NCBI RefSeq assembly: GCF_009017415.1
Contig: NC_092405.1
Location: 3,348,001 to 3,412,000, forward strand
Length of the DNA: 64,000 bases
Direction of reading: 5' to 3'
From: Aspergillus flavus
Taxonomy: Eukaryota > Ascomycota > Eurotiomycetes > Eurotiales > Aspergillaceae
Shown here: positions 1 through 64,000 of the stretch, piece by piece
How positions within the stretch are numbered: position 1 is the first letter of the stretch
Layout of the letters: each line of letters starts with the position of its first letter
Notes under the pieces: generated by a model
Told to the model about the DNA's origin: nothing
Database searches by the model: none
Seen by the model: the letters and a program-made list of their open reading frames with translations, nothing else
Position numbers and translations under genes: made by a program

Positions 1-101
1 GCACTGAAAATACAGAACTAAAGAAAACATAAGCTAAGTACATGAGTGAGTTGCTCTTCCCTGATGGATGAGCGGATTGGTACATAGATATATATACAAC
101 A

Positions 102-1067
102 TCATCCGCCACGAGGAACCAAGACGTGACCAAATTTCTGCTCACTCCAGGAAACCCAATGTTTGACGGTATCTAGCATATTTTCAAACTCATCCTTACG
201 AATCTCAAATAACTCCTTATGCGTCTTGCCACACCCACATTTTTTGTCGAATTTGAACTTCCCCAGCTCTGTATGAATCAGCTTCTCTACTTGATAACGA
301 TTTCGGATTTGTTTTCGGCTGTCCGATTCTGACTCCGACCGCGGATAGAAAGTGATTAGTCGAAGACTGGTGTGAGCGCAGTTCTTGAAATGACCCTTCA
401 AGCGCTGTCTGACATTAGATGAAACTCCGATCTTAATGACCTTAGTGTCCGAAACTCTCCGTTCCTCATACTGGACATTACATATGTAGACTACTCCGAC
501 GTGGTTATCAGGCAGTTGCTGTGATATCCTTAGCAATTCGAACTGTAGAGATTTATGAAGCTTGGGTGGAATGTAGCTGGTCGGGGTCTCGAAAGCCGCA
601 TGGGGATCGGAAGCAATATTTGTGGTTGATAGTGTGAGGTTTGGGCGACGAGATGGTGTAGATTGTGTAGATGCTAAGTCCGTTGGCGCGCCACACTCGG
701 GGGAATGCAGGTTTATAAGTTCAGGATCTTCACTCTCATGACGGCCGCCAACCTGTCCGTGATGCTTAGCATTTCCGCTCCGGGTTATGGAAGTTGCTTC
801 GAACTTTACCCTAATTTCATGCTCCCAGAGGGTCTCGTCCCCATTAACCGTGCTTGGTGAGCTTTCTAAACCCATGTCGTTCACTGCCTCGATCAAATCA
901 TTGACTTCCGGTGTCACTTCCGCTTCCTCTGATGAGTCGCTGTTCGGTTCATTATCGCTCACTAGTGTAACTATCTTTGACTTCAGATGTGTCCCACAGA
1001 GATCGCTCCCAGGCTTTGCTCTGTTCGAACATTGGATGTCTTTTTTGGTAATAGCCAAGCAGAGCAT
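102..1067 (-). CDS. GIY-YIG/T5orf172 (DUF1766) domain protein
   Basis: Single-exon ORF of 321 aa. The C-terminal half (about residues 170-310) reads as the T5orf172/DUF1766 fold, a GIY-YIG-nuclease-like domain. Visible are the start VVYICNVQYEE, the segment KIGVSSNVRQRLKGHF (equivalent to KIGxTxNxxxRLxxH) and a Cys-rich CGCGKTHKELFEI stretch. The first 30 residues carry a Cys/His cluster (C3, C13, C24, H27) that looks like a small zinc-binding module common at the N-terminus of these proteins. The middle (30-165) is acidic and low in complexity. In fungi this family is abundant, variable in copy number and mostly uncharacterised (the fission-yeast member is Mug113). A nuclease role is inferred from the fold only. 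No neighbour suggests a pathway. Confidence 0.82.
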   Translation of the reverse strand: MLCLAITKKDIQCSNRAKPGSDLCGTHLKSKIVTLVSDNEPNSDSSEEAEVTPEVNDLIEAVNDMGLESSPSTVNGDETLWEHEIRVKFEATSITRSGNAKHHGQVGGRHESEDPELINLHSPECGAPTDLASTQSTPSRRPNLTLSTTNIASDPHAAFETPTSYIPPKLHKSLQFELLRISQQLPDNHVGVVYICNVQYEERRVSDTKVIKIGVSSNVRQRLKGHFKNCAHTSLRLITFYPRSESESDSRKQIRNRYQVEKLIHTELGKFKFDKKCGCGKTHKELFEIRKDEFENMLDTVKHWVSWSEQKFGHVLVPRGG

Positions 1068-2182
1068 CTCGACCTATCCGGCATTAAGCCTCCTTTAGCA
1101 TGAACTGGCGTACGTGTACGCCAGGAGATACTTTTCCTGTGTTCTTTGGGGAGTCGGGTGGGTTGTTATTCGAAACTGCAGAGAGTACCGGAAGCTAGGG
1201 AAGACAGCCAAGCGGTATTGGGGAACAGAAAGTGGGCGATCGGGGAATCCTGGGAATCCTCGCCCCCTCAGCCTCGCAGGAGTTCCTCCACTTTGTGAGT
1301 TATACTAGCAGGGTCTCTAGCTGCAGGAAGCGGGGTCTGTCACGGCGCTAATGCGTTGCGGCACAGTCACTCCTGAGCTCGCTATCTCGAGGTACCGAGG
1401 CATTGTACTTGATTTCTACATTATATGCTTGGCTATAAAAAGTAGGACCATACATCCCTGGACACACTGGTCTTAATCGCAGCACTAATCTCAGGCAGCA
1501 TTTCTCTGAAGAGGTAATTGTAGGATACGAGGTGAGGAGGAAGAAGCCATCTTCGTTCTAATTTCTTAGCGGCCGGCGATCGACAGGGGGGAGTCATCAA
1601 GTGTAATTAGCGGAAATGATAGCCAGTTAAATTATGCCCTTGCTCTCTTATCAGAATACTTTTAATAAGTACAATATAAAGTGTTATCATATGTCAGCGC
1701 GTAGACATGTAATGTTGTCCCGAGCAAATAAGCTGATCGAGTCAATATGAGCCCAGGGGTATTTTCAAGGATACCGCCAATATTATCATGTCTCACCCGG
1801 CTGGCTCAAAGATGGGTTTCTGTAACTATATGTTCGCTTGGAAACTTCAGGACCTCCAAATGACGTGATTTGAGCATTAACACACGACTCCGCCGCCCTT
1901 GTCTACCAGCTAGGTATAAGGTACTTGTCCACCAAGAATGCCCGGCCGGCATTAAGCGCTTAAGTGTAGCACCTCCAGGTTGGTCTCCAACATCGTACGA
2001 TGGTTGAGTTTGTGGGAGTCGGGTATAAATTATAAGTATTTGCTACTATACTATGGAGTCTGTCTGGCTGATTCCTCTTACCGGTTAGAAACTCTGGTAT
2101 CGGGTGTGATATTTATTCTAATCTATGTACCGAGGTTATCTATCTATATGACCAGTCAACCGTATCTGACTACTTTAGCCAT
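1068..2182. other. intergenic stretch, no gene recognised
   Basis: No ORF here carries a recognisable motif. A TATA-like GGCTATAAAAAG lies near 1432. The segment separates the GIY-YIG protein from decayed DUF6590 sequence. Confidence 0.5.
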
Positions 2183-2677
2183 TTAGACTCCAGGTATGCA
2201 TAGTAGAAATCCATCGTTGCTTTCCACGCTGAATTCATAACCTAGTCGACTTGAAGTCTCAACATTCCCGTAGGCCATAAACTTGGCCATTGAGCCCGAA
2301 GCGATTCTTCCAATGTCCAATGACTGGACATCATGTTCCACAGTATAAATCTTACCGAAATTAACGGATGCAATTTGAAAGCTCAGGTCAGACCTTGCAG
2401 GCGCAAACTCGAGAGGCTCTTTTGATATACGCGGCTCATCCCGCCTTCTTAAAGGGGAGGTGCCCTGTACATATATTGTTGCAAGTTTCGACGGGTCATG
2501 CCAACGGTCATTGAAGGGACCTATTGGGCTATGGTATATTAGAAAAGGCGAGGTATAGAAGTAATAGCATGACATGACGTACAAGCACCAAGACGACTCT
2601 GAATTTGTTTTAAAGATAACCATGAATTTGGCGAGGCTGTCAGCGGATGCCAACACTGAAGACTCACGGAACCACAC
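2183..2677 (-). pseudogene. DUF6590-like fragment
   Basis: The 164-aa reading frame matches the core pattern of the fungal DUF6590 domain: a FMVIFK...WCL segment (family: FVVV...CLCLPI), then EPRISKEPLEF, then ASVNFGKIYTVEHDVQ and DIGRI (family: SRINFGKxYTVEHNVxVxxIGR). Only about one domain is present, with no long N-terminal region and a poorly conserved middle, so it looks like a remnant or one exon of a degraded gene. DUF6590 proteins have no established function. They are frequent in Eurotiales accessory regions. Confidence 0.5.
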
Positions 2678-3102
2678 GATGGAAAAAATCTAGAAACGCA
2701 CGATAGTCAGTTATAGAACAGCAAAGGTGTCATCATAGATCAGTAGAAAAGAAGGGTGGGTAGGCATGCTTTTCCGACTTCAAAATAAGAGCTTGGCATA
2801 ATCTTATATCCTGGGGACTGTCAGGATAATCAAAGCACCAATGTAGCAGGTTAGAGCTTATGTGGATCGAGTAATGCTGGATCTGGCAGTATAATTGGTG
2901 ATGCACCGAGAAATGAAGAGGTAAAGCTCTCCGGTGTGAGGGGTCCACTGGCTCTAGATCGGTTGTTGTCCAGTGTGACCTGTGAGATCATGGCTCAAGG
3001 GCTGTCAGTATCTCTTGACCTACTTGGTTGACTTCTGGTATTCCCATCGTGATGCAGGTCTGTAGGAGCCCTGTCAGAATGTACGCGGTCTATGTGTTTA
3101 AA

Positions 3103-3423
3103 TTATCGAGGGAACTCACCACCAACAGCTCTGACAGGGGTTACCAGAAGGAGATCTTTCGCAAATGCAGCGGCAACGGCACTGGCATAATCCTGCCATC
3201 GATCGTCCTTATGTGAATCGGCGTAGTCCAAAATTCCACGAATAGCAAGGCAAGGAAATTGGTCCATCAAACCAGCTGCCTTCATCTCAAAGCACAGAAC
3301 ATTATGTTCCCGAGCAATCCTGTCCCAGGTTAACCCGTGGCGCATCACCTGGTTCGCGGACGCAATATTTCCAAAGAATACGCTAGGGTAGTTGTTCGCG
3401 CGATGGCCTCGCGCTATGGACAA
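3103..3423 (-). pseudogene. nucleoside phosphorylase C-terminal fragment (NLR-type effector)
   Basis: The 106-aa frame contains the C-terminal part of the PNP_UDP_1 nucleoside-phosphorylase domain used as the N-terminal effector of many fungal STAND proteins: ANQVMRHGLTWDRIARE, then CFEMKAAGLMDQFPCLAIRGI, DYADSHKDDRWQDYA and a final AAFAKDLL helix. The upstream catalytic half is absent and no NACHT domain follows. It is a relic. It lies on the opposite strand to the STAND gene at 3880, with about 450 bp between their 5' ends. A better-preserved relative sits at 37722-38848. Confidence 0.7.
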
Positions 3424-3879
3424 AAGAGACCGTTACTGAGTACTGCTCTTGCTGCCTCGGTGTACTACAACAACTGTAGCGAGAGTTGTTCGGGGACCCC
3501 GCATACCCCGACCCGAACCCTCCCCAGAGCCGGATCGGGGACGGGTCCGAGATCTTGAGCCCGAACCCGACGCGTGTGCAACTCTAGCCACGTGCATGCT
3601 TCCGTTGTTCGACTTCTTCAACCTCTTGATTGTTGTTCGCCTTATCATGAATTATCGTCATGACTTTCAGATATTTCTCAAAAAACTTTGACATCTTCAC
3701 GCTTTGCTTCATGATCATTCGGATGTCGGACATCGGCGGTCTTCGCGACACGAGCTGATGCGGCTGAACCCTTTCGCTCGGGGCGAGTGATGCAGAGGCA
3801 GCACAGCCCCGCCGCGCACACTCGCAAGTGCTCGACACAGCTTTCTCCTCATCCATCTGGATCCTGAATTCTCACAGTC

Positions 3880-6800
3880 ATGGCTGACCCTCTGGGTATT
3901 GCCGCTAGCGTGATCGCTCTAATCAAGCTCGCAGGCAGTGCGACTCAGAGGTATAAAGCATGGAGCCGACGATCGAGTCAAGCTGCGCGATGAACTGCGG
4001 GGCACGACATACCTGCTCGAGATGCTCAGGGACCGCATAGAAGATGCCGAAGACGCAATGACGGCGTTGGGCACGCACAAGCCTTTATCAATACAGTCAT
4101 TTGTTGGCCCCGATAATCCTCTCATCCTTTTCCGGCGCCTGCTGGAGGATATCATCGCACAGCTCAGTCCGCAAAGTAAACTGCAGCATCGATCATTATC
4201 CTTGACTTGGCCATTTACGAAAAAGGATGTCGCAGAGAAACTTGCTTGCCTTGAGCGATTGAAGAGTCATTTCACCCTTGTCATGCAGAGTGATCTTTTG
4301 TAGGTTGAGCTTTCTTCACTCTTAGTGTTGCGTCTCGCCTGCACATAAACGAGTGCGGCCTGTCGGTTTAGCGTACTTGTATGGTTTAAATCGCCAACTT
4401 GGCTATTTCGACCTATAACGCTGGCTTCTATGCAGGCTAAAGGCTTTATGCATCCGCTTTGAGATTTGGTAACAGCTCTTGTTTAGACAACTCACGCAGT
4501 TGTCACATCGGATGGTGCAATCGTCGCATGAGAAAATAGTTGGCATTGAGCAAAAGGTCGACGAAACTCACTTGCGACAGCAAGAAGAACAGAAGCAGAA
4601 AATCTTTTCTTGGCTCGGTGCTCAGCAATTCCGCGAACAGCACGTCGCTATCCTGGAAAGTGTCCAATCAGGGACCGGTGTCTGGTTCATCAACCACGAG
4701 GTCATCAAAGCTTGGCTTGAGGGCAAGACCAGCTTTGTCTGGTGCCCAGGACTCCGTGAATACTCCTACTCTCTCGTATTTAGTTTACAATGCTAACTCA
4801 ATGCTCTTAGCTGGTGCTGGCAAAACCCGACTAATGTCAGTGCTTTGTTAGATTATGGATCGAGGAATTGCACAGACAGCTAAATAATGGCAGGTCCATC
4901 GTAATTGATGCTCTTGAGCAGGAACCAAAATCCAGGGATAGCCTCCACACATACATCTACTGCAACTATGCACGCCGAGCGGAGCAGTCCCCTACTGCTA
5001 TTCTGTCAAGTCTTCTCCTGCAGGTACTCCAACGCTCCGAAAGAGAGGCAATACCGCCCGAAGTGCTCTCACTCTACGAAGCACACAGAAAGTATGGAAC
5101 CCGCCTTACATTGAAAGAGCTAACAGGTCTGTTGGCGAAATTGACGCAACGATTGAAGACACTTTTCGTTGTCATAGACGCGCTCGACGAGTGTGCGGTG
5201 TCCGATGAGGAGGCTCTTAACATTGTGTCCACCATTCGTTCCATTGGCTCCAACACAGTGGTTATGTGCAGCTCGCGGTTCTCAACCACTTTTGAGTCGC
5301 ACTTTGCTTCTAGCGAAAGAGTAGAGATCCTTGCGCAGGATGAGGACATTACTGCCTTCTTGGACGCACAGATCGACCAACAGCCCAGGCTGTCCAAGCA
5401 CGTCCGAGTGGACCCAGCCTTGCGCCAGGAGATCATCGATTCTATCACCGGGGAATGTCAGGGAATGTACGGCATCCGCCCCAAATTCAGGAGGTTCGAC
5501 TAAAACCTAGTTCACAGGTTTCTGCTCGCCAAGCTCCATCTTGAGTCCCTTTCCACCAAGATCAATCGAAAGGCAGTGCGGTTGGCCCTACGCACTCTGC
5601 CCACAACTTTGGATGATACATACTCGGAAGCCCTGCAAAGGATTTATGATCAACCCGTAGATATTGCGGAGCTGGCCGAGCTCGTCCTCCTCTGGCTTGT
5701 TTGTGCCCGTCAAAGACTGACGGTCATGCAGTTACAGCACCTGTACGCCACTTTGGGGCTGCTAGGAGAAGAGGCCTTAGAAGATGACGATTTACCCGAC
5801 GGTGACATCCTGACCGCGGCGTGTGGAGGCCTGATTACCGTCGATACCGAGTCACGGGTGATTCACGTAATTCACTACACCGTCCAGCAATATCTCGAAC
5901 GGACGCTCGGTCAGAAGCTTGTGGCTGCAAGAATGAACCTCACCAAAGCCTGCCTGACGTACTTGACGCTTCCAAACTTCTCGTCAGGTATCTGTACAAG
6001 TGATGCGGCAATGTCCCAGCGTTTGGTTCAGTTCCCGTTTCTCGAATACGCCGCCAAGCAATGGGGCTCGGACATCAGTCTGTTACCTCACGACAAGATT
6101 ATGCCGCATGTGAATCAGTTGTTGTCTAATCCAACAGCGGTCGAAGTGGCGAACCAGGCATGGAGCCTTTCCGAAGCTCGCAATTTTAACTGGAGCCAGG
6201 AATTCCCCCGTAACATCCCGGCCATCGTCCTCACCGCGGCATTTGACGTTTCCTCGATACTTCAGTACATGGTGGCAGATGGCCATGAGATTGAAGACAG
6301 TGGAACTGACAAAGAGACGGCTCTGATTCGTGCAGCGACATTCGGCCAAGAGAAAAATGTACGGGCTCTTCTAAACCTAGGGGCAGCAGTCGACGCCAAA
6401 GACTACATGAACGAAACTGCTCTGCAAAAAGCCGCTCGAAACGGACATGTAGGAGTTATACGTGTCCTGGTGAATGGAGGCGCCGGCGTCAATATCAAAG
6501 GATCCTCCAACTGGACCCCACTCATGTCTGCTGTATCCAGCGGCAATATCGACGCTGTTCGCTTGCTTACTGAAGCCGGCGCCGATCTAATGACAGAGAC
6601 GGTATGGGGCGATTCAGCCCTGAGTATGGCTGTTCGAAGTGGCCAGGAAGCCATCGCTGCCCTTCTGGCTGACTGTGGCGCTGTCATGCCGCACGGACTG
6701 GAGGGTCGCCGTGCTTTTGATCTTGCTTCTCGGAGAGGATTACAGAATTTAGTCCGACGTCTGACAATTGATTACGAGGCAGTTGCCGGAAAGACTTTAA

Positions 6801-8055
6801 AGCGCCAATCAACTCGGGTAATGACCGGATTACTCGAAGCTCTCGAAGGAACACAGCACGAAAATCGGCTTGATTCCCAAATAGACGCCAAAGCGTATGA
6901 CGTGATCTCCTTTGGAGACTTTATGGAGAACTACGATATCAAGACTGGCTTCTATCAGCGGTACACCGTACACGAGCAATTAGGAAGGGGTCATTTTACT
7001 ACTGTGTATCGCTGCTCTGACAAAGTAACAGGCCTTATATTTGCGGTAAAGGTTTTCAGGCGACCAGAGTCCGTTATTAACTCTGCCTGGGTGTGGGCGT
7101 CTCAGGAAATAGACTTGTTACACAACCTTCGCAAGTACAGGCATCCAAACATATTGAATATCATAGATGTATTCGTCGATTTTGAGAGCAATTCGATCCA
7201 CCTCGTCACCAGTTTGGCTTCGGAGGGGGATCTCTTCAACATCATAGTGTCAAAAGAAAAGTTCACCCAGGCCGAAACACGAACAATATTCAACCAGTTA
7301 CTATCGGCTATTCAATTTCTAGTGAGTTTGATTTCCTGGGCTTACCTAAGCTGGGTCAAGTGCTAAGCCTGGTAGCACGAGCATGGGTGGGTCCATCGTG
7401 ACATCAAACCCGAGAATATCTTGGTTATGGATAAGGACCTTACGATTCAGTTGGGAGACTTTGGGATAGCAAAGCAGATACAGGCCGAGGCAAAAGTCAA
7501 TTCCTTGCCCACGACGTTGTGTGGAACTCCGAGCTGTGAGCACCCCCGAGTGTGTTGACTTGATATTCTTAGGGCGATTGTTGACGTAACTAAGACGTGG
7601 CCCCGGAAATTCTTGTGCACCACAGCAAACGCAAATACGGGTTTGGAGTGGACATTTGGTCCTCTAATGTTGTTCTGTACATCTGTCTGTGTGGATTCCC
7701 TCCATTCTCCGACGAGCTTTACACCAAGGAAAGCCCCTACACTCTCACGCAACAGATCCGGACGGGCAGATATGACTACCCATCACCCTATTGGGATCCG
7801 ATGGCAGATTCGGCGTTGGATCTCATAGATCGGATGCTAACTGTGGATCCGGACCAGCGATTGTCTGCCCCAGAGTGCCTATCCCACGCGTGGATGCGCG
7901 ATGAACCCTGGACGGATTCAAATAGCGTTAGCCGCATGCAGGACGCCGTCGCTGGAATGAATATTTACAACAGTTCTGCCCTTGATGAAGCCAAAACTCC
8001 AGAGGCAACACTTGGTAGCAAAGGCCTAGCGAAGAATAAAGAGCCGGACCCATAG
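3880..8055 (+). CDS. STAND protein: NACHT - ankyrin - Ser/Thr kinase
   Basis: Spliced gene. The start at 3880 (MADPLGIAASVIALIKLAG) is the usual N-terminal helix of fungal STAND proteins. A 1-base frame shift near 3940-3960 separates it from the continuation (RVKLRDELRGTTYLLEML). The join across about 4300-4485 is unresolved. After that, introns fit at 4756-4810, 4836-4893, 5467-5517, 7322-7375 and 7536-7594. Joining across 4756-4893 through a 25-nt exon makes the Walker A segment WCPGLPGAGKTRLMS. Walker B is LFVVIDALDEC. Ankyrin repeats follow (about 6290-6700). A kinase domain starts near 6960: GRGHFTTVY loop, AVKVF lysine, HRDIKPEN, GDFG and VAPEIL, in CAMK/Rad53-like style. The family DxWSxG motif reads DIWSSN, so the helix-F glycine is missing. 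STAND NTPases act in heterokaryon incompatibility and innate-like responses. A C-terminal kinase output is inferred. The N-terminal frame break may make it a pseudogene. Confidence 0.72.
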
Positions 8056-8117
8056 GCGTTATTGCACCTGGCCTATGATAGCCAAGAAGTGCCTACCATA
8101 GGACCAGGCCGCTCGAT

Positions 8118-8934
8118 AATCAGGCATCTGGCCTTAGAAGAAGGATGCCTGAAGTTCGTCCAATCACTCTTGGGCATAATAAGGGGATATGAGCTCCAAA
8201 CATTGTACTCAACAGGCTATTAGACATAGCATGCATCTTTGGCCACATCACGGTGGTGAATCTCCTGCTCGCAAAACTACCAGATGTTTCCTCTATTAAA
8301 TTCGATGACCTGAAGCCGTTACACAAGGCTTTTAGGCTTCTGGCTCTACAGAGGTCGCAAAGAGAGGTTATCACACTCGTTTTGCAGCATCCGCGAATCA
8401 ACACCGAGGTTCGCGACGACAATGACCGCACCATGCTCTTCCTCGCTGCGGCCGGAGGCCATGTCGAGGAAGTAAAGCTTTTAATTAAACATGGATCCTC
8501 GCTGGATGCTAGGGACCGGCGGAACTCTACGCCATTCACGATTGCTATGCGGAATGGGCACGAAGCGGTGTTGGAATATCTAGCAGGCATCACTTCGAAC
8601 CCGGTCAACTTTGAGGATAGAGTGCTGAACTATAATTTATTCTCGTGGGCTAGAAAAAGCGGAAACGCTGGGTTAATAGAGCTAATCCATCGTCATGCGC
8701 GGAAAGCGGCTATCGCAATCCCAGAAGGAGAAGATATTACACACCGCAGTCCAGCTCCAGTCACCGTAGATAGGGCCCCATGATGGTGCGATATCTGCTA
8801 CAGATACATGGTTCCCGGAAAAATACTACCGTTGCCATGTTTGCGCGCGGGAGTACTTTGATATATGTCTAGAATGTGCAGAGGGTAAGTTTGAGTGCCA
8901 GGATGCCGGGCATGAGTGGGTTTTGTTGAATTAA
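8118..8934 (+). pseudogene. ankyrin repeats + ZZ-type zinc finger tail, broken
   Basis: Ankyrin-like units run from about 8125 (HLALEEGCLKFVQSLLG) through 8253-8650 (MLFLAAAGGHVEEVKLLIKHG, STPFTIAMRNGHEAVLEYL). They change frame near 8180 and stop at TGA 8781-8783. Directly after this stop are the two halves of a ZZ zinc finger: WCDIC in the same frame, then YYRCHVCAREYFDICLEC and GHEWVLLN in the +1 frame, ending at 8934. The shift falls in a run of five A at about 8819-8823, where one A fewer would restore the frame. This may be the decayed 3' end of the kinase gene just upstream, or a separate ankyrin-ZZ gene. Confidence 0.62.
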
Positions 8935-11044
8935 ATATTATGACTGTCCGGTGTACATGTAGCATATCCATGCTAGAGCGATAGGGTATATGAAGCCGCA
9001 TTAGAAGGAGGAAGTTATCTAGGCTGAACATTTCCAACCGCAACGTAGATTTGAATGTAGACAAGAAAGCAGATCATGCATCACCAGGAGAGACAACTCG
9101 AGGATTTTACTGCTCTTCGCAAGCGAGTCTGCTCCTTCCCCGAATACCATGCTTGCTTCCCAGTAGCTTAGATCACCCTGGACATCACAATTTATATTGC
9201 TTTGGACTTCACGTACACATATATAATCTTGTTTCTATTTTCCCTCAGCCAGTCAAGTCTAGACTACTAAAGGTTATATTATCTTCAAAAATCTTTACAG
9301 AATATGTATCGCTCGAATTAATATATCTGTAATTATTGTTAGTGTGATTTTAATACTTCAAAGCTTATTTATAGCATACATAGACTACTTAAAAGAATAT
9401 TGAAGATCTTTTTTAAATATATTGATACATGTTGCTAGACCACTTTAGTATTCAGACTATAATACTATCTACTACAGAGATTAAACCGGGTATATAGATT
9501 GGGATAGATAAGACGGAAATGTAGTGAATTTGTATTAAAATCTTTCGCGAGTTACTTGACAATAAACCACTGATTAACCGGAGTGAGCAATATTAATTCT
9601 ATTGTGGTGTTGTGTGTTCTTGTCGAGGGTATACTGCACGCTATAGGCAATGATTGAACAGCCTCAGTGAATACTGCGACCGGCAAGCTGCTGACTAACC
9701 AAAAGAACCACGCTGTTGCCAATGTAGAACCCTATTAACATAACCGATATTAATAACGTATCGTATTGACCTCAATCATAGCTTCGCCCTTCTTGTTCTG
9801 TGGATCAAACACAAAAAAGCGAAAATTGTAAACTGACAGGGCTGGATACTGAGTAGCCCTGCAGAGGTGTGGGGGTACACAAGGCAACCACTCGAATAAG
9901 AATCGATAAAGCATCGGGCAACGGAGCGGCCGGTTGGCGTCAATGTCAGATACTAGTGTGGCTCCGGCGTGGGGCGTGATATTATAAAAGGTAGAGTCCC
10001 GGAGAACTGTGCCTGTTTTGGAAGTTGTTATGTTTCTAACTCTGTTGGTACTATAACTGTTAGGGTTCTTTAAGCGTAGACAGTGCTTTCATATTGAAAC
10101 AGTTATTGAACAACATCCTGGTGCATTATTCTTGTATGACAATGATTCAAATTTAAACTCACTCTAATATCGTATTTTAAATATATATAAGCATTCGCTG
10201 CCTACAAAGTATATACTACTTCTCTGGTGTCTAATGTAGCCACAGTTGCTGCCCCATCACATCCCGCTGTGGAAATCCATAAATGAAATCGATTAAAGAG
10301 GAATGAGTCAGCTACCTACCTCAGCCTTGTCTAGTGGGGCCTGCAGATTGACAGGGAATCACCGAGGCGCCGGAGAGTTTGTATCTTTGGACAGTTCCAC
10401 TTGGAATTCTAAACTCCTTGAGTCCAGACGATGAATCCAATCATACGATTAAGGCGGGGTGCGATTTAATGCATCGCCACTCCGCTACTGTATATATTAT
10501 GGTTGTTATGCTATAAATGGACCCCACTCTGAATATCAGTATGTGGGTCAGCTAGAAGCCAATGGGACTCCGTCCTTTGCGTGGCTAACGGGATCAGGCT
10601 TAGTGTCAAGCTATGTTGACCAAGCCTTTTTAGCCCGAGCCACCTTTCCCAGAGGAGATTAGGGTCGAATGGATTACCTGAGATGGTAGCGATCAGCATT
10701 GCTTGTTTGGCCCGTGGCGGCGGCTGAGGTTGTGGGATCCAACAAATTAGCGTCTGGCTCATCATCACTCCGAACTGGTTGCCAAAACAGGCAATGCGAT
10801 TCAGGCGAACAGACTTCGTATCTGACATCCCAACGGAGCCACGGATATACTTGACAAGATTACTGAATATGAATGCGAAGGCAAACACCTCAATTAAAGT
10901 ATTCCTTAGCCATCTTCTGAAATATATAAAGCGTTGTCTTTCCCCCTCGAATTCCTAGCTATTGTCTTATCGACTGGCATCAACATCAAAGCATTCTTAC
11001 TCCAGTTGAAGATCCTACGTCCTCTGTGGAAACAATTCATCGAA
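8935..11044. other. AT-rich intergenic region
   Basis: About 2.1 kb of mostly AT-rich sequence with no credible coding exon. A TATA-like element (AATATATAAAG) near 10920 lies about 120 bp before the start of the hydrolase gene at 11045 and may be its promoter. Confidence 0.5.
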
Positions 11045-12447
11045 ATGCGTCTCGGGTTCTCACTCAGTATTGGGGCGTTGTTCACCCTTGCAGTATATCG
11101 ATCCCTTGAATACTTTCTTTGCGTATCAATCACTGACACAAAGAACAGACAGCAAGCAGATCAATCCCCAACGTCACCATCACCAATTCCACGACGTCCA
11201 TCTATCAACTGAGTAGTGACTCTGAGTTTGCCTTCGTCCTAGAGACATTTCTTTCTTTCGCCAATGGCGGCGGTGCTGCTACGGGTGAGATCCTTCGCGC
11301 AGCCTCCCAAATCAAGCCAGGGGACATGGAAAGCTTCTATCTAGAGTTTAAGTACCTGGCAGACCAAATCGCCGACCAGGCTACGTCGGTCAATGCCACG
11401 AGGTTTCCAGTCTCGGCTCGTGAGGCACACCTCCGTGCGTCGTCATACTATCGCGCAGCCGACTTCTTCCTGCACGGAAATGCCTCCGATCCCCGCATTC
11501 AAACATTGTGGGATTCCGTGCTGGACCATTATGACACCGCCATGAAGCTGCTACCTGACCCACCGGAGCAGGTGGAGCTCGACGGAACAGAGTACAAGAT
11601 TCCTATATATTTCTATTCACCCCCGAAGTCATCACACGCCAACGTGACGAGCGGCCAGGACAAACGACTTCCCACGATCTTGATCGGGTCTGGGTACGAT
11701 GGAGCCCAGCAAGATACCTACCATCAACTGGGCAAAGAGATCCTCGCACGCGGCTGGAACTTTGTCACCTACGAGGGGCCCGGACAGCCCACAGTACGTC
11801 GCCAGTCAAACATTGGCTTCATCCCCGACTGGTGGAGTGTGGTCACTCCCGTCGTAGACTGGTTAAGAACCCGTGACGACGTGGACACTGACCGGATCGC
11901 GTTGGGAGGCATCTCGTTCGGTGGTCAGTTGGCGCCTTTGGCAGCCACCCGGGAGCACCGTCTTGCTGCTGTCCTGGCAATTGATGGAATGCTTGATCTT
12001 CACGAGACAGTCCTGCAGCAGTTCCCAGCCTCGATACAAAAACTCTATCAAAGTGGGAACAAGACGGCCTTCGATGCGATAGTCTGGGAAGCATACAAGG
12101 AAACCACTGACACGAGTCAGATTTGGGGTATTGATCAGGGATTATGGTCTTTTAAGACTAGCAGCCCTTTCGAATGGATGACTAAAATGAAAAAAATGGC
12201 TATCGACCAGACGATGCTGGATAACATCACTTGTCCGGTATTTGTTGCATCGGGTCAAGACGACCATATCGCGCCTGGTCAGCCGGAGAGGATGGCACGT
12301 ATGCTTGGTGATAAGGCTTATTATCATCTTTTCAAGAATAATGTTGGTGCGGGAGAGCATTGTACTATTGGTGCTGAGCCCCAGCTGGCGATGGTTACTA
12401 TGGACTGGTTGGATGAGATCTTTGAGAACCCGACTTCGCGTTCTTGA
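11045..12447 (+). CDS. secreted alpha/beta hydrolase, Ayg1-like
   Basis: Two exons, 11045-11092 and 11149-12447 (intron 56 bp), about 448 aa. Exon 1 encodes MRLGFSLSIGALFTLA, a typical signal-peptide core. Exon 2 continues in frame with TASRSIPNVTITN. After a helical N-terminal domain (ANGGGAATGEILRAAS... PGDMESFY) comes the hydrolase fold: PTILIGSGYDG (oxyanion region), nucleophile elbow GISFGG (Ser about 272), acid in GQDDHIAPG and histidine in GEHC. This layout matches the fungal hydrolase group that includes Ayg1, the polyketide-shortening hydrolase of melanin synthesis, and bacterial pseudooxynicotine hydrolases. The substrate is unknown. It lies at the left edge of the polyketide cluster. 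A C-C cleaving or ester-hydrolysing tailoring role is an inference. Confidence 0.8.
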
Positions 12448-12648
12448 CTGCTACAATCTGTGGATGTCTGGTTGTTCCGTGGGCATGGGGGGTTATTTCA
12501 TTCTTTGTTTGACTATCATCATTTTGATATAGGTAGAGCTGAATTGTTATCATTATCCCTCGATGCAAATTTTGTATGGTTGCAAATTTTATAAGTTGAT
12601 ATTGAATAGACATCGCTTACCCATCCACTCCTTTATTATCTGTTAATA

Positions 12649-14299
12649 CTATCTCCCCACAGCCTGCATAATTCCAGCTTCATGGCCTATTCGAAGTAGG
12701 CCCAGGTTCGCAGCAGCACGCTGGCTCTCGTGCACATGGGCGGAAGATGAAATTAATCCCAACGGCCATAGCAGCTTCAGGGCGTGTCCCCATGTTGGAA
12801 TATTTGGACCCTGTCTGTCAGCAATGGCCGCTTTCACCGGCAAAAGTAGCGCCAGAGACACTAGGGTACGGTCTGCTAGGTGTTTTAAACGCTCGATGTT
12901 GGACTCACGTAGGCACAGGAGCGCAGTGTCCTTCTTCGGCGACCCATTAGCTTTCAGTGTCTGGGAAAGTAATTCTACAGTTCCTTGATAAAGTTGAAAG
13001 AGACATGCACCGAGATAGTTGGCGGCATGTTGTTTCATCAACCATTCGTGACTTTGTCCTGTCACTAGGTCATCTGATGGACCTGGTTGTGACTGTAAGG
13101 CCGGGCCTTGAGTGACTACTGTATCTATCGAAGATTCCAGGGGTTTGCAAGCGATAATTATGTCGTCAATGCTCTCGAGCAACTTATCATATGAGCATTG
13201 GTCGATCAGATCGCAGATCGTGCCGTAAACTCGTGAGGCCAGGTCACCGTACAGAAATGCTGGCAGAAAGAGCAGGTTCCTCGCCATGGGAGATGTCTGC
13301 ATTGACTGCAACCAGGAGACTGCTTCCGGTGGCGGCATCTGGCCTGTTCGTATCGTTTGTATTTGCTATACCATAGAACGTTAGAACCAACCCGGAGGGG
13401 GGCTTCATTCAGCCTATCAAAGAACATACAACGGTCCGGTACGCTAGCTGGAAAAGCTGGCAACCTGTTCTAGTCTGGAATTGGTTCTGGCCTCGCAATC
13501 GCAATAGTCCGATCAATGCTTCACCATGCGTCCTCCAGCCCCGAGGTTCTTGGCCCCGTGCCCCGACTATGAGCTATGTAAAGATGTCTTAGCTTTGTAA
13601 ACACGGTGTGAACAACAGAACTAGCCTACCTCATACAAGCACAGCAGCCACACTGCCGCCAGCGTAGTGTCTTGGCTTTGCTTCTCAACGTCTGAAACGT
13701 CATTTGATAGAGATTGCAAGGCCCTGACATACAGCTTTCGATGGCCGAATTCAATACTATCGGAACGTGTCCGTTTGGCAAAGTAGGCGGACGCAATAGC
13801 ATCGCACACCTTATACAGCGTAGACTCAGTACCAGCGCGTTCAAGTAGTTGCGGCAGAAAGTCGAGCGAGCCGTACACACGAGCGCCATGTAAGGTTACT
13901 ATTATAAATTGGCTGAGAAGAAAAGGCTTGACATGTGCCTCCCAATGTTCAGTCGGCGCATATACGAATGCTAACTGTGGTTGTCTCGTTACAGCATTTT
14001 GGAAATATTGATCATGCTTTCGCTCAGAGCATTGAGTCACCTGCCGATCGCAATTCTGCCTCTTTTGACGCGGGTAGGATTCAGGGGTTAGGATCCGCAA
14101 GTTGAACCCCAGCTTACTGAAGTCTCTACAGCCCGGACACTCATGGCCGAACTTCTTACAGCGCAAGCAGCCGGGGCGGCCGAGGTCACAGTTGCTGTGT
14201 ATTAGTGATCGATATTGCCATGGTCAGGTGGGAACTCACCTTCACCCGGCGACGGCGGCAGGTGTGGCAGGCCTTGCTCGGGAATCCAGTATTGACCAT
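12649..14299 (-). CDS. Zn2Cys6 transcription factor, zinc-finger junction damaged
   Basis: Likely cluster regulator. Exon 1 (14299-14240) encodes KACHTCRRRRVK, the first half of a Zn2Cys6 finger. Exon 2 (to 13630) carries the second half, CDLGRPGCLRCKKFGHEC. Further exons are 13573-13430 (LRLRGQNQFQTRTG, typical of the DUF3468-type middle region) and 13338-12649. Introns 13574-13629 and 13339-13429 fit perfectly. Between exons 1 and 2, however, the only AG acceptor (14195-14197) leaves four extra bases before the TGT GAC codons, which shifts the frame. No alternative GT/AG pair restores it. Either a 4-bp insertion has broken the DNA-binding domain or the annotated start differs. It would bind CGG-type sites in cluster promoters if functional. 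Confidence 0.72.
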
Positions 14300-14850
14300 A
14301 TTGACGAGGAAGGCTAGTCTGCATCTCGTGGGCAAGGTAAGCGGAAGGAAAGGGTGTCCTCAATGTAGGGGAAGTCTAGATGTAATCATGCTAAGACTGC
14401 GCCACACTATAACCCGTGATATTCTGCAGTCTGCAGAATTGCGTCTGACATGTCATAAGAGGTCCGACTGACTTGCGTACTCATCCGGAGCTTCTTGTTG
14501 AAAGTGCAGGTACACTGGGACAAATGGCCTTGTTAAGCTACCAGTCCATTCACGAGAGTCTACTAGATACCCTCCCATATCTTGCTCAGTTCCACAGCTG
14601 GCTAGACCTTAATGCAGGTGATCTGTATAAAGTAATAGTTCTCTCCCATCTAGCTCCGCATTGCAAGGTACACCAGTCGAGGAGGACCTTGTAAATCCGC
14701 CCGAGTCAGCCAGTAACAAATAAGCCTTGCAAAGGGTAATATCCACACAAATATGAACGGGCCGTATAGACACTATATGGATAGCAGCTCAGAGGTTTCT
14801 TTGTTATTGGACAGGGCATCTTCTAGGATTACATTTACCCAACAACACCG
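14300..14850. other. short intergenic region
   Basis: About 550 bp upstream of the zinc-finger regulator. No coding feature is recognised. It probably contains that regulator's promoter. Confidence 0.45.
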
Positions 14851-14997
14851 TCATTCGGCAATCTGTTCACGATACGTGGCGCAAGTATCGCTGGGGTTGC
14901 TGTCGTCTGTCTGCCTTTGCGAGAGAGCCTGTTTAGGGATGGGTTCGCTCAGGGCAAAGTCAAGAGTCATAAGTGACAACAGGAGCTGGATCTTCAT
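14851..14997 (-). CDS. possible small secreted peptide
   Basis: A 48-aa frame starting MKIQLLLSLMTLDFALSEP has a basic residue, a hydrophobic core and small residues, like a signal peptide. A mature segment with one cysteine (DTCATYREQIAE) follows. On the same strand a TATA box (TATATAAAAG, complement of 15083-15092) lies about 90 bp upstream, which supports transcription. It may be the first exon of a longer gene, but I could not extend it. Function unknown. Confidence 0.25.
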   Translation of the reverse strand: MKIQLLLSLMTLDFALSEPIPKQALSQRQTDDSNPSDTCATYREQIAE

Positions 14998-15269
14998 TTT
15001 GTGATTGTTGATAGGTAGTTTGATAGAGGTGGAAATTATAATATAGAGATGGTTACTCGAAGATAGCATGCCATTGTGCTCGCTTTTATATATTATTGAT
15101 CCGCCGTCAGAAAGGAATAAAAATAAAAAGCAAAACGAAGACTTGTAGTCTTTATTCGCGACAACGGTGACAATTACTTCTTCTAACAGTGGCTCCCCGA
15201 AGGCCCGAGCCGATGTGGACACGCCCATGAACAGCCGCGCTGAATGTGAAACGGAAGGAACCATTTTGA

Positions 15270-15277
15270 TATATAAA
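15270..15277 (+). promoter_or_regulatory. TATA element of the 5S rRNA gene
   Basis: TATATAAA centred about 27 bp before the 5S start. An upstream TATA-like element at about -25 to -30 is typical for RNA polymerase III transcription of dispersed 5S genes in filamentous fungi. Confidence 0.6.
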
Positions 15278-15300
15278 GCTGCTTCTTAGTGCAGACTAGC

Positions 15301-15419
15301 ACATACGACCATAGGGTGTGGAGAACAGGGCTTCCCGTCCGCTCAGCCGTACTTAAGCCACACGCCGGGAGGTTAGTAGTTGGGTGGGTGACCACCAGCG
15401 AATCCCTCCTGTTGTATGT
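15301..15419 (+). rRNA. 5S ribosomal RNA
   Basis: The 119-nt sequence starts ACATACGACCATAGGGTGTG and ends TGTTGTATGT, so both sides of helix I (ACATACGAC with GTTGTATGT) are present. The internal control region segments GTCCGCTCAGCCGTACTTAA and GGTTAGTAGTTGGGTGGGTG are intact. It matches the 5S rRNA of Aspergillus and Penicillium as I know it. In these fungi 5S genes are dispersed single copies transcribed by RNA polymerase III. This copy sits between the cluster regulator and the tailoring genes. Confidence 0.96.
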
Positions 15420-15430
15420 TTTTGATTTTT
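15419..15430 (+). terminator. RNA polymerase III T-run terminator
   Basis: Two T5 runs (15419-15423 and 15426-15430) directly at the 3' end of the 5S gene, the normal polymerase III stop signal. Confidence 0.7.
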
Positions 15431-16046
15431 ACTCTCTCTGTATTCTCTTTTCGAGCGGTAGATATAAACCTACCTACCTAGCTAGATGCTTTGCTATAAT
15501 GCTTTTGGTCTCGGGTCTGCAGTCTTTCTGGTTGTCCGTATGCTTTTTGGCCCAGGCCTGTATAAAATTTACGGAATCGCGCAATTCTGACTTCGGAGTC
15601 CAGGGATAGATGTCATACCCGCTCTGAATATCTACTTGGACCCAATGTGCCATTTCTAATTACAGCAGGCAAAGAGATTTCATCCCTGGCCCCCGTACAA
15701 TGTCGGCTTTCGTCTGGCCATGGGGATGACCAATAGATGAACTTTAATGAATGGTTTCACTAGATGACACCTGAACTACGAACCACCTGCCGTGGCGCAG
15801 CTGAAGTAGGACCTCTGCTCATTTGACTTTTACCGGGGTTAACTCACCTGGTCTCACTACCAGCTTGGACACGTCACGATCATTCTTATTCGTCAGGATC
15901 TTGAACCCAGTGCCTGAACGTGAGCGTGACTCCACTCCAGGCGAGTCTGTGAAGCATGCCTGACATATATATAGTCCCGAGGGACTCGCTTGAGGATGTT
16001 GCACTCCTAAGAAGAACAAATAGCTCCCCCGTCTCACCTAACAGCA
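15431..16046. other. intergenic region
   Basis: About 600 bp without a recognisable gene. It includes the probable promoter of the repeat protein that starts at 16047. Confidence 0.45.
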
Positions 16047-16871
16047 ATGTCTATCGAGGTCAAGTGAGTCCATTCCACTCCCTTCCATACGAGCATACTA
16101 CCCGTGAAGGCGAAGAATACTCAAATAATCTGTACCTAGATCTCTAAATGGCCAATGGGTCGGCGTCTACACGTTCGACAATGGCAATGGAGCTACCAAC
16201 GGCGAGTCTGAGTTCTTTCTCTCATTTGATAGTGATCCCAAAGACCGCACCCTGGCCCGCATCAATGGACAAGGGTTTGATGATGCTGGCTCATTCACGA
16301 TCGTGGGAACTCTTGACTCAAAGAACTTGATAAATTTACAGAAGAACTACAGTAGCCATGGATGGACGTACTCTGGGAAATTGGATCGAGCACTGAGTGT
16401 GCTCCATGGCTCGTGGGGGGATATTCGCAATGGACCTATGGGGTTCTTTGCCTTTCAGCAGGTGGGCGATGAGGATGTCGTATCCGCGGGGTAAGCTGCC
16501 AACACATCTGCTTCGATTGACAGTGGTGTGTGCTAACGGATGATGATAGGGAGAGAACCTGGCGCATCAATGGTCGATGGAAAGGAACATACAGCGCAGC
16601 CAGGGAAGACACCCGTTGGCCGTGTGAGTTCGAGTTGACCGCATCTCCCGGGAAAAAGGAAGAACAGATGGCGATTGTAGGGAAGGGGGTGGACAACGCG
16701 GGTGCGTATTGGATCAAGGGGATGGTGTTATCTGCCCACCAGGTGATTTTTGTCAAACAGTATGCGGGACACTCGTGGATCTACCGAGGCGAGCTAGATG
16801 AAGATGGCAGCGTGATGGAAGGGGACTGGGAAGGGAAAGGAGATCAGGGAACGTTCACTTTCACGCATTGA
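16047..16871 (+). CDS. hypothetical protein with two related repeats
   Basis: Three exons fit: 16047-16063, 16140-16490 and 16547-16871, with GT...AG introns of 76 and 56 bp, giving 230 aa. Two halves resemble each other. Each has an EFFLSFD/CEFELTA strand, then GFDDAGSFTIVGTL / GVDNAGAYWIKGMV, then SHGWTYSGKLD / GHSWIYRGELD, then a closing HGSWGD...GFFAF / EGDWEGKGDQGTFTF. The pattern is beta-rich and reminiscent of MORN-like strands. I recognise no named family. No signal peptide or membrane segment is seen. It lies inside the biosynthetic cluster, transcribed toward the FAD oxidoreductase on the other strand. Its role is unknown. Confidence 0.72.
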
Positions 16872-16956
16872 ATTGGAGGATGCTTGTCACTACGGACTGC
16901 TGTGTCTCATTTAGTCTGTACATCTTTCCAGATATGAAATGGAGAATGAATGGAGC

Positions 16957-18678
16957 TCAGAATCCCAAATCTGTCAAGGCAAATACACCACTTCCCCCTA
17001 CGGCGTTTTGAGGGGGGAGGGAAACGTCGTTCCACTGCGATCCTGCGATCTTGTCGGTCAGATCTTTCTCATCTAATGAAACTCCATATCCTCCCTCTTC
17101 CTCCTCATCTGCAGCGGCTGTGCTTGTGTCCGGCTCAGTTCTGAGTTGGATTGTAGCCATCCGGGACTGAACCTCTCTGGTAGATGTCGGACGCTGAATA
17201 CCCTGTTTCCAATCGAAGAAATGGTCGGGGTCCCAGATCCGCTTGATTCGCTGTAGCTCCTGACGGTTGTTTCCGTAGTAGACCTTCTCGTGAGCTTCAG
17301 TGGTGAGAGTGCGATCAGGAAAATTGATGAACGCAGCCCGTCCCATCATCGAGTAGGGCTGCAGCTTCTGTTTGAACAGTCCGAGGAAACCCCACATGTC
17401 ACGCTCCAGCCATTTATCCTCCCACTGTAACATGATGTAAACGTGGTAGGTGCAATCACGCCAGCGAAAGGCCGTTGCGGAGCGCTTTTTCCTACTGGCC
17501 TCGCCGCCAGAATGAATCCAGGTCACCTGTAGCAGCCCCTGTTCCCCATTGAATAGTTTGCGGAAAGCCTGCATCTCCTTACGGATGGCCTCAGTAACGG
17601 CCTTCATCCGGCTTCGGTCGTTCTTGAAGACAAACGAGGAATAGATCTGGTAGGAACGGTTGGTGGGGAAGGACTTCACCGTTTCTTCGGACCACTGGCT
17701 CACGAGAGTCTCATGGAGGAAACGGGTGGATGGTTCCGCCATGGACCGTCGCTTCAATTGCTTTTTGAGCACTGGCTGTTGTACAAATGTGTTGATCACA
17801 TTGTCGAATTCGTCCTTGCTACCATCGAAATAGGACAGCACTCGAACGCCCAGTTCGCTGGAAGTCTGCTTTAAATCACACAGCCAGGAGCTATCCAGAG
17901 TCATCTGTTCCGGCCAGTCCGTGGTGTAGAAGCGAATCATTGTTTGCATAAAATCATCCATCTCGTCCACCTTGGGCATCCATGTGAAGCGTCCTGCGAC
18001 CACTTCCCCTCCGCTGTTCTGCAACTCCTGAATCTTGAGCTTCAATTCGACCACCACTCCGTAATTGCCACCTCCGGCACCGCATAGCGCCCAGAAGAGC
18101 CTGCCCTTGTCTGACTTGGGGTCATCGCCGTCTGTCACTGTTACTAATTTGCCATCCGCAGTGACGATAGTCGCCTCCTTAAGGGTGTCACACCCCATGC
18201 CGAAACTGCGGGTAAATGGACCAAGACCACCGCCTAAGGTGAAGCCACTCACACCCACAGTCGGACAGCGGCCACCGTTGATGATAGCGCCATTCATACG
18301 CTCATTGACTAGCTGTTTGTACGCGTGGCCCCATTGACAGCCACCCTGCAGGGTGACTATCATTGTCTTCCGATCGATCGTCACTTTCTTCATCCGGACC
18401 AGGTCCAACAAGATTCCGGTTTCGGCGCTGGAGAATCCAGCATACGAATGACCGCCATTCTTTATGGTAAGCGAGACATTCCGAGCCTTTGCTTGTGTGA
18501 CAATGTACTGCACATCGCCATGGCCCCGAGGCTGGACAACACAATCTGGTCGAGTAAACCGGTACAGGAGATTGGCCGTCGCAACGGAACGCTCGTATTC
18601 CACCTCACCCACTCGAAACACCGGTACTTCATTCGTGAGAAAGTCTTGAATGATTGCTTCTGTCGCCATGGCTGTCAA
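16957..18678 (-). CDS. FAD-linked oxidoreductase, berberine-bridge (BBE) type
   Basis: Intronless ORF of 573 aa. An FAD-binding PCMH domain occupies about residues 45-220. KNGGHSYAGFS carries the histidine (H77) and GGRCPTVGVSG the cysteine (C138) used for bicovalent FAD attachment in this family, followed by TLGGGLGPFTRSFG and CGAGGGNYGVV. The C-terminal BBE element is YYGNNRQELQRIKRIWDPD...FFDWKQGI. Such flavoenzymes oxidise alcohols or carry out oxidative cyclisation in fungal secondary metabolism. No signal peptide is visible, so a cytosolic location is likely. It also carries a 30-40 residue acidic tail. It is flanked by cluster genes and is probably a tailoring enzyme for the PKS product. 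The substrate cannot be read from sequence. Confidence 0.92.
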   Translation of the reverse strand: MTAMATEAIIQDFLTNEVPVFRVGEVEYERSVATANLLYRFTRPDCVVQPRGHGDVQYIVTQAKARNVSLTIKNGGHSYAGFSSAETGILLDLVRMKKVTIDRKTMIVTLQGGCQWGHAYKQLVNERMNGAIINGGRCPTVGVSGFTLGGGLGPFTRSFGMGCDTLKEATIVTADGKLVTVTDGDDPKSDKGRLFWALCGAGGGNYGVVVELKLKIQELQNSGGEVVAGRFTWMPKVDEMDDFMQTMIRFYTTDWPEQMTLDSSWLCDLKQTSSELGVRVLSYFDGSKDEFDNVINTFVQQPVLKKQLKRRSMAEPSTRFLHETLVSQWSEETVKSFPTNRSYQIYSSFVFKNDRSRMKAVTEAIRKEMQAFRKLFNGEQGLLQVTWIHSGGEASRKKRSATAFRWRDCTYHVYIMLQWEDKWLERDMWGFLGLFKQKLQPYSMMGRAAFINFPDRTLTTEAHEKVYYGNNRQELQRIKRIWDPDHFFDWKQGIQRPTSTREVQSRMATIQLRTEPDTSTAAADEEEEGGYGVSLDEKDLTDKIAGSQWNDVSLPPQNAVGGSGVFALTDLGF

Positions 18679-20750
18679 TCCTAGTTAAAGTAGAATTATT
18701 GATGATTCTCAAGGATGGAGTTGCTCTTCATCGCGAGATACCAGGGCGGGGTTTATAAGTTCGAGCGAGCCCCGAGCATGGGAGTTCAATAAGTGGTAAT
18801 CTCATAATTGAGAGGGGGAAGCCGCCCCTCTCGCCCTTCCCAGTATGTCCGTAGATCACCTGTACGCTTTAGGAATGTTGCAGCTAAGGCACAAATCGCA
18901 GTCGTTCGCCGATGGGAGGGAGAAGCTGAACATTTGATTTGGACGAATCACGCGCATGAGATAGTCCAATTCGTCGGGCAATCAGAAAGTCCGATGCTGG
19001 CATTGCTAACTTTGTGACCCAAGCTAGACAATTGCATGGAGTACGACGACAGCTGGCATGAGTGGTTCAGCCAGCCTTCAAGTATGTGTGATCGGCGAGA
19101 CGAGGCTGGCTGAAAAGCAGAGCGGGAAAGTCTCCGATACTTACGTTAACTGACACAATCTTCCCTTCCACAAACCTGTCCATTCATGCTGTAACTGCGA
19201 AGGAACGCGCATGATTTACATCTAGAATAATGTTGTTCAACAAGGTCCGTTTATCTTTGCGGAAAGAAAACGGGGAGAAGATGACCCACCACGGGTAAAG
19301 CCGCTGGATCCTAGAGATGATCTGCAGTCCGGGAGTGACTTGTTCGAAGTGGGGTAAAAAAGCCAGCTCAGTTGTTTTGGATACCAATACGAGAGCGATT
19401 ATCATGCTATGCCTGTCTGGAAGCTATGTCACATCGATCTTCGGAATCTTCCATGACCTCAGAGACGCCGACAACGCTTTCATGGTTTCCAATGGAAGAG
19501 TCCAGACATAGGTCTCTAGCGGTGGTCGACTATACCGGTAGGATGTGCCAGATATCTTCAGATCAGCTGTCCTTGGCATGTCAGCCATGTCAAGCAGAAA
19601 GCATGCAGACTCTCTGAAGCCAATGTATTGGCTGACTTGACCAGGACAACTGTCGATGTGACTGGCGCTGTTACTCGAAATTTATTGGCTGGTTGAACGC
19701 AATCCTCTGTCTTCCTGTCATTCCTCGCTGTTTATGTCTTTCGCATCAGCTTTGACTGCAAGCCCCTTATATTACAACCCTGCGATGTTGGTGAGGTTTT
19801 CCAAAAATCTAAGCGGTTTGGCTTAAGTGCTGGGCGGAGATTGATACAATATCGAGGCCAGTCATCTCCTTCTATGAGCGTGCTTTCGCTTTCGTTGGAA
19901 CTGGTGGACCCAGAATGAAGTTTTGATAGAATATGCCATGCCGTCATTTATCGTGCAGCTCGCATACTAGTTATGTTATTGGAACTAAGTAAAAAATATA
20001 GAATTAGAGAATTAGATTTTTGTTTTCGGCCTTTATACAGAGCCCGACAGCAGATCGCCCAATATTCCCCCTCAATGCCGACCACCGAGCAACGACATAT
20101 GATCCTCACCCGCATACTCCTTATGAATGCTCTTGGGCAAGCGCTGGGCAAGCATATGCGGTGGCGTGTTGACCCGACCCGCGGATTACTCCACTAGTCT
20201 CCTTGAAACTCCATATATATAATGAAGTTCCAACAGCATAGAAAATCGCGGATATACAAATGAGTCATCCAGTAAAATTGGGCACAGCATACTAGTCTCC
20301 CACTGCTACAGTTACTCTACATTAGACATGCTACTACTTCTCATGGGAGAGGTATTTCTAGCATACTAGTGTCTAGTTGACCTATTTGATACAGCTAAGG
20401 TGGAAAGACTTAATAATCTGAATGTCCTCTAATCTACCAGGTATAATGTGATAAGACTTGGTATATACCGTGCCTCAAGAGGCCTGTATATATTGCTTTG
20501 ACATTCAATTCACCCTTCATAACTCTATGGACCCTCATGCTTTGCACAACATCTTGGTCACAATGCCCCGATTAGTAAGGCATTGAGCGATATTTAGTCC
20601 AAGGGTTGTAGTCAAGTCTCTCTCATGCTACCAAAGTAATAAATACGACCTCCCACGTAGAAGCCCGGTTTGTATTGAAATGCACTCGCCTATCAGTAGC
20701 CACAGGATGCTCAAGTAGTATTTCCTCTCCAACAATTGCTCAAGTCTAGA
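18679..20750. other. 2-kb gap without a recognised gene
   Basis: Short frames only, none with a motif I recognise. A perfect 12-bp inverted repeat lies inside (annotated separately). It may hold decayed sequence. Confidence 0.45.
19066..19114. repeat. 12-bp inverted repeat (hairpin)
   Basis: TTCAGCCAGCCT at 19066-19077 is the exact reverse complement of AGGCTGGCTGAA at 19103-19114, with a 25-bp spacer. It could form a stem-loop or a dyad binding site. No gene product is implied. Confidence 0.55.
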
Positions 20751-21934
20751 TCATACAATCTGATCACGTTGACCCTGCTTCACTTTGGCCACTGTCACCA
20801 AACTTATGTACTCCTCTTTATCACTCAAGGGAACGAAAGCGCGACCATCAGGGATCTGATCATGCCTAGCTAATCCAATCTCGTAGCCGCCAGCCCTGCC
20901 TTGCCCGGATTTGGTTATAGAGGTGCCTGTGATGTGTTTCTTTATGTGTTTCCACATCAGACTCACTATGGGCTGATACGCCAGTAAGCAAGCAGCAATG
21001 AGATACATGCCGGCCTCCATGATGCTCCAAATGAAGATGTCAACTGCTGACCAAGTTTTATCTGTTATCGCATCCGTAATGAAGTACTGTACCCAGCATA
21101 TCAAACCGAAGACAAATCCACTATGTATGACGCGTCAGCACAGGAATTTGATGAAAGGCATATGGTGTGACGGGGATAACTCACACACTGCCGAGTAAGA
21201 AGCTAATGAAGAGTCCTAGCTTGATCCGTCGTGTGGTCTGGAGCTTTATAATATGAGAAATGGGAAGGATCAGCATGATGACATCCGATAATATATGCGG
21301 GAGTCGGATCCATCGAAGCAACAGGTTCAAATTGAAGCAGCGGCCCGCAACACTGGTGTCCCAGAGCGCCTTTAACGGAACACATACGCCAACGCAAGCG
21401 AAAATCCCTCCGAGACAGTTTAAGATGATAATAACTCCCGTCACGTAGCAAATGTATCTTGTCACGCGCTTGATCGCAAAGAGAGACAGATAAAGACTCA
21501 GCACCGTTAATTTCGAGAGGGCGACGGAAAGGATCCAGGTCACTCCAACGGGAAGAATATCCTGGGAGAAATATATTGACATTGAGGGGCTGGTTTCCAT
21601 GATTCGTGCCATATGGAGACCAGTACCTCCATAGCGGACATCAGCTGCGATTGTCCAAACAGTGATTAGTCGTCCATTCCATGGCGGTGACAGCTTGGTT
21701 GGGCCTACCCAAAATGGTGACATCGAAAGCAATGGTCATCACCCAACTTACGATGATCAAGGAATCATCACGGCTCCAGGAGACTTTCCCGATACGGCGA
21801 GAGACGAAGCGTAGAATGACCGCGATTGTCTCCAGCACCATGAATAATACCGTTATGGAATAAAGAATAGGCTGTTTGCTCTCGTAGTAGGAGCTTGATG
21901 AGGCCTCATTGGTATCTCGGCTCTTCATTTTCAC
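20751..21934 (-). CDS. rhodopsin-like integral membrane protein (fungal SAT/PTH11-like)
   Basis: Three exons on the minus strand: 21934-21752, 21693-21185 and 21120-20751. Introns are 58 and 64 bp and both keep frame. The protein is about 353 aa with roughly seven hydrophobic segments (for example ILYSITVLFMVLETIAVILRF, ITVWTIAADVRYGGTGLHMA, SKLTVLSLYLSLFAI, GVIIILNCLGGIFACVG, LPHILSDVIMLILPIS). The RYGGTGLH motif, the SKLTVLSLY helix and the conserved NxxSDVxxxxLP-like segment (HILSDVIMLILP) place it in the large fungal rhodopsin-domain family (Fung_rhodopsin). These proteins sit in the plasma membrane or vacuole. Some lie in secondary-metabolite clusters, but their functions are mostly unknown. 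Confidence 0.85.
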
Positions 21935-23166
21935 GAAGCTGGTTGGTCAACCTGCCAGCAAGCAACCTATGTGAATAAAAGTAGAGCTCATACCGTGCGG
22001 TAAGCAAGCGATCAGCGTAATGGCCAGAGGCTTTTATGATCCGGATCTGGCGGTTTCATGTTTGCCGAGGATGTTTGCTTTGGGGCCAGTGAAGCAGATG
22101 AGCGTAGTAGGAATCAGCGACGATCGCTCGTGCAGTTTTCCGCCCTAACGCTTGCCCCAAGCATGGGGGCGAAATTTGTTTGAGTATTCCTTGCACTATA
22201 ACATGTTTTAGGACAATCAGTGTCTCTACTTCCTAGAATTTCATATCGTTTGTAGAGGGGTTGGCGGGGAGAGCGTCAAACTAACCAGGGCAGATGCAAG
22301 TGAGCTGCATGTCTGACCCTTTACAGTGAGATGGCCAGACTTGTTTGTTTTTTCTTTTTTCTTTTTTTCCTTTTATTTTTCGCCCCCTCTGGCCAGCATT
22401 GATGGATACCTCCCAGGTATTGACATTTATGGCATGGAAAACGCAAAATTATAGATTTGACAGGGTATCTGAATGCACTCAAGTAACAACGGGTCAAAGA
22501 CCGAAGACTGCCATCTCGACCCCAATCATTTCGATCCAGAAAGACCAAAAGCTCTTCATTTGAAGCGGATGCCCTCTAAATATGGGAGTAAGTGGAGACG
22601 GAACGGGAATTAGCGGCCGTGGCAGTGCCCTAGTCTGATGCTGATCATGGGCTGGAGCCCTGGTCAGAGCAGAGGTGCACGAGTCATGCTCCTTCACTAC
22701 ATCCTACTTCGCAGGGAAAAGGTCATGGTGACACTAGTGCCACGGATCCTGACCGTAAGTTTGCTTCCTTTGTCAGCGTAAAAGACACACATCATTGACC
22801 AACGCACGTCAGATTTTGGCCCATGGAGACAAACCATCCCCATACACGTTGACCCACTTGACAACTGTTAACAAAGAGCTTTAGCCGCAGAAAAACCTTG
22901 TAGTTCCTTAGAGTCAATGTAATTCGCCAATTTAGGGGATCAGCCTTCGGTGGTCCTAGAGTTAGATCGTCCAGAGCTCAGTCGAAACATCCCTATGGCT
23001 CAAAGAAGAGGCCTCCCATCAATCTTGCTCCCAGAAATATAAAGACCCCCACCCCCCAACAGATGCTTTTTCTTTCGCTGTTAGCCAAAGCATCAGAGAT
23101 ACAGAAATCAATCCCAAGAAAGAAAAAAGCGTGAAGCTTCAGAAGCGACCCCAAAATAGTTAAACA
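21935..23166. other. intergenic region with pyrimidine tract
   Basis: About 1.2 kb with no recognised gene. A T-rich/pyrimidine tract lies at about 22343-22385. A TATA-like AATATAAAG near 23037 lies about 130 bp before the methyltransferase start. Confidence 0.5.
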
Positions 23167-24202
23167 ATGGGACAGAAACCGGACTACGTCCTCACGCGTG
23201 ACTACCTCGATAACAACAGGTAGGTTGACAGGAGGGATATAATCACAATGCACCTAAATTGCCATAGCTAACGAGATATGAACCGCCCTCTGGGATTTCA
23301 GGATCAATCTCCATCATTATCTCTGCGTGGAGCTCTTCGGATATCACACCCATCCTGACATCCCCACGGCGGATCCCAACTTGAAAGTCGCAGACGTAGG
23401 AACGGGAACAGCGTCAGTCTTCTATGTGTCTCTGAAGCCGAGTCGAATATAATATAACGATGCTGATATCGCCATCGAGCTAGTATCTGGCTCACCGATC
23501 TAGCTAAGCGGTTACCGCAGACCGTACAGCTCGACGCGCTTGACATCTCATTTGAGGCAACACCACCGGCGGAGTGGCTCCCCTCTAATGTCCGCACTCT
23601 CGTGTGGGACGTCAGAACGGATCCTCCGGAGGATCTGGTGGGTATCTATGATATAGTCCATATTCGGCATTTTACTTTGGTGTTGCTGGAAGAGGAAGTG
23701 GAATCTGTCCTTGCTAGGCTTCTCAAGCTCCTCAGTACGCGATCCCCTCCCGTAATACCGGCAAAGTAAAGTCCTACGAAGACACTAATCACAGTCTTTA
23801 GAACCCGGTGGGTACTTGCAATGGGTGGAGGTTGATATGAACTCGTGGCACATACTGAAGACCAAACCGGAAAACCAGTCCGATGCATTGGAGACCCTTT
23901 TCAAACTGAATCAGGGGCAAGACAAGAGGTTGAGCCCGACCTATGTCCCCAGCCTCGCCTCTCGCTTCGAAGCCGCTGGGTTTGAAAACGTCAAGTCTGA
24001 AGCCCGGGATGCACCTCCACACCTTGCTCTCGCGATGCATGAATGCAACATGTTAATAAGCGAAATACTTGCGCGCAAGGCCAAGAATGAAAAGGTAATG
24101 GAAATGGTAAAGGAGCTCCTTCCTCGGATTGAGACTGAGACCCGCGAAGGTTCTTGTTGGGCCTTTACTCGGTGGAGTGTGGTGGGAAGGAAGCACCGGT
24201 AG
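23167..24202 (+). CDS. class I SAM-dependent methyltransferase (cluster type)
   Basis: Four exons: 23167-23219, 23302-23412, 23484-23734 and 23802-24202. Introns are 82, 71 and 67 bp and all keep phase, giving 271 aa. The N-terminus has the family signature YVLTRDYLDNNR-INLHHYL. SAM motif I is VADVGTGTA followed by IWLTDLAK, then an acidic motif QLDALDISFE, PAEWLP, IYDIVHIRHF and LLKPGGYLQWVEVD. This is the methyltransferase family common in Aspergillus polyketide and indole clusters, distantly LaeA-like. Probable role: O- or N-methylation of the cluster product in the cytosol. The start is chosen because the short MGQKPDYVLTRDYL leader matches the family length. Confidence 0.9.
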
Positions 24203-25498
24203 ACAGCAAGATGTATCTACACTACATAGATAGCACCAACTGGTAGTCACACTCCGACCAGTAGGCATCGATTTAGGCCACCTTTGTAACTTGATAAGCT
24301 ATACAGTGAGAATGCGACTCCTCGAATGGACTTCCATTGGCTGTCAAGTTCAGCCCCACATGGCCTTTAATATCTCTTGTTTCGTTGATCGGTCAACCGC
24401 CCTGTAGTGTTCTTTATGGAAAGATGAAACCCATACTGACATGGCTGGAGGATTACCATTTTGGAGCCATACAGATTTAACATATGTCGGCATCATAAAT
24501 CCCTCACTTGGGCACAAGGAACCACTCGATGACACCCAGCATCAGGCCACGAATACTATCTGAGCAATTACTGGCCAAAGGGTAATGGAGCATGGTAGCG
24601 AGCTGACGACGACGTTTGACTTTAACATCCACATAGCCCTGGAGAGGGTGGCGGTGTTATTATTAATGCAAGGACTAGGATCACAGCCGGAGACTGTGAT
24701 TACAATGCTTGTGTTGGTGTGATGAGTATCACTTGCATACATCACCCTAATAGGATCATGTGGCTAAACATGATCTTTCAAACAGTTACGAACATGAGTC
24801 TTTGGGCTCGCATAATATCGACTTTCTTAGTTTAGTTTGCAGTGGCACAAACAGGGGACTCGGGGACAAGCGCCTAATGCATTCAACACCAGTTCTATAA
24901 TTAAGTATCGACTATTGACAAGGATATATGTAACTAGATAACGTAGTTGACAGCCCTCATTTAGGGTGCATTTCTCTAATTTCTTCCTCACCTGGTGCAC
25001 CACGGGTTTTCTTTGAGAGGCTTTTGCTGTATGGGGCCGACTATGTAAAGGATTTATTAACCATTTATTCAGTCTATACCCTCAAGCGTCAATAATATGG
25101 CGCCCATCGATATCTCGAAGGGAGAAGGCGCTTTTGGCGGAGAACTGCAAGGTACGGCCTTCTATCAATTGGGTTTTGGGCGTCGTAAAACTCCACCCCA
25201 AAGTTCAAACCCCGATCCCGGTAGAAAGAGGGTCTCGGGAACCACTCAGCACTTTCTGACGCCTACCAATTATGCCCTAGCTTTATAGGCCTACAGGACG
25301 GAAAGCTTAGCGTGTCTTGGAACAGCTTCTTTTGCCAGACTTAATTTGACAAGCCCACTTCCTTGGGACCCATATATGTACAGACACTGTGCCACATCCC
25401 AATGAGGTAGCTCACACGCGAATCGCGTTTTGACAGATTGTCGGGGCCAAGGTGTCCTAATTTCCACCCCTGCAACATTATTCCGTCTTGGTCCGAAA
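24203..25498. other. intergenic region
   Basis: 1.3 kb with no convincing gene. A 63-aa frame at 25097-25288 has no recognisable motif. Confidence 0.45.
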
Positions 25499-26381
25499 TC
25501 ACATCTCGGGCTCGGAAACACTACTGACTGTGCTGCAGATTGCCCGCGCCAGTTTGGTCAACTCCTCTCCCCGGCTGGGCACACCGTGTCCCGCGCAGTG
25601 TGCTACGTCGATCCGGTTGGCGGGATCACACATTTGCATCAGCAGGCGGCTGTGTCGGGCATAGTCCACATCGTTTGGACTCCAGGCATGCACGGTGGGA
25701 ATTCGAATGACGTTACCGGGGTCCCTAGGGTGGAGAAACTGTTTCCATCCCCTCAGGAGCCCACTCAGGTTATACGGCAAGACCCCACACAGAAGGATGG
25801 CGCATTTGAATGGTGAACTGACCGGAACTTGGCCTCCTGCGGCCTGGAGCTGATCAAAGTGCAGCAAAAGCATGACTGCCAGAGCTGCTCCGAGAGAAAA
25901 CCCCATCACTGCGTCAAACGGACCGTTCTCGTTTGTATAAACGTAGAGGTCTCGGACAGCTTTCATAGCACTACCTGCCGAGCCATCAAAGTAGGAGTAA
26001 TAAGGCTGATTATTGCCAAAGATCTCGCTGATGCCACGGGCTGCTGGGCAGTGATACTCGCCGTCGACAAAGTCGTACTCGAAATCTTGCCCAAGATGGT
26101 ATCTTAGAGCGGCTACAGGAGCTTCGCCATCAGAATTAAGAAGCGTAACATAGCCATACAGCCGTGGTTCCACTATGTAGGAAGGGGCTATGTTGGAGGG
26201 TGGACTAACCCGTTTGTGCCTCAAAAACCTTTAAAAGTGTCAATTCGGATCCAATGCTGTCGACCTGCTGGAGGGAACTAGGAATGCATTGTCACATTAC
26301 CTCACTGTTAGTCCCCATTCCATGAAGGCATAAAACCTTGAGCTTCCGAGCCTTCAATGGCTTGTCAGGGTCAGGTTGCAT
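25499..26381 (-). CDS. FSH1/LovG-type serine hydrolase
   Basis: Three exons: 26381-26301, a 19-nt microexon 26228-26210, and 26112-25499. Introns are 72 and 97 bp. Joined, they give 237 aa starting MQPDPDKPLKARKLKVLCLHGMGTNSE-VFEAQT-AALRYHL in consecutive short segments, the standard FSH1 N-terminus. The nucleophile elbow is GFSLGAA, the acid is in HAWSPNDVDY and the histidine in HCAGHGVP. The family includes LovG, the thioesterase that releases the polyketide from LovB in lovastatin synthesis. The gene is divergent from the HR-PKS with 572 bp between start codons, so shared regulation and a role in product release or editing of this PKS are likely (inference). It appears complete. Confidence 0.9.
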
Positions 26382-26953
26382 TTCGCTCAGATGTGCCTAC
26401 CAATTGGATGACAGCGATATGTGAGGGAAGGAGTAAACGACGAAAACGACTAAAGGCTACTTTAGCACGATGATCTGGGAATAGCTCAGTTTATGGGTAT
26501 CTGCCTGTATATTAGTTCAACGACTCTACCAGACTTGGGCGTGAGACGCGGGAGAGGGGGGTAAAATTAGGCAGGAGTCGTATTCGGTGCATGCAGATAT
26601 ACCAGGTTTGGAACATGCTCCACCAGACTCCCCATGTTTGTGACCACCTCGACATGCGTACTAGGAAATGCAAGGTGAGAAATGAAAAGAAAAAACAAAA
26701 AAAAAGACAAAAGAAAAGGCGAAAAGGAGAAAAAGCCAGACCCATGATGAGAGAAAAAGAGTATGTCCGGCCCGGTTTAGAATAGTTAACTTGGAACCCG
26801 GCAACGCGGCAAGTTTGTATATTGATGCTAGCATCAAATAAAAAGAACGATCACTTAGTGACCACAGAGTAAAGTGTTTACTGGGGTGTACCTCGAAAAA
26901 TACGTCTCCTGGCAAACTACCGCATACATACCGGCACAACTGACTAGATCGAT
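26382..26953. promoter_or_regulatory. bidirectional promoter, hydrolase / PKS
   Basis: The 572-bp spacer between the divergent starts of the FSH1-type hydrolase and the HR-PKS. It contains an A-rich tract (26681-26725). I did not identify a specific regulator site with confidence. Confidence 0.5.
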
Positions 26954-29900
26954 ATGCAGTCCCGACCACAGGAAAATCGAGGGAACTGCGCTCCTTCAGA
27001 GCCGCTGGCGATCGTGGGCTTTGCGTTCAAATTCCCAGACGGTGTTGATTCAGACGATACATTCTGGGACATGATCTGGAAAGGTAGATCAGCAACCATG
27101 AACTTTCCCGGGGATCGGCTGAACATAGATGGGTTCTACCATCCTGACAAGTCAAGACAAAGTAATGTAGGATTGCTCCATACTCGTGACTCTGAGCTTA
27201 TAGATACTGAAGCTCACCAGCAAGATAGGTGTATGTGAAGGGGGGAAACTTCATTCAAGACGATCTGGGCGCATTTGATGCGCCGTTCTTTTCTATATCA
27301 CCTTCAGAGGCAGCGTGCATGGATCCACAGCATCGACTTTTGCTTGAGACCGCGTATCACGCATTGGAAGATGGTGAGTTGCTCAGATAGACTAGCCTCT
27401 AGGAATGACTAACGATGACTGTCCAGCTGGGATACCCATGGAGAAATGCGCTGGTTCCAATGCCTCCGTGTATACGGGAAGCTTCACAAATGATTATCTC
27501 AGTATACTACAACAGGACTATGATGCAGAACAGCGCCACGCTGCTATGGGAATTGCAACCTGCATGCTGGCAAATCGCATAAGCTGGTTTTTCAATCTGA
27601 AGGGGACGTCTATGAATATTGACACTGCTTGTTCGAGTAGCTTGATCGCGCTTCATCTTGCATGTCAAGACCTCCGGGCGGGCACCGCATCGATGGTGAG
27701 TCCAATCTAGTCTGAGCACCTTGTCTGGATCACTATGCCCCTACAGTGCTGACAAGGCTCTTCATGATTAGGCGCTGGTGGGTGGTGCAAACTTAGTGTT
27801 CCACCCGCAGTTCATGAAGATGATGGCGAACGCTAATTTTCTAGCACCAGATAGTCAGTGTTGGAGTTTCGATGAACGAGCAAACGGCTATGCACGGGGC
27901 GAAGGCATAGCTGTGCTTGTAGTGAAACGTCTTGAAGATGCCTTGCGAAATGGAGATACCATCAGAGCTGTTATTCGTAATACTGGCTCGAACCAGGACG
28001 GTAGAACTCCCGGGATCACACAACCATGCCTTGAGTCGCAAATAAACCTGATCAAGGAAACCTACAGGCGGGCCGATATTGACATGCAGCCTACCCGATT
28101 TTTTGAAGCACATGGAACTGGTACTCCAGTAGGTGACCCGATAGAAGCAACTGCTATTGGTCGAGCATTCAGTTATTACCGAACCATGGATGATCCTTTG
28201 TACCTCGGTGCTGTGAAGGCAAACATCGGACATCTGGAAGGTTGTAGCGGCCTTGCTGGCGTGATTAAATCACTACTAGTTTTGGAAAACGGAGTGATCC
28301 CACCAATCGCCAAGTTCAAATCAGCTAGCAATCAGATTGATACGGAATCTCTGCCCATATGTGTATGTTACCGCAGTTGGAGCTACCTCGGGCCACATTA
28401 ATTGTCTAACCTTGGTAGTTTCCCACGAGCCCTCTTCCCTGGCCAACACCTGGTCTTCGTCGCGCTTGCGTATGTTATCGAATCGCATTTTATATTTATG
28501 CCTTGCAACAGGTACTTACTTAGACAGGTAAATTCCTTTGGCTTTGGGGGCACAAATACGATTATTATTCTCGACGATGCACATAACTACTTGCAGCTTA
28601 ATGGTCTTCGTGGTCACCACCGTACCTGGGAAGGAAGATGCGATAGCCAGGCTGTCGAACATAACTCCGTTGATCGGACTATGGCAACTATATCATATGG
28701 CGATGAAGCAAGCGAACTTTTAGATCTTCATGAAATGCCAAAACTCCTTGTTTGGTCTGCAAGCAGGAGGGAAGGGGCTGAGAAACTATCTGAGTCGTAC
28801 AGTGAACTTATTCGGGACACTCAATGTGACCTACGAGACCTCTCATACACTCTGGCGGAGAAACGAAGTCACCTATCTTGGCGCAGCTTCGCAATATCAA
28901 GTGAACGCGACAACAGGCTTTCTACCTCCAAGGCAAAGGTCGAGAGGCCGATCAGAGCCCATGAGAACCCTGGCGTTGCATTCATATTTAGCGGCCAGGG
29001 AGGTCAGTATCATGGTATGGGTCGTGAACTCTACCACTATCCAGAGTTTAAGAGGAGTCTTGATTCATCGGATGAATGTTTGAAGAGGCTCAATTGCCCA
29101 TGGTCACTCTACCGACTCCTCAGTGTCGGTCACTGCGACTTTCAAATTGACAGTCCTGAGTACAGTCAGCCATTGTGCACATGTATTCAGATTGCTTTGA
29201 TTGACTACTTCACCAGCATGGGCATCACGCCAACAGTTGTTTTAGGTCATTCTTCCGGCGAGATAGCTGCAGCGTACGCTGCCGGGGCCCTCTCCCGATT
29301 TGCTGCCATTAAGGTTGCTTATTATAGAGGCGTTCTATCGTCTAGGCTTGCAGATAGTGGGCCAAATCGGAGTATGATGGCGGTAGGTCTGTCGAAAAAC
29401 GATATTGCTCCATATATTCAGAGGCTCCAAGAGAAGGTCAACGCAGTCGACATTGTGATTGGATGTGTGAACAGTCCAAAAAGTATCACATTGAGTGGAA
29501 GCGCCGAGCAGCTGGACATTGTGAGGTGTTGGCTTGAAAATGATAATATATTTACACGGAAACTCCGGGTCAATGTTGCATATCACTCGAGGTCAATGAC
29601 TCACATCGTCGATGAGTACCTCCTGGCAATGGGAAGCCTTGAAAAAGGCCGAGAGTCTGGATACATACCGATGCTCTCATCTGTAACAGCAGATGTTGCT
29701 GCAGTGGATGCTCTCGGGAGTGCAGAGTACTGGATTCGAAACATGTATTCCAGGGTAGAGTTCGATCGAGCTATGTCCAACCTCTTGATACAACATTCAA
29801 AGGGGCCCCGCAAACAACTCGGCCGCTCCAACAGCACTTGGACGTCTCGAGTTACCCATCTCCTGGAGATCGGACCTCATAGCGTACTCCAGGGACCAAT

Positions 29901-32900
29901 ATCTGATTGCTTGCAAGCGGCCCACGCTGCAGAGAAGCCCGCCTATATTTCATCGCTCCTCCGGGGTGAGAATGCTCATCAGGCGGTTCTGAGAACAGTA
30001 GGAAAGCTGTACTGCGCCGGATTCCAGGTAAACTTGCTAAAAGCAAACTTACAGAACGACATGCCAAGACCAACGCCGAAGGGAATGCCAAGGTATCCTT
30101 TCGATCATAATACATCGTATTGGAAAGAAAGTCGAATAAGCAGGAACTTCCGTTTCCGCTCAGAACTGCGACATGACCTCCTGGGGACCCGTACCCTTGA
30201 TTGGAATCCAAGCGAGGCGCGATGGCGAAATACTCTACGAGTTGGTGAGCTGCCATGGCTGCGAGACCATAGAGTGGAAGGGCAGATCACGCTACCCGCC
30301 GCCGCCATGGTGGTGATGGCAGTTGAGGCAGTGAGACAGCTAATTGAAGACCCAGACAGCCTTGATACGATCAAGTTTGAAAACGTCAGCTTCTTGCACC
30401 CAATCCGTTTCTTCGATGGCACAGACCAGATTGAGACGCAGTTCACTTTATCTTCCGAGACTTCAACTTTGGGTAACACCTTCTGGTCAAGGTTTAGGCT
30501 TTTTGCTATTGAGAATGACTCATATGTGGAGTGCTGTAAAGGACTTGTTCGTGTTACTGTTACTTGTGACCAACCAGCCACGGGCAGGTCCCCTATGAGA
30601 ATCCCGTTTGCAACCCTAGGAATTGCTTCCTGGATCAAAGACATTCGCGATGCTTGCAGAGGACCAGAGGTAGATGCCTATTCGGTGTTGAAGGCTACTA
30701 CAGTAGACTACGGTCCCTGCTTTCAGAATGTCCAGGGGTTACGCTTAGGAGACAGTGGTGAGGCGATAGCAGAGGTACAAATTGGCACCTGGAAGTCGAG
30801 GACAGACACCAATATACGGGCTCAGAGGTACGCAGTGCACCCCTGCACACTTGATGGCTTGGCTCAAGTACTGTTTCCGGCCGTCATGAAGGGGGGAAGG
30901 GTCCTTCCTACAATGGTCCCAACGCACGCCGCTAGCATCTGGATCAACTGCAGAAGGTTCCAACTCCTTCACAAGGGCAGTCTTGGGGTTTCTGCTAGGT
31001 GTAACATACGTGGAACCCGAGGGTCGTCGGGCAACATTGTAGCAACCTCTCCCGGGTCCGATGATATACCATTGGTATATATCGAGGGACTGGAAACTAC
31101 GTTCCTTGGTACCCATGAGACTTCCAGGACTGAGAACGAGGCGCTCCGTAATCTGTGTACTCGCATCCTTTGGCGGCCTGATATTGATCTCATGAGCGTT
31201 GAAGAGTTAATGACAGAATGCTCGCGTGAACGACCAGAAGAGCCCAGAGATTCTGTCCAACAATATAAGACTCTAAAGCTTGCCATCTTGACATTCATCG
31301 ATAGTGCCATGAGCATCATTGACCAGGCTGGCAGTTTGTCCATACCAGAGGAATTCAAACCATACGTGGCTTGGATGGAATACCAGCAGCGTCGACCGGA
31401 GAATTCTGAACTTCGCACAATAGCTCAGAGGCTAATAGCTAACAGCGGTGAGCACGACAGGCTTGTTACTCTGGTTGAAGAAACCGGCGTGGAGGGTGAA
31501 TTCTTTATGAATGTTGGCAGCCACTTAACAGCTGTACTTTCTGGCAGCGTGGATCCCCTAGAGTTAATGTTTAAAAACAATCTTGCCGACCGTTTTTATC
31601 AGCAGATGTTAGGAAACCCCTACCATACTCATCCTGTGAAAGTATATCTTGATTATCTCTGTTTCAAAAACCCATCTATGAACTTCCTTGAGGTTGGTGC
31701 CGGTACCGGAGGTCAAACATCATGTGTATTGAAATCTATCGTGTCGGATGGTTTGCAAAGGTGTGCTCGGTATGATTATACCGATGTATCACCAGCCTTT
31801 CTTTCGAATGCCCGCGAAAGGTTTCAGGAATATGCCGGTGTCATGCGTTTCCAAGTCTATGATCTCTCCATCGACCCAATCTCACAGTCCTTTCAACCAA
31901 ACAATTACGATGTGATTATAGCATCGCATGTCCTCCATGCTGTCGATAATCTAGAGCAAGCTCTACAGAATATTCGAACGCTCCTCAAACATAATGGGAA
32001 GCTCTTATTATTCGAAACTACGGATCCCAATTCCTTGCCCATTGGGTTCGCCTTTGGGCTACTCAGGGGATGGTGGAGTCCCCTTGCGCTTGATTCAAGG
32101 TCCCAGCACAGCCCCTGCCTGACGACTGCTCAATGGGACAAGAAACTCAAGAATACAGGTTTCTCTGGAGTGAATCTGGAATTCGAAGGTCAACAGTATC
32201 CTGAGTGTCAATATAGCAGTATCATTATCTCCAGCGCAACCGCCCACGCCAATGGAGTACCCCCGGTGAACAGCGTGTCTGGTATCGGCAGCGACATAGT
32301 CGTGATGATAGACCCGCAAGTTGGGGATCAGTGTCGAGTTGCCTCTTCCCTCGAGGAGCATTTTAGTAATATTTACACATACAGCCTTCAGGAACTCACG
32401 ATGATGGATCTTTCACCCTCAACGTTAGTGGTGTCTCTTGTGGAGCTGAACAAACCATTCCTTAATGCCATGTCTGTGCATGATTTTGGCAATCTCCAAT
32501 CGATGCTCCTTAAATTGAAGAATATTCTCTGGGTCACACAAGCACAAGGCAGGTGTACTCCGCATCAATATCTAGCGGAGGGATTCGGTCGCTCGCTAGC
32601 ATCCGAAGACTCAACAAGAGTGTTTGTCACACTTGCTCTAGATGGTTCTGATATGAGAGTCAAAGAACGCCGTGACCTGATTTCACGTGTTGTGAAACGG
32701 ATACAAGAGGGGCCCAGGAGTGATCTAGAGACGAACTTCATCGTCAAAGGTGGTCTGCTGCAGATACCCCGGGTCTCGGCAGACTTTACCATGAATGACA
32801 GGGTTAATGAGGCGAAACAACAATACCAACAGGAACAATGGCAGTTGCCCAGTCCGGCCCAGGCATTCATCAAACTGCGGTCACCTGGCCCACACCATAG

Positions 32901-35150
32901 CTTGGAATTCTGCGAGAAGCCAATGGAGACACAACCGCTTAACGACGTCGAACTAATTGTCGAAGTCAAATGTGTGGGATTGTCCTTCCGGGACTACCTT
33001 GCTGCTATAGGGCAACTTGATCATTCTGAACTGGGTATGGAGTGTGCTGGAATTGTCAAGGTAGCTGGGTGCAAGTCTGGCTTTAACTCGGGTGATCGTG
33101 TCTGCCTTATTGGGACATCCATGGCTTGCACGTCAGTCCGGATTAGGTCAGACGGTGCTAGAGCCTTACCCCCAGATGTCACTTTTGCAGAAGGAGCTTC
33201 ACTACCCTGTGCTGTCTGGCTAGCCTATCACTCCTTAGTTCGTGTTGCTAGGATTCAAAGGGGAGAGTCCCTCTTGATTTGCCAAGGGTCCAGTACCGTT
33301 GCTCAGATCGCCATACAAATAGCACTCACCCGAGGGGCTCGCATCCTTGCGCTCGTTAGTTCCGAGTCCAAGAGAAACTTTCTATCCCAGACGTTTGGAA
33401 TTGAGCGACGAGAGACTTTCTTGAGCGACGATCCTTCTACGAGTAGCAGACTGCAAGAAACTACGGATGGAAAAGGCGTTGATATCATCTTCGGTTCCTT
33501 GGCCGATTATAATATGATTGATTTTTATGAGTATCTTGCCCCCCATGGACGTCTCCTCGATATCAGCTTAAAGCCCTCATCAAGTATTAGAAGCCCTATG
33601 CCAGGTATGGGACCTGCGAATGTAACACAAGCATCAATAAATCTTGCAGAGCTTCTTCGAACAAAGGCGTCCACCGCTCATCAGATCTTCCAGGAAGCCA
33701 TGGAGTTGTACTTCTGTCAACAGCTCAAGCCTCCACAGCCCATCAACATTATCCCTGCCATGGATATTGAAACAGCGTGCTATAAGCTAAATATCTCAGA
33801 TTCAATTGGAAAACATATTGTGGAGTTGAGTGAGGGGGTTACAATCGATGTATGTTACACACACGAAGCTCCAGTCGATAGACATAACAGCTCACCAATG
33901 TCCTAGGTAAATGCCGTCAAAAGACCTGGATATTACTTCTCTAATGCTGCTACCTATGTTATTGCTGGTGGGCTTGGTGGGTTGGGGCGAAGCTTTGCGC
34001 GATGGATGGCTAGCAGAGGTGCTCGCCACCTGGTTCTTCTCTCTCGCTCTGGTCCCCAAACTCAAGCAGCAAAGTCTCTGCTACATGAATTAAGAGCCCA
34101 AGGAGTTCAGGTTGTTGCACCGCGCGTCGATATTGGAGATTTCCATGAGCTCAACGAAGTGATAAGTTGTTTATCCGTGTACATGCCTCCGATTCGTGGT
34201 TGCATACAGGCGACGATGGTTCTGAAGGTGGGATTTACCACAAGCACTCCTCCTTACATCAACATGACCTGAACTATATTGACTAATACGTTTCAAAGGA
34301 TAATCTCTTCGGAAACATGAGCCATGATGACTGGACTCAGAGCACACAGTCCAAGGTTGCTGGCTCCTGGAACTTGCACCAGCTATTGCCAGAGGGTATG
34401 GACTTCTTCATCCTCATTTCATCCATAAATGGGATTCTGGGCGGTATGGCCCAGGCAAATTATGCTGCCGGCAATACCTTCGAGGATGCACTCGCACGGT
34501 ACAGAATTGGTATTGGAGAAAAGGCCATCGCGATTGATCTAGGGCTCATGGTTTCAGAAGGCCTTGTAGCCGAGAACAAGTCCTTGCTGGCATCTCTCCG
34601 ATCGATGGGCCACTTAATGGATATATCGCAAGACGACCTAATGTCCCTCCTAGACTATTACTGTAACCCGAACCTCCCGTTACTTTCCCAAGACGAGGCT
34701 CAGGTACTTGTTGGCATCGAGCTGCCATCCAACGTACGCGCCAAAGGGAAAGACCTCCACCACTTTACGCGTCGCCCCATATTCCGCCATTTGTTCGTCA
34801 TTGATAGACAGCTAAAAGTGAGTAGTGCAGAGATTGAAGGTCCTAGCATACCCACTGCTATAGATCGACAATCTGAACTCAGGGCGGTACCATCGCAGGA
34901 TGAGGCTGTTTCCCTTGTCACCGGTTGGATCCGCGTTAAGTTGGCACACATCATGGGTATTCCTAGAGCGGAGATCAGTCCTGAGAAGCCGGTGAGTGCT
35001 TACGGGATAGACTCACTGATGGCCTTGGATCTGAAGAACTGGTTCCATAATGAGATCGGTGCGGAACTCGTCATCTTTGATATCATGAGTAGCATGGACC
35101 TGAGACAGCTGGCCGGAGTGGCTGTTAGGAAGAGTCGCTACCGGAAATAA
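26954..35150 (+). CDS. highly reducing polyketide synthase (HR-PKS)
   Basis: Eight exons: 26954-27166, 27229-27373, 27427-27695, 27772-28362, 28419-28469, 28528-33849, 33907-34227 and 34299-35150. All join in frame to about 2587 aa. KS: Cys188 in DTACSSS, His323 in [12 protein letters not shown], His363 in NIGHLEG. AT: GHSSGE with Ser665. [12 protein letters not shown] with His1004, and Asp1199 in CTLDGL. Methyltransferase: [11 protein letters not shown] near 1478. ER: about 1868-2197. [14 protein letters not shown] near 2212, plus SSINGILGG...[19 protein letters not shown] with Ser2543. The ER nucleotide loop, normally GGVGQ-like, reads QGSSTVAQ at about 2009-2016, so ER activity is doubtful. 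No release domain is fused. The neighbouring FSH1-type hydrolase may release the chain. The product is a reduced, possibly C-methylated polyketide. Confidence 0.96.
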
Positions 35151-36221
35151 AGGATAGGCAACCTATTCTATCTGTACAACAGTTTACTCGAGCAGAGACT
35201 GGGCTAGGAGGCAGGTAGCGTGCCGTGCGCGGTTGCACGATACCGTAGTGAACTTCCAACAGCATACAATTACTATGGCTTTACTTGAATGTAGTGATCC
35301 CTGTAGTACAATACATTTCCTACAATCAGTGGTAGCTTCTTACTATGCCTGAAGAAATTCTTGGCTGCTTTCTAAATACGGCTTGAAATCATGAGTCCCT
35401 GGTCAAAACAGGCTTTTGTTCTACTTACAAGCGTTCCGAGTCGTCTCAGTCGCTCGGAGACAAAATACTTTATGCGATGAAATTTGTTCATGGATTCTGT
35501 GGCGAGCCTGGATAAGTTCAAACTTCCAGCTAAACAGGATCATGCCTACCAAACATGAACAGCCACTGTAGTCTCTCAATGCTCATATTATGGTAGAGTC
35601 CAATTTTTCGAAGCTAACTTCAGGGCCATGCTAACTATATAGCCGTTCCTCATAAGATCCCAACAACTATACTTGCATCGATTTCCTGTATACCACCTGC
35701 TAGCGTTGGCTTCGGCATTGTCTGCACGCAGGTCTCACTATACTTATTACACAAAGACTACGACTTCTGGCCAAACCCTTCGCATCAATGGCTCGTCTAC
35801 GAGACAACTCATAGGGACACTACTACCATTGAGCTGCAAAGGACCGACCAGACTGTTTCAAAGTAACGAAGCCGAGCTCGCCAGCCCGTCTCCGTACATC
35901 CAAGGTAATCACGATATATAAGCCCCATGTGCGAACTGCTCCGAAAAGATCCGAAGTGACTCGCGCGTGGTACTTTTGGCGCCTCATACCACCTTTTCTG
36001 CGACTGGGCCGTCCACTTATTGCTGCCTAGATTGTCCATTACATAGCCAAGGTACTCCCGGAGAGGGTATAAAAGTGGTATAAAGGCAGAAGCCCACCTC
36101 ATCGCCAGTACGTCGCTTGTAGACTATTCTTTCCTCTTCCTTACTATTACACCTTAGACTCGACCATAATTCCAGTTTCTGGAGTCTCTCGCGACATTGG
36201 GACAAGCAGCAGCCAGTCATC
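35151..36221. other. intergenic region with promoter of the V-ATPase c gene
   Basis: About 1.07 kb without coding signal. TATAAAA at 36068-36074 and a pyrimidine-rich stretch (36127-36140) precede the V-ATPase subunit c start, consistent with a core promoter. Confidence 0.5.
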
Positions 36222-37017
36222 ATGCTTTCAGAGTTTTGGTGAGTGTTTGCCAATATCCATAGCTATAATATAACCTTTTATAATATGCTAACATAAGCAC
36301 GAGCAGCCCTGTCTACGCAGTACGTGCAACACCACCATACCTAGAGATGAAGATGTATGATGTCAAGCCGGTAACTAATCTGAATCCCAGCCTTTCTTTG
36401 CTGCCGTAGGGTGCACCTGCGCTATTGTCTTGACTTCTTTCGGTGCCGCGTATGGCACTGCAAAGGCTGGGGTTGGGATCTCCTCAATGGGTGTCCTGAG
36501 ACCCGATCTAATCGTCAAGAGTATGTGATTATCGATCCACTATCACGACGCATTAACAGAAGATTTCAGATATCGTCCCCGTTGTCATGGCCGGAATCCT
36601 TGGTATTTACGGACTAGTTGTGTCCGTATTAATCGCAAACAATCTCGCTCAGAAGATAACCCTTTACACCAGTATTGTGCAAATGGGTGCAGGGCTCGCA
36701 GTTGGGCTCGCAGGGCTAGCCGCTGGGTAAGAAGGGATTGTCAAAGTATCACTTCGGATAATTAGCCTTTAATTGACTTTGATAATAGATTTGCTATCGG
36801 GATTGTGGGCGATGCTGGTGTGAGGGGAACGGGGCAGCAGCCTCGACTTTACGTGGGCATGATTCTCATTCTTATTTTTGCTGAAGTCCTAGGTGAGTAA
36901 AGTTGCCTATCCTTCATATGGCTTCCTGCACTAATGTTGTCCTCAGGGCTTTATGGGTTGATAGTTGCGCTCTTGATGAACTCTAGGGCTGGAATAGTAA
37001 AGCATAGATGTGAGTGA
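36222..37017 (+). CDS. V-ATPase proteolipid subunit c (Vo c ring)
   Basis: Six exons: 36222-36238, 36307-36319, 36391-36520, 36570-36726, 36789-36892 and 36947-37017. All join in phase to 163 aa, the family's normal length (about 160). Four membrane helices are visible: [43 protein letters not shown] in two parts; [22 protein letters not shown]; and [22 protein letters not shown]. Helix 4 carries the proton-carrying glutamate E138 in IFAEVLGLYG. RPDLIVKNIVP and [20 protein letters not shown] are hallmark loops. The cytosolic loop ([20 protein letters not shown]) and the last residues (AGIVKHRCE) look divergent. It is part of the rotor ring that pumps protons into vacuoles and Golgi. Its place 1.07 kb after the HR-PKS suggests an extra copy acting as a self-resistance target (inference). 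Confidence 0.93.
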
Positions 37018-37721
37018 TTACTGAGCGCTTGTGGGTAGGTTTGATATAATACATACATGCTCTCGTCTCTCATATTTTCGTGGATACTAGGTTAGCCATT
37101 GGATAGATATATCTGCCACCAATATATAAGGACATGGAAAGCTTTCGGGAAAACCTCCGATCTGTTTGCCTAGGTCTTTGCTAGATAAATTATCAAAGCC
37201 AAGACTTGGATCTTATACGCATTCCCAGTAATGTTCATGGTTAAAGATATATAAGACCACCTGATCTACTCATTAGTTCAGGGATCTAGTTGAACAACCA
37301 ATACTATCTGAAAACATCACGACTTGCATCACATCTGCATTCCTGCCTGGTTGCCTCCAAATAACGATCAGACTATCCAGTCAGAGTACGTTGGGTAGCA
37401 GTAGATCCCCACTAAAGCGTGTCTACCCCTCATCGACAGACAAGGCTGACCTGCGCAACAGAAGGGCATTTCTTCAGATCTTCCTGAGCTGTACACAGAA
37501 GTAGGCACTTAAAACAACAGATGAATAGAGGGAAAGTAAGAAGTCTCCATATAAATCTTCACGACTCCTGTGGTTTGATAATTATACTCAGTAACAGGAG
37601 AATAATATCTATCAGATTCCTGTACGGCGCTCTGCTCATCACCAAAGACAATCTAAGTGCAGCCATACCTCACCTCAATAGAACCAGGTAAAACACTCCG
37701 GTTACCTACAAGACGGGTACT
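37018..37721. other. intergenic region
   Basis: About 700 bp with no recognised gene. Confidence 0.45.
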
Positions 37722-38848
37722 ATGAAGGCACCATTGTCGCATAACGACTACACGGTTGGATGGATCTGTGCGCTTCCATTAGAAATGGCTGCAGCCAAAG
37801 CAATGCTGGATGAAGTTCATCCAGACCTGTCGAGCTCGCTAGGTGATCACAACACCTACACACTCGGTACGGTGGGTTCTCACAATATTGTCATCGCCTG
37901 TCTACCTTCATGAGTATACGGAACGACATCTGCAGCGATCGTGGCCTCCCAAATGATGCCCAGATTCCCATCGCTCCGTTTCTCATTGATGGTGGGGATT
38001 GGCGGAGGAGTACCAAGCAGAGGCGCGGATATTCGACTGGGAGACGTTGTAGTTAGCAACCCGACGAAAGGCTTCCGGGAAGTGGTCCAGTACACTACGG
38101 GAAAGTCATCCGAGGGGGGCGATTTGAGCGCACTGGGACGTTGAATAAGCCGTCGCAGCTGCTGTTGACGGCACTGAATAAACACCAGGCGAACAATTTA
38201 TTGAACGGCTGCGACCTTTCGAAGCACATTTCCCAGTCGGCAATTATGACTTCCAGCCATACTAGTGAATTCACGTATCAAGGTCAAGAGGAAGACAAGC
38301 TCTTCCACCCTGAATATGACCACATGGCTCCCCGTCGTAGTTGTGAAAGCTGCGACCACACCCAGCTAGTGAACCGACCTACTCGGTCTTCAACTGAACC
38401 GAGAATCCACTACGGTCTGATTGCATCTTGTAACCAAGCAATGAAGGATGCTAAACCTCGAGACCGACTGGCACGCCAGCTGGGAATCATATGTTTAGAG
38501 ATGGAGGCTGCCGGGTTGGTGGGTCACTTTCCATGTCTCGTCATCCGGGGTATTAGCGACTATGCGGAATTTCACAAGAACGATCAGTGGCACGGCTATG
38601 CCATAGCAACGGCAGCAGCATATGCAAAAGAGCTCCTCTCCGTTGTGCTTCCTGTCGAAGTTGTGGGAAAGGATCCTGCCGATGTACGATCGACAGCTGC
38701 GAGTGAATCAAGCCTCATGAGTCCTGACAGGTCGGTCTATTCTGGGACATTCTTCTCCGGCGGCGGACCGATATTTTTGAGAAATCAAAATGCCGGGAGG
38801 GATAGAAATATCAGGACCGGTTCCCATAGTCGAGACTCTACCTTTTGA
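37722..38848 (+). pseudogene. nucleoside phosphorylase (NLR effector domain), broken
   Basis: Starts [23 protein letters not shown], the standard N-terminus of PNP_UDP_1 effector domains in fungal STAND proteins. GIGGGVPSRGADIRLGDVVV and the C-terminal CLEMEAAGLVGHFPCLVIRG and DYAEFHKNDQWHGYA follow. Two breaks are visible. The first is an in-frame TGA at 37911-37913, where the family has glycine (GVYGTTSAA context). The second is a 1-base shift near 38130, between GGDLSALG and TLNKPSQLLL. No splice pair removes the stop. In intact relatives this domain precedes NACHT or ankyrin repeats and is thought to act on nucleosides in incompatibility reactions. The sequence after 38700 is a variable tail. 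Confidence 0.78.
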
Positions 38849-40679
38849 TGTTATATTTGGTTATAAAACTGCAGCTTCATCCTGACGGGTTTCAGGTAGT
38901 AGTCAGGCTCCACGCCTACCAAGCAATTTAAATTGACAGCCAAATGCTCGTGCCCTAATAAACTCACACGTCGTAACCACACAGAAACTGAGATGTGGTT
39001 CGCTGAAAGCACTTGTAGCAGCTGTAGTTGGAAGCTAACCTATTAATCGAAAAAATACTAAATATATATATACATATTTTAAACTATTTTGACTATACCT
39101 CGTGGCATACTAAATGCCGACACATTCCACAACCGCGCTCAATGACTACTCGGCGTGGTCAGGGAGGCTGAAAGATAGGTTGGAGGTACGAAACAAAAAA
39201 AGACTAGGCAGCTATACAGGGTCATCTGAGCTATTACTGAGAGTCAGCACATTAGTAAATACCCCTCCAAGTCCTCCCCACCAATCATTGCCCGGACATG
39301 TCGATCGTGCGGTAGATCATCCCCTGGGAGCTGGCGCTGTGTGTGTACAAAGAACCCTGCCCAACCCGGCATATTCGGGTTCTTCTATAAGTTGTATAGT
39401 TGACAAATTTCGTATTAGAATAACTGTTCTGTGGTTAGAAATATAAGGCGATATCCCGTACATACCGGAAACAATTTTCCGAGCCTTCTTCCTCACCTTG
39501 GGTGGCAGTGGACGGCTGGCTCAGGGCCGATCCGTGCAGCCTTAGCGAGTGATTCCACATTGACACGTTCCCCATTTCGGAGGCTGACGCTCGTCGAACT
39601 GTCACAGTTGGCGAGATACACTAGACAGCTTTTCTTTGGAAGATTTGTAGGTGCAGGAAGCCTAAGTCCCCTGTGCCAGCGCCGGGTCCTGAAAGGGAAT
39701 CCTGTAAGACACAGTTACTGCCACCGGTCAACGCCGAAACTAAACGGAATTGAGCGTATTCTCCAACATTCGTCTATTAAGTAAATCTATGTGTAACAGA
39801 GGGGTATGCTAGTGTGTTGGAGGGTAGTTGGTCGGCTTGGCACCTCATCTAGGATACGGTTCGGCTCTATTAATCACCTAGCCGTGAGTAGCTAGGGTCA
39901 TGAATCGGGTGCCTTTCTTTTTCATGACCAGCTCTTTTTGTCTGAGAGAAGCCAAACGTCACAAGGCACCTGCCCCATATCACACGTCACATAGTGTAAA
40001 GCATACTCAGTAAAGCAAACACTCTAGCTTGAGCCGGGTAGCTTGGACCCTCTGCTCTTGATGAGGTTGAAGACTCTCTCTGAGGCGAAGGCCGCAATAT
40101 CCTTTACAGAATGAGGCTGCACCGAAAGCAAGGGCAACGACAATAGAAAAGAAGGGAAGGCGAAAGAGGAAATAAAACATGCCGGTCGTGCACATGTGTC
40201 CAAACCGTTTATAAGTGTCAATTATTCCTTAGACTTTTGCCCTGGAATTTTCTCCAGCGATCAAACTTGGATATATGGTAAATGTGACATTGTATATACC
40301 ACGATATCTCAGGATTCTGAACCCAAGCCAGATATTATGACGTTACAATACTCCCACCAGCATGGCATCCCTAGACCAGAACCCATGGTTAAGCGCAACA
40401 ATAGCACGGATGCTTCTCCTGGAGGCAATCACGTATATCTTGGGAGGTATAAAGTAGAGAATGGACATATGATTTCTGGGAATGTGTCCCCACAAGGGGA
40501 TATATACATTGAGACTCAGAGCAAGCCGCTTAACTATCTAGCGTTTATCTAGTGTTTTTAGGATTTATTATTGCTAACATTAAACATTTCGTGAAAGAAA
40601 AAAATTCATACTTGGCTATCCTCACTTAATTTCCTTCAAACTCAGCAGGACCTATTCAGAAAAAGACCACAGTGGACAG
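38849..40679. other. gap between NLR relics
   Basis: Mostly non-coding, with an AT run near 39055-39090. A frame at 40196-40552 ends with HVYLGRYKVENGHMISGNVS-like text that resembles the variable linker between effector and NACHT domains in fungal STAND proteins. This is too weak for a separate call. Confidence 0.4.
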
Positions 40680-43592
40680 GCACAACGCTACTGAGCAGTG
40701 AGGCATTCAAGCAATGGGTTTCAAGCTCAAAGGATGGATCAACAGATCGATCATCGTTGATCACCTCCGGAGAGAGTTCAACGCGAATAACAAGGCTGGT
40801 GTAGCCTGCGTATATTGCAATTTTAAGGGTCAAGCTCGCCAGACCGTGGACAGTATCCTGGCTAGCCTTTTGCTGCAGCTGGTTGTCGCCCGTGGGGGTC
40901 CTGTTGATGATGAGGTGAAATAACTGCGCCAGATTGATGACGAGAAGCATACACTTCCAGATGTTGATGAAGTTCACAAGATACTTCTACCATGGAATCC
41001 GCAGATACTCAAAGTCTTCCTCATTGTGGATGCCCTGGATGAATTGGGGAGGAAACTCGTGAAGAGTTTGTGGAAGAACTCAACAAACTTCGCTCGTTAG
41101 AGCCAGCAGTGAACCTCCTGGTCACCTCCCGGTCGCAGAGACGCCTTCTGTACTTGTTCCCCATGTAGACAACCGTGGAGATTCATCCCTCTGAAGAAGA
41201 CTTAAAATCATATGCGGATAGCCGAATCAAGGTTGACATCTCGCGCGACAGTGGAGGGCTATCAGATCAGGAGAAAGTTCACATTGTGAATACTGTGGTA
41301 AAGGGGAGTGATGAAATGTCAGTATTACCATATTTATCAGGGTGTGAAGCACTAACCTGGACTTTGTAGATTTCTTCTAGTGAAACTGCATATGGATACG
41401 CTACGTCCGACGCGAAGGAAGGACGAATTCGTTACCTGGATGAATGGTCTGCCGGATAACATGGACAAAGCACTTGAGGACACCGTGGAAAGATTAGGAG
41501 GAAGCTTAAAAGGCAACTAGAGGTTGCGAGACAAATTCTGTACTGGCTCACTTCGGCGTTCCCGCTATCTGACCGTTAGAGAATTAGACGGGGCTTTGGC
41601 TCTGGGTTGTGGAAAAGGAACAGCCTCCAGGATTCCAGATGACCTTTGTGAATGCCTGGTCGATATAAACCAGAGATCATGAACAGTCCGCCTACTCCAT
41701 TTAACTGCTCAAGTATACCTTGAGAAAAAAAAAAAAAAAAACAAAAGCACTGGCTCAGGGATGCTCCAGGTATTGCAACAACCTGCCTCGAGTCATTTTT
41801 AACATTAGGCCACAGCCCCAATAGTGAGGACAGCCTGAGGGAGCAACTAGCAGGTGCTCCTCCCGTTGTCTACGCTGCTGAGCAGTGGGGATCCCATGCA
41901 CGACAGGAGCTTGACTGGAAAAGTGAGAAAGACGCGAGCCCTATCAAAGCGCAAGCTCAGGAACTCCTCGAGACGAGGGACAAGCTGCAATGTGCAATAA
42001 GAGTCATGAGCCTTTCACAATACAGCCTGCAACGGAGGAAGGATGTCACGAAGTTGCACATTCTCGCATACTTCGGAATCGACCAATTGCTGGAACGTTT
42101 TCTCCGAGGGAAACTGGACATCAACGCCAAAGACAACCATGGAACGACGGCTCTACACTGGGCGGTACGAAATGGGCACAAAGCTATGGTGAAATTACTG
42201 GTCAACAACAAGAACACGAACATCAATGCCAAAGATAGTTATGGAAGAACAGCGCTGCATTGGGCAGGGCGGAGCGCCAATAAGGACATAATGTCGCTAC
42301 TGTTGTAAAAGAGGGGGAGGCTAAGGAGATGGCTTGGGAGCCGATCGACCAACACAGGATAAGCACGGAGCTACTCCACTGCACTATTCCGCCAGCAATG
42401 CTCACGGAACGATTGTGAGAGTGCTCCTGGACAAAGGGGCTAATATTAACAAGGAAGAACGAAGCGGAAGGACCGCATTATCCCGAGCGATTGAGAATGG
42501 ATCCCAGGAGATTGTCAAAATGCTCCTTGACAAGAAAGCCAACGTTAATCGTGTTTATAGACTTCCTGAATTCGAGGACCTTTGGGTGCGACATGAGACC
42601 ATCCTTTGGAAGAGGTTCGAGGCATATATTACAGGCGTAGGAAAAGATCGGGCTGGAGTAGACTGGCGCCGTGGTGTCGCCCTTCAAACCATGCAATTAA
42701 GCACAAGGATTATGGCTCCTACCATGCAGCGATGGGACCGCCGACATCAACAGCGAGAGGCAGGTGGGGTTGAAGAGGATGAAGAATCTGCTCTTTTCAC
42801 GAGGTTGTTTTAGGGTTATCAAAAAATGGGAATTCGACTCGGGTATTTCTATGGCGACATATTATTCCCCCTTGAACGTCCATTTCGGAAGCTCTCCAGA
42901 GGACTCGAAAAGCTTGAAGGGAGAGCTGAGGTATTTCAGGAAATCCACGGACTCCTACGACTCATTGGAGCGCCTATTGCAGCCTTATTCTACCAATATT
43001 ATCGAACACCGCTGTCACGGGCTGCAGAGAGAGGAGATCTAGCGCTTGTCACCCAGCTGCTCGATTGGCCTGGCACTCAGCCCAAGCAAAGTACTTTCAT
43101 TCGGACGCCGCTATCCTTGGCGGCGGAAAACGGGCATGGATCAGTTGTGAAGCTATTAGTCGAGAGAAATGCTGATATTAACTTTAAATTCATTGGTGGT
43201 CGGGCCCCTTTGTCATATGCCGCGGAGAATGGCCATAGGGATGTGGTGGAAGTTCTGCTGAGGTCAGATACCTTGGATGTCGACTCCAAAGAGACAGATA
43301 CACTGCGGATACCACAAGCCACGGATAATGGTGAACCGGATTTAATTGTGACTCTGGCCGAGTCCAAGCTGATGACGGCCGGACCCCCCTGTTCTATGCT
43401 GCAGAGAAGGGGTTCAAGGAGGTGGTGGAAATACTACTAAGCTCAAACAAGGTCGATGTCAGCTCAAAGGACGGACAAGGGTTGACACCACTAATGTATG
43501 CTGAAAGGAATGGCCATGAGGAAGTAGTTGCAGTCTTGCGGGCTGGAGCGAACTGCAACCCAAGTGATCAAAGACTATATAAGCAGCACTAG
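40680..43592 (+). pseudogene. NACHT-ankyrin STAND gene relic
   Basis: Pieces of one architecture in several frames. The NACHT core is IVDHLRREF...ACVYCNFKGQARQTVDSILASLLLQL with Walker B FLIVDALDE near 41025. The Walker A P-loop that should precede IVDHL is missing. A fitting intron joins SDEM (41318) to FLLVKLHMDTL (about 41370). VYAAEQWGSHARQEL precedes ankyrin repeats at 42006-42308, 42334-42535 and 43003-43300, with a last set in another frame up to the stop at 43590-43592 (TPLFYAAEKGFKEVVEILL, TPLMYAERNGHEEVVAVL). Stop codons at 40921, 41098, 42306 and 43438 and repeated frame changes show it is dead. With the nucleoside-phosphorylase relic upstream it could be one former gene. Confidence 0.72.
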
Positions 43593-44216
43593 ATGACGAT
43601 TTGCGGATACCTTACAGAAGGCCTGTCCATTTATATTGAACACACAGTTCGAATAAACCAAGCAAGCCCTTAGAGCGGTATAGCTGGGCTCCCAGGGCAT
43701 CGATCGCAGACTCCAGCCGTGGTATTGTTGCTTTAGACTAGTTCAGCGCTTATTCTTAGTGGGAGCTTTCCTGCTGATTTAATTATTATGATAGATATTT
43801 GAAGCGTGCTTTCTAAGTATCCTATTCCAATCAATAAGGATGTAACTGTCCTTTTAACACGACCCAATAAATAATGCTACAGGCTACTGACGGAGTACCA
43901 CTGCATCTTGAATCATTCCATAGTCGCAATCAGGTGGAAATGGTTAACGTATTGCTTTCAGCCATTAATTATGAGTCTTGTCGTTAACGTCAACACACAA
44001 ACCCTCCATCGAACCGAATGTGGGTAGCTCGGATATCGGTACAGCTTAGATATAAACATACATTCGCTATCACAGTCAAAGTACATAGGGCAAACTGGTT
44101 CGTCTCTCAGCTACTGAAGCTAAGACCGTATAATAATATATCAGATAGTGTGACCGATCGAATCATAGACTGAAGCATGAATCAGGGTCAAGGTTTAGTG
44201 CAACATGGGAACGCCC
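43593..44216. other. intergenic region
   Basis: About 620 bp of AT-rich sequence with no gene recognised. Confidence 0.5.
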
Positions 44217-46552
44217 TCAGAAGTCGTTGGTCCATAGCGGAATGCTAGGCCACGAGTCTGGAAGATTCGTTGATATTTCTTCGGGGTCTAACAAACCAAT
44301 GTCTGTAACCGATTGGGTTAGGAAATCCTCCATCGTTGGTTGGTACAGGGACATCTCTGCCGTCTTATACTGCGGGTCTGAAATAGGAAGCTGTGCAACG
44401 CTGGTGGGATATATCTGTGAGTTGGTCGGCGGTACGTAGGTAGTCGCTGTGGGATGCGGTACAGATGGAGCATCATCTTCACAAGGTTCCTGAACCTGAA
44501 TCATTGTATTGCCTAGGGTTGAAGGTAACCGTGAGGAGAATCTACCGCTTCTATGGCACTTTTGAACTTTCTGAATATGTTCGTAAAGATCACCGGCCAT
44601 GAGGTTACCATCTGCGGCGAAAGACCTTAACATCTCCGCAGCGGTATCAATAGATGCTAAGTCATCCGCATTTCCATATGGGAGGAGATTTGAAATAACA
44701 AGGACAAGCGACGATGTGAAAATGTACTGTGCGAAGGCGAATCCAAACACGGAGATAGATCCTTTCGTCCATTCATCAGCACAGAGAATCAAGGTGTGCC
44801 GTGCAGAATGAATGCACGCTTCGGTCAAGGCGGCCAGGGCAGGCGATAACGTAGTTTCGGGGCTGAAATCTGTTGTTGCAATATGATCGAGTATGCCCAG
44901 CAATAGTGGGCGTATGGCAAGAATCAAACACTAGTTCAGTCAGTAGTGATACAAGGCCGAGGAAAACAAGAGCCCACATAGTTGAATTGTAGATGAATAA
45001 GAACGGTACACCTGGGATTATGGGTGTCAGGTTGGAGCCGAATATGATCAGGAACTGACTGCATCCACTGCTTCATCTCGTTCAGAAGCTTTTGCTCTCT
45101 TTGTAATAATGTTTCCGCAGATTTTTGGCGGCTGTAGATATTTCGCATAATATGTGTAGAAATCCTGGCAAGCTCTATGACAGCCACCTGGTATGAACTG
45201 TCTGCGAACTCGTCGTGGAATGTTTCAACAGCGAGGTTTGAAGGAAAATCAACATGGATATCATCATCGTTGACCTGCATTGGAAGTCCAAGCTTTAGCC
45301 CCCAAAAGCGATCAAAGATGTATATCGTCCACCACACACGAATGCGATTCTCCCTTGCGATGGGATCAGGGTATTGCGTCTCGGGGATGTTATGATGGAA
45401 GCCAGCAGACAATCCAAGTCGCAACGCGATTCCTACCAGAACATAGGCTGAATGCCACCTGTTCAGAAATTGACTACAAAGTGCCTCATACAGGTCAGTA
45501 AATCCCGAGGTAAAGAGGAAGAGAGAAAGTAATACCAGAATTAAGAGAGCCTCTATATGGGCCATATTGGGTCTCTCCGGTAGCACAGAAATCATATTGA
45601 TGGCACGCGCATAGTAAGTTGTGCCAGGTGAAGTGTCATTGTTCAGTCTGCCACTCGGAACCGAGCATACTTCACCTAGAGCAAAAAGAGCAAAGTACTT
45701 GCACACTAAAACAGGATCGTCGAAGGATGCGTTTTGGTAAATAGTTTGAAGGTAGTCCACGCTGGTCTTCCGCAGTGCGAGGTGGAATGGTGGATTGGCG
45801 TGGCCAAGCGCAGTATTCACAAGCAATCGAGCGCAGGCAAGGCTAGGCCATTCACTCTCTCGTATGAAAGAACTCCCAGAGCAGACTCCTTAACATACCT
45901 CACTCGTGGCATGTCTGAAGTCGAAGCGTCCTTGCTATTCAAGCATTGGCACAGGCGCGTTGCAAATGCAGTACAGGCTACCTCGCTAACATAGATGGGG
46001 AGAGCCGACTTGTTCTGTGTTTGAAACCACGCCCAGTCCTTTAATAGCGGATTTCGTGTACTGGAGTCATTCTCTGATATTGGATTACGTGTGGAGGTTG
46101 GAACGCCACCACTCTCTGCCCCGAAGGTGATATTGCTGACTGACTCTCGCTGATTTCGATGAAGTTCTTGACTGTCTTGGATCAGTTGCTCTAGGTAGCT
46201 AATGTTCGGACATCAGTGTGGACCCTTAGTACTAATTATATTATCGGGATAGGCAAGGGAGCCCTACCTTTCATCGACACGGACTTTGCGGTCGCGTTTA
46301 ATATATCTGCATTCTTTCTCACACCCAGCCACCAGGCATCTAGAACAGGGCTTTCCGCCGGTGCACTTGACTTTCTGCGAATGGCATCTCTGGCAACTAA
46401 GTCTCAAAGCCTTGTTCAGAGACTTAACTTCACGGTCTTGGTGATCGCACTTACGCTACAGAGCGCTTGATTCCCAAAGGCTTCCTCGGGTGATGAGCCG
46501 AGCTTCTTACGTGCGTGATAAGACGGTTCTCCTGACTCATTTGGCGAATCAT
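44217..46552 (-). CDS. Zn2Cys6 fungal-specific transcription factor
   Basis: Five exons: 46552-46511, 46455-46268, 46198-45899, 45854-44978 and 44930-44217. Introns of 55, 69, 44 and 47 bp all preserve frame, giving about 706 aa. The DNA-binding domain reads CQRCHSQKVKC-x5-CSRCLVAGCEKEC, a complete Zn2Cys6 cluster, followed by the basic linker RYIKRDRKVR and the helix YLEQLIQDSQELHR. The fungal_trans middle homology domain includes ALRLGLSAGFHH, RENRIRVWWTIYIFDRFWGLKLGLP and a DDDIHVDFP segment. It is nuclear and probably binds CGG-type sites. It is divergent from a GNAT gene (358-bp spacer). It could regulate that gene or, less certainly, the biosynthetic cluster whose own regulator appears damaged. 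Confidence 0.93.
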
Positions 46553-46910
46553 TTGGAGCCGGACTCTTTGTGGGGTTGTTCAAAAATCCTCCGGTCGGTG
46601 GTTTTAAGGTTGGCCGATAAACCAGTGATTCAATTTAAATGAGAGCTTTCGCTTGGCAACTTTTCCACATCAACTCTGGCCAGCCAATCAAAAGGGAGTC
46701 ATACCGGCTCCCCTTGATTTTAGCCGACCGGCAATCTTTGTTTGGGAAGTTGTTAATTGCCACGGGTGACAAGGAGCAGAAACTATGTGTAGGAATATAT
46801 AACCCTAATGGCACACCTCTCCCGACCTTGACTGAACTTCCTTCATACTTTTCCTCTTCATCTATCATAACCAACCTGTTTCCGACAGACCTATCTCTCC
46901 CATACTTTCA
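46553..46910. promoter_or_regulatory. bidirectional promoter, regulator / GNAT
   Basis: 358 bp between divergent start codons. A TATA-like ATATATAA near 46795 lies about 115 bp before the GNAT start. Confidence 0.45.
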
Positions 46911-47426
46911 ATGGCATTAGTGGCAACTACCAGTGTCAGTTCTTACGTATTACGACAACATCGCCCTGGTGACTTAGGATGGATAGTTCATCGGCATGGG
47001 ATCTTGTATAATCAAGAATACGGATGGACAGAGCGTTTTGAGGGCCTCGTGGCTAGGGTTGCCTCCGATTTCATCGAACACTATGATCCAAAATGCCAAC
47101 GCTGTTGGGTTGCCGAACGTGATGGGTCATTCATCGGTTGCGTGCTGTTAGTGAAGGACAGGGACTCGGATCTCAATGGGGCAAAACTGCGCCTTCTTCT
47201 TGTCGAACCTAGTGCACGAGGACTGGGACTTGGCCGTAACTTGATCCAGCAATGTACAAGTTTTGCTCACGAGGTCGGATATTCACGAATACGATTGTGG
47301 ACAAACAGTGGCTTAACTTCGGCGCGACGCCTTTACCAAAAGGAGGGATATAAGCTTATGAAGTCAGAAGAGGAGGAGACACTAGGCATGAAGTCGGTTG
47401 GAGAATACTGGGAACTGGTCCTATAG
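46911..47426 (+). CDS. GNAT family N-acetyltransferase
   Basis: Intronless 171-aa ORF. The acetyl-CoA site is LRLLLVEPSARGLGLGRNLI, the family V-x-P-x-x-R-x-x-G-x-G pattern. CWVAERDGSFIGCVLLV (beta-4) and RLYQKEGYKL (C-terminal motif B) complete the fold. The N-terminal RQHRPGDLGWIVHRHGILYNQEYGW is typical of the acetyltransferases fused to or resembling bacterial MarR-GNAT proteins. Single-exon structure and this similarity hint at bacterial ancestry, which I cannot test here. It probably acetylates a small amine or drug-like substrate in the cytosol. Confidence 0.9.
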   Translation: MALVATTSVSSYVLRQHRPGDLGWIVHRHGILYNQEYGWTERFEGLVARVASDFIEHYDPKCQRCWVAERDGSFIGCVLLVKDRDSDLNGAKLRLLLVEPSARGLGLGRNLIQQCTSFAHEVGYSRIRLWTNSGLTSARRLYQKEGYKLMKSEEEETLGMKSVGEYWELVL

Positions 47427-47799
47427 GAGGAACAATCTAGCTGAGGTAATTATTAACTTATTTGTCGTTCCCACCGTACAGCCAATTCTAATTTAAATCT
47501 CACTTTCTAGCTCGGAAACCAGATGTTGGGGTTACTGCTGAAGGCTATCAGGTTCTGTGCTTTATTCATTATCTTCTTTATATATACATTTCCCTTGGAA
47601 GTATTGTCGATAGTGGATGGGCAATATTGAACGGGGCCTAAATAGCAAATGTTACCAACAATCATAGAGACAAGAATTTATAACATCTATCAGTTGGATT
47701 GAACGAAGTATAATCAAGTTCCATTTACAAAAGATTCATTTACTTTGTTAAACATTCCAAAATAAGCAGAGGTCAACGGACGCGGTCTAATGTGTCTTA
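47427..47799. other. intergenic region
   Basis: About 370 bp of AT-rich sequence with no gene recognised. Confidence 0.5.
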
Positions 47800-48681
47800 G
47801 GTGACAACGGTGGTACAAGCGACTCAGCGCATCACCTCTCCTACAATGTCTCCATCTGTATGCCCGGTCAAACCAACTTCACCGGCTATCGTAACCACTT
47901 CCGCATGCCCAGCCCCCAGTCTGGAGGTGTGGGCAACTCCGTATTCATTCGACAGTGGCATGGTGCATTACATTCAATTCGACACGGAAACTGACCTCGG
48001 GCACGGTTTCATCGGTCCGGATGAAATTGGAGGAAGCGAGGGTGAGGAAAGCGGCCCATTTAGCACGCTTTGCGATGCCCAGCCCAAATGACTTGAGAAG
48101 GATTTGAGCTCTGTGGATCGAAACAAGGCCCCATTGATTATCGCCGGTATGTTTCTTGAAACCCCATCCTCATACCCTCCTCTGTAGATAGAGAAAGGCA
48201 AGGATCGGTCGACATTGAGCTGCCCTATCAGGACTAACTAATAGTCGCAGCCGGTCACCGTCCCTGGTACATCAGCGCCAAGAACGAGAGCGGCACAGTC
48301 TGCGAAGACTGTCGTAAGGTTTTTGAGCCGATCTTTCTCAAGCATGGCGTTGACCTCGTGCTCTCTGGTCGCACGCACTTATACGAGCGAAATGCACCAA
48401 TCAGGACTTTTAATGCTGACCCTAACCCTAACGGCTTGAACAACCCCAGCGCCCCATGGTATATTACCAACGGTGCTGCTGGTCACTACGATGGACTGGA
48501 TTCCTTATCCTATCCCCTCCAGCCTTAGTCGCGCGCGGCATTCGACTCGGCCTATGGTTGGAGCAAGTTGACTTCCCACAACTGCACGCACCTAACTCAT
48601 GAGTTTATCAGCAGTTCCAGCGGGACTGTGCTTGATGCTGCTACTCTTTTTAAGAGCCGGGACTGCAGTGGGAATCATTGA
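47800..48681 (+). pseudogene. purple acid phosphatase, truncated and broken
   Basis: C-terminal two thirds of a purple acid phosphatase (metallophosphoesterase). Near 47808 the text reads GGTSDSAHHLSYNVSICMPG, then TGYRNHFRMPSPQSGG, then in a shifted frame YSFDSGMVHYIQFDTETDLGHG. After an in-frame TGA at 48089 and a probable intron, AGHRPWYIS and VFEPIFLKHGVDLVLSG follow. The metal-binding SGHxH motif reads SGRTH, so a ligand histidine is lost. A further TAG lies at 48526. The N-terminal metal-binding half (GNHE motif) is absent. These enzymes are secreted phosphatases. This copy cannot work. It lies directly before the recombinase gene at 49427. Confidence 0.8.
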
Positions 48682-49426
48682 AAGAATGGTATGGTGGTTA
48701 TCTGGTACAAGGGAAAGAGCTCAGACATCATTTTCTTACATTACAATGCATAAGTATTAGATATCGAATCTCCGGTATATTTGTCTTTCTCGCTTGCCGT
48801 ATCGTCTTTCCTTGGATTAAGCATACCTCTTGATGAATTGAGACGGATAGTGGGTATTGTATAACTAGGGTAAATGCTAAACAAAGAACTAGTAACTTCT
48901 AGCACAAGTTATTCAGCACATAGTTGTTTTTATTTTGCCAAGCTAAGAGTAACTTGAGCCGGAAGCGGTTGCTTGTAGTCACCAGATGCTGTCCTGGGGA
49001 TCGAAACCCATGCTTAGGCCGCTCCACTAGTAGTATTCGGACCGTCAGCCGCCATTTGATCGGGATAATCTAAGGCCTGCTACCAGCGGACTCTTGCAAC
49101 AGGTTATATAGAATGTACATAAAAAAACATACAACAGCATTAGTATGACCGTGCTCACCCAAAGCCAGTCGTGGGCGTCTCGCCGCTCTTAGCGGCCCTC
49201 CCGGGCCTCCTTCAGGGACCTGAATATTCTTCACCCGAAGGACCAGAAAGCGCATTTTCGTTGCTGTACTAAGAAAGGCCGCCGTAGTAATAAACGGCTG
49301 TAGACCCGTCGCATTTTTCATTCCAACTTTGCTCTTCCTCACCAGATCCCATCTACAAGCTGATCGTGAATAATCCCACCACTCGTCGATACACTTCTCT
49401 TCCAGCAGCGAGCTTTAGTAATCGCC
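48682..49426. other. region upstream of the recombinase, possible element edge
   Basis: 745 bp. AT-rich to about 49000, then GC-richer (49140-49260). The left boundary of a Starship-like element would be expected here, but I found no convincing terminal or target repeat by eye. Confidence 0.4.
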
Positions 49427-51942
49427 ATGTTACCCGAAGGCTTCAAGACGATCAAGCTTGAAAACCATGATAATTCCGAAACAAAAAGATCTGTTCTTGA
49501 CCGTACGGAGAAGGAATATGACCGTGCCCTTATGTATTTTGATATGTGGGGAGTATCCAGTCTAATTCACTGGCCGCTGCTGACTATACCAGGTTCGTCG
49601 CAAATCACGAAGGTGCTGTGTCACCACCAGATATCCGGACCTATAAAGGTTTTATGGAATTCTTAGGAAGGAATGTAAAAGGACGACTCAGTAAAGGCAA
49701 GACTCCAGTTCTGAGCACTCTTGACGGGATGAGGAGAGACTTGGACGCTGGTCTTGCCCGACGGCGGAGCTACCATGTTCCAGAGCACGTCAGTACGACA
49801 ATTAAGGAAGTCAGTGCCCTCTTAATTGGCTACATTAGTAAGCTAACTATTTAATTAGTGGATGAAAAAGGATCTGAAGCAACTGTTGGACATACCTGAC
49901 CTTCAAATGTCAAGAGATGCGTTCTCTCGAAATGACCTCAAAATTGTGCAAAAGCACCTGTGGTGCCAGGACTCCTATGAGTACCGTGGGATATATCCGG
50001 AGAGGTCTAGGGTGGAGCTCAGCGCATCAATGCTCTTGTACTGCTTTACTTCAGCTAGGACAGGCGAGGTGTATGAGTCTACAGCACGTCGAACTTTGGC
50101 CCGCGAGCAGGGGGGGGCAGAAGCAGAAAAGAATTTAAGAGCAGCTGTCATGGCCGCGTGCTACAAGGTATAAAATCTTCCTAAATCTTACATTTATACT
50201 AACTTCAACGTAGCACTTTCGCCTCAGTATCGAGTGGGTTGGAGGAGAAATCATGCTGGTCCTTAACTACAACCGAGACTATCTCAAGGGCTTTTGGAGA
50301 AAGGAGCAATCAGAACTCCCCATACACGGCTTCTATGAGAGATACACAGAGGAGATGCCGCTTATTCTGAACCTCCTCACATTCTTCCTCCCTTTGGCAT
50401 CAGCTGACAAGGCCTTTCGTGACTATGATTCCACGGGTGAAATCTTGGACAGAGTAGATTTACTAGCTGCTACTCTTCAAGAGGGGGACGATAAATCTGT
50501 TGAGACTATTCATTTCAAGCCGAACATCTTAGACATACCGATTTTTCGTCCACGCGATGAGCAAAATATCGCGAACACCACTGGAAGATCAAGAGGAGCT
50601 GATGCTTTCGGTAAGATGTTTGCAGCGCTTGGACAGCGGGCCGGCTATCCTGACAATATAACTGTCCGAGCTTGCCGTCGATCAGCACTTATGGAGGCCG
50701 GTTAGTACTCTTCCTATTTACGGAGTTATTTCATGGTAAGAAAAGATAAGAAGAAAAAAACTAAGTATTCCCAGACAAAAGCTTCTCAAAAACAGCCCGG
50801 ATGAAGTTCTCCGGTCATGTAAACCCCGGGACGTTTGGGCGGTCTTACACTCACCGTGTTGTCGAGGTAGACGGAGCGGCTTCGTTTCTCGGAATACAAA
50901 GCAGGCGTGATCACATCGAAAATAACCGCAGTATGGGTGCTCGCCGAAACCCTCAGCTTTATCAATCATTACCAGCTAAGGCAGAACTTGAGTTCCAGGA
51001 TCGTGATGACGTTGTCCAGATTGATACTGAGATCCAAGCTTTAAAAAGACAGCTAATGGGATTAAACAACCAGGATTCTAAGTCCGTTGAGCAGCAACGA
51101 CGGCATCTTGAAGCGCGACGGCAACGGCTCTACTTGGATGAATTGGCCCGTATACGGCATGATCAGCCTCGTCGGCTTGAATTGGTGTCCAAACATGCTC
51201 CGCAGACGGTTTTTTATTATGCGCGAAAGGTAATGCCGGAGCGTAACCTGCTAGCAGAATTGCTCCCCCAGGAGACCGAGTTACGCAGCTCCACTGGACG
51301 TATGGCACTCCGTGCCCTAGAGGCCATCTGCTCGCAAATGGTTTCTGTTTGTTACCTATCAAGCATTGCACCCGTTGATGGGAAGTGCCTGTGCGGCGAA
51401 CCAGTGGAAAAGTAAGAACTCTTCACTCTTCTGTGTCGGTGGATATTCACACAGCTAGATATCACCCTCATCGGCGGTGGCTGCATCTGTACCGCTGTTA
51501 TGCTAAACAACTTGCCGCTATCAGCGCCGACAATTTTGCGGAACTCTGTGTCGAGTGTGACCTATGGTATAATGACCTTGGAAAATGGACCAAGCACTGC
51601 GAAGAACATCTCATTAGCAGTCATAACTTACTTCGTTGCGATCCGATTATATTTCGCAATGCTCCCGTCAAAGCTGGTTTCTGTCCATTCTGCTTGGGGG
51701 AGGAGATTATGAGCCCTCGCAAACGCATGACGCAGTATCTTGATCGCAGCGAGTGGTATAAACATGTTCAGTCCCATCTCAGTCCAAAAGCTCTGTCAGG
51801 GATGTTTCATTGTCGTCACCCCGCCTGCCAGGAAAATATTCAGACCTTGGAAAATCTGGAATGCCACCTCCGCGATGTGCACTTCTATAATCCACCGCGT
51901 GGGAAGAAACGAAAGATTCATCCAACTAAGGAGGAACAGTAA
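49427..51942 (+). CDS. DUF3435 tyrosine recombinase-like protein (Starship captain candidate)
   Basis: Five exons: 49427-49809, 49859-50167, 50214-50700, 50775-51411 and 51459-51942. Introns are 46-74 bp and about 766 codons result. All joins keep frame except one 1-base deficit inside exon 1 at the G run 49548-49551, between YFDMW and GSIQSNS. The DUF3435 core is visible: SASMLLYCFTSARTGEVYES (recombinase arginine region), AACYKHFRLSIEW, LPLASADKAFRDY, YPDNITVRACRRSALMEAD and KFSGHVNPGTFGRSYTH with a candidate tyrosine. The C-terminus holds three C2H2-like fingers (CVEC...HCEEH, CPFC...HVQSH, CRHPAC...HLRDVH). DUF3435 tyrosine recombinases include the captains that mobilise Starship elements from their 5' end. 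The fingers are more typical of the related FluG-annotated branch, so captain status is probable, not certain. The frameshift would inactivate it if real. Confidence 0.8.
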
Positions 51943-52718
51943 AAGGGAAAAATTGGCTAAACATATCGTGCGGTTATTTACTGATATATAGGGTGCCTAA
52001 TTGAATATTAAGACATTAAAAGCGACAGAAAGAATGCATTGACTATTTAAACATCTGGGCTCTGGAGATGTAGTTCTTCTACCCAGAAACTGTCTTTTCC
52101 TCTCTGGAAGTATGACTCCACCAAAGGCTCCGCGCATCCATGCGAAATAGATCACCACTTGTATATGCCGTACATAGATAGTCACCGCAGTACCCGGGTG
52201 CAATACATTGGTTAAGGACTTCAGTCTTTTCAATGTTATCTATAGAGGATATGGCTGATGGCAGGTAGACTCCTCGCCGTTTGAGAGTTCATCATTTTGT
52301 TCTGTAGTCAAGTTCCCGTCGCTCGGTGGAGATGAGTAAGCCATGTAAGCATCAATCATTGACGGATATAGCTGATAGCTGCTTGTTTGGCGTATATCGG
52401 GACTAGCTGCAGAGCTTCCCGCTCAACGTATAGTGCGAGGAGGATAAAAGCCCCAAATCGTGCAAAATCTTCCTGGCAGAGGTCATGCTTCTGAATTACT
52501 CAAAAATAAAAAGTTTTCTCTTTATTGAAAGCAAAACGCGCCTTTTGGGTAACGCGCTAGCATATGTTCCTGTAAGGGAGCCAGCTCGTTTCGATAAATT
52601 GCTTTGCCGCCGACACATAGTGGCCTGCCTTTTCTAGCTCACCACCGGCTGCTTTATAACTAAGCCCTACATATGTGGCGATTCCGCTGGATATTATAGC
52701 ATTAGATATATCATCATC
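51943..52718. other. intergenic region in the element
   Basis: About 780 bp with no convincing gene. A minus-strand frame at 52557-52793 (GIATYVGLSYKAAGGELEKA) overlaps the next gene's start and is not supported further. Confidence 0.4.
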
Positions 52719-53854
52719 TTGCTGAAGCACTTCGACGACACAAGTACGATGGATTCGGACCGCAGCGAGAAGCATCTCACCCGTTTTCCTCACTCCATGG
52801 GGCAGTACTTCGATCTAGTCCACGATATGACAATATTATCTCCACAACCTCCAAAAGAGACGCCAGGCCGCCTGCACAAAGACCCTAGGAAAAGACCTTC
52901 TGAGGCCGACACCCATGTGCGGGCTGAGAAAAGACGATCGACATATATTTGTCAAAGGGGTTCTCCTTGGGATGTATACAGGAAGTTTGCCACATTGACC
53001 CAGTCGAACAATATATTTTTAGCTGTTGGACCGCTTCACGCCCCAGGACATGTGGACATTGTGCTTATCAGGCTGGACAACGCTCCGGCCGATGGCAACA
53101 TACAAAGTCAGGCAAGGCCTAGTCACCCCAATTTGGTAAATATAAAGGATGTTTTTCTGCACGCCGAGACACTATACACTGTCTATGAAGATAGTGATGT
53201 GTCGCTCGAGCGATTTATTTCCTGTACTATAATCGAAGAAAAACATATTGCAACCATTTGCAAAGAGGTATGTATATTTCCCATTAGAGGTAGCTGGAAG
53301 TCTTAACTGTTCTAGGTCCTGGAGGGTTTGAAGTATATACATGAGGAGCTCCAAATCAGCTATCAAGGGTCTCTATACGAAAATATATGTTTAACAACTT
53401 CAGGCCGCGTTAAGATCGGTAAGAACTTATTTCATATTGCATGGGAGACAGAACTAAAAGGCCAGCTAGCGAATATAGGAGCAAGCATTGTATCGAATGC
53501 GAGGAAGGAAACACAGAGTAATCTCCACTCCGTTGGTCAGATCTTACGATACCTAGTTCAGCCGGGAACCTCATTACAGAACCCTACCGTGGAAACCCTG
53601 ATGTATCCCAGTCATTGGAGTCCGTCTCTAATAGACTTCTTGGATTCTACAAAGTCCAGTCCAAGCGCAGCAGATCTACTAAGCGTTAGTTACTCTTGTT
53701 GACTATATATAGAACTAGCTGACTAGGGTAGCATCCATTTCTTGGCCAGACGATGAGGCCTGTCGATCTTGCCCCTTTAGTATGGATGGCGGCTCAAAGG
53801 GCCAGACTAAAGGAGAACCGAGATTATGGGATTATTGAGTATGATAAAGTTTAG
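52719..53854 (+). CDS. protein-kinase-like pseudokinase
   Basis: Three exons: 52719-53267, 53316-53684 and 53732-53854, with introns of 48 and 47 bp in phase, about 346 aa. The C-terminal two thirds follow a protein-kinase fold: HPNLVNIKDVFLHAETLYTVYED (strands 4-5), SLERFISC (helix D), ICKEVLEGLKYIHEELQ (helix E), and IGASIV through SLIDFLDSTKSSPSAADLLSHPFLGQ (C-lobe end). The catalytic loop HRDxKxxN is replaced by SYQGSLYENICL, and the DFG equivalent reads KIGKN. The glycine-rich loop is not visible. So it is a degenerate kinase, probably a binding scaffold. An alternative start is M at 52749. It is co-oriented with the recombinase and DUF3723 genes. Confidence 0.75.
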
Positions 53855-54045
53855 CCGGCGTCTAGGCACACAGAATGTGTAAATTGAATCAAGAAATGAC
53901 AATTTTTTGTCATTCTAAATCTGCAAATGTAGCTAGTTTCCACCACCCTTCTATTATAAAAGTCGTACAATTCTCCTGGTGTAGGCCTTTTGCAATAAAT
54001 AATGTGACGGTTGTATTATGTGTTTTATAGTCTACGAGTCCCAGT

Positions 54046-56557
54046 ATGCCAACCGTATCAGATGAATCCGTTCTTCGCGATAAAAGGCTCTTTTCCCGTG
54101 GCCGGGCAAAGGTTTTTCTACAACATCTACAATATTCTGGCACCTCAAGCAGAGGGGAGATTGATATGAAGCATGTAAACCGCCTGATCTCCGTCTTTCA
54201 AAGTGAAGGCTGCATCCGCCTGCATACCCCCGAGCACTACGTGCCAGTAATAATAAGTCGACAAGACCTGACGCAGTCTCTTCACCACTCGCGCTTGCGT
54301 ATAGGGCATTTAACACAGGAAGGAGAGCCTCCCTTTTTGGTTGTACCCAAGGGGGTTCAAATCGAGGTATTACACGGGGAGCACCGCCTTCATGCGGCCA
54401 AGCAATTTTTAGAGCCCACGGAGCGTTGGTGGGTGGTAGAGATTTACCTCTCAGGTATGCTTGGTTTGGAAGATCCATAAACTAAGCTGATACCGCATAG
54501 ACCTGCAGGAATCGACAAAGCAGTCCATCCGGGAGGAGTATGCCCATGAATTAAAGTTTAGTGATGGAGATATATACCGCAAAATCCGATTTTACGAACA
54601 ACTCAATAACACGACTCAGGTCGAAAAATGGAAGGCAAGGCTCTCAGATGGGAAATCCAAATATTTACAACACCTAGAAAGCCCATTTAATCAAAGGATT
54701 CGGACAAAGTTTGATCAGTTATTACCTTTCACTGGGTTGTGGAGTGATTTGGAACTTGGAGCTTTTACTCATATATTACATCTCCGATGCCCTGAGGTAC
54801 CCACGCACAATTCTTTGATCTTTCCCTGTCAATATTTACAGTGAGACTAGGAATTTAGTCATTATCTCGATCGAATTTATCGAACCTGGACATTGATTCT
54901 GGAAGAAAATGAACATTTTAGCCTCCTTGACGGTAGTACGGTGTGTAGCTTGGAGACGCTTACACCTCAAGCATCACAGGACGCTGCATTGGTTACAGAC
55001 CTGATGGACAAGGGCGAACTTTTCCCTGCGATCTCTGACCAATCGACTCGTGGCAGAATTAAAGCCAAGTTAAGGGAAGTTCAGGGACGTATTTTATCCC
55101 TTAGAACTTTCTTCGATGACAGCAAATGTATGGAGGCCTGGGTCATATCACTCCGGCCAATCATACCGCCGATACGCCGGAACGCAAACATCTCCTTCCG
55201 TGAAGCCATCTTCCATTGCTTTCAGCCTGCGGATTATAACGAAGTACCACTACAAGTGTCAGGAGGAAGATTTAAAACGTTTCGAGGATCTACAAAGGAT
55301 TGTAAAAGAATCGCGTATCTCATGCTCTTCCTTGTTGCGGTGCGAAATTTCCCCGTCCTAAGTCGAAAAGCGCCTCATTATACGCGTGGTAAAAAAAGAC
55401 CAATAGTGGAAGGTTCCCTCGATGAATATCAGTCACATTTGGCGCGGGTAGCGAAGAAAATCGGTTTTGCCAGTGATAAGATTTCAAAGCTATCAGGAGC
55501 CGATCCTGATGTTGTTGCGATTCAATCTTTTCTCTCCCGAATCCGACCGCCACAGCTATGGGATATTGATGAGCATCGGGTCTCTTCATTAAAAGACCAC
55601 ATCGCTATTGAGCTGGGACGACTTGCTACTCGCCGAGACCGTGGTACACAGCCAAAGCTTACGCGGGAAATTGGTCGCCTTCCAAAGAATTGTCGTTGTG
55701 GACTTCCTGACACCGAATCTTACGAGGCAGACAAAGACTATCTTTATATTGATGATATTTACACTTTTGCCCCTTCCGGAGGGAGCCATTTAACATCATT
55801 AGCCTTTCAGCGGGATATCTTTATATGTTTCTTTGGGGAAGTTTCGCTGTCTGGTGCATATTCCTGTACTTCTACTCCTGGAAGTGAAAGTTCTCCTGAA
55901 GACTCAGATACCAATAGCTCGACAGCTGAGGATGCCTTGTTTGTTGAAACAGAGGATGAGCCCGAGGTGCCCGAGGTGTCAGTGCTCGGCTCTGGTGCCA
56001 CCGTATCTCCGAGACTTTCTGGTGAGGTCTCCCCGGTTCCGGTCCAGCGAACAGGGTCAAGCAACTACGACACCGCAAGTGATGCCCCTGAAAGTAGACC
56101 AGCCACATACGTACCGAACTATGGCCAATTTGGGGAAGAGCCTCGACTAAGTGATTCAGATACGGGCGAACAATTTCCGAGAGCCCCAGGCTTCGAACCA
56201 AAAGAGGGGTTGTGTATGTACGAATTCCACAACTTGAGAAGTAATAAGAGAATCTCAACAATTATCCATGAATTTCTCTCTACAAAGTCAGTTTTTGTCC
56301 TTTATAATTGGACCACACGACAATACGCCAAGTTCCAAGACCTTCCTGGAGATCATCTCGCATTCGGCTCACAAGCCGCAGAGCTTGCTGATAAAGGATA
56401 TAAATTTGTATGCTTTGAATCTGATAGCTCAATATCCCCTCTTGCTCTGCCAAATCTCTGGGAGGCTTTAAAAGAAAATAGCCTGATATTTTCCGGAAAA
56501 CGGACTCCTGATGTATGGTCAAGAGAGGAGTTTTTGGAAAGCCTGAACCTTATATAA
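54046..56557 (+). CDS. DUF3723 protein
   Basis: Three exons: 54046-54454, 54501-54796 and 54851-56557. Introns are 46 and 54 bp and all joins are in frame, giving 803 aa, a full-length and intact family member. The N-terminus shows RGRAKVFLQHLQYS and MKHVNRLISVFQSEGCIRL. The motif IEVLHGEHRLHAAKQFL is a ParB/Srx-like helix region typical of DUF3723. WWVVEIYLSDLQE, FSDGDIYRKIRFYE and GLWSDLELGAF follow. Residues about 660-740 are acidic and low in complexity. The last 130 residues (YEFHNLRSNKRISTIIHEFL...) form another conserved block. Function is unknown. DUF3723 genes are frequent passengers in Starships, which supports the mobile context. Confidence 0.88.
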
Positions 56558-56573
56558 CAGCGCCCGAGAGCGC

Positions 56574-57119
56574 CTACCACCAGTGACTACCTACCACCGG
56601 TGACTACCTCCCACCAGTGACTTCCTACCACCAGTGACTGCCTACCACCAGTGATTGCCTACCACCGGTGACTACCTACCACCAGTGATTGCCTACCACC
56701 GGTGACTACCTACCACCAGTGACTGCCTACCACCAGTGATTGCCTACCACCGGTGACTACCTACCACCAGTGATTACCTACCACCAGTGATTACCTACCA
56801 CCGGTGACTACCTCTCACCAGTGACTACCTACCACCAGTGACTGCCTACCACCGGTGACTACCTACCACCAGTGATTACCTACCACCAGTGACTACCTAC
56901 CACCGGTGACTACCTACCACCAGTGACTACCTACCACCAGTGACTGCCTACCACCGGTGACTACCTACCACCAGTGATTACCTACCACCAGTGACTACCT
57001 ACCACCGGTGACTACCTCCCACCAGTGACTACCTACCACCAGTGACTGCCTACCACCAGTGATTGCCTACCACCAGTGACTGCCTACCACCGGTGAATGC
57101 CTCCCACTGATGACTGCCT
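56574..57119. repeat. 17-bp minisatellite, about 32 units
   Basis: Tandem units of the form CTACCACCRGTGAYTRC (17 bp) run head to tail for about 546 bp, starting 17 bp after the DUF3723 stop. Variation is restricted to a few positions: A/G in the CACCRGTG core, and TAC, TGC or TTC endings. The G version of the core, CACCGGTG, is an exact 8-bp palindrome. The last one or two units decay (CTCCCACTGATGACTGC). Each unit contains no ORF of note. Confidence 0.93.
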
Positions 57120-58346
57120 TCCCTTAGTAGTAGCCCCTCACTGTCAATGAGCTTCACAAAAGTCGATTGCATTTGGCAATCGAGGCCATTCAATAGAGCT
57201 TCTAGATGACCATATATTATTCGTTAGATAAATAGATTAGAAATGCACCTCTAAAAAAGCGTCATCTGATTGTGGCATTAATAGAAGAGTTATTAGCGAC
57301 TTGGACAGTTAAGATACAGTTGCGTTCGGCTAGTATGTAAAAGTGAGAGGTCCATCCAATAATTCACTTTGTCATAGGTATGAATAAAACATTTTTTTTT
57401 TTTGACCTCACAAGCAAGGCTTTTGCTTTTCCCGTTACGTATCCTTTTATCTTGGAGGTTGAACATTGCATGTTTTGATGTGGATACCCTGGCATTCTTC
57501 AACCAATCAAGAAGGTTCATGTCAGCACCGGCTTAAAAATAGGTTTGCGGCAATGCAATTAAGCGCCTTGTTGCGCCTACACGAAGCCAAAATCCGTTAT
57601 TTAATTTACGGCGAGTCTTCAGTGATTGATAGTATTGAGTCAACTAATTTGCGGGGCAGTCACCACAGGACGGAGATCAAGGTAGTTTTGGTGCATAACC
57701 TGTTCTCAATACTTGTGCAATGTACCTAATAAATTATATCCCTTACATATGTTGTGCAGATCCTACTATTTCAACTTCACATTAAACAGAAGATATATCC
57801 ACTGTAGCAGTATAGAACCCACTGTGTCACAAGCGGTGCATTCATAAGGAAGCATTGTGGAAAGCTTTTCAAGTAGCTTATCAGTCTATACATCGGCAGC
57901 CCTGGGAATTTGAACTGAGCTACAAACAAACGCCAACTGAGAAAAAGCGCTTATGTGTGTCGTGTACACTAGAAGCCGAATCGCGCAGATAAGAAATGCG
58001 CGTTTTTGACAGTTGATATACGTGTTTAGTGACCACCAATATAACTCCTTAAGCGCCGCTACCTGACACTTGAGGAACAGGTAAGTGCTCCGATAATGAC
58101 GCAGCCCCCCCCCCAATCATAGATAAATGTTTATCTTTATAGACAATTATCGAAGGTTGAACCTGGAAATCTAATTCTGTAATAGGATCAAGGTTTAGAA
58201 TGAACATTTAATGCGCAGAAGTCGCATGGTCTATTTTTAGGGCATTTAGACTGGCGCCGAACATTGGGAAGTTGCGCAAGTGAAGAATTTATACATAGAG
58301 GTTCGATACCTATTCAATACGGAATTTATAGTAGCATAAGGCAGGT
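57120..58346. other. AT-rich intergenic region
   Basis: About 1.2 kb. Only short frames without motifs. It contains a T10 run near 57392 and a C9 run near 58106-58114. Confidence 0.45.
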
Positions 58347-58914
58347 ATGTCTACGCCAGCTAACAAAAAGCGCGCTTCGGAACGTTTAAAGTGCCGGAAA
58401 GAGCTATCAAACCATTTGAGTAAGTACTTATGTCCTTGACAACGTGCCTATTATTGATCTTGAAGAAAACACCCTTTCTCTCCTAGTACCTCCATCCGAA
58501 ATACGGCTGCATCCCCAAGCAGGCGATGAGTACATGTGGCAATGCAACAATAACTGCAAGCATCTATTCTCGAAAAACCTCAGCGACTTATCTACCAACA
58601 ATTATATTGAGATCTACAGCGCCCTCGAGAATGGTGATATATGGGCTGTTGAGAACAATATAACGGCGAACGAAATGCAAGGTAAACAAGCACAAGAAGT
58701 GGGGAGACTGCGGGAAGAATACGAAAAGCTCAAGCTGGAGCACTTTCATCTACAAAAGAAGAACAAGCAATTGACAATGCTCCTGCTATTACATAATAGA
58801 CGTTCAGACTGGCTTGGTCAATCCCTTGCGAAGGCAGAAATACAAAGTCGGACACTGGCTGGAATTCTAGAGCAGCTAAAGCAAGGCCTTAACAACAATT
58901 TACCTCATGCATAG
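58347..58914 (+). CDS. small basic/coiled-coil protein
   Basis: Two exons, 58347-58419 and 58466-58914 (46-bp intron, phases match), 173 aa. The N-terminus is basic (MSTPANKKRASERLKCRKEL), somewhat like the basic region of a bZIP protein. The C-terminal half (about 90-165) is a likely coiled coil: EVGRLREEYEKLKLEHFHLQ, then KKNKQLTMLLLL and SRTLAGILEQLKQGL. The basic region and coil are about 70 residues apart, unlike a canonical bZIP. Nuclear location and DNA binding are possible but unproven. It is encoded in the Starship-like block, same strand as recombinase and DUF3723. Confidence 0.6.
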
Positions 58915-59210
58915 AAGCAGCTACGATCTGTTTCCTTGAGCAATCTACGTTAGGTCTTCGCAAGGTCGTTCAGACCAACACCAATACTTTACATGTGTAT
59001 GCTACAAATTAGCGATATGTGTAGTTTATGGATATTCTTCATTATGAACACTTAGCAGTCCTTTAAAACTACTCCTGGCGGTAAAAGCGAAAGATGGGAA
59101 TTAAAGAGTAAAAGCACGATGCCAAAATCAAAACTTCACTGACAATTTGTAACTTAGTACATTAAAAAAGCGTAGAACATGTGCTATACTTTAGCATCTC
59201 CAATCTGGGA

Positions 59211-60749
59211 TTACTTCACTTTTCGTGAAGCCTTTGTAGCTTTGCGCCTATCACTTATAGGTAGCTCCCGCTGCCAGTTTGGGCTTGAGTCTCCAAGTGC
59301 TCCATCTGTATACAGGTTGGCAAACCTTCTCGCGACAGTGCTGTTTTGGGGCCGATTCACCCCTTCACTACCTGCAATCCTTCCGTTGCTGGTTGAAGGA
59401 CTTTGATGCACTGATAAAGATGCATTTCTCAGATCCAAATCCACCTGGGTAACGTTAGGATATTGTGGACTTGTTCCAGTTAAAGCTTCTCGGTATCGAC
59501 CATCCTGCTCAATTGCTAGTTGATACAGTAAGACATCAACTTGGAATTCGGTCAGGCTGCCCATGATATACCTGAAGCTTTCACGGGTTTCCCATGTCCA
59601 AGCACCATCCAACCATTGAATCCAGATATATGTTTCGGGATATCGAATATTGCGGGGATGCAGAGAGGAAGTTGGATCCAGCTGCAGTTTATTGTTCACG
59701 GCGTAGGCAACAAGGCCGAGTCCTTTGATAAATCTAGAATCATACTTGGATGGATTATTTAAGCCCCTGTTGACTCGTGCGCTGGAGGCGATATCCTTCA
59801 TGTGCTGAATGTGAGGTGGAAGACTCGTGGCAGAAACCACCCGGGCCATTCTCTTCGTATGGTATTGGTGACCGATGATCAGCGTGTATCCATGTCCTTG
59901 CCGTTTACACCAGCCAAGAATTGAGCCAGCCTTAAATGGAATTCCATATTGCTTTTCTGCTTGAACTTGGACGTCGTTCAACATTGTACATAGTTTCCAG
60001 CTCGATAGGTCAGAGCTAATATTAGAGTCAAATTCGGCGTCAGATTCGGCGTCAGATTCGGCGTCAGAGTTGGCGTCAGAGTCGGCGTCAGATTCGGCGT
60101 CAGAGTCGGAGTCAGAGCCGGAGTCAGAGCCGGAATCAGAGCCGGAGTCAGAGCCAGAATCAGAGCCAGAATCAGAGCCAGAATCAGAGCCAGAATCAGA
60201 GCCAGAATCAGAGCCAGAATCAGAGCCAGCATTAAACTCGGGGCCAGATCGATCTTGATTCTCTTCTTTTGCCGTAAAGCTCGACTCAAAGTCGGATTTT
60301 GACTCTAAATGTCGCTCCAGCTGAGCTTCCGAGTCGTGACCAACCTCGAAACCAACTTTATCAAAAGGTATCTTTCTCGACTGCTGCTGGGGTAAACTTT
60401 GGTAATATTCCATGAACTGCTCCCATTCAATGTTCCAGGTTTCTGGCCAGTGGAACCGTTTGATGGCTCCTTTCAACCTAGCCTGCGCCTTTCTAAACTT
60501 CTTTGCATCCTGCGATACATAATAGGTAGCAGCGGCTTCTTTGATCTGCTCACGTAACCAAGTGAACAAATCTAGATCCAATGTTCCGTCATCCTGTCTT
60601 CGCCTATTTTGACTATTCTTGGCTTGGATCTGGTTGTTTAGTAACTTGAGCTGCTTCACTATCGGGGTATGTTGCTCGCCTTGTGAGCTCCAGAGCAGTG
60701 ACGCAATTAAAGGTGCTGCCGCATCATATTGTTCTGTATAAAGAGACAT
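59211..60749 (-). CDS. unknown protein A with Ser-Asp/Gly repeat linker
   Basis: Intronless, 512 aa. Three parts. An N-terminal helical domain (1-125) contains WNIEWEQFMEYYQSLPQ. An acidic repeat linker (about 170-245) is built of SDSG and SDAE units. The C-terminal conserved domain (about 250-430) has FKAGSILGWCKRQGHGYTLI, FIKGLGLVAYAV, YPETYIWIQWLDGAWTWETR and LAIEQDGRYREALTG. The same domain order and motifs occur in the neighbouring gene at 61225-63585, so the two are paralogues. I recognise no named family. No signal peptide or membrane helix is visible. The C-terminal RRKATKASRKVK is a possible nuclear signal. Confidence 0.82.
   Translation of the reverse strand: MSLYTEQYDAAAPLIASLLWSSQGEQHTPIVKQLKLLNNQIQAKNSQNRRRQDDGTLDLDLFTWLREQIKEAAATYYVSQDAKKFRKAQARLKGAIKRFHWPETWNIEWEQFMEYYQSLPQQQSRKIPFDKVGFEVGHDSEAQLERHLESKSDFESSFTAKEENQDRSGPEFNAGSDSGSDSGSDSGSDSGSDSGSDSGSDSGSDSGSDSGSDSDSDAESDADSDANSDAESDAESDAEFDSNISSDLSSWKLCTMLNDVQVQAEKQYGIPFKAGSILGWCKRQGHGYTLIIGHQYHTKRMARVVSATSLPPHIQHMKDIASSARVNRGLNNPSKYDSRFIKGLGLVAYAVNNKLQLDPTSSLHPRNIRYPETYIWIQWLDGAWTWETRESFRYIMGSLTEFQVDVLLYQLAIEQDGRYREALTGTSPQYPNVTQVDLDLRNASLSVHQSPSTSNGRIAGSEGVNRPQNSTVARRFANLYTDGALGDSSPNWQRELPISDRRKATKASRKVK
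60028..60230. repeat. short tandem repeats coding an SD-rich linker
   Basis: Six- to twelve-base units (GGCGTCAGA and GAATCAGAGCCA types) in tandem inside the gene for protein A. On the minus strand they code Ser-Asp-Gly/Ala-Glu repeats. They are a likely site of length variation between strains. Confidence 0.85.
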
Positions 60750-61224
60750 CTTTTACTATGTTGATCAACTGGCTGACAATTTTTATAGAGAGTGAGAATG
60801 ATGAGGGATATAGAACTATTTAAATGTGGCATTAGATTAAAAAGGCTTCTTTGATGCAAAGTATTTGCTCCGCTATTGACGAGAAAGCGAACTTTTTGAT
60901 CTCAACAAAAAGCGCATTTGCTATATATTAAAAAAGCTACTTCTTATAATTAGTTAATCGAATGTATCAGGTCCCTGTAGATTAAGAGAACAAGAACTTA
61001 TAACAGGAAACGAATAATGGCTCGGAATTTTCCTCTCGGTGTAGCGCTCCTAGGCCAGGAGCTTCTTATATATGCATAGGTGAACGCATTACATTGTGCT
61101 ACAAAAGACAACGAGTAATGAAGAATTTTTAATATAGAATGTACTTTCATTCTAGTCTAAGCTACTGTGGGCGATGCTTTAATGTTCTTGAAAACGCCAT
61201 ATATTAATATACACTCCTGGATCC
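60750..61224. other. AT-rich spacer between paralogues
   Basis: 475 bp without genes. It contains AAAAAGCGCATTT near 60906, a motif that recurs in this block. Confidence 0.5.
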
Positions 61225-63585
61225 TTAGATATAACGCCTATATTCATCCTCACCACCGATTGCAGGGCTCTCCTCCTCCCAGGGGTTGTTAAATACAACA
61301 TTTTCAAGAGTCATCGCTTTTTTGTGTTTATCTTTAGATTTGGAGCGTTTTGTTTCTGTATGGCCAGATCTAGTAGACTTTGACGGTTTGGATTTGACCT
61401 TGGATTTTCGAGTGTCTGTATCGAATTTGTCGGTAGTTTTCGATTGTATGTCGGGCGTACCCTTAGAAATTCGTGCCTTTGATTTCTTTACAGATTTAGA
61501 ACTGCCTTCCTTGTTCTTCCCTTTGTCTTTCTCTTTGTTTTTCTCCTTGTTTTTCTCCTTGTTTTTCCCTTTGTTCTTATGTTCGGTTAGGTTGATGGGT
61601 TCTAAGTCGTTCTTCCCGGCCTTGTTACTATGACGCTTAGAGCTAAGCTGAATGGGTTTGGCCTTCCGATTAATATTCTTATGCTTCGAAGATTTTGGGG
61701 CATCTGGTGGCCTAGGGTCTGATGAAACCCTCGGTGTGTGAGGCTCTGCTATATGCTCCTTTCTCGTTCGTGGGTTGTTTACTCGTCGTTTTCTGTCTCG
61801 ACTTTTATTATCTTGATGCTTTCGCGCTCGATGCTTGGACCGCCTCTCTGACTGTCTATCATCATGTTCTCTGTGTTCCCGTGCCTGACGCCTTTGCTTT
61901 TGGTGCTCACGCCTTCCTTTCTTTGATCTATTGTGTCCTGGAGTTGGAGAAATTGGGGATTCGGGTGGTGTGAGTAGCTGGTCCTCTTCGCTGGACACTG
62001 ACTCTAAGGATTCTTCATCCGATTCTTCTGACTGCGACGAGTACTCCTCTTCAGAAGATTCAGATTCGGTTTTTAGTTGTTCACCATCGCTATTGGTGAC
62101 ATCTTTTTCGACAACTGCCACGATCCGTTTATTTTTCCGAGCTCTTGGATGAAGATAGTGTGCTCCTCCATGGGCATTAGAGTTTCTCCAATGCTTATTT
62201 TTAACTTTACCGGCCTCCGTGAATGCCGGTTTCTTTCCCGTCACCGCTTTCCAGTACTGCCCCTCTTGCTTGATTGCCTTCTCATAGATCATAAAATCTA
62301 CCACGGAAGGCTCTCCCCCGTAGACGAAACGTAGGCCGTCTCGAGACTCCCAAGTCCAACGACCATCTGTCCAACATACACTGATGTATGTCTCTGGGTA
62401 CCAGGCCTTTTCCGTTGGTAGAAGGATTGATGTCGGATTATCTCGGTATTTTGGGTCCACTCTCCACGCGATTAGACCAAGGCCTTCAATGTGATCTCTA
62501 GATCGGTATTTGACATCTTTATCTCTCCGATACTTTCGAGCTATCTTTTTCCGTGCCAGTGATTGTTTTGAAATATGTATCGAAGGGCGCGATCGCCGAT
62601 TAGCAGCTTCCAGGCGTGCTGTCTGTTTGCCTTTACATTCGTAACCAACAATGTATCCGTACCCTACGTTGCCATACTGGCGCCACGCCAAAGGCTCGCC
62701 ATCATCTGGCATTCCCGCTTGAAGTGACTTTTTGCGTAGCTCCTTGAGAGGTGTTGCTGTTTGATGCCATTTGCTGTGGATGCCTCGATCACTGTGCCTG
62801 CTCCTTGTCCTTCTATGGGAATAGTCGGATTCAGTACTAGAACCATCGTCGGAACCATCGTCGGAACCATCGTCGGAACCATCATCAGAACCATCGTCGG
62901 AACCATCATCAGAACCATCGTCAGATCCATTGTCAGATTCATTGTCAGATCCACCGTCGGAACCATCGGCGGAACCATCATCAAATCCATCGTCAGATCC
63001 ATTGTCAGATCCATTGTCAGATCCATTGTCAGATCCATTGTCAGATCCATTGTCGGATCCATTGTCAGATCCATTGTCAGATCCACCGTCGGAACCATCG
63101 GCGGAACCATCCCTATACTCGCTTTCAGACTTATCTCCATATCTGCCATCAGTGTTGGGTCCTGGTACGTCCCCGTAAGTTGCTTTATAGAATTCCACGT
63201 AGTCCTGGTGGCTGAAGAAGAACATATCAGGATATCCCAGTTTCTTCATCTCATTATTCGCAAAAGACCGGAATGTGTCATATCTTTCGGCTTCCATGGC
63301 CCCGGAACGTTCAAAATCCACCTTCAGCTCATTCAATTGGTTACGCAGCTCTCGAAAAAACTTTAAATTGATTTCGCCGTCATTCTTCTTCCTATCCTGA
63401 AGTTTGTTGAGCTCCTTGATTGAATGATTTATTTGTTTTATTTTTTTCTCAAACACCTCCTCAATTATCCGTTCGTCATATAGCAGATCCTCGATAGTTG
63501 ACCATTTCTTTTTATATATATCAAGCAGCTCTGGGGTAGGAGCTGGGCGGTGAGATCGCCCTCTGTTGCCTGATGGTGAAGCCAT
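61225..63585 (-). CDS. unknown protein B, larger paralogue of protein A
   Basis: Intronless, 786 aa. An N-terminal coiled-coil-rich domain (10-135; LLDIYKKKWSTIEDLLYDER, FEKKIKQINHSIKELNKL) leads to an SDNG/SDDG repeat linker (about 155-255). A conserved domain (about 295-460) has EPLAWRQYGNVGYGYIVGYE, HIEGLGLIAWRV, YPETYISVCWTDGRWTWESR and KAIKQEGQYWKAVTGK. These segments line up with protein A (GLGLVAYAV, YPETYIWIQWLDGAWTWETR, EQDGRYREALTG). The C-terminal 320 residues are extra, highly charged and Lys/Arg/Glu-rich, including GKNKEKNKEKNKEK repeats, and suggest a nuclear, nucleic-acid-binding tail. Function unknown. The W-x-DG-x-WTWE core looks like a small beta-domain of chromo/SH3-like size, which is speculation. 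Confidence 0.82.
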   Translation of the reverse strand: MASPSGNRGRSHRPAPTPELLDIYKKKWSTIEDLLYDERIIEEVFEKKIKQINHSIKELNKLQDRKKNDGEINLKFFRELRNQLNELKVDFERSGAMEAERYDTFRSFANNEMKKLGYPDMFFFSHQDYVEFYKATYGDVPGPNTDGRYGDKSESEYRDGSADGSDGGSDNGSDNGSDNGSDNGSDNGSDNGSDNGSDDGFDDGSADGSDGGSDNESDNGSDDGSDDGSDDGSDDGSDDGSDDGSDDGSSTESDYSHRRTRSRHSDRGIHSKWHQTATPLKELRKKSLQAGMPDDGEPLAWRQYGNVGYGYIVGYECKGKQTARLEAANRRSRPSIHISKQSLARKKIARKYRRDKDVKYRSRDHIEGLGLIAWRVDPKYRDNPTSILLPTEKAWYPETYISVCWTDGRWTWESRDGLRFVYGGEPSVVDFMIYEKAIKQEGQYWKAVTGKKPAFTEAGKVKNKHWRNSNAHGGAHYLHPRARKNKRIVAVVEKDVTNSDGEQLKTESESSEEEYSSQSEESDEESLESVSSEEDQLLTPPESPISPTPGHNRSKKGRREHQKQRRQAREHREHDDRQSERRSKHRARKHQDNKSRDRKRRVNNPRTRKEHIAEPHTPRVSSDPRPPDAPKSSKHKNINRKAKPIQLSSKRHSNKAGKNDLEPINLTEHKNKGKNKEKNKEKNKEKDKGKNKEGSSKSVKKSKARISKGTPDIQSKTTDKFDTDTRKSKVKSKPSKSTRSGHTETKRSKSKDKHKKAMTLENVVFNNPWEEESPAIGGEDEYRRYI
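62841..63110. repeat. short tandem repeats coding SDDG/SDNG linker
   Basis: Twelve-base-class units (GTCGGAACCATC and GTCAGATCCATT types) repeated over about 270 bp within the gene for protein B. They encode Asp/Asn-Gly-Ser-Asp repeats on the minus strand. Confidence 0.85.
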
Positions 63586-64000
63586 CGCATTTATCGTTTA
63601 CTTCACGGTACAAGAGATTTAAATCAAGGAAAATAGGGGAGAGGTTTTTAAAGGTAGATAATAGGCGCAAGAAGCTATTTATAGGACACTAGGATGCTAG
63701 GTTTGCATAGCAATTCGCTCCAATAGTTGTGGGCTCAAGAAAGCGTCTTTCTAAAATACGCCTTCAGCCAGTATCTCGCGGAATACGCATTTCTAGAAAG
63801 CTTCCCATGGGAAGGACATCTGACAAACAATATATGATGATACCTATTTATGTAGATAAAAATGGTTGTTTTCTGTAGGACAACGTGCAGCATGTCAACT
63901 ATCCAGTCTTATTTGGCCCCACCACGTGGATGTCGTTCTAGGGTATGGCAATTCTATCGGCGATGGAGAACTCGCAACAAAGAAGAAGGCCCTTACGAAC
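63586..64000. other. right edge, no gene recognised
   Basis: 415 bp of AT-rich sequence upstream of protein B. It contains GAAAGCGTCTTTC near 63738. Any next gene lies beyond the window. Confidence 0.45.

Follow-up and report, generated by a model that had tools for sequence, protein, structure and literature searches.

A second V-ATPase subunit c lineage of Aspergillus, represented by a gene beside an HR-PKS in Aspergillus flavus

The ring of the V-ATPase holds several copies of subunit c, and LovG-type FSH1 enzymes release the products of HR-PKSs. Here we describe an Aspergillus flavus locus in which an extra subunit c gene, VMA3B, lies directly beside an HR-PKS gene that has an FSH1 neighbour. 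The closest described counterparts of its product are yeast Vma3 and Neurospora vma-3 (TIGR01100), which it resembles as a subunit c by curated model, by solved relatives and in the essential glutamate. With the housekeeping VMA3 of A. flavus it has in common the bafilomycin-contact residues and the lengths of exons 1-5; it differs from housekeeping subunit c in overall sequence (134/161 residues identical to its own VMA3), in Leu64 and Ser26, in an altered helix 2-3 loop and tail, and in occupying a second locus. For resistant target copies the available part of the FunARTS paper (PMC10320164) gives a control table that pairs lovastatin with HMG-CoA reductase and citreoviridin with the F1-ATPase beta subunit. 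Like such copies, VMA3B is an extra copy of a core gene placed directly beside a reducing PKS; unlike them, its clade occurs in more of the listed species than the PKS does, its linkage to the PKS was not seen elsewhere and its bafilomycin site is unchanged. As in LovG-type HR-PKS and FSH1 pairs, the A. flavus FSH1 gene adjoins the HR-PKS and the pairing recurs in other fungi, but among the listed homologues a subunit c gene was not seen with the pair outside A. flavus. Our literature search, partial in coverage and therefore no proof of absence, found no fungal gene cluster reported to contain a V-ATPase subunit c gene. The words 'ATPase', 'proteolipid', 'vacuolar' and 'V-type' are absent from the main text of PMC6517689, and the accessible parts of PMC4773799, PMC5489174 and PMC11332344 contain nothing on the VMA3B/PKS locus. 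The 'plasma membrane ATPase proteolipid' of A. carbonarius, named in the accessible part of PMC4713082, must, to judge from that name, be another gene.

The window, i.e. the whole 64,000-nucleotide stretch of A. flavus DNA that was analysed, at C4:3348001-3412000, contains the following features at and around the locus:

16960..18684, minus strand: berberine-bridge-type FAD oxidoreductase (PF01565, E 4e-28; PF08031, E 1e-11)
25502..26230, minus strand: FSH1 serine hydrolase, main exon open frame (PF03959, E 3.2e-19), divergent from the PKS
26954..35150, plus strand: HR-PKS, 8 exons, 2,587 aa, open throughout
35151..36221, no strand: intergenic gap from the PKS stop to the VMA3B start (1,071 bp), VMA3B upstream region
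36222..37017, plus strand: VMA3B, additional gene for the V-ATPase proteolipid subunit c (163 aa from six exons; PF00137 exon matches)
44220..46212, minus strand: fungal-specific transcription factor (PF04082, E 3e-18 on 44939-45889), with other coding-like pieces

The exons of VMA3B (36222-36238, 36307-36319, 36391-36520, 36570-36726, 36789-36892 and 36947-37017, plus strand) are separated by five introns, all with GT-AG borders, the frame is intact, and the spliced translation agrees in every letter with the A. flavus database protein P0001. The earlier note had described a complete six-exon subunit c gene carrying the essential helix-4 glutamate and starting 1.07 kb after an HR-PKS on the same strand, and all of this was confirmed, the glutamate being Glu138 (bovine E139), which is also present in all 42 tabulated database rows and in A. 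flavus VMA3. The TIGR01100 score of 161.5 bits lies well above the family cut-off of 61.45. Among proteins of solved structure yeast subunit c matches best, scoring 237 bits where c' reaches 175, and no c'' chain occurs among the 12 solved-structure matches at E<=1e-20; these scores rule out VMA3B as a c' or c'' gene. Judged by its sequence, VMA3B is an intact V-ATPase subunit c gene with a predicted function in the c ring. The lengths of exons 1-5 (17, 13, 130, 157 and 104) are the same in VMA3B and in the canonical VMA3 of the same genome, which makes VMA3B a DNA-level duplicate, introns included; a retrocopy origin is thereby ruled out.

Profile and sequence searches covered the whole A. 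flavus genome (37.7 Mb, 8 contigs). A conserved VMA3 was found on contig C1 (C1:2058962-2059648), so the window gene is an extra copy, and the possibility of VMA3B being the only subunit c of the genome, which the earlier note had counted against its own idea, is excluded. Further PF00137 or subunit c matches genome-wide, at C5:3245 kb (exon matches with 48-67% identity), C4:728 kb and C3:1629 kb, were read as VMA11, VMA16 and mitochondrial ATP9, respectively. Subunits a and d each have one genomic place, and on this ground a second complete V-ATPase was rejected as far as the Vo subunits searched go; among these, subunit c is the only doubled one.

For the phylogenetic tree 49 rows were chosen by hand from the best 120 protein matches (P0059 and P0008 were left out). 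The window copy falls inside a 23-row clade of second subunit c proteins with support 99/98, for which the name VMA3B was coined in this analysis, and the canonical A. flavus VMA3 falls outside it. Besides the window copy, members come from A. flavus NRRL3357 and AF70 (P0004), a further A. flavus record (P0023), A. parasiticus (two), A. transmontanensis, A. leporis and A. avenaceus; A. affinis, A. floccosus, A. niger (two), A. tubingensis (two) and A. luchuensis also belong here, as do A. ibericus, A. carbonarius, A. aculeatinus, A. egyptiacus, two Penicillium and one further record. We take these species to span sections Flavi, Circumdati, Terrei and Nigri, plus A. egyptiacus. Leu64 is present in 23 of 23 clade rows. 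In the other 97 of the best 120 rows residue 64 is Ile in 93, Val in P0075, and Leu in P0059 (Penicillium paradoxum) and P0008 (a Polarella record), both outside the tree; this survey took in all 120 rows, of which P0008 (settled by eye) and P0063 (unread) fell outside the search pattern. A helix-1 sequence pattern missed 31 of the 120 rows, and no result rests on it.

A. flavus has VMA3B proteins of two types, which differ by about 9%, and one of these types is nearest A. avenaceus. The AF70 protein P0004 has 149/163 residues identical to the window copy and 152/156 to the A. avenaceus one, and it groups with A. avenaceus together with P0023 (locus-tag prefix G4B11, presumably strain AF13), support 98/91. 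Such a distribution suggests exchange or long-kept variants. As a separate observation, P0066, P0093 and P0102 (Penicillium nalgiovense, P. hordei and P. majusculum) form a divergent subunit c group of their own (100/96), possibly another second-copy lineage.

Across 150 codons compared, 26% of the nucleotides are different between VMA3B and VMA3, with dN 0.095 and dS 2.4, the latter near saturation, and dN/dS of about 0.04. From these dN and dS values the duplication is old and its protein has been kept by strong purifying selection. Between A. flavus and A. niger 135 of 163 VMA3B residues are identical, while the canonical copy has 154 of 161 in common between A. flavus and A. sclerotiicarbonarius; VMA3B thus appears to evolve faster than VMA3, which would also fit a resistance gene. 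GC3 is 0.50 in VMA3B versus 0.60 in VMA3 and 0.79 in ATP9, a weak hint that VMA3B may be expressed at a lower level.

Residues at the inhibitor site were compared in a table of 21 of the 23 clade rows, 21 other rows and A. flavus VMA3. Left out were P0020, treated as a misannotated duplicate, and P0023, treated as partial, as well as the tree members P0048, P0057, P0066, P0093 and P0102. In the available part of the cryo-EM study (PMC7979754) the bafilomycin contacts are, in bovine numbers, M53, I56, V60, I67, L133, F137, V140 and Y144, and the change of G63 to Ser in yeast subunit c is given as conferring bafilomycin resistance. The earlier note had proposed comparing the positions that line the c-ring inhibitor groove; at all eight bafilomycin contacts, and likewise at Gly62, VMA3B is identical to A. 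flavus VMA3, so that none of the nine positions examined, all of the bafilomycin site, is changed. Through the clade (21 rows) the contacts are constant, the sole departures being a Val to Ala change and a single gap. The differences from VMA3, Leu64 and Ser26 among them, lie instead at the N-terminus, in helix 1, at residues 40-44, 58, 64, 78-92 (the helix 2-3 loop and the start of helix 3) and 121, and in the C-terminal tail. By helical-wheel reasoning residue 64 would face away from the bafilomycin side. The helix 2-3 loop and the C-terminal tail are more variable in general among the tabulated rows. The accessible part of a study on PA1b-resistant weevils (PMC4047407) reports two subunit c changes, one within the helix 2-3 loop and the other where helix 4 ends at the C-terminus, that are accompanied by partial bafilomycin resistance of the same animals, so the changes in VMA3B might have an indirect effect.

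The domain order of the HR-PKS was read as KS-AT-DH-MT-ER-KR-ACP from sequence motifs and the Pfam list of P0121. Its main exon is 100% identical over the whole length to P0121 (2,587 aa; AFLA_011883, A. flavus NRRL3357), and an older identifier is perhaps AFLA_105450, as far as the available parts of PMC4073137 and PMC3877130 go. The NRRL3357 tags run consecutively through AFLA_011882 (subunit c, P0020), AFLA_011883 (PKS, P0121) and AFLA_011884 (FSH1, P0241). By analogy, FSH1 is likely the product-release partner of the PKS, a predicted role. PKS orthologues of at least 70% identity come from four species among the best 120 of 4,944 matches: A. flavus (100%), A. minisclerotigenes (99%, best local alignment, covering 45% of the query), A. 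pseudotamarii (78%) and A. nomiae (70%); the next match among these 120 has 50%. The next FSH1 homologues, too, are from A. pseudotamarii and A. nomiae, each apparently on the PKS-bearing contig of its own species.

Contigs were compared for 119 of the 120 PKS rows (P0121-P0240), 35 FSH1 rows (P0241-P0275) and the 23 VMA3B rows, with equally long contigs equated; P0209 (26938) was left out and by eye is in neither other list. Seventeen of the 35 listed FSH1 homologues, A. flavus included, appear on contigs that also bear listed PKS homologues, and the locus tags of FSH1 and PKS follow directly on each other in Penicillium frequentans, Cordyceps sp. RAO-2017 and Cytospora schulzeri, so the PKS and FSH1 form a recurrent pair. 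The recurrent neighbour of the PKS among the listed homologues is therefore FSH1 and not subunit c. No contig was common to the 23 VMA3B rows and the 119 PKS or 35 FSH1 rows, and the comparison missed even the A. flavus adjacency, because each 90% cluster is represented by its longest contig alone; such clusters may also conceal VMA3B copies of A. nomiae, A. pseudotamarii or A. minisclerotigenes. The comparison weakens the claim of VMA3B-PKS linkage, though such linkage may still exist. VMA3B is also listed for species that have no listed PKS orthologue among the best 120 of 4,944 PKS matches, and the view of VMA3B as a private companion of the HR-PKS is not supported by these lists.

A genome search with PF16197 gave at least 28 ketosynthase-associated places, five of them below the curated cut-off. 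With an A. flavus gene count of about 13,000, some 0.4% of genes would adjoin a PKS. Given how many core genes are duplicated, one such neighbour is by itself unremarkable. Shared promoter words were tried as a sign of common control and rejected as being at about chance level: the VMA3B upstream region (35151..36221) and the FSH1-PKS divergent promoter have two 10-base words in common against 1.5 expected (200 shuffles) and no 11-base word.

Taken together, we consider VMA3B best read, with a probability of roughly 0.6, as an accessory, functional c-ring isoform belonging to an old Aspergillus/Penicillium lineage distinct from VMA3. Its product would enter the c ring and replace some of the housekeeping c subunits under particular conditions, and its changes would tune packing or lumenal contacts and not the plecomacrolide site. 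The place beside the HR-PKS and FSH1, an adjacency known here for A. flavus only, would more likely reflect an accident of the locus, or an association formed late, than explain why the gene exists. Against this reading, VMA3B copies of other species may lie in gene clusters of their own. A second Aspergillus subunit c lineage with a simple mark, Leu64, is a useful result as things stand; automated resistance-gene mining could flag such a copy even where it is no cluster's own resistance gene.

A possible, though rather unlikely, alternative is that VMA3B guards against V-ATPase inhibitors of competitors or of species-specific clusters and merely landed beside the PKS. The wide, faster-evolving clade would agree with this, as would the second VMA3B type of AF70 and P0023 with its suggestion of exchange or long-kept variants. 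We know of no V-ATPase inhibitor from a VMA3B-bearing species, and the near constancy of the bafilomycin contacts in the clade speaks against such a role. Some precedent is offered by the accessible part of a 50-species scan (PMC6517689), in which extra target copies of another family, lying outside predicted clusters, were read as resistance without biosynthesis.

The earlier note had favoured dedicated self-resistance, i.e. that the product of the PKS and FSH1 inhibits Vo and VMA3B supplies c subunits that escape the block. What stood of this inference is the extra copy beside the HR-PKS, on the same strand and across a short gap; the putative target is moreover the only one doubled among the Vo subunits searched. 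The citreoviridin and F1-ATPase beta subunit pair of the FunARTS control table (PMC10320164, available part) is a precedent, and VMA3B is altered in the same regions, the helix 2-3 loop and the C-terminus, as subunit c of the PA1b-resistant weevils (PMC4047407, accessible part). The idea is weakened, however, by a clade wider than the listed PKS orthologues, by FSH1 as the recurrent partner of the PKS, by equal bafilomycin contacts and by the old, constrained duplication. The loop and tail are, besides, the parts that vary more generally, the promoter words agree at about chance level, and a multi-copy c ring would need near-complete replacement, for which the GC3 of 0.50, weakly hinting at lower expression, is not favourable. 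We hold it to be unlikely. If true, a fungal V-ATPase inhibitor of a crop-contaminating species would become genetically accessible, and target duplication would gain a c-ring example.

Less likely still is a variant in which PKS and FSH1 would make a Vo inhibitor that acts at the helix 2-3 loop or the inner helix and not in the bafilomycin groove, with VMA3B, derived from an older tolerance paralogue, as the self-resistance subunit; the two A. flavus VMA3B types (window/NRRL3357 versus AF70 and P0023) would then distinguish producing from non-producing strains, or strains whose products differ. A decaying duplicate or annotation artefact without function is very improbable: the window copy has four residues found in no other of the 21 tabulated rows of the clade (Gly14 to Ala, Ser20 to Cys, Cys41 to Ser and Ala121 to Gly) and the NRRL3357 subunit c model AFLA_011882 (P0020) has 145 aa and lacks residues encoded by the window's VMA3B exons, but splice sites and frame are intact, dN/dS is about 0.04, and the essential glutamate and the inhibitor-contact residues are kept.

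For the surroundings of the locus, a Pfam scan was made of 20 stretches, mostly taken from 57 coding-like ones, with 21181-21735 added from the ORF list. It gave an FSH1 hydrolase, a fungal rhodopsin, a BBE oxidase, an S15-type hydrolase, fungal transcription factors, GNAT, ankyrin repeats, a piece of a nucleoside phosphorylase, DUF3435 and DUF3723, in agreement with the accessory-gene surroundings that had been claimed from the letters alone. A six-frame Pfam search of 18700-26951 (E<=0.01) found no further biosynthetic genes, FSH1 and the fungal rhodopsin being the sole matches. Within 25000-40000 there are no tandem repeats save an A-rich stretch at 26685-26718, and G+C is even across the window (0.43-0.51). 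Among the members of DUF3435 are the tyrosine recombinases found in large mobile elements of fungi; weak matches to this family lie in two open frames at 50214-51412 (plus strand; E 2.3e-6 each), one of three genomic places with such matches. The stretch 23789-24199 (plus strand) is coding-like and by eye resembles the C-terminal part of a methyltransferase, with no Pfam match. A TCGG-N8-CCGA palindrome of the Zn2Cys6 type is located at 37145-37160, 127 bp past the VMA3B stop, and a similar element, CGG-N8-CCG, occurs upstream of the BBE oxidase.
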